Source of the DNA: Tetradesmus obliquus
Lineage: Eukaryota; Chlorophyta; Chlorophyceae; Sphaeropleales; Scenedesmaceae
DNA: 64,000 bases
Assembly: GCA_030272155.1 (NCBI GenBank)
Contig: CP126192.1
Location: 5,180,501-5,244,500 of the forward strand
Direction: 5' to 3'
Part shown: positions 1 to 64,000 of the stretch, piece by piece
Layout of the letters: every line of letters starts with the position of its first letter
How positions within the stretch are numbered: position 1 is the first letter of the stretch
Position numbers and translations under genes: made by a program
The notes under the pieces: model-generated
What the model saw: the letters and a program-made list of their open reading frames with translations, nothing else
What the model was told of the DNA's origin: nothing
Databases searched by the model: none

Positions 1-773
1 CTGAAGTCCCTGTTTGCGGAGCCGAGGCTTCCAGACAACCCATACTACTACCTCGCCAGTGCCCTCGGCGCATACGTTGACCAGAACGACCTGTGGCAGG
101 AGAGCGACCTCAGCCTACTCACTGCGCTAGACAATGAGGGCGGGCTTGAAGTAGCAGACCAGAGCAGCAGGCTGTGCAAGCTGGCAGCATGTGGCAATGT
201 GTGGGGCCTGCCGCACATGCTGCGCTGTGTGAGCAAGGAAGGTCAGTGCAGTTGGGGGCTAGCAGCTGTCAGCAGTGGTTGGAGGGCATGGCGCACAGGA
301 TATCGCTGCAGATGCTGTGCCTGTGAAGCAAGGCAGCAGTGAATTCGTTGAAAGGTGGCAGCAGCAGTAACAGCAGCTGGCCTGCGCCGCTCTTTCACCA
401 GCAGCAGCGCTGCAATCTCTGTCATACTGTGGCCAATATGCACCTGCAAACGCCTTCAAAGCTTTGTGTGCATGCAGGTGTGCGGGTGGTGCAGGATGTG
501 CTGTCCAACTCCCTGCCAGACTCCTTCTTCCCTGGGCCCATGCCCTTCAGCAACAAGGACGGTTACACCATGCAGGTGCTGGCGAGTGTGCAGGTGCGCT
601 GCAGCCAGGGCTCAGTAGTAATCAAGGATGCAGCTGAATGCCATGCGGCTGTCAGAGCCAGGACCCTTTGCAGCTGTCTCTGTGAGGCGCTCTCAACTCA
701 CCGGTCAAGACAACGGCAGCTCGTGGCAGATGCAGTGAGTATCAAAGAGTCAATGCTCACTTGCCGCACCATG

Positions 774-809
<36 letters not shown>

Positions 810-3708
810 GCCTGTTATGCCAGGGCACCACTGCTGTCTGGCGGCCGCAGTGGATGGAGTTCCCTGAGCTTGCAGTGCGTGCAGATGTGGTGGTGCGGGG
901 GCCCCGCCTTGACGAGGCGCTGGGGCAGCTTGCAGGGCTGCTGGCTGCTGACCTGGCGGACCTGGATGCAGTGCCGGTGTTCTTTGTACAGGGGCTGCAG
1001 CTGGTGGCGCCACTGGGTGAGCTGCAGCTGCTGCTGCTGCTGTGTATGATGTTAATGTTGCTTGCAGGCCTGACACCAGGTGCGGAGTAGCAATACTGGG
1101 AAGAAAAGGAAAAGCGCAAGGCGCAGCTATGAGACTGCACCTGTGAGGCAAGCAACAACACAGGCACTGAATGATCAGACACACGCAGGCAGATCTGTGA
1201 TCAGCGCATGGCCCCCAAACAAACGGCATCAGGCAGCATGCACACACTGATAACTGCGCTTGGCTGCTGAAGCCTGAACTTTCTGCTGTGCAGCGGGCGA
1301 GCTTGCTGCAGCCCAAGCAGCACTAGCAAAAGGCGCAGGTCTGGGCCAGATACCCGCCACGCAAGCGGCAGGCAGCACAGCAGCAGCAGCAGCAGCAGCA
1401 GCAGGCATGCCACCTGCAGGGTCTGCTGGCGGACTGGGTGCTGCTGCTGCTGGCGGAGCAGACGGTGGTCTTTGGACGCTAGCAGACATGACAGCGAGGC
1501 CTGATGAGTTCCGCAAGGCGCTGAGCAGGGCAGTGCTGGCTCATAAGTGTGTGGAGCTGAGGGCAGTGCTGATGTTGGAGGCGCCTGCTGATGCAGCACA
1601 CCTGACGGTGAGGAAGCAGCTGCAGCAACTGCAGCACTTGCTAGCCACGGCGCTTGCATGCCAGTTGTGTGCTGTCAGGCCTGTGGAGCCGGTGCCTGCT
1701 TGATGTTTGATGAGGAACAAACGCCCGCGTCAGCATGCTACAGCTATTAGTTGGCCCAGACAGCATTGCAATGATATCTACTGTGCTCTGTCCAGGCTTT
1801 AGACAGCCCAAGGAACAAAGCTGCACTGCCATTGCTGCTGCGCTTGCTGCTGCTCACCAGGAGCGCAAGCTGCGGTTTGAGGTGGCAGTGAAGCGCTACG
1901 TCTTCCATTTCTGGCCAACAGTGGAATCCTCAACAGAGCAGCCCACTGCTGCAGCAGGCAAGCCAGGCAAAGCAAAGGCCAAGGCCAAGACTGCCTCTTC
2001 CTACAGTGCGACACCCCCACAGCAGCAGGTGGCGCACTACGGCAGCACACCTCATGAGGTGAGCAGGAATATGAGGCACAGGTGATCTAGTGCAACATAC
2101 CACACACGATTTGCTTCCTTGTGGGTGAAGCTGTGGACAACTGCAGGCTGACTGCACACCTCGCAGTGCGGAGTGGTGGTTGATGCTGCTAACTCGTGCA
2201 TTTCTGTGCGCCTGTGGCTGTTTGCTGCTGTATGCTTCAGGCACTCTATGAGGGGTACTGCTTGGATCCCACAGCAGCAAAGCAGTATGTGGCACTGTTT
2301 CATGCAGACAGGGAGCCGTACAGCACAGACTGCCTGAGGGCCAACAGCGAACAACTGGCAAACCTGGTGCGCAGCACAGCTGCCAATGCTGCACCAGCTG
2401 CAGGAAGAAACATTCACCCCCTTAGGAAATGTGTCAGGCAGATGCTTTACCTTGTACTTGTCTTCCTGAGCACCATCACACCGGCACAAATGCATGCATT
2501 GCCGTCAGCGGGTGTTGCCAAGGTGACCCATGGATTCATGGCTGCAGCGCGCAGCCTGTGGTCAACAGGTAGCGGTGCAATGCATGCAATCAGTTGCTCC
2601 AGCTAGCACCTGCATGCAACTCTGGTTAGCGTGCCTGTGGCTCCATCCAAGCAAGTTGGCTGTATGCAAGCCTGCAACAAACTGTTTCGTGTGTGTTCGT
2701 GCGGCACATCTGCAGGTAGAGGCATGCATGCTGCGCGGTGCCACTCTCGAGGGTCTGCGGCGCATGCTGCTGCTGGTGCTGCTGCAAGATGCCGCACCAC
2801 TGGGCCCCGGTCCACTGCTGCCCTCAGATCTGCTGCCGCTTGAGGAGCTGCTGCTGGTGGTACCTAGTAACCAGGCTGAGATGCTGCTGAGTGTGGTGCC
2901 AAACCTGCTGCGCATGATCAACTCGGGCGCAGGCATGATCCAGGGTGAGGGCAGCATGCTTCATCATCATGTTACCCATCAAGCCATAGCATCAACGCCA
3001 TCGACGGCCGCATGCTTGTGTGATCAAGATGACTGTGAGCCACGCACAGATGTACGTCGTGTGTTCAGATGTTGGTGTCTTTTAGCATGGACGGCACTGG
3101 GGTCCGGCTGCCCGACATGTCATGTTGCCTGCAGCGCTAGCTCGTCATCCATAAGTCATAGACTTTCATGTGTTGTTGCAAACCTGCTCACTGCTGACAC
3201 ACCAGAGCAAATCCGAGTTGCGTTCTACTCAAATGGCACACTGCAGGTGTTGTGCGTGAGATGGAGGCCATCTGCTTTGTGACGGATGCATGGCCTAGCC
3301 GGCGGCAGGCATGCACAGCTGACGCAATGGCAGCAGCAGAGGCAGCAGGCCTGCCAGTGGCAGACATGCAAGCAGCAGCAGCAGCACCTCAGCACAGCTC
3401 CAGACGCGACACTGCGGCAGCAGCACCCGCTGCATCAAACCCTACTGCCTTGTTGAGCGGACACTCACAGCAGCAACAGCAGCACGTTCCAGATTTCCAG
3501 TTGTCCACAACAGCAGCAGCAGCAGCAGCAGTTGAGGCTTCAGGTCCTGCTGCCACGCTGGCTTGGCTGGCCAGCTTCAGCATGGAGGGCAGGGTGCTGC
3601 AGCAGCTGCTGGGTCTGAGGCCCCGCGTGGTGGCCGCAACAGGCAGCGGCATCTTCTCTGGTGAGCTGAAATTGTTCGTTCTCCTTGTGACGCACGTGTG
3701 CTGTTCCC

Positions 3709-3759
<51 letters not shown>

Positions 3760-6081
3760 CCGCAACCAGCATTAGGGGAGCATATGTAGCATAGGTAGCT
3801 TAGCATGCAAGCCAGGGAGACACGGCGCCAACAAGCAGCAGCACCAGCACCAGCAGGCGGTGCGGATAGCGGTGCACTGTCTCCAGGTTGTCATCTGCAG
3901 AGTGCGTATGCACATGCCAGCATGCCTGCAACAGCAATGGCTTGTCAGTAACGCCTCTGCTGCTGCTGCTGCTGCTGCTGGTTGCAGGCATCTCTGTGAT
4001 CCTGTCTCAGCTGCTGGGCCAGCTGCCGGGTGAGGTGCCGGCTGACCCTGTGCAGTGCAGGGCGGCGCTGGCAGCAGCGCGCGGCTGTGTGGAGTCGCTG
4101 CAGCAGCTGCTGGAGGCTGCAGCGCTGACGCTGGCAGATGCCCTGCTCGACAGGTGCAGTGGCGCGGCAGCTGCTCTACCTCGCTTCTTTGCAGTATCAG
4201 CAGCAGTCCAGCAGAGGTTGCGTTTTGGCTGCTAGGTTCACTCTTGATGCCATCATGCAGGCAGGCAGGAGAGGTTGCAAGCAGACCAAGTGATGGACAT
4301 CCAGACAGCTGAACAGGCAGGCAGGCAGGCGATACTTCTGAGCATGCCACACCTGACATGCATGGCGCTGCCTTGCAGGTGCCAGGCCATGCTGTACTGC
4401 TGCTGCCTTGCAGGAAGCCCCACATACATACCGTGACAGTGTGTAACATGACAGTGTGTGACACTGTCATGCGCTGCAGGTGCCGTGACGTGACGTGGGC
4501 GCTGCACCGCTTTGGTGTGCGGCTGGTGGACTCATCAATGGCGCGAGCAGCTTTTAGCAACCCAAAGAACCCTAAAAAATGCCATGCGCTGCAGGTGTCG
4601 TGACGTGATGTGCGCGCTGCACCGCTTTGGTGTGCGGCTGATGGACTCTGCCATGGCGCGCACAGGGTTCAGAAAAGTCGAGAACCCTAAACTCTGTCAT
4701 GCACTGCAGGTGTCGTGACGTGATGTGGGCATTGCACCCCTTCGGTGTGCGCCTGGTGGATTCTGTCATGGCACGCACAGGTTTCAGAAAACCAAGCCTC
4801 TACACTCTGTCATGCGCTGCAGGTGCCGTGACGTGATGTGGGCGCTGCACCGCTTCGGTGTGCGGCTGGTCGACTCAGTCATGGCGCGAGCAGGGCTCAG
4901 AAGACTAAACACCTAATCACTGTCATGCGCTGCAGGTGCCGTGACGTGATGTGGGCGTTGCACCGCTTTGGTGTGCGGCTGGTGGACTCAGTCATGGCGC
5001 GTGCAGCGCTGGTGGCTGATGAGGGCGAGGCCACACCCGAGTGGGTGCTGCATGTGGGGGCCATCACAGATGCACAGGTGGGCATGCATTGCTGGCATAT
5101 CCCTGAACCCTAACTGTTAAACCTATACAGTGTGCAGCTGGCCCATTCTTACTAGAGAGTAATGGACAAGTATGGTCCACAAAAGCAACTTCTGCAAATG
5201 CTTGGCATTCTGCGAAGTGAATGGCCAACTGCAAGCGAAAGCCACGTGGTGCACGAGTGGGGCGTTTGATTTGCCATGGTGTGCAGCCTATGTGATCAGC
5301 GTCATATGACAGCATGTGGGCGCCATCACAGATGCACAGGTGGGCATGCGTGGCTGGCAGCAGCAGCGTGCGGCTGAGCTACTTGTCAGGCTTGGGCCAA
5401 ATATGCTGCCATCTTAGCAAACGGCTGAACCTCTAGCAAGCCAGTCACCCTGTTCCTGCTGCTGCTGCTGCTGCTGCCACCGCAGATCCGCTCTGGAGCC
5501 GTGGCTGAGCGTGTTGCGCGCGAGGGCGTGATGCTGCAGTACGCTGTTGACGCCAAGCTTGACGTGCTGCTCAGCAGCCTCTACGGCTCAGTCACGCAGC
5601 CGCCCATGCCGCTCAACCCCTACCCGCGGCTGCTGCACTTCCTGCGCGCACATGCCGCACGGCTGGACCTGTGGAAGGTGAGGCTGGATGTTGCTGCTAC
5701 GTTGAGCTGGGCTGCTACGGCTGCTGCTTGTCATCGAAAGTGTCCTTGATTGTCGACTTGCTGTCATTCTTCCAGGGATGGAGTGACCTCACAGGTATGG
5801 TTGCACCTGCATCCTGCGCACCTGCAGCGGCTCTGCTGGCGGGCTGCCCGTATTTGATTTCGTATACTTTCTTGCAGGCGTTGCGCAATGCATAGCTGAA
5901 CTCCAAGGTATCCGCAAAGGCTCCAGCACATGTGTGCTACTGTGTGCAGGAGGACATGGACGACGCGTGTGCGCAGCTGCTCAACCAGCTAGAGCTGCTG
6001 CAGCCTCCAGGCTTCATCTATGCAGCAAAGCCGCCAGAGGGCGCCGCCAGGGCAGGCCGGCGCGCACGGCAGCGGCGCGTG

Positions 6082-6114
<33 letters not shown>

Positions 6115-7285
6115 GGCGGCGGCCTGGACGACGATGACAGCGAGTCAGCAACTGTGTATGGCAGCTACGCAGCTGTCACGCTGTGTGATGGCAGGTATGC
6201 ATCTGTTGGAGTGTTGCAGTCTTAACTGGCTATTTTGTGGCACGGCAGGTTTAAGGGGCGCCACAACATCACGTTAACATGTTAGCCATCCACTGACAGG
6301 TGCCCACAGTATCAGGGAGCACATACCATCACCTGCCGGCGTGCATTCCCACCTTGAAATTTACACTCACCCACTCACTCACTCACCACCTGCTGCAGGT
6401 CCCTGCAGTCGCTTGCCTCCAGCCTAGGAGGGCTGCTTTCCGAGCGGCACTGGCAGCAGGGCGGCACCAGCTGCGACGTGCTGCCTGCACTGGCGGGTGA
6501 CGCCTGGCTGTCTGGTGCCCTGGCCCTGGCAGAAGGGGACGATGTAAGTGGTAGCTGAATGAGCCTGTCACATTTTGCTTGAAGACGTGCTGTCTTCCTT
6601 CGTGTAACACATAAGTTGTTATGCACTGCAGGAGGGAGGGGCTGCTGCAGCAGCAGGCGGCAGGCAGCGCAGCTTTGGGGCAGCAGCGACTGCACAGAGG
6701 TGGGTGGTCAGAGAGTGGTGCAAGTGCGGCAGGCAGTGCTGCTGCAAAGTGGTTTGATGGACATGACATGACATGGAAGCAACGCACCAGGCATCACAAT
6801 GTGTTCAAGTTTTGGCCGGCTTGCTGGTTGCATGCCAAATCAGGGCAATTCATTTGCCAGTAGGTTTGGAATGCATTGCAGCATTGTAGTGCCGACCCTA
6901 CCAGCAGGGGTGAGTTCTTTGTGCACAAGGTGCATTTCGGCAACAGGTACACGTGCAGTATCAGCGCTGCCAGCTCCTGAGCCGCTGGTGGCTCACTTGG
7001 GCGTCTGCTGCTGCCTGCAGGGCTCCCTTTGAGCAGCCGCGCTTCTTCAGGGTTGATGCCGAGGAGCACCACCAGGTGTCTGGGCCCGACCTGGCGCAAG
7101 CAGCAGCGCTGTTTGCAGCAGGTGAGGGTGGTCTGGCAGGGCTGCACGTGGCGCTGGTTGTCTCTTGCAGGGCTATGCATGTCTTGTGAAGGCGCAAGTC
7201 AAGCCTGTCGGGATGCGCAAACTTCATTTCTTTCAGCCGCAGCGCTTGGTCTGGTCAACACTTGATACAGCAGTACTCGGTGCGT

Positions 7286-7322
<37 letters not shown>

Positions 7323-8680
7323 GGCCAGGTGTTGTGGACCACACGCTGAGCCTGCACCAGCACACGCAGCACATCGTGCACCAGCTGCGCATCGGCAGCA
7401 GCAACTTTGGGCTGGCCACGATGCTCACGCAGCCAGGCAGAGAGGTGGGTAGGCGCTGGTTGGCCCTGCACATCAGCATGCATTGTGCATTGTGGGCTGG
7501 TGGTGTGCCTTTATCTCGCAGCTGTGCTTGTACATTCTGGCAGCACACACTCCCACAAGCTTAGTACACACATATGCACACAAGAGGCTGCGCTGCTGCC
7601 GAATGCACGAGCTGACCTATGTGCAAAGACACTCCACATAACCATGCTGGCACTGGCTGCAGGCTGCAGTGTCTGCACTGGCCAAGGCAGTGAGAGCCAG
7701 CGCTGCGCGTCGCCCTGCCACACACGGTGGTGATTGTGTGGCAGTGCTAGAGCTGCTGGCTGCTGCAAAGGAGGGGCTGTATGTGCGGCTGGTCAAGCAC
7801 CTGCACTTTGCATACCAGCGAGATGGCCTGCCACATGACACCACCAACACAGCTGCTGTGCAGCACAGGTGCGTGCGGCGCAGTATGCTTCGGCGCACAG
7901 CAGGCAGCTCGAGTTACTGCGGACTGGGAGCTAGCTGCTTGTGTAAACAGGCTGATGGCATTGCGCTGTTGTTTTGGGTGGCTGCTGGCTGCGCTGTCCG
8001 GTGCCTTTAAGCATGTTTGCAGCACTTGCTTGCCCTCCAACATCGCTCGACCACACCGTCTGCGAGCCCTTGCCAAGCAATCATGAAGCAACAACATACA
8101 TGATACATAGTAGTGACTGCAGTGATGGTGTGTACTTTGCATCCCTTGCAGCTATGGCTCTGCGCCGCAGCCAGGCTTCCTGCTGCCAGCTGGCGGGTCA
8201 AGCACAGGCGCTGATGCTGCCAGCTGCAGCACAGCAGCAGCACATGCTGCCTGCGCCAGCCCAGCAGCAGCAACCGCTGCTACAGCCATTGCTGCAGAAG
8301 CAGAGGCACTGGAGCCGCACTGGTGTCTGGGCGTGTATCAGCGCGTGTTTCTGACGCAGTCGGCAGCAGCAGCGTGGCAGGGGTGGAACAGCAGACGAGG
8401 CGACCCTGCACAGCCCTTCCACTACCACCACATGGTGCAGCAGGTGCAGCAGCAGGTGGGTAACATGTAAAGCTCAACCCATGCAGGTTCTGGTTCACGG
8501 CTGTTATCTCGTATACGTCCTGCCTTCTTTATTTTGTGCTTTAAACAGACTGCAACCTGCACAGTGATGTCTGCGGCAGGGCAGGGGAGGACCCCGCATG
8601 ACTGTGTGTGCAGTACTCCACTGGTTCAGGTGGTTGCGTATCGACATGACGACGACGCTCGACACGTAAAGGCAAGTTAG
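1..8680 (+). CDS. Large multi-exon protein of unknown function, 5' end outside window
   Basis: Exons that keep one reading frame across consistent splice phases: 1-241, 478-593, 851-1016, 1486-1607, 1807-2058, 2241-2366, 2716-2944, 3247-3660, 3988-4153, 4936-5077, 5486-5677, 5950-6194, 6399-6543, 6632-6699, 7021-7121, 7329-7444, 7663-7868, 8152-8455 and a possible last exon 8549-8680 ending in TAG. Together they encode about 1150 residues, mostly Leu/Ala-rich helical sequence with no membrane segment or catalytic motif I can name. Recognisable stretches include SLPDSFFPGPMPFSNKDGYT (exon 2) and RLLHFLRAHAARLDLWK (exon 11). Low-complexity Ala/Gln inserts lie near 3370-3530 and 8190-8290. It could be a helical scaffold subunit; I tested memory of CYFIP, SWIP and strumpellin and found no convincing match. 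The last exon may instead end at 8629 (donor GTGGTT) and splice in phase to 17935. Confidence 0.6.
4467..5040 (+). repeat. Five tandem copies of an acceptor-plus-exon-start segment (about 113-115 bp units)
   Basis: Units begin near 4467, 4581, 4696, 4809 and 4922. Each has the intron end CTGCAG followed by about 65 bases matching the start of exon 4936-5077 (peptide RDVMWALHRFGVRLVDS), then diverged intron-like sequence. Unit lengths are not multiples of three and the first four units run into stops, so only the fifth, which continues into DEGEATPEWVLHVGAITDAQ, is the working exon. The copies keep AG acceptors and could compete in splicing. Confidence 0.9.
5313..5360 (+). repeat. Copy of the donor edge of exon 4936-5077
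   Basis: The 48 bases here repeat 5049-5096 with few changes: the end of the exon (encoding GAITDAQ), the GTGGGC donor and the first intron bases. The copy lies downstream of the true donor, inside the same intron. Confidence 0.85.
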
Positions 8681-8905
8681 TCAGCGGGCTGCGCACTGCA
8701 TCCAGGCAAGCAACTTGAACTTTTAAAACTGTGACTCGTACGATAACGATGCGCCACCGAACAATCCGGCGATGCCGGGCCGGCATCACGCCGGCGGAAT
8801 GTAGAGTGGTGTGTGTAGCTCTGGCTGCATGGCGCGCCCGTCTGACTGTGTGCGATGCTCGTCTGACGCACAAAAGTGTAGGGTGCACTCATCATGCTGC
8901 CTGGA

Positions 8906-8977
8906 GGGGAACTGCGGGAATTGAACCCGCGACCTCTCGCACCCTAAGCGAGAATCATACCACTAGACCAAGTTCCC
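8906..8977 (-). tRNA. tRNA-Pro (AGG anticodon)
   Basis: Read on the minus strand, a 7-bp acceptor stem GGGAACT pairs with AGTTCCC. A plant-like D arm (TGGTCTAGTGGTATGA), anticodon stem CTCGC/GCGAG with loop TTAGGGT (anticodon AGG) and a T arm with GGTTCAATTCC follow, with no intron. Discriminator base is C, usual for eukaryotic tRNA-Pro. A run of T on the transcribed strand (plus-strand AAAA at 8872-8875) about 30 bases downstream is a likely Pol III terminator. It lies just upstream of the retrotransposon chain. Confidence 0.95.
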
Positions 8978-9179
8978 AGTCAAAGGGACCGTATGGCTCC
9001 ATCCAGGCAGGGCACTGCACCCGGCCATGCTGCTACTCAGGGACACCCCAATCAAGAAGGGCCAGGATGCAGAAAAAACATGCCCCAGGCCCCCCTAGCG
9101 CCCTGAGTAAGGCGTAAAACTGCTCCGGCTTGCTTTGCCCGCCTGGCTCTGGCTGGGCGCGGCCCGCGAGTCGCAAGCG

Positions 9180-10570
9180 GCGACACAGAAGACTAATGGC
9201 AGCTTAATTGGGCTAATACTAGGGCAGTCAGTTGCTTAGAGCAGCGGGCAGCGCCTGGCGACAGCACCGAGGCAGCAGCAGTAGCTTCCCGTGTTCCGCT
9301 GGTGTCTTCCCTCGACACCGCCCATACGGACTGGACTGCTTCTCCTATGAAGGCTGGAGGTTTTGTGGTTAGCCTTGTGGGGCCTTCTCGCCTGCTCTGC
9401 GCCTGTGCAGGCTTGGTGTTGGAACAGTCTGGAAGGTCCACCAGCCCCCACTGTGGTTGACGCCTGGCATGGTGTGCAGCCTTTTCTAGTGAATGCAGTG
9501 TCAGTAGTATGGTTTTCCTGGTGTGCTGCAGCGGGTGGCAGCAGCTGGAAGGCAGTACTCTTGTCGGCAGCAGCAGTAGCAGCTGCAGCAGTAGCAGCGC
9601 AGCGCACGTGCGCTGGCTCGAGTCCTGCAGTGTAGTTGGCAGCATGTGGAGGTGTAGCAGCAGCAGCCCCGTCTTGGGCTAGTTTGAGCTGGTGTTAGTG
9701 AGTGGCAGCAGCAGCATTGTGCAGCGTCTCTGCAGCGCTGAGCTCTTTGTGGCTCGCATGCAGCATTGTCATGCAGTTCTGCTACAGCAGTGCGACAGGG
9801 CATGGTGCGCTGCAGTGCCCGTAGTCATCATGGCGGCTTGCATGTGGCGCCTCGCAACCGCCCGTGCCCCGCCTGATTGCTGATTTGCTGTTTTGGTGGT
9901 GGGATCCTGTCTCTTGGCGGAGCTAGCCGCTTTGAGGCAGGCCGGGGACTACGTGAGCCCTGGCAGCCACGCTGTTTTGTACGTTGTATGATGCTGTGTG
10001 TTTGCAGCACAGACGTTGGCAAGGGCTACCTTTAGGCTGGTGGTGCTGGTTAGTTGCATGTCTGTGTGTTGACCGCTGCACACCTTTATATTCCTCTGAT
10101 TGCCATGCAGTCTCCGTGTTGGGGCGGGCCGCCTGCACATCTGTGCCAGCGTGTTTGGGGCGTTTGGTGTGCCTGGGCAGCATGCCTGTTACTGCCTCTG
10201 CATCTCTTGTGAGCTTGGCTCGCACATGGTGTTTGCTGGGCCGCCTTTTGCGTGGTTCTTCTTGTTCTTACCAAAGGCTCTGCATGTTTTGGCCGAGTCT
10301 GTCTGTGCCTGTGCTGCATGCCTTGCCACTGCTTTTGGGGCCATGCCGTGTTTACACTGGCAGCCGAAGGTAGTGCATCATGTTTTGGCGCTGGCGCTGG
10401 CATTCTGCACAATAGTGCCTTGCCTTTGCTATTTGACCTGCCCGTTGGGTGGAAGCTTGTTTGGTCTGCCGAGTGGCTGCTGACAGGCCGCTGTGACATG
10501 CGGTTGTGTTTGTGTGCCTTTGGGCAGCTCTGCATTTTTCCAGCCATCTTTTCACTGCCCAAGCTGCGCT
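9180..10570. other. No gene recognised; probable decayed repeat sequence
   Basis: This stretch shows no exon with supporting splice sites and no known motif. Its T/G-rich composition on the plus strand resembles the LINE 3' untranslated regions that follow, so it may be older debris of the same elements. Confidence 0.4.
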
Positions 10571-10930
10571 CCGCCCCAGGCTGAGATGCGGCTTGGTGAG
10601 CTCAGCCCGCCCGCAATGCAGTTAGTGCATGGCGGCCCTGTGTTCTCTCTGCATTGCTTGCCGTCACTGACACTGCTGGCAGCACTTTATTTTCCACTTC
10701 TCGTATGAGGATACATTTTCTGGGGGCGAACTGTGTGGAGTAAGGAAGGCGGCTGTGCTAGCATGGCCATATGCCGAAACTTACACACGGGGGCCATTTC
10801 TCGGGGGTTGGGCCTCACATGAGTGACGGCCTGTGCTGAGCTTCCTGCAGTTTCCCTGTGTTTTCGGGTGTTCGTTGCAACGTAGTTGCCTGTGCACACC
10901 GTGTAACCCCTTTTCTTCTTGCCCCCCTAG
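10570..10930 (+). mobile_element. LINE family 2 3' fragment, copy 1
   Basis: From the CAGCCCGCCCGC block to a tail with GTTCGTTGCAACGTAGTTGC then GTGTAACCCC and a CT-rich end. The tail recurs at about 11296 and 17415. It has no coding sequence. The TGTAA near the end fits the algal poly(A) signal. Confidence 0.65.
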
Positions 10931-11079
10931 CGTGTGAGTTACCGTATCGCTGCTGCAAACTGTAGCCGTGCGGCCCTTGCAGCAGCTGGTTTGTCCTCTG
11001 CTCTCTCTCCCCAGTTTGTCGCCTCAGACCACCGCCTGCCAGGCTGTGTTGCTGCTTGGTGGGTGTTGTTCTGTGGGTT

Positions 11080-11360
11080 CAGCCCGCCCGCTGCACTGCA
11101 TAAAGTGCAGCTTGCTGTCACTAACACTGTTTACACTAGTCCTGCCTTTGTTTAGCATCAAACTGCGTGTGCTGTGACTGACGGCTTTGCCTGCAAGGCC
11201 ATATGTCAAGTTACACACACATCGAGACTTTTTGGGGTGAGTCTCCTTGAGTGACAGCCTGTTTTGCTGAGTCATCTGCGACGTTCCAGATTTTCGGGTG
11301 TTCGTTGCAACGTAGTTGCCTGTGCACACCGTGTAACCCCTCTTCTTCCCGGCCCCCCTA
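11080..11360 (+). mobile_element. LINE family 2 3' fragment, copy 2 (diverged)
   Basis: It shares the CAGCCCGCCCGC start and the exact tail GTTCGTTGCAACGTAGTTGC plus GTGTAACCCCTCTTCTTC with the preceding copy, while the middle is diverged. It ends directly at the 5' junction of LINE copy A. Confidence 0.65.
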
Positions 11361-11362
11361 GC

Positions 11363-12110
11363 GCAGGTGTTACAGGAGGCGAAGCAGCAGGCGGTTTTGC
11401 GGTTTTGGGAATTGCTTGCTGATTTTGTGGCAATGGAGGCTGCGCCGGCTCATTGGCGTGTTGCGGTGCCTGGAGATCACCCGTTCTTGCGATCTGATCC
11501 AGCACAGTTGCGCATTGTACTGGCGCCCCGCTCTGGTTGACCTTCCTGCCTTTACATGATGTGCTGTCAGTAGTTGTCCAATTTCCACTTTCTGGCAAGG
11601 CCATGTTGCATGTTGTGTGTCACTGTGCTTGATTTATCAGCTATGTGTGTCGCATTGCGTGCTTCTGTGCTTGTCAGCCATGAGGATTGCAGAAGCAGTA
11701 GCACCTTAGTTTGCATGTCACATGCAGTGTCTCCTGTCGGTCCCGCGTGCTCCTGCTTGCTGCAGTCTGGTGTGTACAGCAGTGCCTTGGTGCAATCATG
11801 TCGAACACCTATGGTAAGCAGCACCACTGTGCATCCCGCTTGCTGTTTGGACCATGCCTGCCTTCCCTTGTGCGTTTTGTGCCTTGTGCTTTGAGCACCC
11901 TGCTGCTTTTCGTGCTGCACTTCGCACATGCTGCACTGCATGTACTTGTTGGTTTATGGGGAGGTAGGGGCTGCAAGAGGTTTCTGGAGTTTTACTTTGG
12001 TTGCATCTTGTGGCTTGCTATCGGGTTCTCATGATATGTGAGCTGAAAGAGGGGCAAGTGACTCGCTCTAGGGCGATAGCTTGCCCACCCCTGTAACAGA
12101 CCTCTCTCTC
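11363..12110 (+). mobile_element. LINE copy A, strongly 5'-truncated
   Basis: It starts inside the C-terminal coding region (VLQEAKQQAVLRFWELL, ending APRSG and TGA at about 11541), followed by the element's 3' untranslated region, a terminal hairpin at 12052-12086 and CTGTAACAGACCTCTC. The coding part matches the last 58 or so residues of the 14313-16718 frame with a few changes. Confidence 0.85.
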
Positions 12111-12236
12111 TCTCTCTCCCCTGTGCACAGACCTCTCTCCCCCCTGTAACAGACCTCTCTCCCTCTTGCCCACCCCTGTAACAGACCTCTCTCTCGCCCT
12201 CTCGACCTCTCTCGACCTCTCTCGACCTCTCTCCCC
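12111..12236. repeat. CT-rich array of LINE tail pieces
   Basis: Repeated short units of ACAGACCTCTC and CTGTAACAGACCTCTC with (CT)n and CGACCTCT stretches, lying between LINE copies A and B1. They look like amplified or repeatedly inserted element tails. Confidence 0.7.
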
Positions 12237-12374
12237 AAGCTGCTTTTCGTGCTGCACTTCGCACATGCTGCACTGCATGTACTTGTTGGTTTATGGGGAG
12301 GTAGGGGCTGCAAGATGCCTCTGGAGTTTTACTTTGGTTGCCTCTTGTGGCTTGCTATCGGGTTCTCATGATAT
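12237..12374 (+). mobile_element. LINE copy B1, 3' untranslated fragment
   Basis: About 138 bases matching the 3' untranslated region (from GCTGCTTTTCGTGCTGCAC to GGTTCTCATGATATG) but lacking the hairpin tail. It is fused directly to copy B2. Confidence 0.75.
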
Positions 12375-12757
12375 GCATGCAGTGTCTCCATTCGGTCCCG
12401 CGTGCTCCTGCTTGCTGCAGTCTGGTGTGTACAGCAGTGCCTTGGTGCAATCATGCCAAACACCTATGGTAAGCAGCACCATTGTGCATCCCGCTTGCTG
12501 TTTGGACCATGCCTGCCTTCCCTTGTGCGTTTTGTGCCTTGTGCTTTGAGCACCCTGCTGCTTTTCGTGCTGCACTTCGCACATGCTGCACTGCATGTAC
12601 TTGTTGGTTTATGGGGAGGTAGGGGCTGCAAGAGGTTTCTGGAGTTTTACTTTGGTTGCATCTTGTGGCTTGCTATCGGGTTCTCATGATATGTGAGCTG
12701 AAAGAGGGGCAAGTGACTCGCTCTAGGGCGATAGCTTGCCCACCCCTGTAACAGACC
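12375..12757 (+). mobile_element. LINE copy B2, 3' untranslated fragment with tail
   Basis: It matches the 3' untranslated region from ATGCAGTGTCTCC to the terminal hairpin (12707-12741) and CTGTAACAGACCTCTC. It has no coding sequence. Confidence 0.8.
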
Positions 12758-12763
12758 TCTCTC

Positions 12764-12831
12764 GCTGAAAGAGGGGCAAGTGACTCGCTCTAGGGCGATA
12801 GCTTGCCCACCCCTGTAACAGACCTCTCTCC
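12764..12831 (+). mobile_element. LINE tail-only copy (about 67 bp)
   Basis: It contains only GCTGAAAGAGGGGCAAG, the terminal hairpin (12774-12808) and CTGTAACAGACCTCTCTC. It sits immediately after the CCTCTCTC of copy B2 and immediately before copy C, as expected for a reverse-transcription product that stopped within the tail. Confidence 0.8.
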
Positions 12832-12832
12832 C

Positions 12833-13866
12833 AAGCGGCTCCACCAGGGTGTTTGGGGGGTTATTTGTTTAGCTGCTCTGAATGCCATGGATGTTGGCCG
12901 ACGGCAGGCTAACACGCTGCACATTCCGCCGCCCGCGCCTGCTGCGCCGCGGCCGTCTGCGCCGCCGCCGCAATGGCAGGTACCTATTACAGATGTGTTT
13001 CAGCCTGCAGCTCTCACTGCTGCGCAGCAACAGCATAACCAGCTGGTTGAGCAGCGTAGGCAGCAGCAACAGCTGCAACAACAACAACAACAACAACAAC
13101 GGCAGCAACTACTAGCGCAGGTGTTACAGGAGGCGAAGCAGCAGGCGGTTTTGCGGTTCTGGGAATTGCTTGCTGATTTTGTGGAAATGGAGGCTGCGCC
13201 TGCTCATTGGCGTGTTGCGGTGCCTGGAGATCACCCGTTCTTGCGTTCTGATCCAGCACAGCTGCGCATTGTACTGGCGCCCCGCTCTGGTTGACCTTCC
13301 CGCTTTTACATGATGTGCTGTTAGTAGTTGTCCAATTTCCACTTTCTGGCAAGGCCATGTTGCGTGTCGTGTGTCACTGTGCTTGATTTTGCAGCTCTGT
13401 GTGTGGCATTGCGTGCTTCTATGCTTGTCAGCCATGAGGATTGCAGAAGCAGTAGCACCATAGTTTGCATGTCACATGCAGTGTCTCCTGTCGGTCCCGC
13501 GTGCTCCTGCTTGCTGCAGTCTGGTGTGTACAGCAGTGCCTTGGTGCAATCATGCCAAACACCTATGGTAAGCAGCACCATTGTGCATCCCGCTTGCTGT
13601 TTGGAATATGCCTGCCTTCCCTTGTGCGTTTTGTGCCCTGTGCTTTGAGCACCCTGCTGCTTTTCGTGCTGCACTTCGCACATGCTGCACTGCATGTGCT
13701 TGTTGGTTTATGGGGAGGTAGGGGCTGCAAGATGCCTCTGGAGTTTTACTTTGGTTGCATCTTGTGGCTTGCTATCGGGTTCTCATGATATGTGAGCTGA
13801 AAGAGGGGCAAGTGACTCGCTCTAGGGCGATAGCTTGCCCACCCCTGTAACAGACCTCTCTCCCAT
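12833..13866 (+). mobile_element. LINE copy C, 5'-truncated, with C-terminal coding part
   Basis: Coding sequence from KRLHQGVWGV through a Q-rich tract written mostly in CAA codons to APRSG, stop at 13292-13294, then the 3' untranslated region, hairpin 13806-13840 and CTGTAACAGACCTCTC. It is nearly identical to the end of copy D, so both are recent insertions. Confidence 0.9.
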
Positions 13867-14290
13867 GCGGTGGAGTTGCTGCATGTAGTCAGCGGTAGGA
13901 GTGGTTTTTTGCTTTTTGTAGGTCAGCTTAGCTAGTTGCAGCGGTAGGAGTGGTTTTCTTTTTGCTTGGATGTAGTGCAGCCTAGTGCTTGTCATGCAGC
14001 AACAGCAGTGTGGTGTTGCAGCCAGGTCTCTGTCAGCGTTGCTTGCATGCTCTATCATGCTATGCGCTTACATGCTTGCTTGCCATGCCATGCTGTCCCT
14101 TGGAGGCGACCACTCGGTTTTGCTGCACCATTGTGGTCATTTTGCTAGGCGGGCAGTGAGGCTGCAGACTTGCTGTTCCGTCGTGATGGTGGTGGGGGAC
14201 GGAGTTGGACTTGAAACCCTACCTGGCTGGTATGATATGCCAGTTCAAGAGGCTGGAATTGCCTGGCCCCCATGTGTAACAAACACAAAC
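13867..14290. other. Unassigned sequence between LINE copies C and D
   Basis: No coding exon is recognised. A GCGGTAGGAGTGGTTTT motif occurs twice (near 13891 and 13940). The segment ends at the 5' junction of copy D. It could be original target DNA or another element. Confidence 0.4.
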
Positions 14291-17284
14291 AAAAAGCCCA
14301 CCTCTGCTTTACTTGTTTGTTGGTGAGGCATTGTTGAGGTTTTTGCAGAGTAAAGGCATCAACATCACCGTGCAAGGTGTGCAGTTGTCAGCGACTCAGT
14401 TTGCCGATGACACGCAGGTCTACCTGCGCTCCCCTGCACAGGTTGCACAGTTTTTACTACATATGCAGGTTATGGCAGCCGCATCTGGGCAGCAGCTCAA
14501 CCTGCACAAATTCAAGTTGCTTTTGCTGGGTGCTACTGCGCGGCAGCAGCATGCGACGCTCTCTCAGCAGCATGCTGCTGGTGTGTTGCCGCTCAGCCCT
14601 GTCCTGCAGGCCAATGTGTTGGGTGTGTGCGTGGGCTCTGACTCTCCGGTGGATTGGGGTCAGAAGCTGGCTTCTGTGGATGCTGCGCTCGCGCGGCTGT
14701 CGCACATTCCGCAGCTTTTGGTGTTTGGCAGAGGTATGGGTAGCGCTGCTTATGGTGTGAGCACCTTGCTTTATGCAGCTGAATTCTCTGATTTGCCGCC
14801 TGATGTTGATCGTCAGCACCTTGTTGCGGCGGTTGGGAAGCTAGTGGATAGAGGGTTGGCACCTGCTTCGTCTGTGCGGCGTTTCACTGGTGTGGCTGCT
14901 CGCTTTTTGGCGGGCAGGCCGGCTGAAGGTGGCTTTGGTGCTTTGCCATGGCTTGAACACATACGTGCACGGCATGCTTGGTGGGGCGCGCAGTTTGCTA
15001 CTGCACCGCCTGACACTGAGCTGCCTTGGATCCGCATTGGGCGGGAGCTGTTGCGTTCTAAGCATAAATGGTGGGGCCCATTGTCCTTGTTTGACAGCTT
15101 TGAAGACACGCAAACGCCGATGGAGCCGTCGCAGGCGTTCCCTCAGCAGTCCCTCCCTCCCCCGCCGCTGCGCCGCATGATTGCTGGTCTTCAAGCGCTA
15201 GGCAAAGTTTGTGATGTGAAGGCGCTGGCGCCTGCGGCGCCTGCCCCTGCACTGCCGCCGCCACATCCTCAACAGCTGTCAGACATGCAGCAGTTGCGTG
15301 GACAGCTACAGGCTGTGCAGGATGCGCCGGTGCTGCAGCCCGGGGCTTGGTGTAGTTTGGCTCCTGTCTTTGCTAACCCTTTTTTGCAAGCAATGGTTGG
15401 GTTTGTGCCCGGTGGGCTGCAAATGCATCCCGTGCCCTCTGTGCGCGGGCCAAATGCATGTTATGGCGGCAAGTGTCGCCCACGCATCCGCACTGTGGCC
15501 GATCTCTGTCGCGCTTGGCATGTGATCAAGCATGCTGCACGGCAGCAGCTGCCACACCCATTGCTGCCGTACGGCTCCAACTTCAGCAATGCAGACAACG
15601 AATCGGCGGATTTGACAGACTTGGTTAACTTGCTGCCCATGCCGTGGCATCGGGCTGCCTTGGCTGTTGTGCGGCATCCTGCAGCAGACCGGCCCTGGCC
15701 GCCTGCAGCTGTGCCAGACCCGCCATGTATGCCTTCTGCAGCAGAGCAGCATGTTGATGCCATGTTGGTGGCGAGGCGAGGCTGGCGGAATCATCGTGGC
15801 AAGACGGTGTCTGTTGCACAATTGTCTGTTCGTGAAGCTACCTCACTGCAGCTTGGTCCCCTGCGTGCTGAGCGCCAGGAGCGGCGCACTAGGTGTGTCA
15901 GTGTTGCGATCGGTGCGGGTGCCCCGCCCGCGGCGTTGACTCGTGGTTTGCAATGTGTGGCAGCCGTCCAGGGCGCACTATGGAAGATGCGCTGGGATAA
16001 TGCGTACAAGGAGACGTATTGGCGGCTGGTCATGGATGGCTTGCCTACGTCGCAGCGCATGCACCAGCAGCATGATACCTGCATGTGTGGCGCTGCGTGT
16101 CCTGGTCTGGTGCACCATTTTTGGCAGTGCCCGGTTGCGGTAGCGGTGATTGACAGCCTACTGTCTGCGTTGCCTGCAACATGGTGTACGCGGGCTACAG
16201 GCCGCCCGCCGCTTGCTATGCGGCATGTCTGGTTGATGCAGCGGCCTCCTGGCCCTAAGCGGCTCCACCAGGGTGTTTGGGGGGTTGTCTGTTTAGCTGC
16301 TTTGAATGCCATGGATGTTGGCAGGCGGCAGGCTAACAAGCTGCGCATTTCGCCGCCCGCGCCTGCCGCGCCGCGGCCGTCTGCGCCGCCGCCGCAATGG
16401 CTGGTACCTATTACAGATTTGTTTCAGCCTGCAGCTCTCACTGCTGCGCAGCAACAGCATAACCAGCTGGTTGAGCAGCGTAGGCAGCAGCAACAGCTGC
16501 AACAACAACAACAACAACAACAACGGCAGCAACTACTAGCGCAGGTGTTACAGGAGGCGAAGCAGCAGGCGGTTTTGCGGTTCTGGGAATTGCTTGCTGA
16601 TTTTGTGGAAATGGAGGCTGCGCCTGCTCATTGGCGTGTTGCGGTGCCTGGAGATCACCCGTTCTTGCGTTCTGATCCAGCACAGCTGCGCATTGTACTG
16701 GCGCCCCGCTCTGGTTGACCTTCCCGCTTTTACATGATGTGCTGTCAGTAGTTGTCCAATTTCCACTTTCTGGCAAGGCCATGTTGCGTGTCGTGTGTCA
16801 CTGTGCTTGATTTTGCAGCTCTGTGTGTCGCATTGCGTGCTTCTATGCTTGTCAGCCATGAGGATTGCAGAAGCAGTAGCACCATAGTTTGCATGTCACA
16901 TGCAGTGTCTCCTGTCGGTCCCGCGTGCTCCTGCTTGCTGCAGTCTGGTGTGTACAGCAGTGCCTTGGTGCAATCATGCCAAACACCTATGGTAAGCAGC
17001 ACCATTGTGCATCCCGCTTGCTGTTTGGAATATGCCTGCCTTCCCTTGTGCGTTTTGTGCCCTGTGCTTTGAGCACCCTGCTGCTTTTCGTGCTGCACTT
17101 CGCACATGCTGCACTGCATGTGCTTGTTGGTTTATGGGGAGGTAGGGGCTGCAAGATGCCTCTGGAGTTTTACTTTGGTTGCATCTTGTGGCCTGCTATC
17201 GGGTTCTCATGATATGTGAGCTGAAAGAGGGGCAAGTGACTCGCTCTAGGGCGATAGCTTGCCCACCCCTGTAACAGACCTCTC
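14291..17284 (+). mobile_element. LINE copy D, longest copy, truncated within the reverse transcriptase
   Basis: It runs from a junction inside the reverse-transcriptase palm (a TAA stop at 14277-14279 lies just upstream) through the open frame ending at 16718, the 3' untranslated region, the terminal hairpin at 17230-17264 and a CTGTAACAGACCTCTC tail. There is no poly(A) tail. The missing part is the endonuclease and the start of the reverse transcriptase. Confidence 0.9.
14313..16718 (+). pseudogene. LINE reverse transcriptase, C-terminal two thirds
   Basis: This is an uninterrupted frame of about 800 residues. Near the start, GEALLRFLQSKGI then FADD (about residues 30-33) is the reverse-transcriptase palm with the catalytic Asp pair; LNLHKFKLLLLG is the following motif. 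Around residues 590-606 the pattern CxCG-x3-C-x4-HHFWQC matches the zinc-binding region found near the C terminus of plant L1-type LINE reverse transcriptases. A Q-rich coiled region and a conserved end APRSG follow. The copy lacks the N-terminal fingers, the endonuclease and any ORF1, so it cannot be active alone. The open frame says it is young. Placement in the L1 clade is inference. Confidence 0.85.
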
Positions 17285-17323
17285 CCGGCGCGTCACCGAC
17301 CCTCTCTGACCTCTCTCTCGCGT

Positions 17324-17466
17324 CACCTCACACGGGGGCCATTTCTCTGGGGTTCGGGCCTCACATGAGTGACGGCCTGTGCTGAGCTTCCTGCAGTTTT
17401 CCTGTGTTTTCGGGTGTTCGTTGCAACGTAGTTGCCTGTGCACACCGTGTAACCCCTCTTCTTCTG
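17324..17466 (+). mobile_element. LINE family 2 3' fragment, copy 3
   Basis: It repeats the end of 10780-10920 closely (ACACGGGGGCCATTTCTC through GTTCGTTGCAACGTAGTTGC and GTGTAACCCCTCTTCTTC). It is inserted in CT-rich tail sequence between copies D and E. Confidence 0.8.
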
Positions 17467-17507
17467 GCGCGTCACCTCTCTCACCTCTCCCCCCCAGGCG
17501 CTGCGTT

Positions 17508-17640
17508 GCATCTTGTGGCTTGCTATCGGGTTCTCATGATATGTGGGCTGAAAGGGGGGCAAGTGACTCGCTCTAGGGCGATAGCTTGCCCACCCCTGTA
17601 ACAGACCTCTCTCTCAGGCGCCTCACAGACCTCTCTCAGG
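17508..17640 (+). mobile_element. LINE copy E, short 3' end copy
   Basis: It starts at TTGCATCTTGTGGCTTGC, includes the hairpin at 17557-17591 and CTGTAACAGACCTCTCTC, then repeated CAGGCGCCTCACAGACCTC pieces. Further decayed tails with CTGTAAG and TGTAACC occur at 17650-17690. Confidence 0.8.
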
Positions 17641-17934
17641 CGCCTTCTCCTGTAAGAAGCCTCTTTCGGCGTGGCCCTGGTGTAACCATCTTTGTCAGCG
17701 GCGTTTGTGGCGCAGCTGTGCACACGTGTGACTCCTATCCTTCTGGCGGCGGGCAGCCGCTTGGGGCACACGCTGACGTATCCCTCTGCAAGATGAAGCG
17801 TGACTTGCATACACTGCAGCAGCACACCCAGTGCTGGGCCAGCATGCGCAGGGACACACTGACCACATGCATCATTTGCTGTGTCTCACACTCACCAGCT
17901 GGGGCCTGCTGCTGCTGCTGCTGCTGTGGTGCAG

Positions 17935-18877
17935 GTGCATACGCTGGAGGCCTCAGGCGGTCTGTTGGATGCGCAGAAGCTGCTGCTGTGTGCAGTCACA
18001 GCCATGCAGGACGTGGAAGCACTGTTCCACGTCAGCAGGGCCATGATGTCAGCAGCAGAGGAGCTGCGCTGCCTGCAGGTGGGAGGCCTATGGCTAACCC
18101 CAGCCCCACAGTAGACGGTGCCTCTGCTTGTGCCTGCTTCAATGCAAACCGGCTGCCTTTCTGGGTGCCAACCTGCTGCTTTAAAATTGTGGAAAACACC
18201 GTCTGAGGGAGCCGCGCATGCCTGGCAACAAGTTTGTCGGATCATAACATCACAGATCAAGCCACAGCAGTGCTGGCAGACATGCTGTTTCTGACCAGTA
18301 CACATGTGTCGCTACTGCTATGGCATGCGCAGCAGTGTAAGCGCATGCAAATTTGCTTGAACATGGATGTTGCTTGTTGGATGCAGTTATCCGCTGGCAA
18401 GCTGGCAGGACAGGTGCAGCTATACCACAATTGCTGGCTTTGCTGTCAGTCAACAGGGATGCAGTTTCCAGTAATGTGCTGAGTCACTTGTTTTGACACG
18501 ACTGTGAAGCCACGCCCCCGCAACGTCACCGCAACCGCTGGATGTCTGCTGTGTGCCTGCAGGAGATGAACGCTGCTCTTCGGCTGCTGCTGGCACACGA
18601 CCTGCCTGCAGAGCAGTGTGCAAAGCTGGACACTGAGCGCTGCAGGTATGCAGGAATGTACTGGAGTATCTGCTCCACATACCCAGCCTGCGCATCCAGT
18701 GGCGCATGTGATGCCACTGAATGGCAGTAGGCGCTTGCGGCTATGCCGGCGAGTGCTACATGCTGCAGTGCAGTGAGCTAGCTTGCTTGCTGCAACTGCC
18801 CTCCTGGTTTAGCTGTTGGCACAACGGGCTACCGCGACCACTGTCCTATCACATATAACATTGTGTTTTATGACGAC

Positions 18878-18915
<38 letters not shown>

Positions 18916-19198
18916 AGGGCGCTGTTCCTGCTGTACTGCATCCGCCTGCGGCGTGCCATGATCTCTCCCAAGTACTGCTACTTCAGCGGGTTTGCAGCAG
19001 CAGCGCCCCGCCTCGTGTCGGAGCTGAAAGACCTGGTGCTGCATTCAAACTGCAGGCCTGCAGGGCCCAGAGCAGTGGCAGTGCTGCGGCAACTTGACCT
19101 GTGGACGTTGTGCTGCGAGTTGAGTGTGGCAGCAAGTGTGCATGACTGCTTTGATGATGCCCTGAAGCACAGGCTGCTGGAAAGGCTGTCACAGCAGA
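17935..19198 (+). CDS. Three exons of an unidentified helical protein (partial)
   Basis: Exons 17935-18078, 18563-18645 and 18918-19198 join in phase and encode VHTLEASGGLLDAQ, then AALRLLLAHDLPAEQCAKL, then ALFLLYCIRLRRAMISPKY. The last exon ends at a GTGAGT donor in phase 1, and no continuation is seen before 19843. The arrangement GLLDAQKLLLCAVTAMQDVEALF, then a helix and a YCYFSGFAAAAPRLVSEL block, faintly recalls the central part of NAP1/NCKAP1 (SCAR/WAVE complex), but this is weak. Exon phase 0 at 17935 is compatible with a donor at 8629-8630, so these may be the distal exons of the gene starting before position 1, with the LINE chain and tRNA in a 9.3-kb intron. Confidence 0.55.
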
Positions 19199-19842
19199 GT
19201 GAGTGCTGAATCTGCGTGTTATCCTGATTCGAAAGAACAGGCTAGGGGATCGGGGATGAAACCCAAGATGAGCGGGGTCTCCAGTGGCTGTCACCTTTTG
19301 AACTTTGGCAGGTTTCGAGTGGGACTGAGTTTGAACAGGCCGCAGCCCAACCCAACCGGTGGATACGTTGGTATGGTGAAGAACATCTGAGTGCGAAAAA
19401 GCAAGCGTTCACAAGCAGAGCATCCTGATCGGCGACAGCAAGCATCGAAACACTATTGCACGCGACGCATATAAGCAAACCACGCAGACGCAGTAACAAC
19501 GCTTCAAATTATCTGACCGTGAGGTTCAACCTACGAAGGATCGGCGAAGTGTCACCGTGCTGTCTGTTGTATTCTTGTGCTGCTCCAGTTAGCCAGGGCA
19601 GGAGAGCTTTCATTGATGGTTGAATGCCTCTAGACTTCTGCAGTAGCTGCTGAAACCTTTTGGCACGGCTGCCTGCTGCTTAGCATTAGGCTGGATACTC
19701 ATACGTGCTGGACTGCTGCCAGAATCAGCAGGCAGGGCAACATGGCTGATTGTCCCCATCAGAAAGCACAGCATACAGCAGCAGGTGACAGATAGGTAGC
19801 CTGAAACAAAGATCCAGCCGTGTTTGACTGGTTCTGCTCAGC
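19199..19842. other. No gene recognised
   Basis: It lies between the partial upstream exons and the polyglutamine gene and probably holds the promoter and 5' leader of the latter. I see no exon with good splice borders and no RNA gene. Confidence 0.5.
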
Positions 19843-22170
19843 ATGGCCAGTGCACAGCAGCGGCAGCAGCAGCAGCAGCAGCCACTGGTGCCGCAGCAGC
19901 TGCAGCAGGACCCGGAGGCGATGCAGCAGCTCCTGCAGATTCTAACAGGCCCAGCTGCAGACAGCAGGAGCCCAATGGACTTGCTCCTGCAGCATATGCA
20001 CAGTGGAAGCCTGCCTCCTAACCTCATGAAGTGTGCAAAAGCTGTGCTCAAACTGGCAGAGGGGCCTCGGCCGCAGCCTCAGCAGCAGCAGCAGCTGCAG
20101 GTGTCAGGGCAGGCCCAATACCAGCTGCCATCTGGGCCATCTGCCCTCCACCAAAAGCATTATGTCAACAGCAGCAGGCCACCTGGCAGCTTTGCAGGAA
20201 CAGCTATTGGCAGCCACAGCCAATACAAGCGCACACCCGCAAAGGAGTTGCTTATGGTGCGGCAGCAGCTGCTGCTGCAGCAACGGCAGCAGCAACAGCA
20301 GCAGCTGCAGTTCAGCCAGCACGGACTGCAGCTGCCGCAGGAGCACATGCTGCTGCCACCACAGCAAGCGCTGTTGCAGGGTCAGCGCATTCCCAATCAG
20401 CAGCAGCAGCAGCAACAGCAGCAACAGCAGCAACAACACAACCCGCAGCGCACCAAATACAAACAGGTGTTGAAAGGCCTGCAAGCCAAACAACAGCGCA
20501 GCCCCTCTCAGGCACAGCAGCAAATGTTGCATCAACAGCCTCAACAGCAGCAGCAGCAGCTAACTCCACTCCCGCAATCCTGCGGACAGGGGCTACAGCA
20601 GGAGCAGCATCACATGCAGCCAATGAGACAGCAGCAGCAGCAGCAGTGGGCGCAGCAGCACCAGCAACCTGTCCTACAGCAGCAGCAGCAGCAGCAGCAG
20701 CAGTGGGCGCAGCAGCACCAACCTGTCCCACGGCAGCAGCAGCAGCAGCAGCAGCAGCAGTGGGCGCAGCAACACCAGCAACCTGTCCTACAGCAGCATG
20801 CTAACCTGCACAATGGCAGCACTGAGCATGATTGCTGGGAGGTGCTGCAGCACATACCCATCAATCAGCTGACAGCACAGGATCTGGCCAACAACAGCCC
20901 AGCAGCAGCAGGCAGCTCAAGCAATGGCACACTGTGTGACATGGCTCAGCAGCAGCAGCAGCAGCAGCAGCTTCAGGGCTCATTGCTTGAACCTGGCAGG
21001 TGCGGCTATGGCGGAGCCAGCATTGCTGCTGCTGCGGCTGGTGCTGCTTTGATACACCACCAAACTGCTGCCGTGCCAGCTGCAGCTCCGCATGCTGCGA
21101 CAGCAGTAGCACCAGCAGAGGCAGCAGCAGCAACAGAGGCAGCAGCAGCAGCAGAGGCAGCACCAGCAGCAGAGGCGGCACCCGCAGCAGCAGCAGCAGC
21201 AGAGGTAGCACCAGGAGCAGTAGACGCAGCGGCAGCAGCAACGGCAGTAGCAGCAGCTGAGGTAGCCCCAGCAGCAGCAGAAGCAGCAGTAGAGGCATCA
21301 CCAGCAGAGCCTGCGCCACCAGCTGCTGCAGCAGAGCAGGGGCAGCAGTTGCCTGCGCTGTTGTGTGTGGATCAGCTGCCCTGGTGCGTGCTGCCGCAGC
21401 AGCAGGGGCAGGCACTGGATGCTGCTGTGCAGTCAATCCTGCTGCATGCAATTCAGCAAAAGATCGCAGAGCTGCAGCAGCTGCAGCAGCAGCAGCTTTT
21501 GCAACAGCAGCAGCAGCACCAGCACCAGCAGCAGGCGGACATGCAGGAGCTGCGGCATCAGCAGGAGCAGCAGGTGCAGGCACAGCAGCAAGAGATACAG
21601 CAGCAGCAGGTGCAGCAGCAGCAGCAGCACACCATGGAGTTGCAACTGCAACAGGTGCAATACTGGGTGCAGCAGCAGCAGCAGGTGCACATGCCGGAGC
21701 TGCGGCAGCAGCAGGAGGAGCAGGAGGTGCAGCAACAACAGGTGGAGCAGCAGCAGCAGCAGCACCACCACCACAACATGGAGTTGCAACTGCAACAGGT
21801 GCAACAGCAGCAGCAACAGCAGCAGCAACAGCAGCAGCAGGCGCACATGCTCGAGCTGCTGCAGCAGCAGCAGCAGCAGCAGCAGGTGCAGTCACAACAT
21901 CAGGAGGTGCAGCAGCTGCAGCAGCAGCAGCACAACATGGAGCTGCAACTGCAACAGGTGCAACACGAGGTGCAGCAGCAGCAGCAGGCACACATGCCGC
22001 AGCTGCGGCAACAGCAGGTGCAGTCACAGCATCAGGAGGTGCAGCAGCTGCCGCAGCAGCAGCACAACATGGAGTTGCAACTGCAACAGGTGCAGCAGCA
22101 GCAACAACAGCAGCCGCACATGCTGGAGCTGCGGCAGCAGCAGGCGCAGCAGGAGGTGCAGCAGAAACAG

Positions 22171-22205
<35 letters not shown>

Positions 22206-22679
22206 CAACATGGAGTTGCATTTGCAACGGGTGCAACAACAGGTGCAGCGGCAGCAGCAGCAGCAGGCGCACATGCCAGGGCTACGGCAGCAGCAGGAGG
22301 CACATGTGCAGGCGCAACAGCAGGAGGTGCGGCAACAGCAGGAGCAGCAGCAGCAGCAGCACAACATGGAGTTGCAACTGCAACAGGTGCAACAACAGGT
22401 GCAGCAGCAGCAACTGCACCTGCAGCAGGCGCACATGCAGGAGCTGCGGCAACAGCAGGCGCAGCAGGTGCAGGCACGGCAGCGGGAGGTGCAGCAACAA
22501 CAGGCGCAGCAGCAGCAGCAGTACACCATGGAGTTGCAACTGCAACAGGTGCAGAAACAGGTGCAGCAGCAGCAGCAACAGCAGGCGCACATGCAAGAGC
22601 CGCGGCAGCAGCAGGAGGCACAGGTGCAGGCACAGCAGCAGCAGCACGACATTGAACTGCAACTGCAACAGGCGCAGCT

Positions 22680-22716
<37 letters not shown>

Positions 22717-23182
22717 GCCTCTGAGCCCTATCAACCGCAGTTGAGGCTGCAGGGCCGTAGCAGCAGCGACAGCAGCAGCAGCAGCTGGCAGCCTGGCGTG
22801 TTTCAGATCACGGCAGGGCCGGCAGCTGCTCAAGCAGCCACTGGTGCTGCTGCTGGGGTGGACACAGAGCAGCAGCCTAGCGTGCTTGGAGGTGATGCTG
22901 TTTTTGAGGTTGATGGCCGTCTCCTACCGTGCCCGCCTGATGAACAACCTCAGCAGACAGCGCAGCAGCAGCAGCTGCAGCAGCAGCAGCAGCCACAGCT
23001 TTTACTGCGTCAAGACAGCATGGAGCTGTGCTTGCAGCAGCAGCAGCAGCCAGAGCAGCAGCAGCCAGAGCAGCAGCAGCTAGAACAGCTTCCGCAGGCG
23101 CTATTGCCGCCGCCGCCGCCGCCGCAGCATGCGCTGTTGCAGCAGCAGCTAGAGCATCAGCAGCTAGAGCAGCAGCCACAGC

Positions 23183-23215
<33 letters not shown>

Positions 23216-24245
23216 TGGAGCATCAGCAGCTAGAGCATCAGCCGCAGGCGCCGCTGCAGCAGCAGCATCAGCAGCAGGCACCATTACAGCAGCAGCAGCA
23301 GCAGATGGAGCATCAGCAGCTAGAGCAGCAGCCACAGCTCCAGCAGCAGCCGGAGCAGCAGCAGCTGGAGCAGCAACAGGTGCTGGTGCTGCAGCAGCTG
23401 GAGCAGCAGCAGCTAGAGCAGCAGCGGGAGCCAGAGCAGCAGGTGCCGTCGCAGCAGCAGGCGCCGTTGCAGCAGCAGCTGGAGCAGCAGCCACAGCTCC
23501 AGCAGCAACAGCCGGAGCAGCAACAGCCGGAGCAGCAACACCCGGAGCAGCAGCAGCCGGAGCAGCTGCAGCTACAGCAGCAGCCTCAGGGGTCGCTGCA
23601 GCTGCTGCAGCAGCTGGAGCAGGCGCCATTGCAGCAGCAGCTGGAGCTGCAGCAGCAGCAGCTGGAGCTGGAGCAGCAACTAGAGCAGCTGCAAGCGGCA
23701 ATGCAGCAGCAGTTAGAGCAGCAGCAACTGGAGCAGCAGCCACAGCTCCAGCAGCAACAGCCGGAGCAGCAACAGCCGGAGCAGCAGCAGCCAGAGCAGC
23801 AGCAGCCAGAGCAGCAGCAGCCAGAGCAGCTGCAGCTACAGCAGCAGCCTCAGGGGTCGCTGCAGCTGCAGCAGCAGCTGGAGCAGACGCCATTGCAGCA
23901 GCTGGAGCAGCAGCAGCAGCTGGAGCTGGAGCAGCAACTAGAGCAGCTGCAAGCGGCAATGCAGCAGCAGTTAGAGCAGCAGCAGCTGGAGCAGCAGCCA
24001 CAGCTCCCGCCGCAACAGCCAGAGGATCAGCAGCTACAGCTCCAGCAGCAGGGGCCATTGCAGCAGCAGCTGGAGCAGCAGCAGCTAGAGCAGCAGGCGC
24101 AGGGGGTGCTGCTGCTGCAGCAGCAGCAGCAGCAGCAGCAGCAGGCGCCATTGCAGCAGCAGCTGGAGCATCAGCAGCAAGAGCAGCAGCCACAACTCCA
24201 GCAGCAGCAGGAGCAGCAGCAGTTAGAGCAGCAGCCGCAGGGGCC

Positions 24246-24280
<35 letters not shown>

Positions 24281-24714
24281 GGCCATTGCAGCAGCAGCTG
24301 GAGGAGCAGCAGCAGCCGCTGATGCAACAAGCGCTGATGCCTCAGCAGCAGCCGCTGATGCAACAAGTAGCTGCAGCTCTGCCGGACCAGCAGGCATCGC
24401 AGCAGCAGCAGCAGCAAGCAGAGCTTGAGGAGAGCTGGGATGCCGATGAGCTGCTGCCTATCATCCCGCAGTATAGTTGCGGGCGCCGCTGCCGTCGGCC
24501 AAAATGCCAGCAAGACGAGCACGACGCAGAGCAGCAGCAGCAGCATGATGAGGAAGCAGAGGAGCAGCTGCTGAAAAGGCAGCGGCGGGAGGAGCCTTCC
24601 ACAGCAGGCGGTGAGCAGCAAGTAGCGGGTGGAGTAGGGGAAGCGCAGGCAGCAGTGCAGCAGCGGCTGAGGCCGCGGCGGCACTCCCGACAGCCAAGCT
24701 TGAGCCCTGGGGCT

Positions 24715-24752
<38 letters not shown>

Positions 24753-24833
24753 GCAGGACGATGTGGAACACGGTGTAGAGCAGCAGGGTGCAGCAGCAAG
24801 CAGCCGGCCGAGGAGAAAGAGGAAGCAGCTGCC

Positions 24834-24866
<33 letters not shown>

Positions 24867-27377
24867 AGGTGACACAAGCGAAGAGCAGCAGGGTGCAGGC
24901 AGCGGCAGCCGGCAGACAAAGAGGAAACATGCTCCCACCACTGCCGACGAGCCAGCTGGACAGCAAGCAGCAAACTTGACGAAGCGGCAGCAGCAGCGGC
25001 AGCGCCTGCAGGACCTTGCGCTGCAAAACTTTGCTGCTCGCGCTGCGGGTCAGCCTGACAGCAGCAAGCACAGCAGCAGCAGCAACAGCAGCAGCACCGC
25101 CCACGGCAGTTGTGAGGTGGCTCTATGGCTGCCGCAGCTGCTGCAGCAGCAGGGGCTGTATGAGGAGTGCCCCAAGTGCTGCAGGGGCCACTCTGCCAAG
25201 TACTTCAACCTGACTCAGCCCAGTGAGACACACTGTGCTGCATGCATCCCGAGCTGTGCACGTGTCGTGTGCGTTGACGGTACACCTGCAGCACCTGCTG
25301 CCACTGCTGCTGCTGCTGCTGCTGCCGCAGCCGCTGGCAAAGGTGCAGGCGGCAGCGCTGCAGCAGCAGGACGGCAGCTCACCCAGCAGCAGCAACAGCA
25401 GCAGGGTATGGCGCTGCTGCTTGCGCTGTGTCACAGCGGCACTAGGACCAATTTAGCAGCAGCCAACATAAAAGAGCTAGAGCTTTTAGGGGTGGATGCG
25501 TCTGGCATAAAGCAGCGGCCCAGGAGCAACAGGGTGCCATGCGTGCTGCTGCGCCCAAGTGCTGTCAGCTCTGCAGGTGCAGCTGGTGCCTGTGCTGGTT
25601 GCAAAGTGCTGAGTGCAGACAGCAGCAGCGAGCAGCAGTACTTGTACTGCAGCCTGTCATGTAAGATGCAGCAGGCTGGGCTGCAAGCTCTGCAGCAGCA
25701 GCAGCAGCGCTCCAGTGTGGCGCATCAGCCGCTCAGCTGGGACAGCATTGCGTCAAAGCCGCTGTCAGCAAGCAGTGAGAAGCCTCCTGCTGCTGCTGCT
25801 GCTGCTGCTGAGGAGCAGCAGCGGCCCCCAAAGAAGCGTGCGAGCAGCGCGGCTCAGCTGGATGCACCTGAGAACATGCAGCAGCGAAGGCAGAAGCAGC
25901 AGCAGCAGCAGCAGCAGCAGGAGGAGGTTCGCTTCCCTGCGCTGCACCTGTCAGGCCCTCAGGCCAGCTGGAATGTGGCAGCCTGGGGCCACTGGCAGCA
26001 GCAGGGCCTGGCCAGGCTGGCTAGCGTGCCGCCACTACCATGCAGCAGCAGCAAGGAGCAGCAGCAGCAGCAGCAGGGCAAGCGCAGCAGGAGCCGCTCT
26101 GTGTCGCTGCCTGCTCCAGAGCAGCAGGGCGAGTGTGCCCAGCAGCAACAGGAGCAGCAGCAGCTGCAGCAGGCAGAGGTGCTGCAGCAGCTGTATGCAG
26201 ATGATGCTGAAGCACAGGAGCGACAGGAGCCGCCGCGGCAGCAGCAGCAGCAGCTAGCCGTACAGCAAGCTGACTTGCAGGTGGCTAGTAGGGAAGCAAC
26301 AGCCGCCACTGCAGCCGCCGCAGCAGCAGCAGCTGTTGTTGTTGGCGGTGTAGATGCTGCCGCAGCCCCACCAGGCCCAACTGTGATAAGAAGTGCAGCC
26401 GTGTTACCAGATGCTGCGTCTGCAGGAGCAGCAGCAGCAGCAGCAGCAGCTGTGAACGAGCTTGGGTGTGCAGGTGGCCTGGGGCCCGAACCGGCAGCAG
26501 CACTAGAGTGCAGTGAGCTGCCAGCATCTGCAGACGACGCTGCAGCCGCTGCTGATGTTGCGGCTGCTGCTGAACCTGCAGCGGAAGCTGCTGACAAAGT
26601 AGCAGCTGAGAGCACTGCAGCAGCAGCAGAAGCAGCAGCAACCAGGAGGTCGGCTACTCCTGCTACACCTGCTGCTGCAGACAAAGCATCACAAGGTCAG
26701 CTGCAGCCTAGCCAGCAGCAGCAGCAGCAGCAGGATGCCGGCCCCCAGCCTGCCACTGCTGTGCTACTGCTGCTGCACCAGCCCGGCTGCATCAACGCAG
26801 CAGTCTGGGACGCCTGGATAGCTGCACACCCGAATGCCTCTGACGTGCAGCTCTTCTGCCACGTCAAAAAGGGAGTGAGTTTGAGCGCGCGGCGCATGTC
26901 TGGGGCGCAGCTGGTGAAGCAGCGCATGCTGGACACACGCGTCAACGCGGAGTGGGGCAACACGTCACTCGTGGAGGTGCGTGCGCCTGGTGCTGCGGCG
27001 GGCAGGATGCAGATGACACTGCTGCAGCCGTAAACATGCGTCTGTGGTTGTGGACATAGACGTTGGGCTGCACCTTGCAAGCCAGTGTGATCAGCTGCTT
27101 GGCGTGCAGGTTGGCATGAGTCCTTGCTACAGCCATGTACGCTGCGCGGTGTTTGGAGCCGCTTGCGGGGTGCGATGACAACAGTGCTATCACTGCTTGC
27201 TGTTGCACTGCTGCTGCTGCGCAGGCGTTCCTGGACAGCATGGCTGAGATCCTGCAGCGCTGCAACGTCAGCAGCAGCAGCAGCAGCAGCAGCTTGCAGG
27301 ATGCTGAAGGTGCAGCAGAAGCTGTAGATGACGCTGTCGCAGCCAGTGGTGCAGCTGGTGATGAGGCTAATAGAGCA

Positions 27378-27412
<35 letters not shown>

Positions 27413-30044
27413 TGCGGCGGCAGCACCAGCACCGGTCGGCACCTCAAGCAGCAGTGCTGCAGCAAGCAGCAGTGCACTTGGCGCAGCAGGAGCAGCAGAG
27501 GCAGCGGCTGATGCCCTCCCAGGTGATGCTGCTTTCTTTATGGGCCCTGCAGCAGCTGTGGCCGGCCCAGCTGACAGTGAGCAACAGCAGCGCAAGCCAA
27601 ACAGCAGCAGCAGCGCAGCAGGGCGTGAGGCTGAGACTGCCTCCGCTGCTGAGCCAAGCTCAGCCAGCCAGCCTGCTTCTGTCTCTGCTGCTGCTGCCTT
27701 GACGAGCTCCTTTGCCAGCACACCTTCGCGCCCTGGCCGCGCTGCAGACACACCTGCTCCCACCACAGCCGGCAGCAGCAAAGCTACTGCTGCTGCTGCT
27801 GCTGCTGAGGCTGCATGCCTGCAGCCTGGAGGCCTGCGGCACATCGTGCTGTCCAGTGGGCATGATATCCCGCTGCAGCTGCTGCCTGCGGGGCACCTGC
27901 CTGCTGGCGTGACGATGTACGGCTCGTACGACTACGGCGCTGACGACACGGCTGCGCTGCAGGTGCGGCAGCGTGAACAGATTGCCATGGCCCTTTGTTG
28001 ATTGGCTGTAGAGTCAATCTTGGTGTGCGCAAAAGCCATGATTTTGGCCGCACTTATCAGACATCAGCAGGGGGCTGCAGAACCCTAGGCTGTGCCTACA
28101 ACCTGCAAACTCAGCGCAGGCGCTACAACATGCATGGGTTAGCTCATGGCAGCGTGCAAGGCCCTGGCAACCCCAGCGCAGCTGTCCACAGACCCAAAGT
28201 GATGTGCGCACTCCACCATGTGCTCCAACCCATCCTGCTCAGGCGGTGATGTGCCGCAGCTTGCATGGCCCTCGCAATCGCAGCACAGCTCTCGCCTGAC
28301 TTTCTGCTGCTGCCGTGTGCCTCATGCAACTTCCACAGGCTGTGATGTATCGCGGCATGCTTGATGCGGGCTTTGCTGCTGACGAGGCGCGCGCCTGGGC
28401 GGGCAGCCTGGTCCCGCACCACCAGTGGCTGATTGTGAGCGTGGAGCACGCGCTGGTGCTGGTGGCGCTGCGGGACAAGATCCTGCAGGTCGGTCTGGTT
28501 GGCTGTGTGGCTGGGTGCTTGCATGGTGTTTGCAGAAACTGAGTTGAAGGGAATGGCAGTCGTCTGCTTGCAGGCTGGGGCTGTGCTGGTGGCGCTGCGG
28601 GACAAGATCCTGCAGGTGACTGGCTGGCTGGGTAGATTGGTGTTTGCAGGATGCTTGCAGATAGATTGTGAGCTCGTTGGAGTGCACAGCAGCCGTCCTG
28701 CTCTCATGCTGGGGCTCTGCTGGTAGCGTATGAAGAGTGTGGTGAAGGCCAGTTGCGCCTGGCATGTGCCTGCTGTGTGCTGCTGCTGTAGGTGGCCAAG
28801 GCTGTGCACAAGGCGTGGTCAGAGCAGGAGTGCGGCATCGCTGCTGATGAGTACATCATCCTCACCGCGCTGCGCTGGGCTGGCTGCATCCGCGGCCTGC
28901 AGAAAGTCAAGTGAGTGAGCTGTGTGAGCGTTGCATGCTGAGCCAGTCAGTGCCAGTCACCAACACTTGAAGGGGCGCATCAGGCTGCAATGTCAGTGCT
29001 GTCAATGCTAATGCTGACTGTGCGTATGCACCTGCCGCATGGCAAACATGCGCCTAGGCTGTGCCTTTGCGTTGCGGGCGTCCTGTTGTGGGCGCATGCC
29101 GTGAGTGCTGATACCACGCGCCCGCGCCAACTTGTGTGCGTGCTGCAGGTGGCTCACGCAGCACTGGCGCCAGAAGCTGCAGCCAGGCACAGCAGCGAAC
29201 TGCTGTCCAACGCAGGTCATCTACCCTCTGCCCAGTGGCTGGACTGTGCTAGAGGGGCGCCTGCAGCTGCCTGCTGCTGCAGCAGCGTCTGCGGCAGCAG
29301 CGGCCGGCAAGGCTGCTGGCAGCAGCAGCACCAGGGGCAGCAGGGCTGGCAGCCCGGAGCAGCAGCAGCAGGGCTTGACGCTTGAGGAGTTCCATGAGCT
29401 GCAGGTGGCTGCATCTGATGCTGCCAAGCACCCTGTGACCTGGCGCAGCATGCAGGAGAAGGTGTGGTGCGAGGTGGGTGGCATGGCACACTATCCTGCA
29501 GCTGCAGCTGCAAACAGGCCCAGGCGTGACGTGCGCAGTTTTCCACAGTTGTGGCTGCACTGGTAGGGATCAGCTGCTGCTTGATGCTGTCTACGTGGCT
29601 TGCAGGACACGGGTAGCTGCTTTGTCTGATGTGATGCAGACTCTGCATCGGATAGCTGCTGCTTTGTGTTTGTATCACTCGAGATAAGGAGGTTAGCTGT
29701 CAGGAAGTCAACTGCAATACATGCAAGCTGGCGCAGCTGCCTTTGACACCCTGTGCTGCTGCTGCCTCGACTGCTGCTGCTGGCAGGATGAGCGCCACGG
29801 GCGGATGCTGGCCATTTCGCTGTCGCTGCGGCAACTGCTGGCCATGGCTTCTCAGCGGCGTGCGCTGCTGCTGCGCAAAGTGGACATGCGGTCCAGCTGT
29901 AGCAGCACAGAGGAGCACGCAGCTGGCAGCCGCAAGACGCAGGAGCAGCAGCTGCTGGAGCTGCTTGCGCAGATGTGGCTGGGCAATGCTCCCAAGTTGA
30001 CCAGCTACAAGGAGGTGTTGATCTTCGACAAGGAGGCGCATTAA
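19843..30044 (+). CDS. Giant polyglutamine protein with PLATZ-like zinc finger and Core-2/I-branching glycosyltransferase domain
   Basis: Model exons: 19843-26976, 27225-27962, 28339-28488, 28792-28910, 29149-29473, 29787-30044 (phases agree; about 2900 residues). Residues 1-1520 are mostly Q with periodic repeats such as HNMELQLQQVQ. Basic patches KRQRRE and RPRRKRKQ could be nuclear signals. Around residues 1755-1945, WLPQLLQQQGLYEECPKC, a second Cys cluster (HCAACIPSC), VLLRPS, CAGCKVLS and YLYCSLSCK follow the order of PLATZ zinc-binding domains. After an Ala/Gln linker, WDAWIAAHP, LFCHV, NAEWGNTSLVEA, LRHIVLSSGHDIPLQLLP, HHQWLIVS, CGIAADEYIILTAL and KWLTQHW match the core of the Branch family (Golgi UDP-sugar transferases). 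No signal anchor is visible, which is odd for a Golgi enzyme. The two halves may be two genes with an unrecognised start, since CAG repeats keep every frame open. Confidence 0.7.
28574..28615 (+). repeat. 42-bp copy of an exon end with its own acceptor and donor
   Basis: It repeats the end of exon 28339-28488 (VLVALRDKILQ plus the CAG donor edge) downstream in the intron. It is flanked by TTGCAG on the left and GTGACT on the right, has length 42 and phase 0 at both ends, and would add AGAVLVALRDKILQ if spliced in. It may be a cassette exon. Confidence 0.75.
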
Positions 30045-30594
30045 CCGCAGCATTTAGTAGTTCTGACCAAGAGTCAACATCGCGGTTGTGCACGTCAGCA
30101 ACAGGGACAGAATCGTCCTTGCAGACGTGTTTGCAGGATGGTTCCTTGGGTTCAGGTCTGGTTGTTTTGACTGCGCATGTAACACATCTAAGCGCGTCAG
30201 CCCATTACGGCTTATTGATTAAGGGTGCAGCGTTATCACTGTAAGCTACTGCACCGGGTGGATTCGGTGCAGGCACAGACAACAGCTCTGTCATTGTACG
30301 CAGTACTAGTTGCTCAGTTGATCGTCTGCCACGCCACGTCTTCTGCGCTTTGCTATAGCACTATCAGAACAGTGTACCAGTCTGCAGACTTCCTTCCATC
30401 AACTACTTCTCGGCTGAGTCTTTGCAACACTGTGGACGTTGCAACCGATATGAACCGGCTGTAGCCGATTTGGCAGCACTCGCAGGGATAGTCAATTAGC
30501 CGATTTGTAGTAGGCTGCAACATATCTGCGTAATCGACTGCGCAAGAGGTCTGGGTTCTGAGTGAACAGCAGGGGCTTGCTCACGTTGGAGTGA
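30045..30594. other. Intergenic; candidate poly(A) signals
   Basis: No gene is seen. TGTAA at 30179-30183 and 30240-30244 are candidate poly(A) signals for the upstream gene, 135-200 bases after its stop codon. Confidence 0.5.
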
Positions 30595-33500
30595 ATGGAT
30601 GCCCACGGGCAGACCAGGCGCACCCGGCGGAGATGGTTCGAGCCAGCTAGATCAGGTACTGAGCCTTTCAACCCAGCACCTGTGGTACACCGCTGTTGGC
30701 TGCTGTCTTTTGCACCCACTCAACCGCTCTCCTGTACTGCCTGCAGATGCAGGAACAGCAACACCAGCGCTGCCAGTGTCATCTCCTGCAAAGCATGCTT
30801 CTGATAATAGCAGTCTGAACAGCTTTTGGGTTGGTCAGCAGCCACCTGCGCCATGGCCCATGCCACCAGCCCAGCCCGCGGAGCAGCAGAATAGCCAGCC
30901 AAGTGCCGCGCAAAACCCGCGCCATGCCAGGCAGGCCAGCGTGCGGCATTCTGCAGCAGGAGTGCTGACCACACGCAGCACAAACAGCAGCAGCAACATC
31001 AACAAGAGGGGCCGCAGCATATCTACAAGGCAGCCATTGGGCGCAACACAGGCTCATGTCTGTGATGAGCGCCGCAGGGATGCGGAAAGACCTGGGCGTG
31101 TGGCAGACCTGAAGCCCCAGCCCCCAGCAGCTGCCCGCAGCCATGCCAACAAGTCAAGGCCTGCGAAGGCCAGCGCAACAGTGAGTGAAAGCTATCGCAG
31201 CTTTGCCTGAACCCTTCGATAAGGTTGCTGGCGGGTGTGGTGCTTGTGGGTGAGTTTCCTGCAAGAGGCATGTCCTGCAACCACAGCTCAACAACCACAC
31301 ATGTGCCACTAAAAACCTGCCAAAAGCCATCTGTGTCATTTTTCTTTGCTCGCTTACTTGCAGGACGCAGCCAGCAAGCTGGACACAGTGCGGCAGCAGT
31401 CTGACCAGCAGCCAAGCAAGGAGCCCTGCAAGGAGGAGCCAGGAGTAGCAGACCAGCTGCCGCATGTTGGAATGCAGGCGCCCCCACGTTACTGCAGCCA
31501 CACAGCAGCTTCAATGGCTCGTGCTAGCAGCAGTGCCCCTGGTGCCAGCAGTGCAGGGACGGTGCCAACGAAGCAGCTGCCCGCAGGAGTAAGCAGGCCC
31601 CGTGCGCTTCCTGCAAGGCCGCTGTCCTGCAGCAGCACAGCAGCAGGCGGTAGGGCCAGCCATGGCAGGGCTGCGGTGCTGCGCAGCACACGCACCACAT
31701 CTGCAGGTGCACGTGCCCCTTGTGCGGGTGCTGAGGCAGGTGGCAGCAGCAGCAAGCTGCACTCGCTGCACGCGCTGCATTCCCTAACACCAGAGCGCAG
31801 CACCTTCAGGTGAGACGAATCACGCTGCAGCAATCAAACACTGCTTTATTGTAGGCAGGTGTAGCGTTTAAGTTGTGAACTCCCTTTGCAGGAACGATCA
31901 GTTACCCCTGATGAGACATGGAATATGCCCTGGGGCTTCTGGCATGCGTAAGCGGCATATGCTGGGTTTCCTGCAAAAGCTTATCTGTCAGGAGCTGAAG
32001 TGGCTTTATTGTTTGACTCTGTCCGCAGGCAACCTTTATTCTCGCCAGACTGCAGTAGCAGCTCTCAAAAGCAGCAGTATGTTGCTGCACTCAAGCTGCT
32101 GCGCCGACAGCAGCATCAAGAGCAGCAGCAGGAGCCACAGCACGCACAGCCAGCAGTTGATTCCTCGTGCAGCAGCAGGTGCAGCAGCAACACGCAGGAG
32201 TTCAGACAGGCCCAGCGCAGAGCGGCTGCTGCAGCAGCTGCAGCCCTTGAAGAGGTGCTGCTGCTGGACAGGTGAGGCTCCGGCTGTCATCAATGTTGAA
32301 CCAGTGTCATATTTGTACTGTGCTCCATGCAAAATGCTGCCGCAGCAAGCAGCACCTGTATGTGAAGACCATCTATAGGAACACGCCATGTGGTCAGTAG
32401 CGCTAGGAATCTTGAGACTGGTGAAACCAGCGTGCCAGGGTGTTAACTGGCCATATGGTCATGGCTTTTGTCAACATCATCTGGGCGCAACTTGCAGCAT
32501 ACTTTGGAGGCGGCAGGCTTCTCTATCTGTTTCTGACGTCTATACTGTGTATGCTGTTGTGCAGGGCTGCTGAGTTCGCTGACCAGTTCCATGAACTGCA
32601 GCAACAAGCAACAACTGCATCACCAGATCAGCAGGTTGCATGTGTCGATGCATTCACAGCCCTCAGCAGCTCATTGCAGCAGCTGATGGCCAAGCAGCAG
32701 CAGCTGTGGCAGCAGCAGCACCAGCAGCAGCAGCCTGAGCAGCGCAGCACACCCGGCAGGGCCCCTTCAGCAGGCGCTGTGCAAGCAGCGTCGCCACTTT
32801 GGTGCAGCGTCACCACCAACGCACTGTTTGACTCCACCCCAGCCAGTGCAGTGGCAGCTGCTGCTCCCTGGTCTCCGGCAACAAGCACTGCAGCAGCTGG
32901 CAGCAGCAGGCTGAGCCCTCTGAAGGCTGCGAAGGAAGCAGCTGCTGCTGGTGCTGGAGCCTGCAGCACAGATGACTACCAGGGTCTGGCTGTAGACTTC
33001 CAGCCCCTGCGTGCCTCACTTGGTGCTGTGAGGGCCTCTCAGCAGCACAGGCTGGCGGCATCACCAGCATCACTGCAGGCAGCTCACGCCCAGCAGCAGC
33101 AGCAGTGCACTGCCAGCCAGCTGCTACGGCAGCTGCAGGAGGAGATGCAGCAGTGGTTTGTGGCGTATGTGGATGAACAGCTGTGCAAGGCACAGGCCCC
33201 TGTCAGCACCCGGGGTGACTGTGTGGAACTGCTCAAGGCGCTCACGCAGGCACAGCAGTGGATCCAGCAGCAGCAAGCGCCTGCTGCTGCTGCTGCCGGC
33301 ACAGGGAGCGGACAGCTGCTAGTGTCTGCAATAGCAGAGGTAGCAGGTGCACCACCCTGCAGCTTGCAGGATGGTGGTGCAGTGAGCAGGAGCAACGGCA
33401 GCAGCGCAGCTGCCATCTGCTCTGCTGGTGGTGCGTCTGAGCGGAGTGGTGTGGCTGCTGCTGCTGGCCACACCACGCCGCCTCCTGCAGCTGCTGCTGG

Positions 33501-33624
33501 CAGCCTGTCACCTGCAGCATGGCAGCACAGCAAGTCGCCCGGCTCACAGCTGCAGCAGCTGCAGGTGTCGCTGCGCAAGTCACTTTGCCACTTGGGCTTC
33601 CTGCGGTTTCAGCTGCCATCATAG
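30595..33624 (+). CDS. Low-complexity Ser/Ala/Gln-rich protein of unknown function
   Basis: Five exons join in phase: 30595-30655, 30747-31180, 31364-31809, 32029-32271, 32565-33624, giving 747 residues from MDAHGQTRRTRRRWFEPARS to FLRFQLPS. The N-terminal half is basic, Ser/Pro-rich and probably unstructured. From exon 4 there are helical, coiled-coil-prone segments: QAQRRAAAAAAAALEEVLLL, then FADQFHELQQQATTASPDQQ, and QLLRQLQEEMQQWFVAYVDE. There is no membrane segment, catalytic motif or family I recognise. The basic, disordered N terminus plus C-terminal coiled coil would suit a cytoskeleton- or microtubule-binding protein, but that is only a guess. The consistent exon phases make the gene model fairly secure. 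Confidence 0.65.
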
Positions 33625-34673
33625 CGTCACCATGCCGCATGGCTGTACAAAATGCTGCGTATCTACTCGCGCAAATGCCAGGCACACAGTCTCACCATGG
33701 TGCAGATGTTGGCAGTTGTGCTGAGGTTTTGCCGATAGCAAAGCAGCACCAGCTGTTGCAGCAGCAACCTGCCCTGCAAGCATGGGCACTGCGTACAAGT
33801 ACTGCTGCAAACTTGGTATGGTCAAAGCGTACATGGGCAGCTTAGCAATGCACGTGTTGCCACTACAGTGGATCAGCGTGATGTATGTCTAGCACTGCAT
33901 TGCTCATCCTCCACTATGTTTAATCTGGATGGTTCAAGTGCATCTGGTGTCCAGCTGTTGCAATTGCATCATGTGAGTTTTGCGGGGCTTGCAAAGCAAT
34001 CGGGATCGTTGTTTTGCCAATGCTTGCTGTAGCCTGCGTAAGCTGACCTAGCAGCATGCTGCTACGTAGCAGCCGTAAAATCAGCACATGCATAACCATG
34101 ATGTTGCTATGGCTTGATTGATAGTATGATGATGACCTGGACAACCAGAGAATGCAGCTGAAGCACCCAGCTGTGCTTGGCTTTGTGAATGCAATGTGCC
34201 ATTGCATGACATTCTCATACCTCAGCCATGTATCGATTTGCGATTTTCGCAGCTGTGCAGCGGCTGTGCGCGCCGGTTGGAGCGTGGAGTGCACTTGCTG
34301 GCCCACATGTATCTGGTATGTGTGCATCAGCCTTGCAGGCTGGCCCAGGCCCCAGTCACTGAGTGGGTGGTCACCTGCATTTGGTGTTTCTTTACTGGCA
34401 CGGCAGTTTGTGGTGCTTTGTAAGCTGTAAAAGCAGCATTTCAGCATTGATGGGCGCCACTACTGAGCCAAGAAGCTGTCAATCGGCTGGAACGATAAAC
34501 CGCCAGGCTTCGCGCCCAAGCAGTCTCCGACACAGGCCATATAGCGCCAGTACGGCACAAGGCTCTCCGAGTTATCAACAAACAACTGAGTCGACATTTT
34601 AAGAGTCTCATTGTCAAGTTGACAGCAACGACTTACCAACGCCTGACAACAGCATCAGTTTGCACTTTGCAAG
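33625..34673. other. Intergenic, no gene recognised
   Basis: No exon or RNA gene is seen. TGTAA motifs at about 34423 and 34429 lie far from the upstream stop. The last few hundred bases should hold the promoter of the gene starting at 34674, but no clear TATA box is visible. Confidence 0.5.
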
Positions 34674-35759
34674 ATGGCTCCTCTTACGAACCTGTCTGCT
34701 AGGCTCAAGGCGGCTAGGACGGCTTTCGGGAAGTGTTTGGAGAAATTGTCGGTCAGCAAGCGAAGTGGAGGCAACAAAGTAAGTGACGACCTGGACGCAA
34801 AGTGCAGCATCTTTCACGCGCAACGGGCGAGCCAGAGCTCTGCTAGCATTTGAAACCAGCACCAAATATCATCTAAAACAGTTTTATGACGATCCTGGTA
34901 CAGCACCGCTCGCTTCAGCTGCAACCACCAAAGCAGCAGCAGTAGCAGGATACCTGTTGCAGCTGACAAGAAACTCGGCACCAAACTCATGATGCCGTCT
35001 GCCGTGCACCTGTCCGTAATTGTCCTGCAGGAAAGCCGCGATTCAATTCCGGCAGGCTCACCAAGGCCCTCTGATGCAGGCAGCAGGCGTTGGTCCTCAG
35101 CAGGGCAGGGCGGCTTCCTGGGCCTGTGGGGCAAAATCATTCCTGCAAGCAGCGGCAGAGCATCAGCATCATCAGATGCAGATGCCCCGCATGCACTCCC
35201 AGCATCTGGCAGCACCAGCAGCAAGTCCTGCATTGGCCGCAGCGATACAGCAGCCAGGCCGTCAGCAGACTCGCCAGATATTGAAGACCAGCTGCCCACA
35301 CCTGCATCTGCTGCTGTGAAGCAGCAAGGCAGCTGCATTGATAGCAGCAACAGCATCAGCACATCTCCCTTCATAAAGGCATGCTGGGGACCTGCATTTA
35401 CTGAGGCAGGCGATAGCAGCAGCAATAGCGGCATCAGCAGTCTGCTCACGCGCAATGCACTGAGCAGCAGCGGCAGCCTCTGCCAGTTTGGCAGCTGCAC
35501 CTTCATGGGTGGCCGCTGCAGCAGCATCAGCAGCAGCGTGTGGCTGGGTGAGCTGGAGATTAGCAGCAGCGACAGCAGCTGCAGCAGCTGGATTGCTGCT
35601 GCTGCATACGCGCTGAGCAGCAGCAACGACAGCAGCAGCTGCTGGCTTGATGACATGGTGTGCAGCAGCAGGGCAAGCAGCATGTGCCAGCTGGGCAACA
35701 GCTTTACTGCGCTGACAGTATGCGCTGTGCGGGACAAGCGCCGCGCCACCCAGTACTAG
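34674..35759 (+). CDS. Ser-rich protein of an unrecognised family, paralogue of the gene at 63127-63870
   Basis: Exon 1 is 34674-34778 (MAPLTNLSARLKAARTAFGK...), the intron starts GTAAGT, and exon 2 is 35031-35759; total 277 residues. The N terminus is an amphipathic basic helix. Exon 2 begins with a conserved block SPRPSDAGSRRWSSAGQGG followed by FLGLWGK and PASSGRASASS, shared almost unchanged with the gene at the other end of the window. Later shared points are SPFIKACW, ELEISSSDSSCSS and a C-terminal CQLGNSFTALTVCAVRDKR. Between these the Ser-rich sequence has diverged, which suggests the blocks are functional. I do not recognise the family. Many Ser codons are AGC within CAG-like repeats. 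Confidence 0.7.
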
Positions 35760-36045
35760 TGCATACACTGTTTCATGCTCTGCAGTGTTGCGAATGTTGC
35801 ACATTGTGTGGTGTACATGTGGATGGATGGCATTGACTGTCTGCTTGTTCTGTTGAAGTCGGGAAGCGGGGCTGTTTCTTTCGTGGTTGAAGCAATGATT
35901 GCTGATGTTGTACCTTGCCTGGATTACACTGTCCTGATATAATTTCAGGCACAAGCAGCAGCGGTTGAGGGTTGAGTGAAGGCCAGCACAGGGTGGTTGG
36001 ATGCAGGTATATTAGCACGTGCCGGGCGAGGGTGCGCTGCTACTA

Positions 36046-36412
36046 GTTGATATCTTGGTGTTGGTGCTGGTGCTGGTGCTGGTTGATGTCCTGGCGCTGC
36101 TGCTGGTTGATGTCCTGGTACTAGTTGATGTCCTGGTGCTGGTGGTGGTGCTGGTGCTGGTTGATGTCCTGGTGCTAGTTGATGTCCTGGCATTACTGCT
36201 GGTTGATGTCCTGGTACTAGTTGATGTCCTGGCGCTGGTGGTGGTGCTGGTTGATGTCGTGGTGCTAGTTGATGTCCTGGCATTACTGCTGGTTGATGTC
36301 CTGGTGCTATTTGATGTCCTGGTGCTGCTGCTGCTGCTGCTAGTGCTGGTTGATGTCCTGGTACTAGTTGATGTCCTGGCACTGCTGCTGGTTGATGTCC
36401 TGTTAATAGTTG
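36046..36412. repeat. Minisatellite of GTTGATGTCCTGGTGCTG-type units
   Basis: About 370 bases of imperfect 12-36-bp units combining GTTGATGTCCTGG with CTAGT, (CTGGTG)n or GCATTACTGCTG. Both strands stay open (plus strand VDVLVLVDVL, minus strand GHQPAxxPGHQL), which follows from the repeat itself. No splice or start context supports coding. Confidence 0.9.
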
Positions 36413-37244
36413 AATTGCAATGGTTGATCATAATGTTGTGCTTGGGTGGAGGTATACTGCCATCTCAGAGTGTGCTGTGCCAACCAGCGATGTGTGGATG
36501 GCAGAACATGGTGTGCAAACCAGTGCCACCACACACCGGCACCTGTGATGTCAGGCATGATGGCGTTGATGGTTCAACATAGGGGGCTGCAGGAAGGGTG
36601 ATGCATCATATGACTGTGGCAATGCACCCACAACTCCATCGCAAGGTGGCATGACAAAGTGGCAGAACCTCCTCGTCAAACATCGTGTAACATATCTCCT
36701 CCAGTAGCTGCTGGTGGAAATGTTCACCTGTCACCTGCTTTTTTGCTGAGGGTTTGCAAAGGAAGCTTACTAGCACCCCAGCTACAGCAAGTTGCAGCAT
36801 CCCTTGTCGCGACAGGCCCATGACTGCACTGCATGGCGCTCAGCTCCTGTGCACGCCTGAAAGATTAGTGCGCACTTCCAGCTGTTCAGATTGAGGTGCG
36901 TCTCTCGGGGCTTCCCATCGCCCACCGACCCCGTCATCCACATCCACATAACTTGAGGCAGGATTGAGGCCATGTCAAGCCTGGTTCAAAGTAGTGTCAT
37001 ATGTTAGTTGTCAACCGCTGCAAAGGTTACGCAGCACATCTGACCTGCAGCTGCAGCTGCTAGTGGCATGCAGAAAGCGACAGAAGCGACAGAAGCTTGC
37101 AAATGCAGTGCATGCGAGGTTAACTCAACACAGCACTGCTGCTCGAACCTGTTGCTCGCTGGCTAGTTGAAACGAGAATCTAGATAGGTATCTGTGCACG
37201 AATACCTTGAAATTTGCATCACAACAATTGATTTGGCTTTGCAG
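36413..37244. other. Upstream region of the kinase gene, no exon recognised
   Basis: It may contain the promoter or an unrecognised first exon of the kinase. No cyclic-nucleotide-binding domain, which some related kinases carry N-terminally, could be found here. Confidence 0.4.
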
Positions 37245-37333
37245 CGTGGACCCAGCCGTACTCGCAACAAGTGGCGGGCGTTGTGCGTTCGTGCAGCACC
37301 GCAGCACCAACTCTAACCGCGCAGGCACTAGAT

Positions 37334-39491
37334 ATGGCGAAAAGCATTCCACCATGTGATGTCGTAGAGGAGCTGCCTTTGGTGTCTCTGGAAGACAAGG
37401 TGGGCAGTGTTGCAGCAGACACTCCAGCCAGGGACAGCAGGGCACAAGTCAGGAATCGAGTGCAGCACCACCGCAGTCCACCCTGCTGACTTTGCTTTGT
37501 GAGTTGCAGGCACATGTTCAACGTGCTACAACCAACTGTATTGTGCCAGTGCGCACCCTGGGCACAGGTACGCCGTCCAGCCTGCTGCTGCTGTATGCCC
37601 CTGCTCTGTCCGCCACACACATGCAGGAAGCCTTGCACCTTGCATATCAGCAACAGGTTTCGCACTGCAACAGCAAGTGACGCCACTAGCGTGCGTATAA
37701 GCGTCGTTCTGTGCTGTGTGCTACACACTCCTGCACAGGTGCCTTTGGCCAAGTTGATTTGGTCAGCATCCCTGTTGCTGGGGAGCGCAAGCTGCTTGTG
37801 AGGAAGATGCTGGTGCCCGGCAGCAGCCGCAGCAGCTTGGACGGCAACGCAATAGCAACAACAGCGCAGGCAGCCGTGCACAAGGTGAGCTGAGCAGCTG
37901 CTGTGCTGTGGCCATCCCTTGAGTCCAAGTGCTGCCTGGGTAGCTTGGCGTGCATGGATTGTTTGATGCATGTGTCTGGGTTAGGCTGCCAGGCATGGTA
38001 GTGATTGCAGTAGGTGGTGGGGTTGCCTTCTGCTCGCTGCCTGCTTTTGCCCTGAACCGCATCTCGTGCTGCTGCTTTCTCTTTTGCAAAGGCATCACCG
38101 TGCCACAGCTGTATATCATCCCTGGGACAACTGTCGTTGCTGCTGCTGCTGCAGGCGCCGGCAGCGCTGAAGCCGAGCAGCTTGCAGGACTGGAACAACG
38201 AGACCACCATGCACCGCGAGTGCGCCGGCTGCCCCTTTGTGCTGCAGCTGCTGGCAGCCAAGCGCTGCCGCTCAGGCAACATGCTGCTGCTGCTGGAGTA
38301 TGCTGCACTAGGCTCACTGACAGACATCCTTGCAGCACGCCGGCAGCAGCGGCAGCAGGGCGATGGATCCACAGACAGCGCTGCAGCGGCAGCAGCAGGC
38401 AGCAACAGCAGCAGCAGCATCATGGCTGATACATTAATGCCGCTGGCGATGTCAGCTGTGGAGTTGATCAACCGGCATGCAGCAGAGGATGATGCCAAAG
38501 CAGCAGCCAGGAGTGCTTCTGTTGTGGATCTGACGCAGTATTGCGAGCAGCAGCAGCAGCAGCAGCAGCAGGATGAGGGGAGTGAGGCAGGTGATGATGC
38601 AGGTGGCAGCTCAGAGGAGTCGCCTGTGTTTGTTGCACTCATGCCTGAGCTCATAGCCGAAGCACAGCAAGCCGCGCACCAGCAGTTCCAGCAGCAGCAG
38701 CAGCAACAGCAGCCGCTTGATGCAGCCGCACAAGCAGACGCTGCTGCTTTGCAGCCTGCTGCAGCAGATGCTGAGGACTTGCAGGAAGCAGCAGCGCAGC
38801 TGTGTGCAGATGGCCCCCCAGCAGAGCCATGCAGGGTGCCTCATGCTGGCCTACCTGAGGAAGCAGCGCGCTTCTTTGCAGGCTGCGTGCTCATGGCGCT
38901 GCAGTGGATGCATAGCCGCAGGATACTGCACAGGTGGGGTGGGGTGGGGGATATTGTGAGGTGGCAGCTGGCAGTGTGCTGCATGAATGAGCCTGGCCGC
39001 GGCATCAGGTGGTGATGTGCTATTGTGCGCTGTGTTTGCTGCCTTGCAGCATTGCAACGCCAGCCGCACCTGGATAGCCCAGCTGTGTGCAGGCGGCGCC
39101 GACTGCATGCCAACTGCGCACTCTCACCACCCCAGCTGCTCTTCTTTTGTAACGTAACAACACGCCGCTTGCTCTCAACTGCAACAACTGCTGTGCACAG
39201 GGACATCAAGCCCTGCAACCTGCTGCTGTTTGATGACGGCTACCTCAAGCTAGCCGACATGGGCTGCTGCTGCCAGCTGCCGCCAGGCATCGATGCAGCT
39301 CTAACGCGCACCGGCACAGCAGCATACATGGCCCCTGAGGTGGCCTCTGGTGGCACACCATACAGCTACCCAGTGGATATGTGGTCTCTGGGCATTACTA
39401 TCTGGCAGATGGTGGATGGGCACCTGCCAGCATGGGCGGAGGAGCAGCAGCAGGGGCAGCAAGGCGGCGGCCAGGCGGCTGAGGGGCAAGC

Positions 39492-39533
<42 letters not shown>

Positions 39534-40192
39534 TTATGAGCATCCGGAGCCGCCAGAGCCGCTGCTGTACCCTGCCCAATTCAGCAAGGTGGGTGTTTCA
39601 AAGTGTCACAGCACTTGCTGCTGTGGCAGGTGTTGAAGCATTTGGTAGAGATATTACATTTGGTGTGGCTCGGCAGGTTGGCAGGTTGCAACATCAGTGA
39701 GTGGCGCAATGTTGGTAGCAGCATGCGGTCTGGCTTTTGCCTATTATGACAACAGCTTGTGAAGCAGCACACTGTATGAGTAAGGCAATGCTGGCATGGA
39801 ACAAGGGTTTGTTGCACACTGTCTTCACTCTGCTGCAGCCCTCTGCCACAAGTAATCATCACAGCTGTGCATGTGCCGGGCTCACCTGCGGCAGCTCTGC
39901 AGCCTGCTGTTGCCAAGCACACTGCACGACAGCCACACACCACCACACCCTGCCTGTGCCAAGCCTGCATTGATAAATACACAATGACTTGAATATTGCC
40001 GCATGTCTTGCCAATGCGCAGGCGCTGACTGACCTCCTGTCAGGGCTGCTGCATCATGACAGCGCTGCGCGCATGCGCATTGAGGACGTCATGGCATCAT
40101 CATGGTTTGACGGCTTTGACTGGCAGGGCCTAAGGGATAAAACCCTGGCCCCGCCAGTGCTGGAGATGCTTGCGCCGCCACCTCAGGTGTAA
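37334..40192 (+). CDS. AGC-type Ser/Thr protein kinase with a long low-complexity insert
   Basis: Exons 37334-37399 (open frame back to an acceptor at 37244), 37510-37567, 37739-37884, 38155-38933, 39201-39588, 40022-40192; 535 residues from Met at 37334. Glycine loop LGTGAFGQVDLV is split by an intron; the likely ATP lysine is in LLVRKM; NETTMHREC is the C helix; HRDIKPCNLLL (also split by an intron) is the catalytic loop; LADMG replaces the usual DFG; TGTAAYMAPEV holds APE; then VDMWSLGITIW. The end WFDGFDWQGLRDKTLAPP is the start of an AGC C-terminal tail as in PKG/PKA. A Gln/Ala-rich insert of about 180 residues separates the D and E helices, and a second polyQ insert lies near 39440-39535. 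The Phe-to-Met change in DFG is uncommon but metal-binding Asp is kept, so it is probably active. Confidence 0.85.
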
Positions 40193-41794
40193 ACAATGGC
40201 GCCTGAAGTTGGTTTCTGCCTCGGATGTTTCAGTGTGCTCAGCCTTGGCTGGCTGGCTGCCAGCTGAGCAAGCTGCAGGCACTGACTGCTGCTGGCAAGG
40301 CACTTCGCAGTGGCTGTGTGGAAGCTGCATGCGGCGTGTTGTCCAGGTGAGCTTCGAGGCTGGCGAAGCTTGGTGATGCGTGCTAGTGGCAGGCGACAGA
40401 TGCATCGTGTGTTGTGTGTTGTGTGCATGACGCAGCAGGTGCGATTTGGTGCTTGGTGGTGAAGGATGCTGCAATGCGCATCACACTCCTGCAGTGTGGA
40501 GCAGTTGTCTAGCGCATCATGTACGCTCTTGCGTTTATGCTGACTAGCTGTGTGGTGTGTGACTTGCTGCTCTGTCTGCCTGCTGTTCTGTGTGCTGCAC
40601 ACATGCCGGTGCTTGCAGGTGCCCAATGCTTGTGCCGTAGCTGCAGAGCTGTAGCAGCTCAGCCTACACTGGCATGAGTCGGTGCAGCAGCTGCTTGCAG
40701 GGGCTTGCTGAGCCTGACAGGCGTGCGCATGCACAGGCGGATGTCCTGGCTTACAGCAGCTGTCCATGTGGTTGTGCTGTGTTGGCGACCCGCGAGCTGC
40801 TGCGTACGTTTAGTTGTCGCTCTACATTCGCTGCAGATGCATGTAGTGGAGTTTTGTATGATGGTCCAGGTGGCCAGCTGGAACATCAATTGCGCCGGCT
40901 GTCTTAATACCAGAATAGGCAGCTGAATGCCCACACATCCCAGCTGACACAGCCTGGCAACGCAGTGTGCTGTTGTATGGAATTGTTGATGTGTCGCGTA
41001 ATGGAATGGTGCGTGTGACTTACGTGGCATTCTTGGTGATCTGTGCTCAACTTCTGTCACTCATTGGTACCACATGGCAGGCACCAATTTGGTATGTGCG
41101 CCACAACTGTTACTTGATGCACATCAACGGCAACTTGGTTTCATGACGGGCAGTGCTACTCACACCATCAAACCTAGGCCCTGGTTGCTGACAGCCATCC
41201 TTGAGCGCGTGCACTGGTGCAGTGCAGCAGCGGTGGTTATGCAACGTGTCGTTATGCAGCAGCAACTGTGCAACCGCACAACAGTTCCGCTCGACAACTT
41301 CACATATGTTTCAGCACAAGGCCTGACCTGTCTTCTCTGCACACTTTACTCGCAGATTGAATCCAATGCAGAGTCCGCGCATCGCACGATGCAGCATGCT
41401 GTCCCGACAAGTGCGCAGATGCCACAAGGCTTGCACGCAACTGAAGCAACACAATCAACGCCTCAGTGCGGCACGCGCCGTGCACACCTGCGGCCATGGC
41501 ATTCCCCCCTAAATGAGCAGACAGGGCACCATGCATGCATCATCCTCGCAAGCTCACACGCGCGCGCCGGAAGATCGCAGCGTGCACAACACATGCTGCC
41601 CGGCCACCTCTCAACTGCGCCATACGTCTCCTCGCACAGCCGCCGCCACCGACCCAGCGCACTGTGCGATACTCAACTTGCTGCAACTCATCAGAACACC
41701 CCAGCCGTACGCACCACGCACGCCGCTGCACAGCCTCCTCCCCCACCACCAAGCATTTGTTTAAAAGCCTACCACCTTGACCTTCCAAACACGC
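40193..41794. other. Convergent intergenic region, no gene recognised
   Basis: It lies between the 3' ends of the kinase (+) and the dehydrogenase (-). Open frames here lack splice context or family resemblance. I see no repeat or RNA gene. Confidence 0.55.
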
Positions 41795-43370
41795 TTAAAC
41801 GCGTGTGCCAACAGGCGGCAGCGTGCGTGGCACCTGCTGCCCCGTCACGTCCTCAATCACGGCATACGTCTCATCCCACAGCCGCCGCCACGCGTCCACA
41901 TCCGCCGCCCTGGGGTTGAGTGGCTTGCGCGGGTAGCAGCAGAAGGCGTTGAATGTGTAGGAGGGCCCGATGTAGCGGCCGCCCTTGCCTGAGAGCTCCG
42001 GGTGGGTTGCGGCGTAGATGCTGCTGAGGGCGCCCTGTGTGAGCAGGACGGAGGTGGTGATGTCGTGGGCGTGGGCGTGCAGAGCAATGTGGATAGAGAG
42101 ACAGGGACGCAGACGAGCAACATATGCCGTCTTCTCCTTCAAGATGCAACTGAAGCATGTGCTGTGTTGATTTTGTGGCAGGCAGCTTATGCTTGCTCGC
42201 GTCATCCACAAAACAGGCTACGCGGCCAGGTCAACCATTGCTTCCCAAAGTCGCAATGATGGACATGGACAGCCACACCTAGTGCTCCTGAGCAGCCATT
42301 GCAATGCACCACCAGGAAGTTGTCATGCAAATGGCAGGAATCCCTGCCGGCTTTCGCGCTATGCCAGGGGCACTGGCCACCGCCCAAGCACGCACCTGCT
42401 GTGTTGTGAGGCCCATGATGGCGCTCATGGTGTACGTGAACAGCGCAAAGGGGTAGCGGAAGCTCATCTTGTCAAACAGGCGGCTGTTGACCAGGCCTGC
42501 ACAGCACAGGCAGACAGTGGCGGTTTAAGATCCATTCCAGCATTGCAGCTTAGTAAACCCGCCATTGAATGCTTGCATCACAGTTTGCTGCCAGCCTAGG
42601 AGGCACAGGGTATTTGGTGCTGGTTTCTGCAGCCTGTAAGGCTTGCCTGCTATCTGAACTTGACCAGCATGCTTCACAACACGACTATTGCAGTTCCAGC
42701 AGCGTGTGTGTGTGTGGATAACGAAACAGAAAGCAGCCCACCTGGGTGCACTGCGAAGGCCTCCACCTGTGCACCTGCCAGCCGCAGCCGCCGCTGCAGC
42801 TCAAAGGTGAACAGCAGCAGGCTCAGCTTGGCGCGGCCGTAGGCAGGCATGCCGCTGCTCTGGCGGGACACGCCCTTCATGTCGGACCAGTCCAGCGAGC
42901 CAAACATCTCAGCCTGGCTGCAGGGTGGGAAGCAAGCAGCAGCACAGCGTGCCCAGGCAAATGTTACATGCACGTCACTTTCCATGCTGTACATGCACGC
43001 AAAGAGGGGAGGAAGCCTTCCATTAGATGAGGAGCTCGCTGCAGGATGTAGCAGAGTACTGTTGCATCTGGCCGTGACTGAGCCTCTGTACACCTTCTGT
43101 CATTGCAGTAGAAGTTGATGTGCTACAACCGGTTAATAACAGGTGTAACAATGCTGCTAGCATATAAGCGCTTATAGTAAACAAAAGAGAGCACAACTTG
43201 CGTCGCAGGCCCTGCAGGTCCTGCAGCCGGCCTCACCTGCAGACGTTGATGATGCGGCCAGGGCCGTTGCTGAGCATCTTCTCCAGCAGCAGCAGCGTCA
43301 GGTACGCGTGGCCTGCAGCAGCGTCAGGTGCGCGTGAAGCAGAGCATCAAGACACAAGCAAGCAAGCAAG

Positions 43371-43402
<32 letters not shown>

Positions 43403-44960
43403 CAAGCAGGCATATGCGTCGATGCAGGCTGACAACAGTGGTATTGATTGACCGTAGCCATCAGTGACTGCTGTGGCACAGCAACCGCGGCTTCTGCCGT
43501 CAAACCAGCACCGCCATCACCAGCGCCGCCGCCGCTGGCAGCAGCAGCAGTAGGGACGCGTGCTGCGACCAATAGGAAGCTCACCGAAGTAGTCCAGTGC
43601 CGTAGTGTGGTAGTAACCACTGTACAGCTGAAACTGCTGCTCGTACTATAATAGCAGCAGCAGCAGCAGCAGCAAAATGAAGCAAGCAACAGGCAGCTCA
43701 CCGAAGTAGTCCAGTGCCAGGGTGTGCTCGATGCCCTCCTTGGTCACACTGAAGCCCTGGTCCAGGAAGCGGCCCGCGTTGTTGATCAGCAGGCTGATGT
43801 TGGCAGGCATGGCCAGCAGCTCCTTTGCAAGGCCACGCACCTCCGACAGCAGCTCCATGTTGCACAGCTGGCATGGCAATGATGCAGTAGCAGCAGCAGC
43901 AGCAGCAGACACAAGGTGAGGCGCGTACATGTTGTTGTAAGCAGTGTGTGTAGAGATCCACAGCAGGCACCGAACAGGCGGCACCTGTGCTGCGGGCCTT
44001 GTACGTCGGTACGGCTTGCTGCCAACTCGATGCATGCAAGGCCACGGACCTCTGACAGCAGCTCCATGTTGCACAGCTGGCACAGTGAACAGAAATACAG
44101 TGGCAGTGTGGCGGCAGGCATAAGGTGAGGTGGAGACAAGTTGTTGCGCGCTGCCAACGTCATGCATGCAGCATGACATGCTATGCGCCCGTTTTGTCAA
44201 CCACAGCGGTTGGTTGCACACTCGTGTAGATTGAAAATGCACCCATATGTTGCAATGCGCCTTGCATCCATGCCTGCCTTGGTGGTGTGCTCGCCGTTAG
44301 GCAGAATTTCTAGCCGGACTCAGTCATTCAGCGATGACGATGGCTGGCGTTGCCCAGCCGCCAGCCATGACAACGTGTTTAGACCAACCTAGTAGGATGT
44401 ACTACGCAGTATACCAGCCGCCTTGCATGCAAACAACTGTATTGTCTCTTTCAACAACCACGTGGCGTGCTGTTGCTCACCTTGAGGCTGATCTTTGCTC
44501 CAGGCACCTGCTCCTTGAGCTGCGCCACCGCCTCATGGCCGCGATCATCGCTGCGGGCGATGCCAATCACCTGAAGGCGCAGTCAGGGCGGTACATCAGC
44601 AGTAATGCATGCAATCAGGGCTTGATCTCAAGCCGAACAGGCACCAGCAATCTGTTCAAACCTGCCTAAGCGGCATGCGCATGCGTAGCCTGGCAGGTGG
44701 CCTGACAGACTGTGCGTCTTACCGTAGCAACTGCGTCGTTTTTGTGTGTGTTGTTCCTGCAAATGCGAGGCACTTTCGACTTTCTGCTGGCTCACCTCTG
44801 CGCCGTGCTCAAGCAGAGCCTTGGTGGTGTGGTATCCAATGCCACTGTTGAAGCCGCTGACCACTGCCACCTTTCCTGACAGGTCAGGAATGGCAGGGCC
44901 CCGAATCCAGCCCGAGATGGTCTCAATCAGGTTCTGCGGGCTGAGCGGGTAGGGATGCAT
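41795..44960 (-). CDS. Short-chain dehydrogenase/reductase, retinol-dehydrogenase/WWOX-like
   Basis: Seven exons on the minus strand: 44960-44796, 44570-44481, 43867-43702, 43312-43237, 42917-42742, 42496-42396, 42034-41795. All phases agree and give 337 residues, typical for the family. The NAD(P)-binding Rossmann start is GKVAVVSGFNSGIGYHTTKA (TGxxxGIG-type), followed by VIGIAR with the basic residue favouring NADP(H). LLINNAG is the NNAG motif, RIINVCSQAE is the Ser-containing strand, and MPAYGRAKLSLLLF holds the YxxxK catalytic pair. A C-terminal GALSSIYAATHPELSGKGGR is typical of the retinol dehydrogenase/protochlorophyllide-reductase-like subgroup. An in-frame Met at 45113 would add 51 residues, a possible targeting peptide. 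The substrate cannot be told. Confidence 0.9.
43354..43410. repeat. Tetranucleotide microsatellite (AAGC)n/(AGGC)n
   Basis: About 55 bases of AAGC and AGGC repeats inside the third intron region of the dehydrogenase gene, upstream (in gene direction) of exon 43312-43237. Confidence 0.9.
43581..43616 (-). repeat. Copy of the donor edge of dehydrogenase exon 3
   Basis: It repeats 43695-43729 (exon end encoding ALDYFG plus GTGAGCT donor) in the downstream intron, with divergence after about 25 bases. Confidence 0.8.
44032..44072 (-). repeat. Copy of the acceptor edge of dehydrogenase exon 3
   Basis: It repeats the exon 3 start (encoding LCNMELLSEVRGLA) with its CCAGCTG acceptor context, lying upstream of exon 3 in gene direction. 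The flanking intron part including ACAAGGTGAGG-like sequence is also partly shared. Confidence 0.8.
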
Positions 44961-45729
44961 GGCGAATGCGCTTGTTGGGGGTGCTGCCAAGCTGGGCTGC
45001 TGCCTTGGCGTGTTGGACACTGGTAGCTGTACTGCAACTGCCGTCGAATGCTGTGCGCCGCTTGCAATCTGAATCGAGGGATGTGCGTGGTAAAAGTATG
45101 CAGTTGCCGTCACGGACGCAAATGCTCGTGCCCGTTTGGTCGCGGGCGTTATTCCGTTGCGGACGAAGCCCTAGTGTGACTCACTCACAGCTCATTGCCA
45201 CGCACACCTTGATGTGCACAAATTTCCTTCAGGGCTGCCCTGGAAGCCATATTTCGCTTCGCAATCCGTTCGCTGCAGCAGTACCGCAACCGAGAGGCTT
45301 GCCTGGCGTCAAGGGATCTGATCGCTACCTGCAAAACTGCAAGCAGCCGGGACAATACTACAGCGTTATAACCGACGAGAATCAGTCGTAATGAGCAGAT
45401 TAGACGCTGCCCCGGGTAGGACCCTGCAGCTGCAGCTGTTGGTGTACCACAGTTGCTGTCTGCCACAGCTGCATCACACTAGCTGCAACCCAGCCAGGAC
45501 ATGCACGTGCTTTGCAGCTAAGATGCATGTACATAACATCCAATCAACTGGTAAAATTACTGTCTGCCCAAAGCTTGGCTGCCTCACCATCAGTGCAGCT
45601 ACGTTACAAACTGTCATGCTACTGCGTCGCTGCATGCTGATCGAGCATAACACGTGCATTTCTGTGCCTGCTGGCCACGCAATTGTCTCATGATGCTTGC
45701 TCACCTCTGCCCTCGCCCCGCCAGGCGTC
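44961..45729. promoter_or_regulatory. Shared upstream region of two divergent genes
   Basis: The dehydrogenase (-) and the large membrane protein gene (+) start on either side, so this 0.77-kb stretch should hold both promoters. No clear TATA box is seen. Confidence 0.45.
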
Positions 45730-46805
45730 ATGCCTACCACTGGTGGGGCCAGCACCCACCCAGCCATCAAGCCTGGCGCCCTGCAAGGCTACTCTACCAA
45801 GACAGCGCCACCACTTGCAGAGCCTGCAGCAGCAGACGCCTACTCAGGCACAGCTGCAACCTGCGGCACAGCAGCAGCTAACGGCGGCAACAGCGGCAGC
45901 TACAGCTACGAGGGAACCAGCCAGATGACATCATCCAGCAGCAATGCACCGTCCAAGGCCACAACCCCACCAGCAGCAGCCGCGCAAGCAATGCACGAAG
46001 CACCCAACGCAGCGACAGGCGCTGCAGGCGCTGTTGCGGGTGCTGCTGCAGCAGCAGGATCTGCTGTGGCAGGTGCTGTGGGTGGGCTTGTGAGGCGGCC
46101 GCCGCAGCCTGCTGCTGCGCTGATGCACCAGCACCATGACAGGATGGTGGTCTTTCTGGCGAGCCTGGTCACCTACCCCTTCGCTTTCCTGCTGACACAG
46201 GTCGGGGTTCTGCGGCGCGTGTTTGGTGTTTGCTGTGTGATGATGCGGTCTTTGCTGCTCTGCCGTGCACTGCATGCCTGGCAGGCCATGCACACAATCC
46301 AGCAAGTGCATAGTGTTCAAGTTGGTGCTTGCTGTGGCATTCAGCGAAGTTGGGTAGCTATGTGAACCATGTGGCATGTGATCAGCTGAATTTACTATCT
46401 GCCTGCCTACCTGCCGCCGACAGGCTGCTGCTGCTGCTGGTGCTGCTGGGCTGCCCGGGGGCGTGGGTGGCGGCAGCATCGACACGCGCAAGCGCCTGGC
46501 TGACTTCCCTGAGGGGGCAGCCATTGCTGACCTGGAGAGGTGAGGCAGCTTACCATTATCATGTTATTATCAAGCCATAGCTTACATATAGTCGGAGGTG
46601 TGCCCGGTGTAACTTGATCACCATCATTGGTGAAGCAGCCCATGTACGATCTGGTTTGCCTGGTGGGCTGGTGCCATCAGCCAGGTGCCAGTGCCAGTGG
46701 CAGCCCGTGCTTTGGTGCCAATGCCTGACTTGGCAAGGGGAGATCACTGCTAGCACAATGAGATCGGACATGTAGCAGACGTTGCGGCGCATCTTCACTG
46801 ATCGG

Positions 46806-46853
<48 letters not shown>

Positions 46854-49406
46854 AGCTGGTGCCGTGAGCCTGTGTACAGCAGCTGGTGGCGTGAGGTGCT
46901 GGGCAGGGCCCTGCTGCTGCTGAGGGAGCTGGCGCTGACCTACCTGCCCTACGAGGCGTGAGTGGCGATGCTGTATTTTGGGTGAACAGGACAACACGTC
47001 AGCTCTGCTCTGTGCATTGTTAGGGTAGTGCTGGCGCTTGCAAGTTATAGGGGAACACATCGCGCAAAGCAGAGGCACGGGTTCATGCGTGTCAACAAGG
47101 TGTCGTGCATCCAATGCCCTGTCCATGTGTACAAGCCTCATCATAACTGGCTGCAGCCTGTGACGCTGCCTGTATGTGCCTCCTTGCATAGCCCCAGATA
47201 ATCACCTGGCTGCGCTGCGCTGCGCTGCACTCCACTGAATCTGCAGTGTGCAGGCGGCGCTGACGCACCCCATGGTGCTGCGCTTCCTGGGTGTGCCCCT
47301 GGCTGGCATGCCGCCCCTGGCTGAGCTGGTGGAGGGCTTCATGCCACGCGCACAGCAGCTGATGGCTGACGGCGCGCCACACGTGAGGCGGTGGCGATGG
47401 AGTTCAGCCCCCATGCATGGCAATTCATGACAGCAAATGCCAGCGTGATGCACACATGCAGGAGGCGCCCTTGGCCTTCAAATGCAGAATTGCACAGGCA
47501 GAAATGGCTGTGCCAGCTAGTAACCAGGCAGTTTGCAGCGCAAACGTTGCAAGCCCCTCACTCCCTGCTGCTGTACAGCAAACACCTGTGCGCTCCCTGC
47601 CCCTACACCCACCCCACCCAACGCATCAACGTCATCCCATCACGCACTTGTTGCCGCATCATCACTGCCAATTCCTGCCTTACCACTGCCTTATCAATGC
47701 ATCGCCAGGTGGCGCTGGAGGAGCTGCAGCGCCGCGTGCTGCCCAGCGTTGAGGCGCTGAAGGCACTCTGCACCACAAGACATCACCACACTGTACCTGT
47801 GCTGCAGGTGCTAGCAGCAAATTAGCAGTGCTCCCAACTGAGACAAGGCCCTTCACTCTTTGATGCTGTGCGGCACACACCTGCGCACCTTCCTGCACCA
47901 ATTCCGACTCTAACATCCCACCATGCATGTTGCCACTTAATTCTTTCTATGCATGCCCCACCAGGTGGCGCTGGATGAGCTGCAGCGCCGCGTGCTGCCC
48001 AGCGTGGAGGCGCTGAAGGCCAGCCTGGAGGCGCGCCACAGGCTGAGCAGGGGGCCCACGCCACTGGAGCGGCTGGACTGGATCACCAGCATCAGCAGGT
48101 GCGGGCGGGGTGTGTGGCTTGTGGCTTGTGGGGTGTGTGGCTTGGTGCTGTGCAGCTGCAGCGGGGTTGGTTGTGTCGCGGCCATTGTATGAACGCACAA
48201 GCGTCAGCAGGTGCAGCCTTGTACTGGGCGCCGTTAAAAGAAGCAGCTGCAGCTTAGGAGTATGCGGCACATTCTGCTTTAAGCACAGCCAATGAATGTA
48301 TATTGCTACTGCTGATGCTACAACAAGCAGCCGTGCCGCAGCTCGGATTCGTGCTGCAACATCAACTGCAAGAAGCGCCGCACTTCCTGTTGACAAACAG
48401 CTGCAAACATCCCAGCAATGACACAGGCTGGGCATATGCAGCAGCTTCCACTGCTGCGGTTGTCACTGCTGACAGAACGCCGTGCACGCGGCTTTGTGTG
48501 TCCTGCCTGGCTGCCATATCACTCTTCGCATGTCTCCTGCAGGACTGCCTCCTTCTTCTTCTTCTCCTGGCTGCGTGGCCTGGCGCGGCTGTGCACCTAC
48601 ATCAGCAGCATCCTGTCGGTGCTCAGCGGCGCGCTCTCCTTCACGGTGCGTTGGTATAATGCGTCGAGTGAAATCTGAGCTGCATGTGCTGCTGCGGAGT
48701 TCGGGGGCTGAGAGCATTGCGTGCTGCTGCTGCAGCTGCATAGCCAGCGGTATGCAGGCTGTTGCGCATGAGGCATGCAACAGCTGCCAGCACCGTTGGA
48801 TGGATATGCTGCAACATTTCAGTGTGTGCATGCATGGTCTCTCCGCTCTTTGCAGGTGGTCCCCTCCATCATCCTGAGCGCATTCAGCGCTGCCGCGGGC
48901 ATAGGGCAGCTGTTGCTGACAGGCACCGCAGACCTGCTGGAGCCTGCTGTCAACGGCGTGCTGGCCCTCACAGAGACCAGCAAGGACACGGTGGGGCTGC
49001 TGGCTCACACATGCTGTTGTGGGTTGGATTCAATGGCTGGATTTTTAAATGTATCTTTTATAAGCTCTCGTCACTCGGTGCACTGGTTTTGGTTTGGCAA
49101 GACCAGCTGTGAAAGTAGTGTGCCAGCCACGCACATGCTCTGGTGTTGTACCTGCGGCCACGCGCTTTTCCTGCATCTGCTTGTCACACCATCAACTAGG
49201 CAGCCACACAAACCACCGTGGGACTGGCATTGCTGCGCTGCGCTACCTCTTGTTACATATTGCTGTTATGTGGCACCCGCTGTTGTGCAGGCTGCCATCA
49301 TATTGCTGTTATGTGGCACCCGCTGTTGTGCAGGCTGCCATCATGGGTGCCGTCAGCCCCGTGCGCAGCCACACACCCACTGCCGTGCCTTGCTGACTCT
49401 CGCCGC

Positions 49407-49437
<31 letters not shown>

Positions 49438-52400
49438 TGTACAGGCTGCCAGCATGAGCGGTGCCAGCCCTGTGTGCAGCCGCAACCTGCCTCCCGCCAC
49501 AGTGGAGCAGCTGGAGGCCTTCTTCACAGGGCAGCTGGCACAGGTGGGAGGCAGCACATAGCAGCACACCGCACACAAAGTCGTACGAACAGCGCACTTG
49601 GCACCGCTGTCACCGCATCCGAGCATGCAATCTGCCTGCTGCATACATTGTAGGGAGCATGTAGCACAGCAGGAGGCGTGTTGCGCGGCGCCTGTCGATT
49701 TGGAATGTAGCGCGTGATGTCATTGAGTGCATATTGGCAAGATGTGAAAAAAATGCGGTACCAAGCACAACCTGTTTACAGTCAGCCACAGTTACACATG
49801 CTATCGTGTTTGCGCTATTCATAGCAGTCTGCTTGTGCTATCGTGCTCGGCACAATGCCAACGCTGGATTAACACGGTGGAGTTGCCGCCCTCAACCGGT
49901 AGCACCTCGCCTGCATGTCGCCTGCACCGGCACACTGCACACAGTACTGCACACAGCGTGTTGGCCAGGTGTCATGCCGCCTCGCCTGTTGTCATGTGCA
50001 CAGCTGCAGACACCTGGTCATCATGCGGATAGGCTCATTTACAAGGATGTACGGTGTCGCGCCCTGCGGTTTCCCTCCAACCACTCAGCTTCTGCACCCA
50101 CCTCACCGACTCCTCACCCAGCACTGCCACTGCCGCAACCGCTGCTGCTGCTGCTATTGCCAGGTGTCTGGGCTGATCAACCGCCCTGAGATCCCCCGCC
50201 TGGCTGGCGCCAAGCAGCCGCTGCTGGTCAAGGCGTACGACCTGGGGCTGATCGACGCGCTGGGCCGCACCGAGGGCCGCGCAGTGAGGGAGCTGCTGGC
50301 TGCGGCACAGTCACAGGTGTGTTTGGGGGTGGGTGAAGTTGATCGCTGTGGCATGCTTTGCAAGATTGAGCATTGGTGTCATTGTGCTGTGATCTGTGTT
50401 TGGTGTGAATGACGAGGCAGTCACTTCTACCCGGACGTCTGTTACGCCGCTGCTGACCACTTCCCCCACTGCTCTGTATCAATTCCACGCTGACATGCCT
50501 CTCCACTGCGTGCCCTGCTCTTGCGCCCCTGCCCCTCAATCTGTCTCTCTACACAGGGCGTGCTGCACATGCTGCTGCGTGGCGGCAGCCGTGCTGCTGT
50601 GGCTGCTACAGCCTTTGACGTGCCAGGCGTGCTGGCTGCAGCAGATGAGCTGGCCCGGGGCCTGGCTGGCCGGCTGCTGCCTGGCTTTGTTGGGGGCGGC
50701 GGCACGTATGCCCGGCAGCTGTTCAGGAGGGATGGCTTCTTTGCCTACGCTGATGAGCGGCAGGCGCAGGTAGGCAGTCTGCAGGCGTTAGTTTGGCCAG
50801 ATTTATGTGAGCAGTTGGTGATTGTCGGTAGCAAGGAAGGGGCTGCAAGTGACAGCTGTTCAGGAGGGACGGCAGCTTTGCCTACGCAGATAAGCGGCAG
50901 GGCTCAGATGTGGCATGATGTGCAGTCGTTAGTTTGACTGGGCGGTTGACCACTGGCAGCGGTGCATGTGGCGTTCGTGTCGTCAGCGGCAGCTGGGAGC
51001 TGCATACATGCTGATGCTGACCTCATTCAATGCAAGTTGACATGCTGTTGGGCTGCATGTTACATGTGCCTAGGCCAGTGGCACCGCTGCTGTGATGGCT
51101 TGCCCACTGGCCTCGCCTCCCCGCGCAACTTCGCCCTGCCCTGCCCTGCCTGCGCTGCCGCAGATGGCACTGGTACTGCTGTGCCGGCTGCTGTCCTGGC
51201 TGCACCTCGGATCTGTGGTGGCACCCGGCAGTGCAGACTGCCTGCACTTTGTGCTGGTGCTAGGCGAGGCACAGGCAGGCAAGGCCTCACTCTTCCAGCA
51301 GCTGGTGGCAGCACCGCCTAAGTATGCTGGGCAGCTAGGGGGCTCAGGGACAAGTGGCGCTCCTGGGGGCTTGGGCTCTGGAGGTGTGACCAGCAGGAGC
51401 GGTGAGCTCAAGGTGGGTGGCTGCTCAGCTGCACTATCGCTTCCATAGTGACAGACACGTGAGTGCCCAGAGCTCTGCTCTGGCCTCACGGGCAAGGCCC
51501 TAAGGCATTGTGTAGGTGGTTACAACAGTATGTTTGTTCGGTGGGCCACCAAAACCAGCAATTGAGGCCTTCTTCAACCCAGTAAACACAGGGCAGCTAG
51601 GGGGCAGCGGGACCAGTGGGGCCCCTGGGGGGTTCGGCTCTGGAGGAGTGACCAGCAGGAGCGGTGAGCTCAAGGTGGGTGGGTGAGTGGGTGAGTGTGC
51701 ATGTTATTGTATGGTGTTGCGGCTGTGCTGCTCATTGCTCAGGCCTGCCAGCGAAGTGGTCAGGCCCAAACACTTGCCTGCCTGCATGCTGGTATGCTAA
51801 TATGCACGGACGCACCCCTTGAGTATGCGGGGCAGCTGGGGGGCTCAGGGACGAGTGGGGCTCCTGGGGGCTTGGGCTCTGGAGGAGTGACCAGCAGGAG
51901 TGGTAAGCTCAAGGTGGGTGGTCACTCAGCTGCACTATCGCTTGCATAGTGATAGACACGTGAGTGCCCACAGCTCTGCTCTGGCATCATGGGCAAGGCC
52001 CTAAGACATTGTGTAGGTGGTTACAACAGTATGTTTGTTTGGTGGGCAAACAAAACCAGCGATTGAGGCCTTATTTAACCCAGTAAAATCAGGGCAGCTA
52101 GGGGGCTCAGAGACCAGTGGGGCGCCTGGTGGCTTGGGCTCTGGAGGAGTGACCAGCAGGAGTGGTGAGCTCAAGGTGGGTGGGTGAGTGGGTGAGTGTA
52201 TGAGGGTGTATGTTGTTGTGTGATGCTGTGGCTGTGCTGTTCATTGCTTAGGCCTGTAGTTGAGCCTGGACGCTTGCCTGCTTGCTCGCCTGCTTGCCTG
52301 CATGCTGCTATGCTAGTATGCACAAGACACACCCCAGCTGCAACGAGAACCTCCTGGAAAGCTGCTTAACAGCATGGCGTGCTGATGCAGGGAGTGTTCA

Positions 52401-54779
52401 GGCCGACCAGCCAGGCAGTGACCCACTCGCTGGCAGCAGCGGGAGGCGTGCCCGGCTGCCCCCACGGCGACCCACCCGCAGTGGACATGCGGCCGCTGGC
52501 TGACAGCGCCAACGTGTACGTCTGCGTGTTTCCGGGCCTGCACAGCCATGACACTGCTACCAGCCGGCTGTCCAACAGCCTGGCACGCACGCTAGGAGGT
52601 GAGGGGCATACTGATAAGTTTATTGGTTGAGGCTGCTTGCAATGTGTGATGCCACAACGTCGCTGCAGCCTATGCATGTGCGCTGGATGCGCCACTGTCT
52701 GCTAGCTCACAAGCTCTTGCTGATGCCGATGCCACCAATGCTGCAAAATGGTGTCGAATGTGCCGTTGCCTCTGCTGTGGTGTTCCTGGTGCACCCAGGC
52801 AGTGAGCCCGCCCCAGACAAGCTGGCAGTGCTGGCGGGGCCCCTGGCTGCGTAGTGTGTTGCTTTCCATTATCACTGCTTCGAATGCATGTGCACTGAAT
52901 GCGCTACTGCCTGCTAGCTCGAACCGCTGGTACTGCTGCTGCTGCTGCTGCCGATTATGCCGTAGGCTTTGCCTCTGCCGTGGTTTTCCTGGTGCACCCT
53001 GGCAGTGAGCCCGCTCCAGACAAGCTGGCAGTGCTGGCGGGGCCCCTGGCTGCTGGGCGGCAGTGCCTTGTAGCTATCAATGGGCCTGGGCGGGTGAAGA
53101 GCCTGGCTGCTGCTGCTGCTGGCGGTGGTGATGCTGGTGAGGGTGCTACTAGTACTGAGGGTACCGCAGACCTCATGAAGATCAAACTGCCAATGCTACT
53201 CACCATGCGAGAATCAGCCTGTTGCAGAAACAGACGGGGCAGTTATCACCAATGCCGGCAGTCACCGTGCACACACTTGGCGCTAACTATCTCACCAATC
53301 AAATTTGATGGACTACTGATATACTACTACCTGCAGGGCGTGCAGGCGTGGTGCTGCCTGGCTCCTCACTGTACGATCCTTCCCAGCATACATCTTGCTT
53401 CCCCATGTCACCTACCGTCTCAATTTTGTGTACTTGCAGGGGCTGCGCGCGTTGTCCTGCCGGGCGCCTCACTGTAGGGTCCTTCCCAGCTTACACCTTG
53501 CTTTCCCTGGTCACTTGCTCTCCCAACCTTGCACACCTGCAGAGTCTGCCGGCGTTGTGCTGCCTGGCGCCTCACTGTACAATCCTTCCCAGCATACATC
53601 TTGCTTCCCCCTGTCATCTGCTGGCTCAATTTTGTATGTTATTGCAGGGGCTGCAGGCGTCGTGCTGCCTGGCGCCTCACTGTAGGACCTCCCAGCATAC
53701 ACCTTGCTTCCCCCTGCCACCTGCTCGGGCAGTTTTGTATGTTATTGCAGGGTCTGCGGGCGTTGTGCTGCCTGGCGCCTCCACCCCACTGGAGTCGCTG
53801 CGGGGCCGTTTAAGCACCCGCTCACTGTAGGATCCTTCCCAGCAAACTCGTTGCTTCCCCCTGTCACCTGCTGCCACACTTTATAAACCTACAGGGTGTG
53901 CGGGCGTGGTGCTGCCTGGCGCCTCCACCCCGCTGGAGTCGCTGCGGGGCCGTTCAAGCACCCGCTCACTGTAGGATCCTTTGCAGCAAACGCTTTGCTT
54001 CTCCCTGTCACCTGCTGCCTCGATTTTGTATATCATTGCAGGGTCTGCAGGCGTTGTGCTGCCTGGCGCCTCCACCCCTCTGGAGTCGCTGCGGGGCCGC
54101 TGGCAGGCGGCAGCAGAGGCGTTCTGCGCTGGGCGGGGCCTGCCTGCCTCCCTGCTGGGCGTGGTGGTCAGTGAGCTGCAGGAGGAGGCAGAGGTGCCCC
54201 CAGGCGTGCACAAGCTCAAGCAGGTGGGTGGAGTTTATGTAAGGGTCTGCCTCTGGTTTGTTGTGGTGACAGTGTGCCCTGCTGGGTGTGGTGGTCAGTG
54301 AGCTGCAGGAGGAGGCAGAGGTGCCCCCTGGCGTGCACAAGCTGAAGCAGGTGGGTGGGATTCGCGTAAGGGTTTGCCTATGGTTTGATGTGGTGACAAT
54401 GGCCTCGCTGCTGGGCGTGGTGGTCAGTGAGCTGCAGGAGGAGGCCGTGGAGGTGCCCCCGGGCGTGCACAAGCTCAAGCAGGTGGGTGGAACTGGTGTT
54501 AGGGTTTGACAGTTTGCCTGTGGTGTTTTTGATGTGACAACGTGAGAGCAGAGGTCTTTCTGCTGCAGGCTAGCCCTGTGGGATCTGACGACCTTGTATG
54601 TGGTGTTGAATGTCATGCTGCGACACAGGCAGACACAAGAGATCATTGCTGTTGATGTTTGTAGATGGTGTGAGGATGCCTGCTGAATGTGGTGTGCGCT
54701 GTTGCCTTGTTTTTTTACTTCGCTGCAGGTTCAGGACTGGGTGGTGAACACAGTGAGCCACGCCCACCGCATGGTCTGA
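45730..54779 (+). CDS. Fifteen-exon protein with hydrophobic helices and a degenerate P-loop GTPase-like half
   Basis: Exons 45730-46200, 46424-46539, 46880-46957, 47247-47382, 47965-48098, 48543-48645, 48856-48990, 49445-49543, 50164-50316, 50557-50769, 51164-51412, 52391-52598, 52966-53136, 54042-54223, 54729-54779 join in phase to 832 residues. The N terminus is disordered and Ala/Ser-rich; RMVVFLASLVTYPFAFLL is a likely membrane segment, and FFFFSWLRGLARLCTYISSI then ALSFTVVPSIILSAFSAAAG suggest a further hydrophobic hairpin. In exon 11, LVLGEAQAGKASLFQQL resembles a P-loop (GxxxxGK). NVYVCVFPGLHSHD and AVVFLVHPG then CLVAINGPGRV occupy positions of GTPase motifs G3 and G4, but without the canonical DxxG and NKxD residues. 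Nucleotide binding is therefore uncertain. I do not recognise the family. Nearly every exon from 5 on is flanked by tandem copies of its own splice borders. Confidence 0.7.
46807..46853 (+). repeat. (CTG)n tract just upstream of an acceptor
   Basis: About 15 CTG repeats ending in CTGCAG, in the intron before exon 46880. Similar CTG tracts precede acceptors at 3958-3987, 5457-5475, 17908-17934, 18882-18917 and 49409-49438. Confidence 0.9.
47705..47768 (+). repeat. Copy of the acceptor edge of exon 47965-48098
   Basis: The CCAG acceptor and the first 58 or so exon bases (encoding VALEELQRRVLPSVEALKA) repeat here with few changes, then diverge. The copy is upstream of the true exon. Confidence 0.9.
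49259..49390 (+). repeat. Copies of the acceptor edge of exon 49445-49543
   Basis: A 44-bp unit (TGCTGTTATGTGGCACCCGC..GCAGGCTGCCATCAT) occurs twice in tandem. The second runs into sequence resembling the exon start (GCTGCCATCATGGGTGCCGTC against GCTGCCAGCATGAGCGGTGCC). Confidence 0.75.
50858..50940 (+). repeat. Copy of the donor edge of exon 50557-50769
   Basis: It repeats about 75 bases from 50720 (CTGTTCAGGAGGGATGGC.. to CAGGCGTTAGTTTG) with several changes, including loss of the GT donor context. It is downstream of the true donor. Confidence 0.85.
51445..52200 (+). repeat. Three extra copies of the donor edge of exon 51164-51412, within a larger tandem duplication
   Basis: Donor-edge copies (GGGCAGCT.. 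encoding QLGGSGTSGAPGGLGSGG to the donor AAG/GTGGGTGG) lie at about 51590-51680, 51828-51920 and 52095-52185. The stretch from 51446 to about 51680 is repeated at 51950-52190, so a block of about 510 bases was duplicated after the first edge copying. Confidence 0.9.
52768..52855 (+). repeat. Copy of the acceptor edge of exon 52966-53136
   Basis: The exon start encoding SAVVFLVHPGSEPAPDKL and PLAA is repeated here at high identity, upstream of the true exon, ending in a stop (GCGTAG). Confidence 0.9.
53330..53985 (+). repeat. Six tandem copies of the acceptor edge of exon 54042-54223
   Basis: Copies start at about 53336, 53439, 53541, 53647, 53750 and 53894, each preceded by TTGCAG- or ACAG-like acceptors and intron sequence with CCTTCCCAGC. 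The first four carry only about 35 exon bases (units near 103 bp). The last two carry about 60 exon bases (unit near 145 bp), including SLRGR codons. Confidence 0.95.
54275..54490 (+). repeat. Two copies of the donor edge of exon 54042-54223
   Basis: At 54277-54356 and 54406-54488 the exon end (LLGVVVSELQEEAEVPPGV.. KLKQ) with its CAG/GTGGGTGG donor is repeated downstream of the true donor. The last copy has an extra in-frame codon pair. Confidence 0.95.
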
Positions 54780-55945
54780 TTGCTTTCGCATGATGACTGC
54801 AGCCAGGCATTGAGATGAGCAGGGCCGCAGCTGAGCAGGTGCTATGAGAAGTGAGGCATGTGGCTGCCGCTGCTTCCATGCTGGGATGGAGTGCACAACT
54901 TGGGAGTTTTGTCTGCTACGGGCAGTCATTGGAAGCCCGCGTATTGAGGCAAGAATGATTGCTGCTGCGTCAAGTGCGCGGGCTGGGCTGGATTGAACAT
55001 GGTCGGTTTCCAACAGCAGCTTCTCATGGGCGTTGTGGATGATGCATGGCACGCAGCGTCATGGGTGTAGCAATAGACAATGACTGCAGCAACGCAACGT
55101 GAGGTGCGCTGCAGCCAGCTTGTGCTGAAAATAGCAGTGTACGTCCAGACGACTGTGTGGCAGGCAGTCGAAGGCCGCTCGCGGTGCTGTGCCACACTAG
55201 TATCAACGTTTGAATGTATGATATTCGTGATGCTGTTCACAGAGAGTTTGCATATAGCATGTAAGCATGTGCTGTGTGTGATGGCAGCATGTGTAACATC
55301 ACATACGGGTGAAGCATTTTTGCTGGTACATGCCACACACGGTCCGCAAAACAATTCCTGCAGGCTGTTGATGGGCGTGGTAAATGTGTGCTTACTGTCA
55401 CAGTGTGACCTAATGCTGCCAGTCGTAACGCACAGTCCTGATCTAGGCCATCAAAGAGTTAGCTTGAGATTAGGTTCGTTGTGCCAGCAGCCGCCGGGCA
55501 TCTCATGTCGACTGCAATACAGTGCAAGGTCTAGGCTGGACAGTAGCCAAGCCCCGGGGTACTGGCTGACGTGTATACACGTACACGCCGGTCTTGCACA
55601 GCATCTCCGTCGTGGCGAACCGTGGATCAATTATATAAACAAGTATAGATTGGCTTTCTGGAAGCATTCACTCGGACAAACATACACAGATACTCCTTAC
55701 TGACCCGCGCCAGCGGAGCTGTGCTGTTTTCCCGATCAAAACACACGCGCTCTGCTTACAACTTCAAAGGTTGTTACAACTGTCAGGTATGCTAGCCTGC
55801 TGCTCCACACCAGCAACACGGGAGGTCAAAACCACTCAGCTGTTGCAGGCCCATGTTGCAGAAGCCTGATAGGATAGGCCCTCCGCAGACCACCTACGTG
55901 CACGTATAGCCTGGTAGATAAACAGCCGCACCCGCTGCTTCCTGC
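54780..55945. other. Intergenic; candidate TATA box for the ankyrin gene
   Basis: No gene is recognised. TATATAA at 55632-55638 lies about 310 bases before the ankyrin ATG. A possible 5'-leader intron (donor GTATGC at 55787, acceptor at 55951) would move the start to the Met at 55973. TGTAA motifs near 55258 and 55290 are far from the upstream stop. Confidence 0.45.
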
Positions 55946-57505
55946 ATGCACAGGGGCCTGCCACTGGATCAGATGCCAGGCACTTTTCTAGCAGCAGAAG
56001 CAGCAACAGCAGAAGGGCAGCAAGCAGCACAGCCAGACAACCTTAGCAAGGAGGAAGCTCTGCGGCAGGCCTCATCGTCAGGCGATGTAGCAGAAGTGCA
56101 CGAGCTGCTGGCATCTGGGGCAGACCCCAATGCAGCAGATGTGGAGGGCTGGACAGCGCTGCACTGGGCGTGTGGGCAGGCAGAGGTAGCTCGGGTCCTG
56201 CTGGATGCGGGTGCATGTGTGGATGCAAGGGACCGGCATGGGAAGACAACCCTGCATTGGTGAGGCAACAGGCGCGGCAGGCAGCAGGCATTAGATTGCC
56301 AGCCAGGTGCCATATTGCTGTACATCTGGCCGTTTTGTACCAGTGTAGCTCCGCGTCCATATGCTTTACTTGCCAGCATGAATGCACAATTGCAGGCCAT
56401 CAGAGCGAGAGCAGCGTAGCGCTTTCTGTGTACTAGCCGCATAACTTATATCAACTGTGTTGTAAGGACTGCAATTTCTGTTCATCTGTGTCCTGCAGGG
56501 CGGCAACCGAAGGCCACCAAGAGGTGGCAGCTGTGCTGCTGGCTTGTGGCGCTGACGTGCATGCGCTCGACAATGACATGTGGACGCCACTGCAGGTGAG
56601 CAAGCACGTCCTGCAATTTGCGTTATGAACAAACCCGCCTCCATTGATGCACGTGCATGCCAGTGATTCGCTTGCCAAATATTGGCCCTGCCCTTGCTGT
56701 CAGCTGCAATGTCCCAACTGCATGCGCTCACACACACTCACAAACTGGCAGCCGACTTAGCTTGAATTTAACTCCCTGCCCGCCGGTGCCTGGCCATGCT
56801 GCTGCAGTGGGCACATGAGCATGCTGGCGTAGTGCAGCTGCTGCTGGGTGCTGGCGCTGAGCCTGATGCAGTGGACAGGTTTGGCAAGACCTGCCTGCAC
56901 TGGGCAGCGCAGGACGGCAAGAATGACGTGGTGCGGCTGCTGCTGGCGGCTGGCGCGGCGCCAAACAAAGCAGACCATGACGGTGCGTGCCAGCAGCAGC
57001 AGCAGCAGCGATGACTAGTAAGCTTGCAGGAATTCAAGTGCTGGGGGCATCATGTGTGGAGCAGGAGACATGCACCCAGAAGTAGCAGCGCCGCATATTG
57101 CGCAATGCATGTGTAAGCGCATGCAGCACAAGCAGGTTGGTTGTGAAGTGTCGTCGTCTTGCACACTACACATGCCTGCTGGTGAAGCTGCTGACTTGCT
57201 GCGCCTATTGCTTGCGTTGGGCTGTTCCTCCTGCAGGCATGACGCCCCTGCACTGGGGGTCAGTTGGCGGGCAGACAGAAGCAATGCAATTGCTGCTTGA
57301 CTCAGGAAGTGCTGCATCTCTAGAGACGCAGGACAGCCAGGGCCTCACGCCGCTGTGTTGGGCTGCTTACAACGGCCATGAGCACGCTGTGCGGCTGCTG
57401 CTGCAGCGTGCGCGCCAAGTCTCACAGCAGCAGCAGCAGCAGCAGGGGGCGCAACCGCATGGACACCAGCAGCAACAGCAGCAGCAGCAGCAGCAGCAAG
57501 CACTT

Positions 57506-57542
<37 letters not shown>

Positions 57543-57976
57543 CTGCAGCAGACGGGGCGGATGAGCCGCCTGCCCCAGCAGCAGCAGGCAGCGGGTATAA
57601 CGAGGCCACACTCAGGGCAGCAGCTACTGCTGCTTCCCGCCATGGCCATTTAGGTGTGTTCGCATTCCTAGTCTTGGAGATAGCAGAGAGCTACAGCTTG
57701 TCACACGCGAGTGATGCGCAGCTGCGGGACCTGATACAAGGGCCGGCAGCGCCAGCACCTGCGGATACAGCACTGGCAGTGATCGCGCAGTGCCTGTCAG
57801 ACAGGCGGTGGATGGAGCGGCAGCAGCAGCAGCTGCAGCAGCAGCGCGAGGCGCTGCGGCGGGAGCGAGAGGAGCTGGATGCTCTGCACACAGGCGTGCA
57901 GCACTTGATCGTGCAAGGGGCGGGGGTGGTGAGCAGGGCACTGCATGTAGCAGCAGCGCCGGACAGCGACCGCTAG
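55946..57976 (+). CDS. Ankyrin-repeat protein with polyQ linker and C-terminal coiled coil
   Basis: Exons 55946-56259, 56499-56595, 56818-56982, 57237-57976 join in phase, about 438 residues. Six to seven ankyrin repeats are read in order: LRQASSSGDVAEVHELLASG, GWTALHWACGQAEVARVLL, KTTLHWAATEGHQEVAAVLL, WTPLQWAHEHAGVVQLLL, KTCLHWAAQDGKNDVVRLLL, MTPLHWGSVGGQTEAMQLLL, LTPLCWAAYNGHEHAVRLLL. The recurring LHWA in place of TPLHLA is notable. Introns fall after the same point of successive repeats, so the gene grew by exon duplication. After the repeats come a Q-rich linker, then a helical end with a coiled coil QQQREALRREREELDALH. Ankyrin arrays bind other proteins; the partner is unknown. The start is uncertain (55946 or 55973). 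Confidence 0.85.
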
Positions 57977-59213
57977 GCAGGCGGTTTGATGGTTGTATGA
58001 GCTGTAGCGTCACGAGTTGAAGCGTTATGCGTTGAATTTGCTTGTATGGCTGCATTGCGCAGGCTGTGGTTGGTGAGCGTTTAACATGAGCGCTGTGCGA
58101 GTTTTGACAGTGGGTCTGGCGGCGCTGTTGCTGTTATTCGTATATTGTCATGTTGGAGATGTCAAGGCCAGACTGGCCGCAACGATTGCACACATGCGTA
58201 TTGGCACATGCTGCTGCACACCGGGCGCGCTTGGCCGCGAGTGTTGGTTTCCTTTGTTGTGCTGCAAAGAGGGCAGCACCGTTGGATCTGTTGCTGCTGC
58301 TGGCTGACCTTAACCCGTCCATTTTGCCTGCCTTCCAGTGTCCCTGCATCAGCATGTTTGAGAAGCAGTTGTGCCGGCACATGAATCAGATTACAGCGTA
58401 ATTAAGATAAGTTGGTGGTGATGGTGGATTGCCAATTGTCAAGTATGGTAGCCAGCACGTTGTCTGAAGACCTTTGGCATCATCAGTTGTTTTACTGCCT
58501 TGCATGCAGAGCAGCTCCGTATGCATGCATGCCATGCACTCCAGCGGAGTGGTGCTCAATGTCGGCGCAATGCGCGCGTGCTCTGTAGGCGCACAAGCGT
58601 ATGCAATTATACCAAGCATGTCAAGCATAGTATGCTTGCACAAGTGCGCACGATTGCAGTGGGTTGCCGCACAGTCGATGGCATGCCATGTGCATGAAGG
58701 CGCTTACTCATTGAGTGGGAGGAGGGCAACCCTCCAACTGTTTGGGATGCATCCATACGGCAAGTGTAACAGGCATCCTCTGCCAATGACTCCAAGTTGA
58801 GGAAGTTCCATTTGCAACACAGCACATGTGCTGTACAGCCATTCAGCCTCCGCTGCTGCACTGGCTGCTGGCTGTGTGCCACATTGCCCTGCATGCACGT
58901 TATAACCCTTTATTACATTTGACACATTGCCGCTTTGGCGCCCATGCCCAGAGGGTACCATAATGGCATGATGAGCGTCATATGACTTCCACTCCCACGC
59001 AACATATTGGCACGCCGTCCCGGACTATGTTACATACTGGGCACCATGTACGGCTAGCGGTACGTGGCAGCACTGCACTAGCTACTCAGGTGCAGCAGAC
59101 ACGCCTCTTGCCTAGCTACGTACTAAATGCACTGAACGCTTCATTTCTGACACCAACGGCGATTGCCAGCACATTGCAGGCTGGAGCTCCGCCTTGGCGC
59201 AAATGCAGCGGAA
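57977..59213. other. Convergent intergenic region
   Basis: No gene is recognised. TTACA at 59030-59034 (TGTAA on the minus strand) is a candidate poly(A) signal for the metallophosphoesterase, about 180 bases after its stop. Confidence 0.5.
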
Positions 59214-61642
59214 TCAGCTTGCATGCAAATTGACAGCTTGCAGCTGCTCCGCAACTGCTGCAGCAGCACTAACAGCACCAGCTTTTCCCAGATGCTGCTG
59301 CTGCTGCTGCTCATCCGCCACCTCCACAACAAGATCAGAAGCAGCACTAGCAGCTCCATTACTGCCACCAGCTGCAGCAGCTGCAGCAGCTGCTGCTGAC
59401 TCAGCAAACCCCTGCTGCTGCACCTCCTGCAAGTCACCTCCCAGTGCTGCTGCAGCTCCTGCTGCTGCCAGCCGCTGCAACACGGCCTGCTGCCGCTGCA
59501 CTGCCTCTGCCGGCAGCTTCACCACAGCACTCATACACGTATCAACGCCCTTCAGCAGCAGCCGATCTGCCAGCACCTCTACTGTCCCATACGCATCGCG
59601 CCCCGGCGGCGTTTCTAGCACTGCTGGCAGCACCAAATGGTGGATGCCTGCCTCATCTACTAGGTAGCCATCCTGGTGGGTGTGGCCGGCCATTGTTGCC
59701 ACTACAACTCCAGACTGCCGCAGCAGCTGCAGGACGTCTTCATAGTTCCACAGCAGGCAGGCTGGAGGGCAGGTGTCTGGCAGCAGGGGCAGGTGCGAGC
59801 AGACCAGCACGTTCTGGCTGCGCTGCTTAGCTGCCTGCAGCAGCACGACATGTGGAGGGCAGCAAATTGAAGCGAGGAGTAGGGTGGCGCAAACAGCTGT
59901 TGATGCATGCATGCAGATTGTCCAGCGCCGCTGCAAACCAGTGTAGGTGCCAGAATATGCCTGCAAGTCCTCCACAGATGCAGCCAGTGCAGCACAGCGT
60001 CAACTGTGCTGTTGTGAGCCGCAGCAGCCTGCCAGCGCCGCACCTGCAGCTGCTGCTCCAGCCAGGCCAGCTGCGCCTCACTCACGCCGCCACCAAACTT
60101 GACGAAGCGTCGCGCCACCCCCACCAGCCCCTCCGGGCTGTTCTTCTCCTGCAGGGCAACCGCAACAGCAGCAGCAGCAGCAGCAGCAGCAAATCTGTGG
60201 TAGAATACGTGGTTAATCTGTGGTGTGTTGTCGTGAGTGAAATTGAATCACCTTGAAGACGCACAAGTGCATTCAGTGCAACGGCGTCGCCACCCCATCC
60301 ATGCCAACACTCGACTAGTCACCACTCTACAATGCAGTCCTGCACAACAAGCAGAGTGGAACTTTATGTTCAGCGTATGACACCACACATGGCACGCAGT
60401 CTCATCTTGAAGTGCATACATGCACTCAACCCTGCATGCAGGTGATGTGGTGGGCTGTGGTGCCTCCTGTGCATGTATGCTGCTACCTCCTACCACACAA
60501 CAGCCCCGCAGCGCCCACACGAATCAGCTCAAGTAAGCGCACCTTGTTGGGGTTGTGCTGTGCCAGCAGCGCCTCAGCCTGCAGGTGCCTCGGGTGGCTG
60601 TCAGGCCAGCCCAGCAGTGACACGTCATACGCATCCAGCACCACAAACAGCCAGGTAGGGTGAGGGCTGAAGGCATAGTAGCTAGCTCCCTCTGCAGCTG
60701 CTGCAGGGTCCAGCAGAGGGGTGATGCCTAGCCGCTTGTTGAGGCGAGCCCGAGGGAGGTTGTACAGGCAGTGGTTGCCCAGCATGTGGTAGGTAGGGTG
60801 AGGCAGCTGGGAGAAGGCTTGCAGGACATCTGATAGCGCCTGCTCCGACTTTTCCTGCAAGCAAGCCGAGCAGCAGCAGATGCAGCAGCAGTGGGCTGGG
60901 TGCATGCGCTGGTGGTTTTGCTGAACAGGCAAGGCAGATCTACTAATGCTTCTCCTGCTGCAAGAGGGTTCTGACGGGTGAGTTACAGCAGGGCCGGTGC
61001 CAGCACAAACATATAAATATAATTTTTTTTATGAGCTCGAAAATACTTGAACTTTTTTTTATGAGCTCGAGAATACTTGCCAGCGCCACCAACAGCACAA
61101 GCATCATCATCATCATCAAGTTGCACAGCTGCAAGTTGCACAGCTGCTGGCGGGGCACATTCACACACTACTGACACATATGCATGCGTACACACCTGTC
61201 CATCCCGCGCTTGAAAGCCGTCCACAATGTCCCCAAAGTGGATGCCAAACTCAACACCTGCAGGCACCCAGCCGCTGCTGACTGCGCGCTGCAGCGCCAC
61301 CAGGGCATTGCGGTAGTATCGGGGCACGCCATGGAAGGATGTGCCATCTGGGATGTCCGCATACTGCACGTCACTGCAGTTAGGGCAGAGACAGAGTGTC
61401 GAATGTTATGTGAGCCATGGCTAGGTGCTGCTACTCAAGCTTGCAGGATTGCTGCTAGCAGGTGGGATAGAAGGTATGCGTGTGCTGCATGTGCTCAGCG
61501 GCGTCATGCTGATGCCCTGCTGCAATGCTAGGGAATTGGCCGCTATATATGCAGCATAAACACACCAAACGATGTTATATGGAGCCTACCTGATGACGCC
61601 AAAGCTGAACAGAGGCACCTGCTGACCTTCCTGCCCAGTCAT
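59214..61642 (-). CDS. ADPRM: Manganese-dependent ADP-ribose/CDP-alcohol diphosphatase-like metallophosphoesterase
   Basis: Five minus-strand exons: 61642-61590, 61373-61196, 60854-60543, 60148-60044, 59834-59214; phases agree, 422 residues. The calcineurin-like phosphoesterase motifs appear in order: FGVISDVQYAD (metal-binding Asp), HFGDIVDG, HMLGNHCLYN (GNH), VLVCSHLPLLPD and MAGHTHQDGY (GHxH). The family-specific RYYRNALVAL, FVVLDAYDVSLLG, HNPNK, NSPEGL, FGGGVSEAQLAWLEQQL and CLLWNYEDVL closely follow the animal ADPRM layout. These enzymes hydrolyse ADP-ribose, CDP-choline and related diphosphates in the cytosol. The C-terminal extension of about 75 residues, Ala/Gln-rich, is absent from animal forms. 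An intron splits the first motif. The end of exon 4 (60044) is chosen because LQ/AAKQRSQN restores the family spacing. Confidence 0.9.
61023..61147. repeat. Short tandem duplications in an ADPRM intron
   Basis: A 30-bp unit with T8 and ATGAGCTCGA is present twice (about 61023-61079), and a 15-bp unit CAAGTTGCACAGCTG is present twice (about 61118-61147). Confidence 0.85.
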
Positions 61643-63126
61643 GCTGCTGCTGCCCGCTGCTGCTGCTGCTACTGCACGTCCAGGACGCCGAGCGCGCTGT
61701 GGTTCGCGATATACGTCCCTTCTGTGCCCGCCTGGAAGCACTGTGCCGCGTTTGCAAAGCATGCAATGGACCGGGTGTGCGATTGGCGGGCCTGAGAGCA
61801 GTGAGCAGGATTGCTCGGCTTTTGTAGGGACAAACGTTTCAAGGAAGGGGGGGGGGGGGGGGGGTTTCTATGTGGAAGGTTTACGGAAGAGGCATTGGAC
61901 TGAGCTGTGCTGCTGTTCAGTGCTTAAGGGCTAAAGTGCATGAGTGCTGTTATCAACCACAGCACAGCTGCGGCCCTGCTGAGCTGCCAGACATGTGCAT
62001 TGCCTGGTGTAGTCCTTGTATACATGAGCCTCATGTAATATGAGATTACATCACACAATGGCACAGCAGCCCCGTGCAACTCGTCAGTGACAACTTCACG
62101 TGTGACGTCAATGACAGCCACAACCCTAACCAATCATTGGTTACGACGTCAATGCCAGCCACAACCCTAACCAATCATTGGCCTCATTGAATGAGGCTGT
62201 CACATGCCTTTGACTGCAGCGCCAGCCGCATTGCCACTGCCTTAGAACCTGGTAAAATCTCTTTTACGAGGCTCTAGCTTTGGCAAGATCCAGACTTGCA
62301 GAGTCCGATTGTGGGGAGGGGTACTAGCCGGACGCAGTTACACCCCTTGCGCAGTACTGTACAACACACGCTGATACAAGTGGGTCGCCAAGCAATAATG
62401 ATGATTTACACGTGCATGCAGCCGTCATGTACTCATATGTCTACACCACCAACAGCTAACACCAAGACATAGCAACCACACCATCAGAGCCCAACACCCC
62501 ACTATCTCATGTGTAAACAGCCGCGGCCACCACCTGAACATGCTGGTCATTTGCCACTGCTTTATGCGACTTTTGTGTACCATGTTGAGCTGTACAGGCA
62601 TTGCAAGGTGGCGCTGCACACTCCGATATGGCAACTGTCTGACCACATCCACAACAGAACCAACTTTTGCCAAGCAGTCCTCATGCCATGCAGTGCATAC
62701 AATGCTGTACATCTGTACAGTACAGCAGGTTGCAACCCCACCCACTTCCCAATGCGACAGAGCAGCAGAAGGCCCAGCATGTGCTATTGTATGTGCATTG
62801 AATAACCACTTGCTGGCCTAGTAGCATCCCTTCAACTTTTCCAGCTTTAGCATCTTGAGCGAACATTGCCGGCACTGCCAATAGAAAACAATGCTTGAGG
62901 CGTGCATATGACAATACCGATGACCCCTCAGCCTTGCCAACTTTTATACACCTTTCATGGACTGAAACGGCTTGCAACTTCATCATATGGTTCGAATGTC
63001 AACACCAACTGCTGCCACCATCCATATACAGCCGCAACTCAACAGCAAAGTCATGCATTCCATGCCATGCACCTTCTAATTGTCCCTGCTGCACCCACTT
63101 AGCAGCATCTCCCTGGCCTGAACCAT
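61643..63126. other. Intergenic region with G-run and promoter-like repeats
   Basis: It separates the ADPRM-like gene start (minus strand, reading left) from the stop of the Ser-rich paralogue. No exon is recognised. A run of 18 G at 61847-61864 may be a G-quadruplex former or a sequencing weak point. Confidence 0.6.
62104..62181. promoter_or_regulatory. Duplicated 41-bp element with ACGT core and CCAATCATTGG palindrome
   Basis: Two nearly identical units (62104-62140 and 62145-62181) each hold GACGTCAATG and the palindrome CCAATCATTGG. CAATCATTG is the type of site bound by plant HD-Zip II factors and TGACGTCA (62103-62110) the type bound by bZIP factors. The pair lies about 460-540 bases upstream of the ADPRM-like start. 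Confidence 0.5.
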
Positions 63127-63870
63127 CTACGTGCACTTGTGGTAGGTGCGCTGGCGCAGCGCGTACTTGCCTGCTGTGAAGCTGATGCCCAGCTCACAGA
63201 GGCTGTTCTCGCTGCTGCTGCTCACCATCCTGTTCAGCCAGCAGTCGCTGCTGTCATTGTGGTTGCTGCCGCTGAGCACATGCACACCAGTCCAGCTGCC
63301 GCACCTGCTGCTGCTGCAGGAGCTGTCGCTGCTGCTGATGTCCAGCTCGTCAGCCCAGCTTGAGCTGCTGCTGCTGCTGCTGTAGTGGCCATTTGCATAG
63401 ATGCCCAACCGGCCGAGGCTGCCGCTCAAACCTTCAAGCCTGTGCAGGCTGATGCTGGAGCCGCTGCTGCTGCTGCTGTCTGCTGCAAATGGCTGCCAGC
63501 ATGCTTTGATGAAAGGGGACGCAGATGAGCTGCTGTTGCTGCTGTTGTCACTGCTGCTGCTGCTAATACGTATGCTCAACTGCTCAACAGCAACAGGTGC
63601 TGCTGCTGCCACCTGGTCTGCGCCATCCGTCAGGCCAGCTGAAGGCCATGGTGCCACTTTGCTGCGGCTGATGCAGGCCTTACTGCTGCTGCCAGATGAT
63701 GGGAGTGCATGCGGGGCATCTGCATATGATGATGCTGATGCTCTGCCGCTGCTTGCAGGAGTGGCCTTGCCCCACAGGCCCAGGAAGCCTGCCTGCCCTG
63801 CTGAAGACCAGCGCCTGCTGCCTGCATCAGAGGGCCTTGGTGAGCCTGCCGAAGATGAACTGCGGCTTGC
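63127..63870 (-). CDS. Ser-rich protein, paralogue of 34674-35759, first exon outside or unrecognised
   Basis: The exon starts after an acceptor TTACTGCAG (AG at 63872-63871 on the minus strand) at the same place as exon 2 of the other paralogue and runs to TAG at 63129-63127 (247 residues). The first block SPRPSDAGSRRWSSAGQAG, FLGLWGK and PASSGRASASS is nearly identical. SPFIKACW, ELDISSSDSSCSS and the end CELGISFTAGKYALRQR are also shared, while the rest differs. A counterpart of the short basic first exon is not visible in the last 130 bases and should lie beyond 64000. Confidence 0.7.
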   Translation of the reverse strand, partial: ASRSSSSAGSPRPSDAGSRRWSSAGQAGFLGLWGKATPASSGRASASSYADAPHALPSSGSSSKACISRSKVAPWPSAGLTDGADQVAAAAPVAVEQLSIRISSSSSDNSSNSSSSASPFIKACWQPFAADSSSSSGSSISLHRLEGLSGSLGRLGIYANGHYSSSSSSSSWADELDISSSDSSCSSSRCGSWTGVHVLSGSNHNDSSDCWLNRMVSSSSENSLCELGISFTAGKYALRQRTYHKCT

Positions 63871-64000
63871 CTGCAGTAACATATAGTGCAAGGTACAGAC
63901 GAGTAAGGAAAGGCACGAGGATAGTTTTGAGCTTGACATCACTGGCAGCTGCAAGTTGTGTGTACATTGTGCTCTGCTATTGCTGCTGTTCTGCTGCTTG

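Follow-up and report, generated by a model that had tools for sequence, protein, structure and literature searches.

The gene at positions 45730-54779 of the window, the whole 64,000-nt stretch of Tetradesmus obliquus DNA that was analysed, carries partial copies of its own exon edges. We modelled it from gene finder calls together with hand-chosen exon-proximal splice sites:

45730-54779, plus strand: host gene, 15-exon in-frame model that contains no copies
45730-46200, 46424-46539, 46856-46957, 47247-47382 and 47965-48098, plus strand: exons 1-5
48543-48645, 48856-48990, 49445-49543, 50164-50316 and 50557-50769, plus strand: exons 6-10
51164-51412, 52391-52598, 52966-53136, 54042-54223 and 54729-54779 (stop), plus strand: exons 11-15

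Exon-proximal sites alone yield one open frame of 840 amino acids, with a length divisible by 3, a terminal stop and no internal stop. This model, with all 15 exons bounded by such sites, supports the original prediction that the exon-proximal site is probably the one used. A Pfam search of the protein returned no family at E<=1.

Aligned to the nearest exon edge, extra copies are found at all seven places in this gene for which they had been proposed:

47697-47764, plus strand: acceptor-edge copy (true edge 47953-48020, offset 256; 93% over 68 nt)
49256-49344, plus strand: exact 43-nt tandem inside an intron, 2.1 copies, each unit with CAG followed by GCTGCCAT
49327-49373, plus strand: acceptor-edge copy (true edge 49438-49484, offset 111; 79% over 47 nt)
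50853-50901, plus strand: donor-edge copy (true edge 50716-50764, offset 137; 90% over 49 nt), GT lost
51329-51423, plus strand: duplicated true donor edge O, 84 nt of exon and 11 nt of intron
51424-51592, plus strand: inserted dispersed repeat of about 168 nt, between O and the first copy, A
51591-51685, plus strand: donor-edge copy A (10 mismatches to O in 95)
51830-51924, plus strand: donor-edge copy B (9 mismatches to O in 95)
52092-52186, plus strand: donor-edge copy C (8 mismatches to O in 95)
51812-52335, plus strand: second-order duplicate of the whole block of O, repeat and A (offset 501; 84.5% over 524 aligned)
52766-52850, plus strand: acceptor-edge copy (true edge 52969-53053, offset 203; 95% over 85 nt), AG absent from the aligned position
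53329-53996, plus strand: six-unit acceptor array ahead of the true acceptor 54042, with exon starts at 53337, 53440, 53543, 53648, 53751 and 53895
54277-54401, plus strand: donor-edge copy 1, a complete tandem unit of 127 (true edge 54150-54274; 90% over 125 nt)
54402-54508, plus strand: donor-edge copy 2 (89% over 107 nt; aligned to the true edge 54150-54274 as 54409-54533)

The upstream intron part of the copy at 47697-47764 is also related to that of its true edge (SW z=6.0), as is the intron part of the 52766-52850 copy (z=9.3); that of the 49327-49373 copy is unrelated (z=0.4). The repeat at 51424-51592 has 25 genome matches, including itself and its local duplicate at 51925-52093. We considered it as a structured RNA and rejected this idea, as an Rfam search of 51300-52300 gave no match at E<=1 and the fold z values were -1.3 and -0.6.

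Local duplications across the genome sample

We examined 264 kb from three contigs (the window, W, and the stretches C1 and C3), with an added test set of 30 kb from a fourth contig that was not used for gene-finder training; together these 294 kb make up 0.28% of the genome. Exon calls are those of an ab initio, self-trained gene finder, which predicts 33 genes in the 264 kb. Because a BLAST self-comparison overlooked the exact 43-nt tandem, we wrote a diagonal scan for ungapped self-matches with a score of at least 20 at offsets 20-1500. The scan returns 84, 47 and 160 matches in the window, C1 and C3, respectively, compared with 0, 0 and 1 at control offsets of 20000-21480 and none in any of them at 30000-31480. 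Local self-matches are thus far above the distant-offset control, and chance is excluded.

After merging of local-duplication loci with a copy-to-copy offset of at least 90 nt, exon sequence is included in 45 of 51 loci. The pattern had been put forward for one gene. The host gene does have it, but 20 of the 33 predicted genes contain such a locus, and in the fourth contig 8 of 9 loci touch exons. Given intron number, loci per gene are not significantly uneven (p=0.10), so the host gene is not one special gene. At least 30 nt of exon body lies outside all copies in 43 of the 45 exon-touching loci, and the best copy-to-copy offset is 90-279 nt in 42 of them; a few of the 45, for instance C3:67418, C3:46399, C1:37914 and W:56158, resemble whole duplicated exons or coding repeats more than copies of an edge. 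An error of assembly or sequencing is a practically negligible explanation: tandem arrays are error-prone in general and a few copies are identical, but most differ by several percent, many have different flanks, and four contigs (5.9-11.1 Mb) show the pattern.

Some copies form complete tandem units, and others are separated by unrelated sequence, in one case a dispersed repeat. Two places elsewhere in the window show the phenomenon again:

4461-5010, plus strand: five-unit array at an exon edge of another gene
5312-5359, plus strand: donor-edge copy (true edge 5050-5097, offset 262; 94% over 48 nt)

The 168-nt filler between O and A, being a dispersed repeat, is what would be expected if small mobile elements had inserted at exon edges and left the copies behind as long target-site duplications. 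In addition, one copy of this repeat, L035 (C1:1595637-1596589), lies directly between the two units of a 120-nt direct repeat (84%) that, by eye, spans an apparent exon/donor border. However, L035 is the only one of 14 fetched repeat copies to have a flanking direct repeat. Two of the three fillers searched, the 214-nt W:5098-5311 between the true edge 5050-5097 and its copy and C1:2010646-2010724, are unique, with no source genome-wide; the remaining fillers, compared by eye, have no ends in common, and they match little else in the 264 kb. The two unique fillers and the 13 repeat copies that lack flanking repeats led us to reject target-site duplication as a general rule, and we hold it to be highly improbable as the explanation of the copies.

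The original prediction had named, as evidence against itself, duplications that ignore splice borders. This is not what we find, since 45 of 51 loci touch exons compared with about half in simulations: with random birth and decay the exon share is 0.45-0.52, rising to 0.74 when noncoding sequence decays 4-fold faster and to 0.84 at 16-fold. The observed shares (45/51 and 8/9) argue against purely random local tandem duplication, in which the edge copies would simply be those still recognisable because the exon is constrained while the intron decays fast. Other observations are consistent with that explanation. Near-complete tandem units are found in intergenic DNA as well as in introns and exons, and a placement test finds a border covered by the top hits in 37 of 66 clusters, an only moderate excess over random placement (25.9 +- 3.8, with a maximum of 41 in 500 placements). 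The block at offset 501 also diverges unevenly, at 14/167 in the repeat, 9/95 in the exon edge and 28/128 aligned, plus 32 gap columns, in the distal intron. Among the 17 loci with the youngest near-complete tandem units (our own row count), 8 are noncoding, 6 include an exon border, 1 touches an exon by 3-4 nt and 2 lie inside exons. The youngest near-complete units thus have no exon bias, and a bias at birth is not shown.

Similarity on the two sides of the splice border

We profiled similarity around 97 borders in 44 clusters, taking the top four hits of each cluster and including some 'true' edges that are copies themselves called exons. Beside the border, similarity is ∼90% on the exon side and drops within 5-10 nt into the intron; for donors it is 0.85 over the first 5 nt of the intron, next 0.58 and thereafter ∼0.5. 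This profile would be expected of a border-targeted process that copies the exon edge and splice motif alone, for example by template switching while transcription-linked breaks are repaired, so that a copy would lack homology beyond the splice site from the outset. In line with such a process, the intron parts are unrelated at C1:98775 (44 nt, 98%), C1:10821 (68 nt, 97%) and two of the three copies at C1:33252-33650. Restriction to offsets of at least 90 leaves 45 of 46 exon-touching loci compared with 4 of 11 intron-only loci, and ∼26 of 30 loci with segments of at least 95% identity at these offsets touch exons, by our own row count, in which many single rows are intron/intron. Mean gapped intron identity, however, is 0.61 against a control of 0.40, and intron homology is clear in many copy pairs, as decayed tandem units would give. 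We also know of no mechanism that halts at a splice site on DNA, and we consider border-targeted copying quite unlikely.

The intron parts also count against the random explanation. Among 44 borders whose exon part is at least 0.96 identical, the intron part is unalignable in 32%, compared with 0.4% of 1138 simulated cases; the 44 borders are not independent, and per cluster the figure is 7 of 27 (exon part at least 0.9). Unalignable intron parts beside near-identical exon parts are not given by plain tandem duplication. Faster decay of introns does receive some support from 12 arrays: the ratio of intron-part to exon-part mismatch frequency among their copies is 0.95 to 4.5 in 11 of them and 13 in the other (gaps uncounted). 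On balance, purely random duplication appears unlikely, though it retains appreciable weight.

One locus carries the discordant adjacent segments that are expected of gene conversion. In the copy at C3:47294, 48 of 48 exon positions agree with the true exon, while its 3' flank goes with the middle copy (z=8.0); between that middle copy and the true exon there are 4 mismatches and a gap. This chimeric structure points to exon-templated conversion. At C3:44904, a copy aligns to 38 nt of the true exon with 0 mismatches and a 1-nt deletion, and its upstream intron is unrelated (z=1.9). The putative conversion has the chimera as its one clear case and an array as a suggestive one.

The idea of tandem duplication across the border is sustained in part. 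Complete tandem units exist at several loci and the process is widespread, but similarity that stops at the splice site, a repeat between copies and a chimeric copy are not accounted for by plain tandem duplication. The side on which copies lie had also been read as a sign of the mechanism. By coordinates against the 15-exon model, acceptor copies lie upstream and donor copies downstream at all seven places in the host gene; across the 45 loci, counting pairs whose other copy is not called an exon, 13 have copies on the expected side only, 12 on both sides and 2 on the wrong side only, and 18 are not scorable. We attribute the side pattern mostly to geometry plus selection.

Tests of use and the proposed turnover

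If the copies were used, as alternative splice sites or as mini-exons whose inclusion adds repeated peptides or leads to mRNA decay, splice dinucleotides and reading frame should bear the mark. An unconstrained gene finder does call many copies exons (such as the 78-nt calls at 51597, 51836 and 52098), and indels are scarce in the exon part of several arrays, with 0 compared with 57 in the intron part over the 15 copy pairs of the 53337-53895 array. Differences are also enriched at silent sites, with 125/726 at third positions compared with 42/725 and 42/729. Against use, GT and AG are lost at about the same pace as other positions: many copies keep a usable dinucleotide, as had been noted (GT in 41 of 48 and AG in 39 of 49), but this is near what identity alone predicts. 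The best offsets modulo 3 are distributed 14/19/12 over the 45 loci, giving no frame rule. Donor copies often lack AG at their start (by eye, in a list that omits the two large arrays W.0 and C3.26), and nonsynonymous differences are near neutral: relative to the rate in in-hit intron parts they reach 0.83 of expectation for strict pairs and 0.95 for all pairs. From the donor-copy list, and from the comparison of fillers, self-aligned rows from overlapping windows (identity 1.00 with no more than 5 exon nt) were removed. Because GT/AG loss is approximately neutral and there is no frame rule, use of the copies as exons is unlikely on this sequence evidence, and we regard the broader proposal of used copies as very improbable. 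Functional cassette exons, hinted at by AG at donor-copy starts and by lengths of 27, 36, 45 and 78 nt, were set aside on the donor-copy list, the GT/AG counts and the offsets, although single copies may qualify. The suggestion that the process creates alternative splice sites thus finds no support, whereas its companion, intron lengthening, agrees with the edge copies in introns of many genes.

The codon tests covered 39 of 75 clusters in one case and 43 pairs (26 strict) in the other. The synonymous share of differences is 0.60, compared with 0.43 for a neutral copy and a silent exon (p=0.001, strict). This excess is not predicted by conversion alone and counts against the explanation that we favour below.

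That explanation, to which we give a roughly even chance of being right, is a genome-wide turnover rather than a property of one gene: local duplication that is recurrent, filtered by splicing, refreshed by conversion and biased towards exons. Short segments with exon sequence, usually including the splice border, are duplicated locally. A duplication would persist if the spliceosome stays with the exon-proximal site, the surplus edge becoming intron and the mRNA remaining unaltered; the copies themselves would serve no coding function and the introns would lengthen. Likeness to the original is greater in the exon part of a copy than in its intron part, and to this the inability of the true exon to drift, occasional overwriting of a copy by the intact exon through gene conversion, and fast turnover of intron sequence may each contribute. 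This accounts for only part of the mechanism: to reach 45 of 51, segments with exon sequence would have to be favoured further, either when they are born or through conversion.

A bolder proposal is that a process which recognises borders, or is physically tied to them, for example through breaks or template switching that accompany co-transcriptional splicing, copies exon edges as the main route of intron growth in this lineage. Each copy would then be born as exon edge and splice motif, with no intron part. We accord this proposal low probability.

Significance and relation to known systems

If exon edges double this often, introns of the lineage would hold many decoy borders, part of their growth in length would come this way, automatic annotation would gain false exons, and natural duplications would repeatedly test splice-site choice. 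The turnover could then serve as a natural system for asking what makes the spliceosome prefer one of two near-identical borders and whether intact exons overwrite intronic copies by conversion. In the open-licence literature, searched by titles and abstract openings, we found no paper describing the pattern.

Several known processes are related to it. Repair of staggered breaks or paired nicks generates tandem duplications of comparable size and filler; to our knowledge, these have no preference for exon edges. Internal gene duplication, the subject of Gao and Lynch in 2009, reportedly includes within-gene duplications involving exon-intron boundaries; in the present case there are several short partial-edge copies per gene and likeness is strongest on the exon side.

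Introners are dispersed short intronic elements, mainly of fast-evolving lineages such as green algae, that create introns, some families with 3-9 bp target duplications (PMC9860276). One dispersed repeat within introns here (51424-51592) recalls them, but two of the three fillers searched are not repeats. Direct repeats at intron-exon borders are also shared with those described near splice sites by Rogers and Bendich 2025 (PMC11782384); their repeats are 4-30 bp long (mean 11.4) and thought to flank an inserted intron, whereas ours are copies of ∼27-110 nt of one edge inside the adjoining intron. In intron gain by tandem genomic duplication, as PMC3443670 and, for Drosophila, PMC2891723 present it, an AGGT-bearing exon segment is doubled and the duplicated stretch itself becomes the new intron. 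Both processes involve local doubling of exon sequence together with splice signals, settled by the choice of site. Here, the copies lie inside longer introns and contain an existing border with some flanking intron, so that, unlike in intron gain as described there, it is an existing intron border that is doubled and an old intron that grows, and none is made.

Extent of exon-edge copying

The gene at 45730..54779 (plus strand) was originally predicted to carry extra copies of its splice borders at seven places, and a reading of the region together with repeat searches found copies at all seven. When only the exon-proximal sites are used, the predicted gene has 15 exons, from 45730 to 54779, in a single open frame of 840 amino acids plus stop. 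The unconstrained gene finder labels several of the copies as exons, and adding the copy at 47709 to the 15-exon model leaves the frame open, so that frame does not exclude every copy. The product matches no Pfam family at E<=1. An open frame at 44628-45170 (minus strand) resembles the start of a short-chain dehydrogenase, judging by motif.

The genome comprises 104.66 Mb in 17 contigs (the window is C2:5180501-5244500). A GC content of ~58% and a coding style rich in CTG/GCA point to a probable green alga. Gene models were predicted with a hidden-Markov gene finder trained on the window together with 100-kb stretches of C1 and of C3, two other contigs; training settled at 33 genes comprising 413 exons and 381 introns, whose borders show a clear predicted splice consensus (donor AG|GTGnG, acceptor TGCAG|G). 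One predicted exon of 4.1 kb (window 21086-25222) is dominated by CAG/GCA repeats. In total, 294 kb was examined, or 0.28% of the genome.

After simple repeats had been masked, the window, C1 and C3 were scanned for segments that match elsewhere in the same sequence without gaps; 291 lie at copy-to-copy offsets of 20-1500 (84, 47 and 160, respectively), compared with one at offsets of 20000-21480. These group into 75 clusters, 44 of which have a border whose copy lies on the predicted side; merging neighboring clusters and keeping offsets of at least 90 gave 51 loci. Exon sequence (at least 10 nt) is touched by 45 of the 51 (window 11/16, C1 15/16, C3 19/19), four loci being confined to introns and two to intergenic DNA. 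In 43 of the 45, 30 nt or more of exon lie beyond every copy, so most loci are not merely copies called as exons. A few, such as C3:67418, C3:46399, C1:37914 and W:56158 (the last in the window), look less like edges than like coding repeats or exons duplicated in full. At least one locus occurs in 20 of the 33 predicted genes; once intron number is taken into account, the loci are not significantly uneven among genes (p=0.10). Eight of nine loci touch exons in an independent 30 kb of contig C9, outside the training set, and the pattern first noticed in a single gene is real and widespread. For loci that touch exons, the best offset is 90-156 in 27/45 and 203-279 in 15/45; three are larger and none lies at 157-202.

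Anatomy and fate of the copies

Across 97 borders from 44 clusters (the best four hits of each), mean identity is ~0.85-0.9 at exon positions by the border and 0.83-0.85 in the first five intron positions, then 0.5-0.67. Gapped identity at intron positions 10-50 is 0.61 versus 0.40 in unrelated pairs, so decayed tandem duplications account for many of the units. When 27 chosen pairs were aligned locally, homology between the introns was strong in some pairs and absent from others. The intron part is unalignable in 32% of 44 borders with an exon part at least 0.96 identical, borders that are not independent (per cluster, 7/27 with an exon part at least 0.9), versus 0.4% in a simulation in which every unit includes 50 nt or more of intron.

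Individual loci in the sample vary in form:
C1 10821-11009 (locus L003): edge copy, 97% over 68 nt, intron parts unrelated; by its motif, the exon resembles part of pyruvate dehydrogenase E1-alpha
C1 33252-33650 (locus L005): a 36-nt exon end in four copies that differ by 0-1 mismatch, intervening introns mostly dissimilar
C3 85357-86682 (locus L020): exon-edge array of roughly 12 units of ~120 nt, an 18-nt exon core and the donor motif kept better than the rest
Window 4461-5010, another gene: exon-edge array of five units, with about 12 synonymous versus about 7 nonsynonymous changes among copies, counted by eye
Window 11721-13870: nested repeats, 97-100% alike, offsets 67-1754, largely in intergenic DNA; perhaps a group of mobile elements

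The copies keep GT in 41/48 cases and AG in 39/49, about as much as overall identity predicts; offsets at exon-touching loci show no reading-frame rule, and donor copies often have no AG at their start. Taken together, these sequence features lead us to think that most copies are probably inert. In 26 strict pairs, 60% of copy-versus-exon differences are synonymous, versus 43% expected for a neutral copy and an exon changing only silently (p=0.001). Nonsynonymous differences reach 0.83 times the neutral rate, which was estimated from intron parts within hits and is itself biased downward by hit selection. Diverged haplotypes exchanging sequence, fast silent evolution or partial coding constraint would each fit the silent excess, which is not proof of coding use. 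The copy at C3:47294 is chimeric: its exon part equals the true exon over 48 positions and its 3' flank shows similarity to that of the middle copy (z=8.0), a copy that is not identical to the true exon.

A dispersed repeat between copied edges

At 51311-52335 of the gene at 45730..54779, the true donor edge is followed by three copies, with a repeat lying among them:
51424-51592: dispersed ~168-nt repeat between the true edge and the first copy; 25 genome matches, including itself and a local duplicate
51925-52093: that local duplicate, the second member of the repeat family in the window

The exon piece has four genome matches, all local. All four edge copies are roughly equidistant, with 8-13 mismatches in 95 positions, which suggests that little time probably separated the first copying from the 501-nt duplication. 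Beyond the two members in the window, the repeat family has 23 further matched places, among them the 14 fetched copies L029-L042. At one of these fetched copies, L035, the repeat is again flanked immediately on both sides by a long direct repeat (120 nt, 84%) that looks as though it spans an exon/donor border; a flanking long direct repeat is absent at 13 of the 14 fetched copies. On C7:2766905-2801432 the matches form a run spaced mostly at about 3.6 kb, suggesting that the repeat is part of a larger tandem unit as well.

The exon excess and related systems

Two features have to be explained: the dominance of exon-containing duplications and the frequent ending of similarity at the splice site. 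Tandem duplication across the border with use of the exon-proximal site, as originally proposed, is a plausible core mechanism but leaves both. Three observations bear on mechanism: the dispersed repeat at 51424-51592, the chimera at C3:47294 and the excess of silent differences. The accompanying rule that acceptor copies lie upstream and donor copies downstream describes a real pattern, which we read as mostly geometry plus selection.

A placement test at the level of best hits was only moderately significant (37/66 versus 25.9 +- 3.8 at random; the highest of 500 random values was 41). In simulations, tandem duplications were implanted at random and noncoding DNA and copies decayed while the true exon was constrained; these gave an exon share of 0.45-0.52 versus 0.88 observed, rising to 0.64, 0.74, 0.79 and 0.84 when noncoding decay was 2, 4, 8 and 16x faster. 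The intron/exon mismatch ratio among copies in 12 arrays is 0.95 to 4.5 in 11 and 13 in the remaining array; gaps were not counted, and the intron parts are likely saturated. Together, the simulated shares and these ratios indicate that faster noncoding decay accounts for part of the exon excess, but probably not all of it. By manual count, the youngest near-complete units comprise eight noncoding (all with offsets of 90 or less), six exon-border, one marginal and two exon loci, a spread that counts against an exon bias at birth. The best account is recurrent local duplication: splicing would filter the duplications, and conversion templated by the exon would act on the copies together with fast intron turnover. 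A process targeted to borders is a less likely alternative.

Probably most relevant is the work of Gao and Lynch (2009), which reportedly treats internal gene duplications reaching across exon-intron boundaries. Among open-licence papers, judged by title and the start of the abstract, we found none describing the exon-edge copying pattern. Related work concerns intron gain by tandem duplication (PMC3443670, PMC2891723), short direct repeats at borders (PMC11782384) and introners (PMC9860276).
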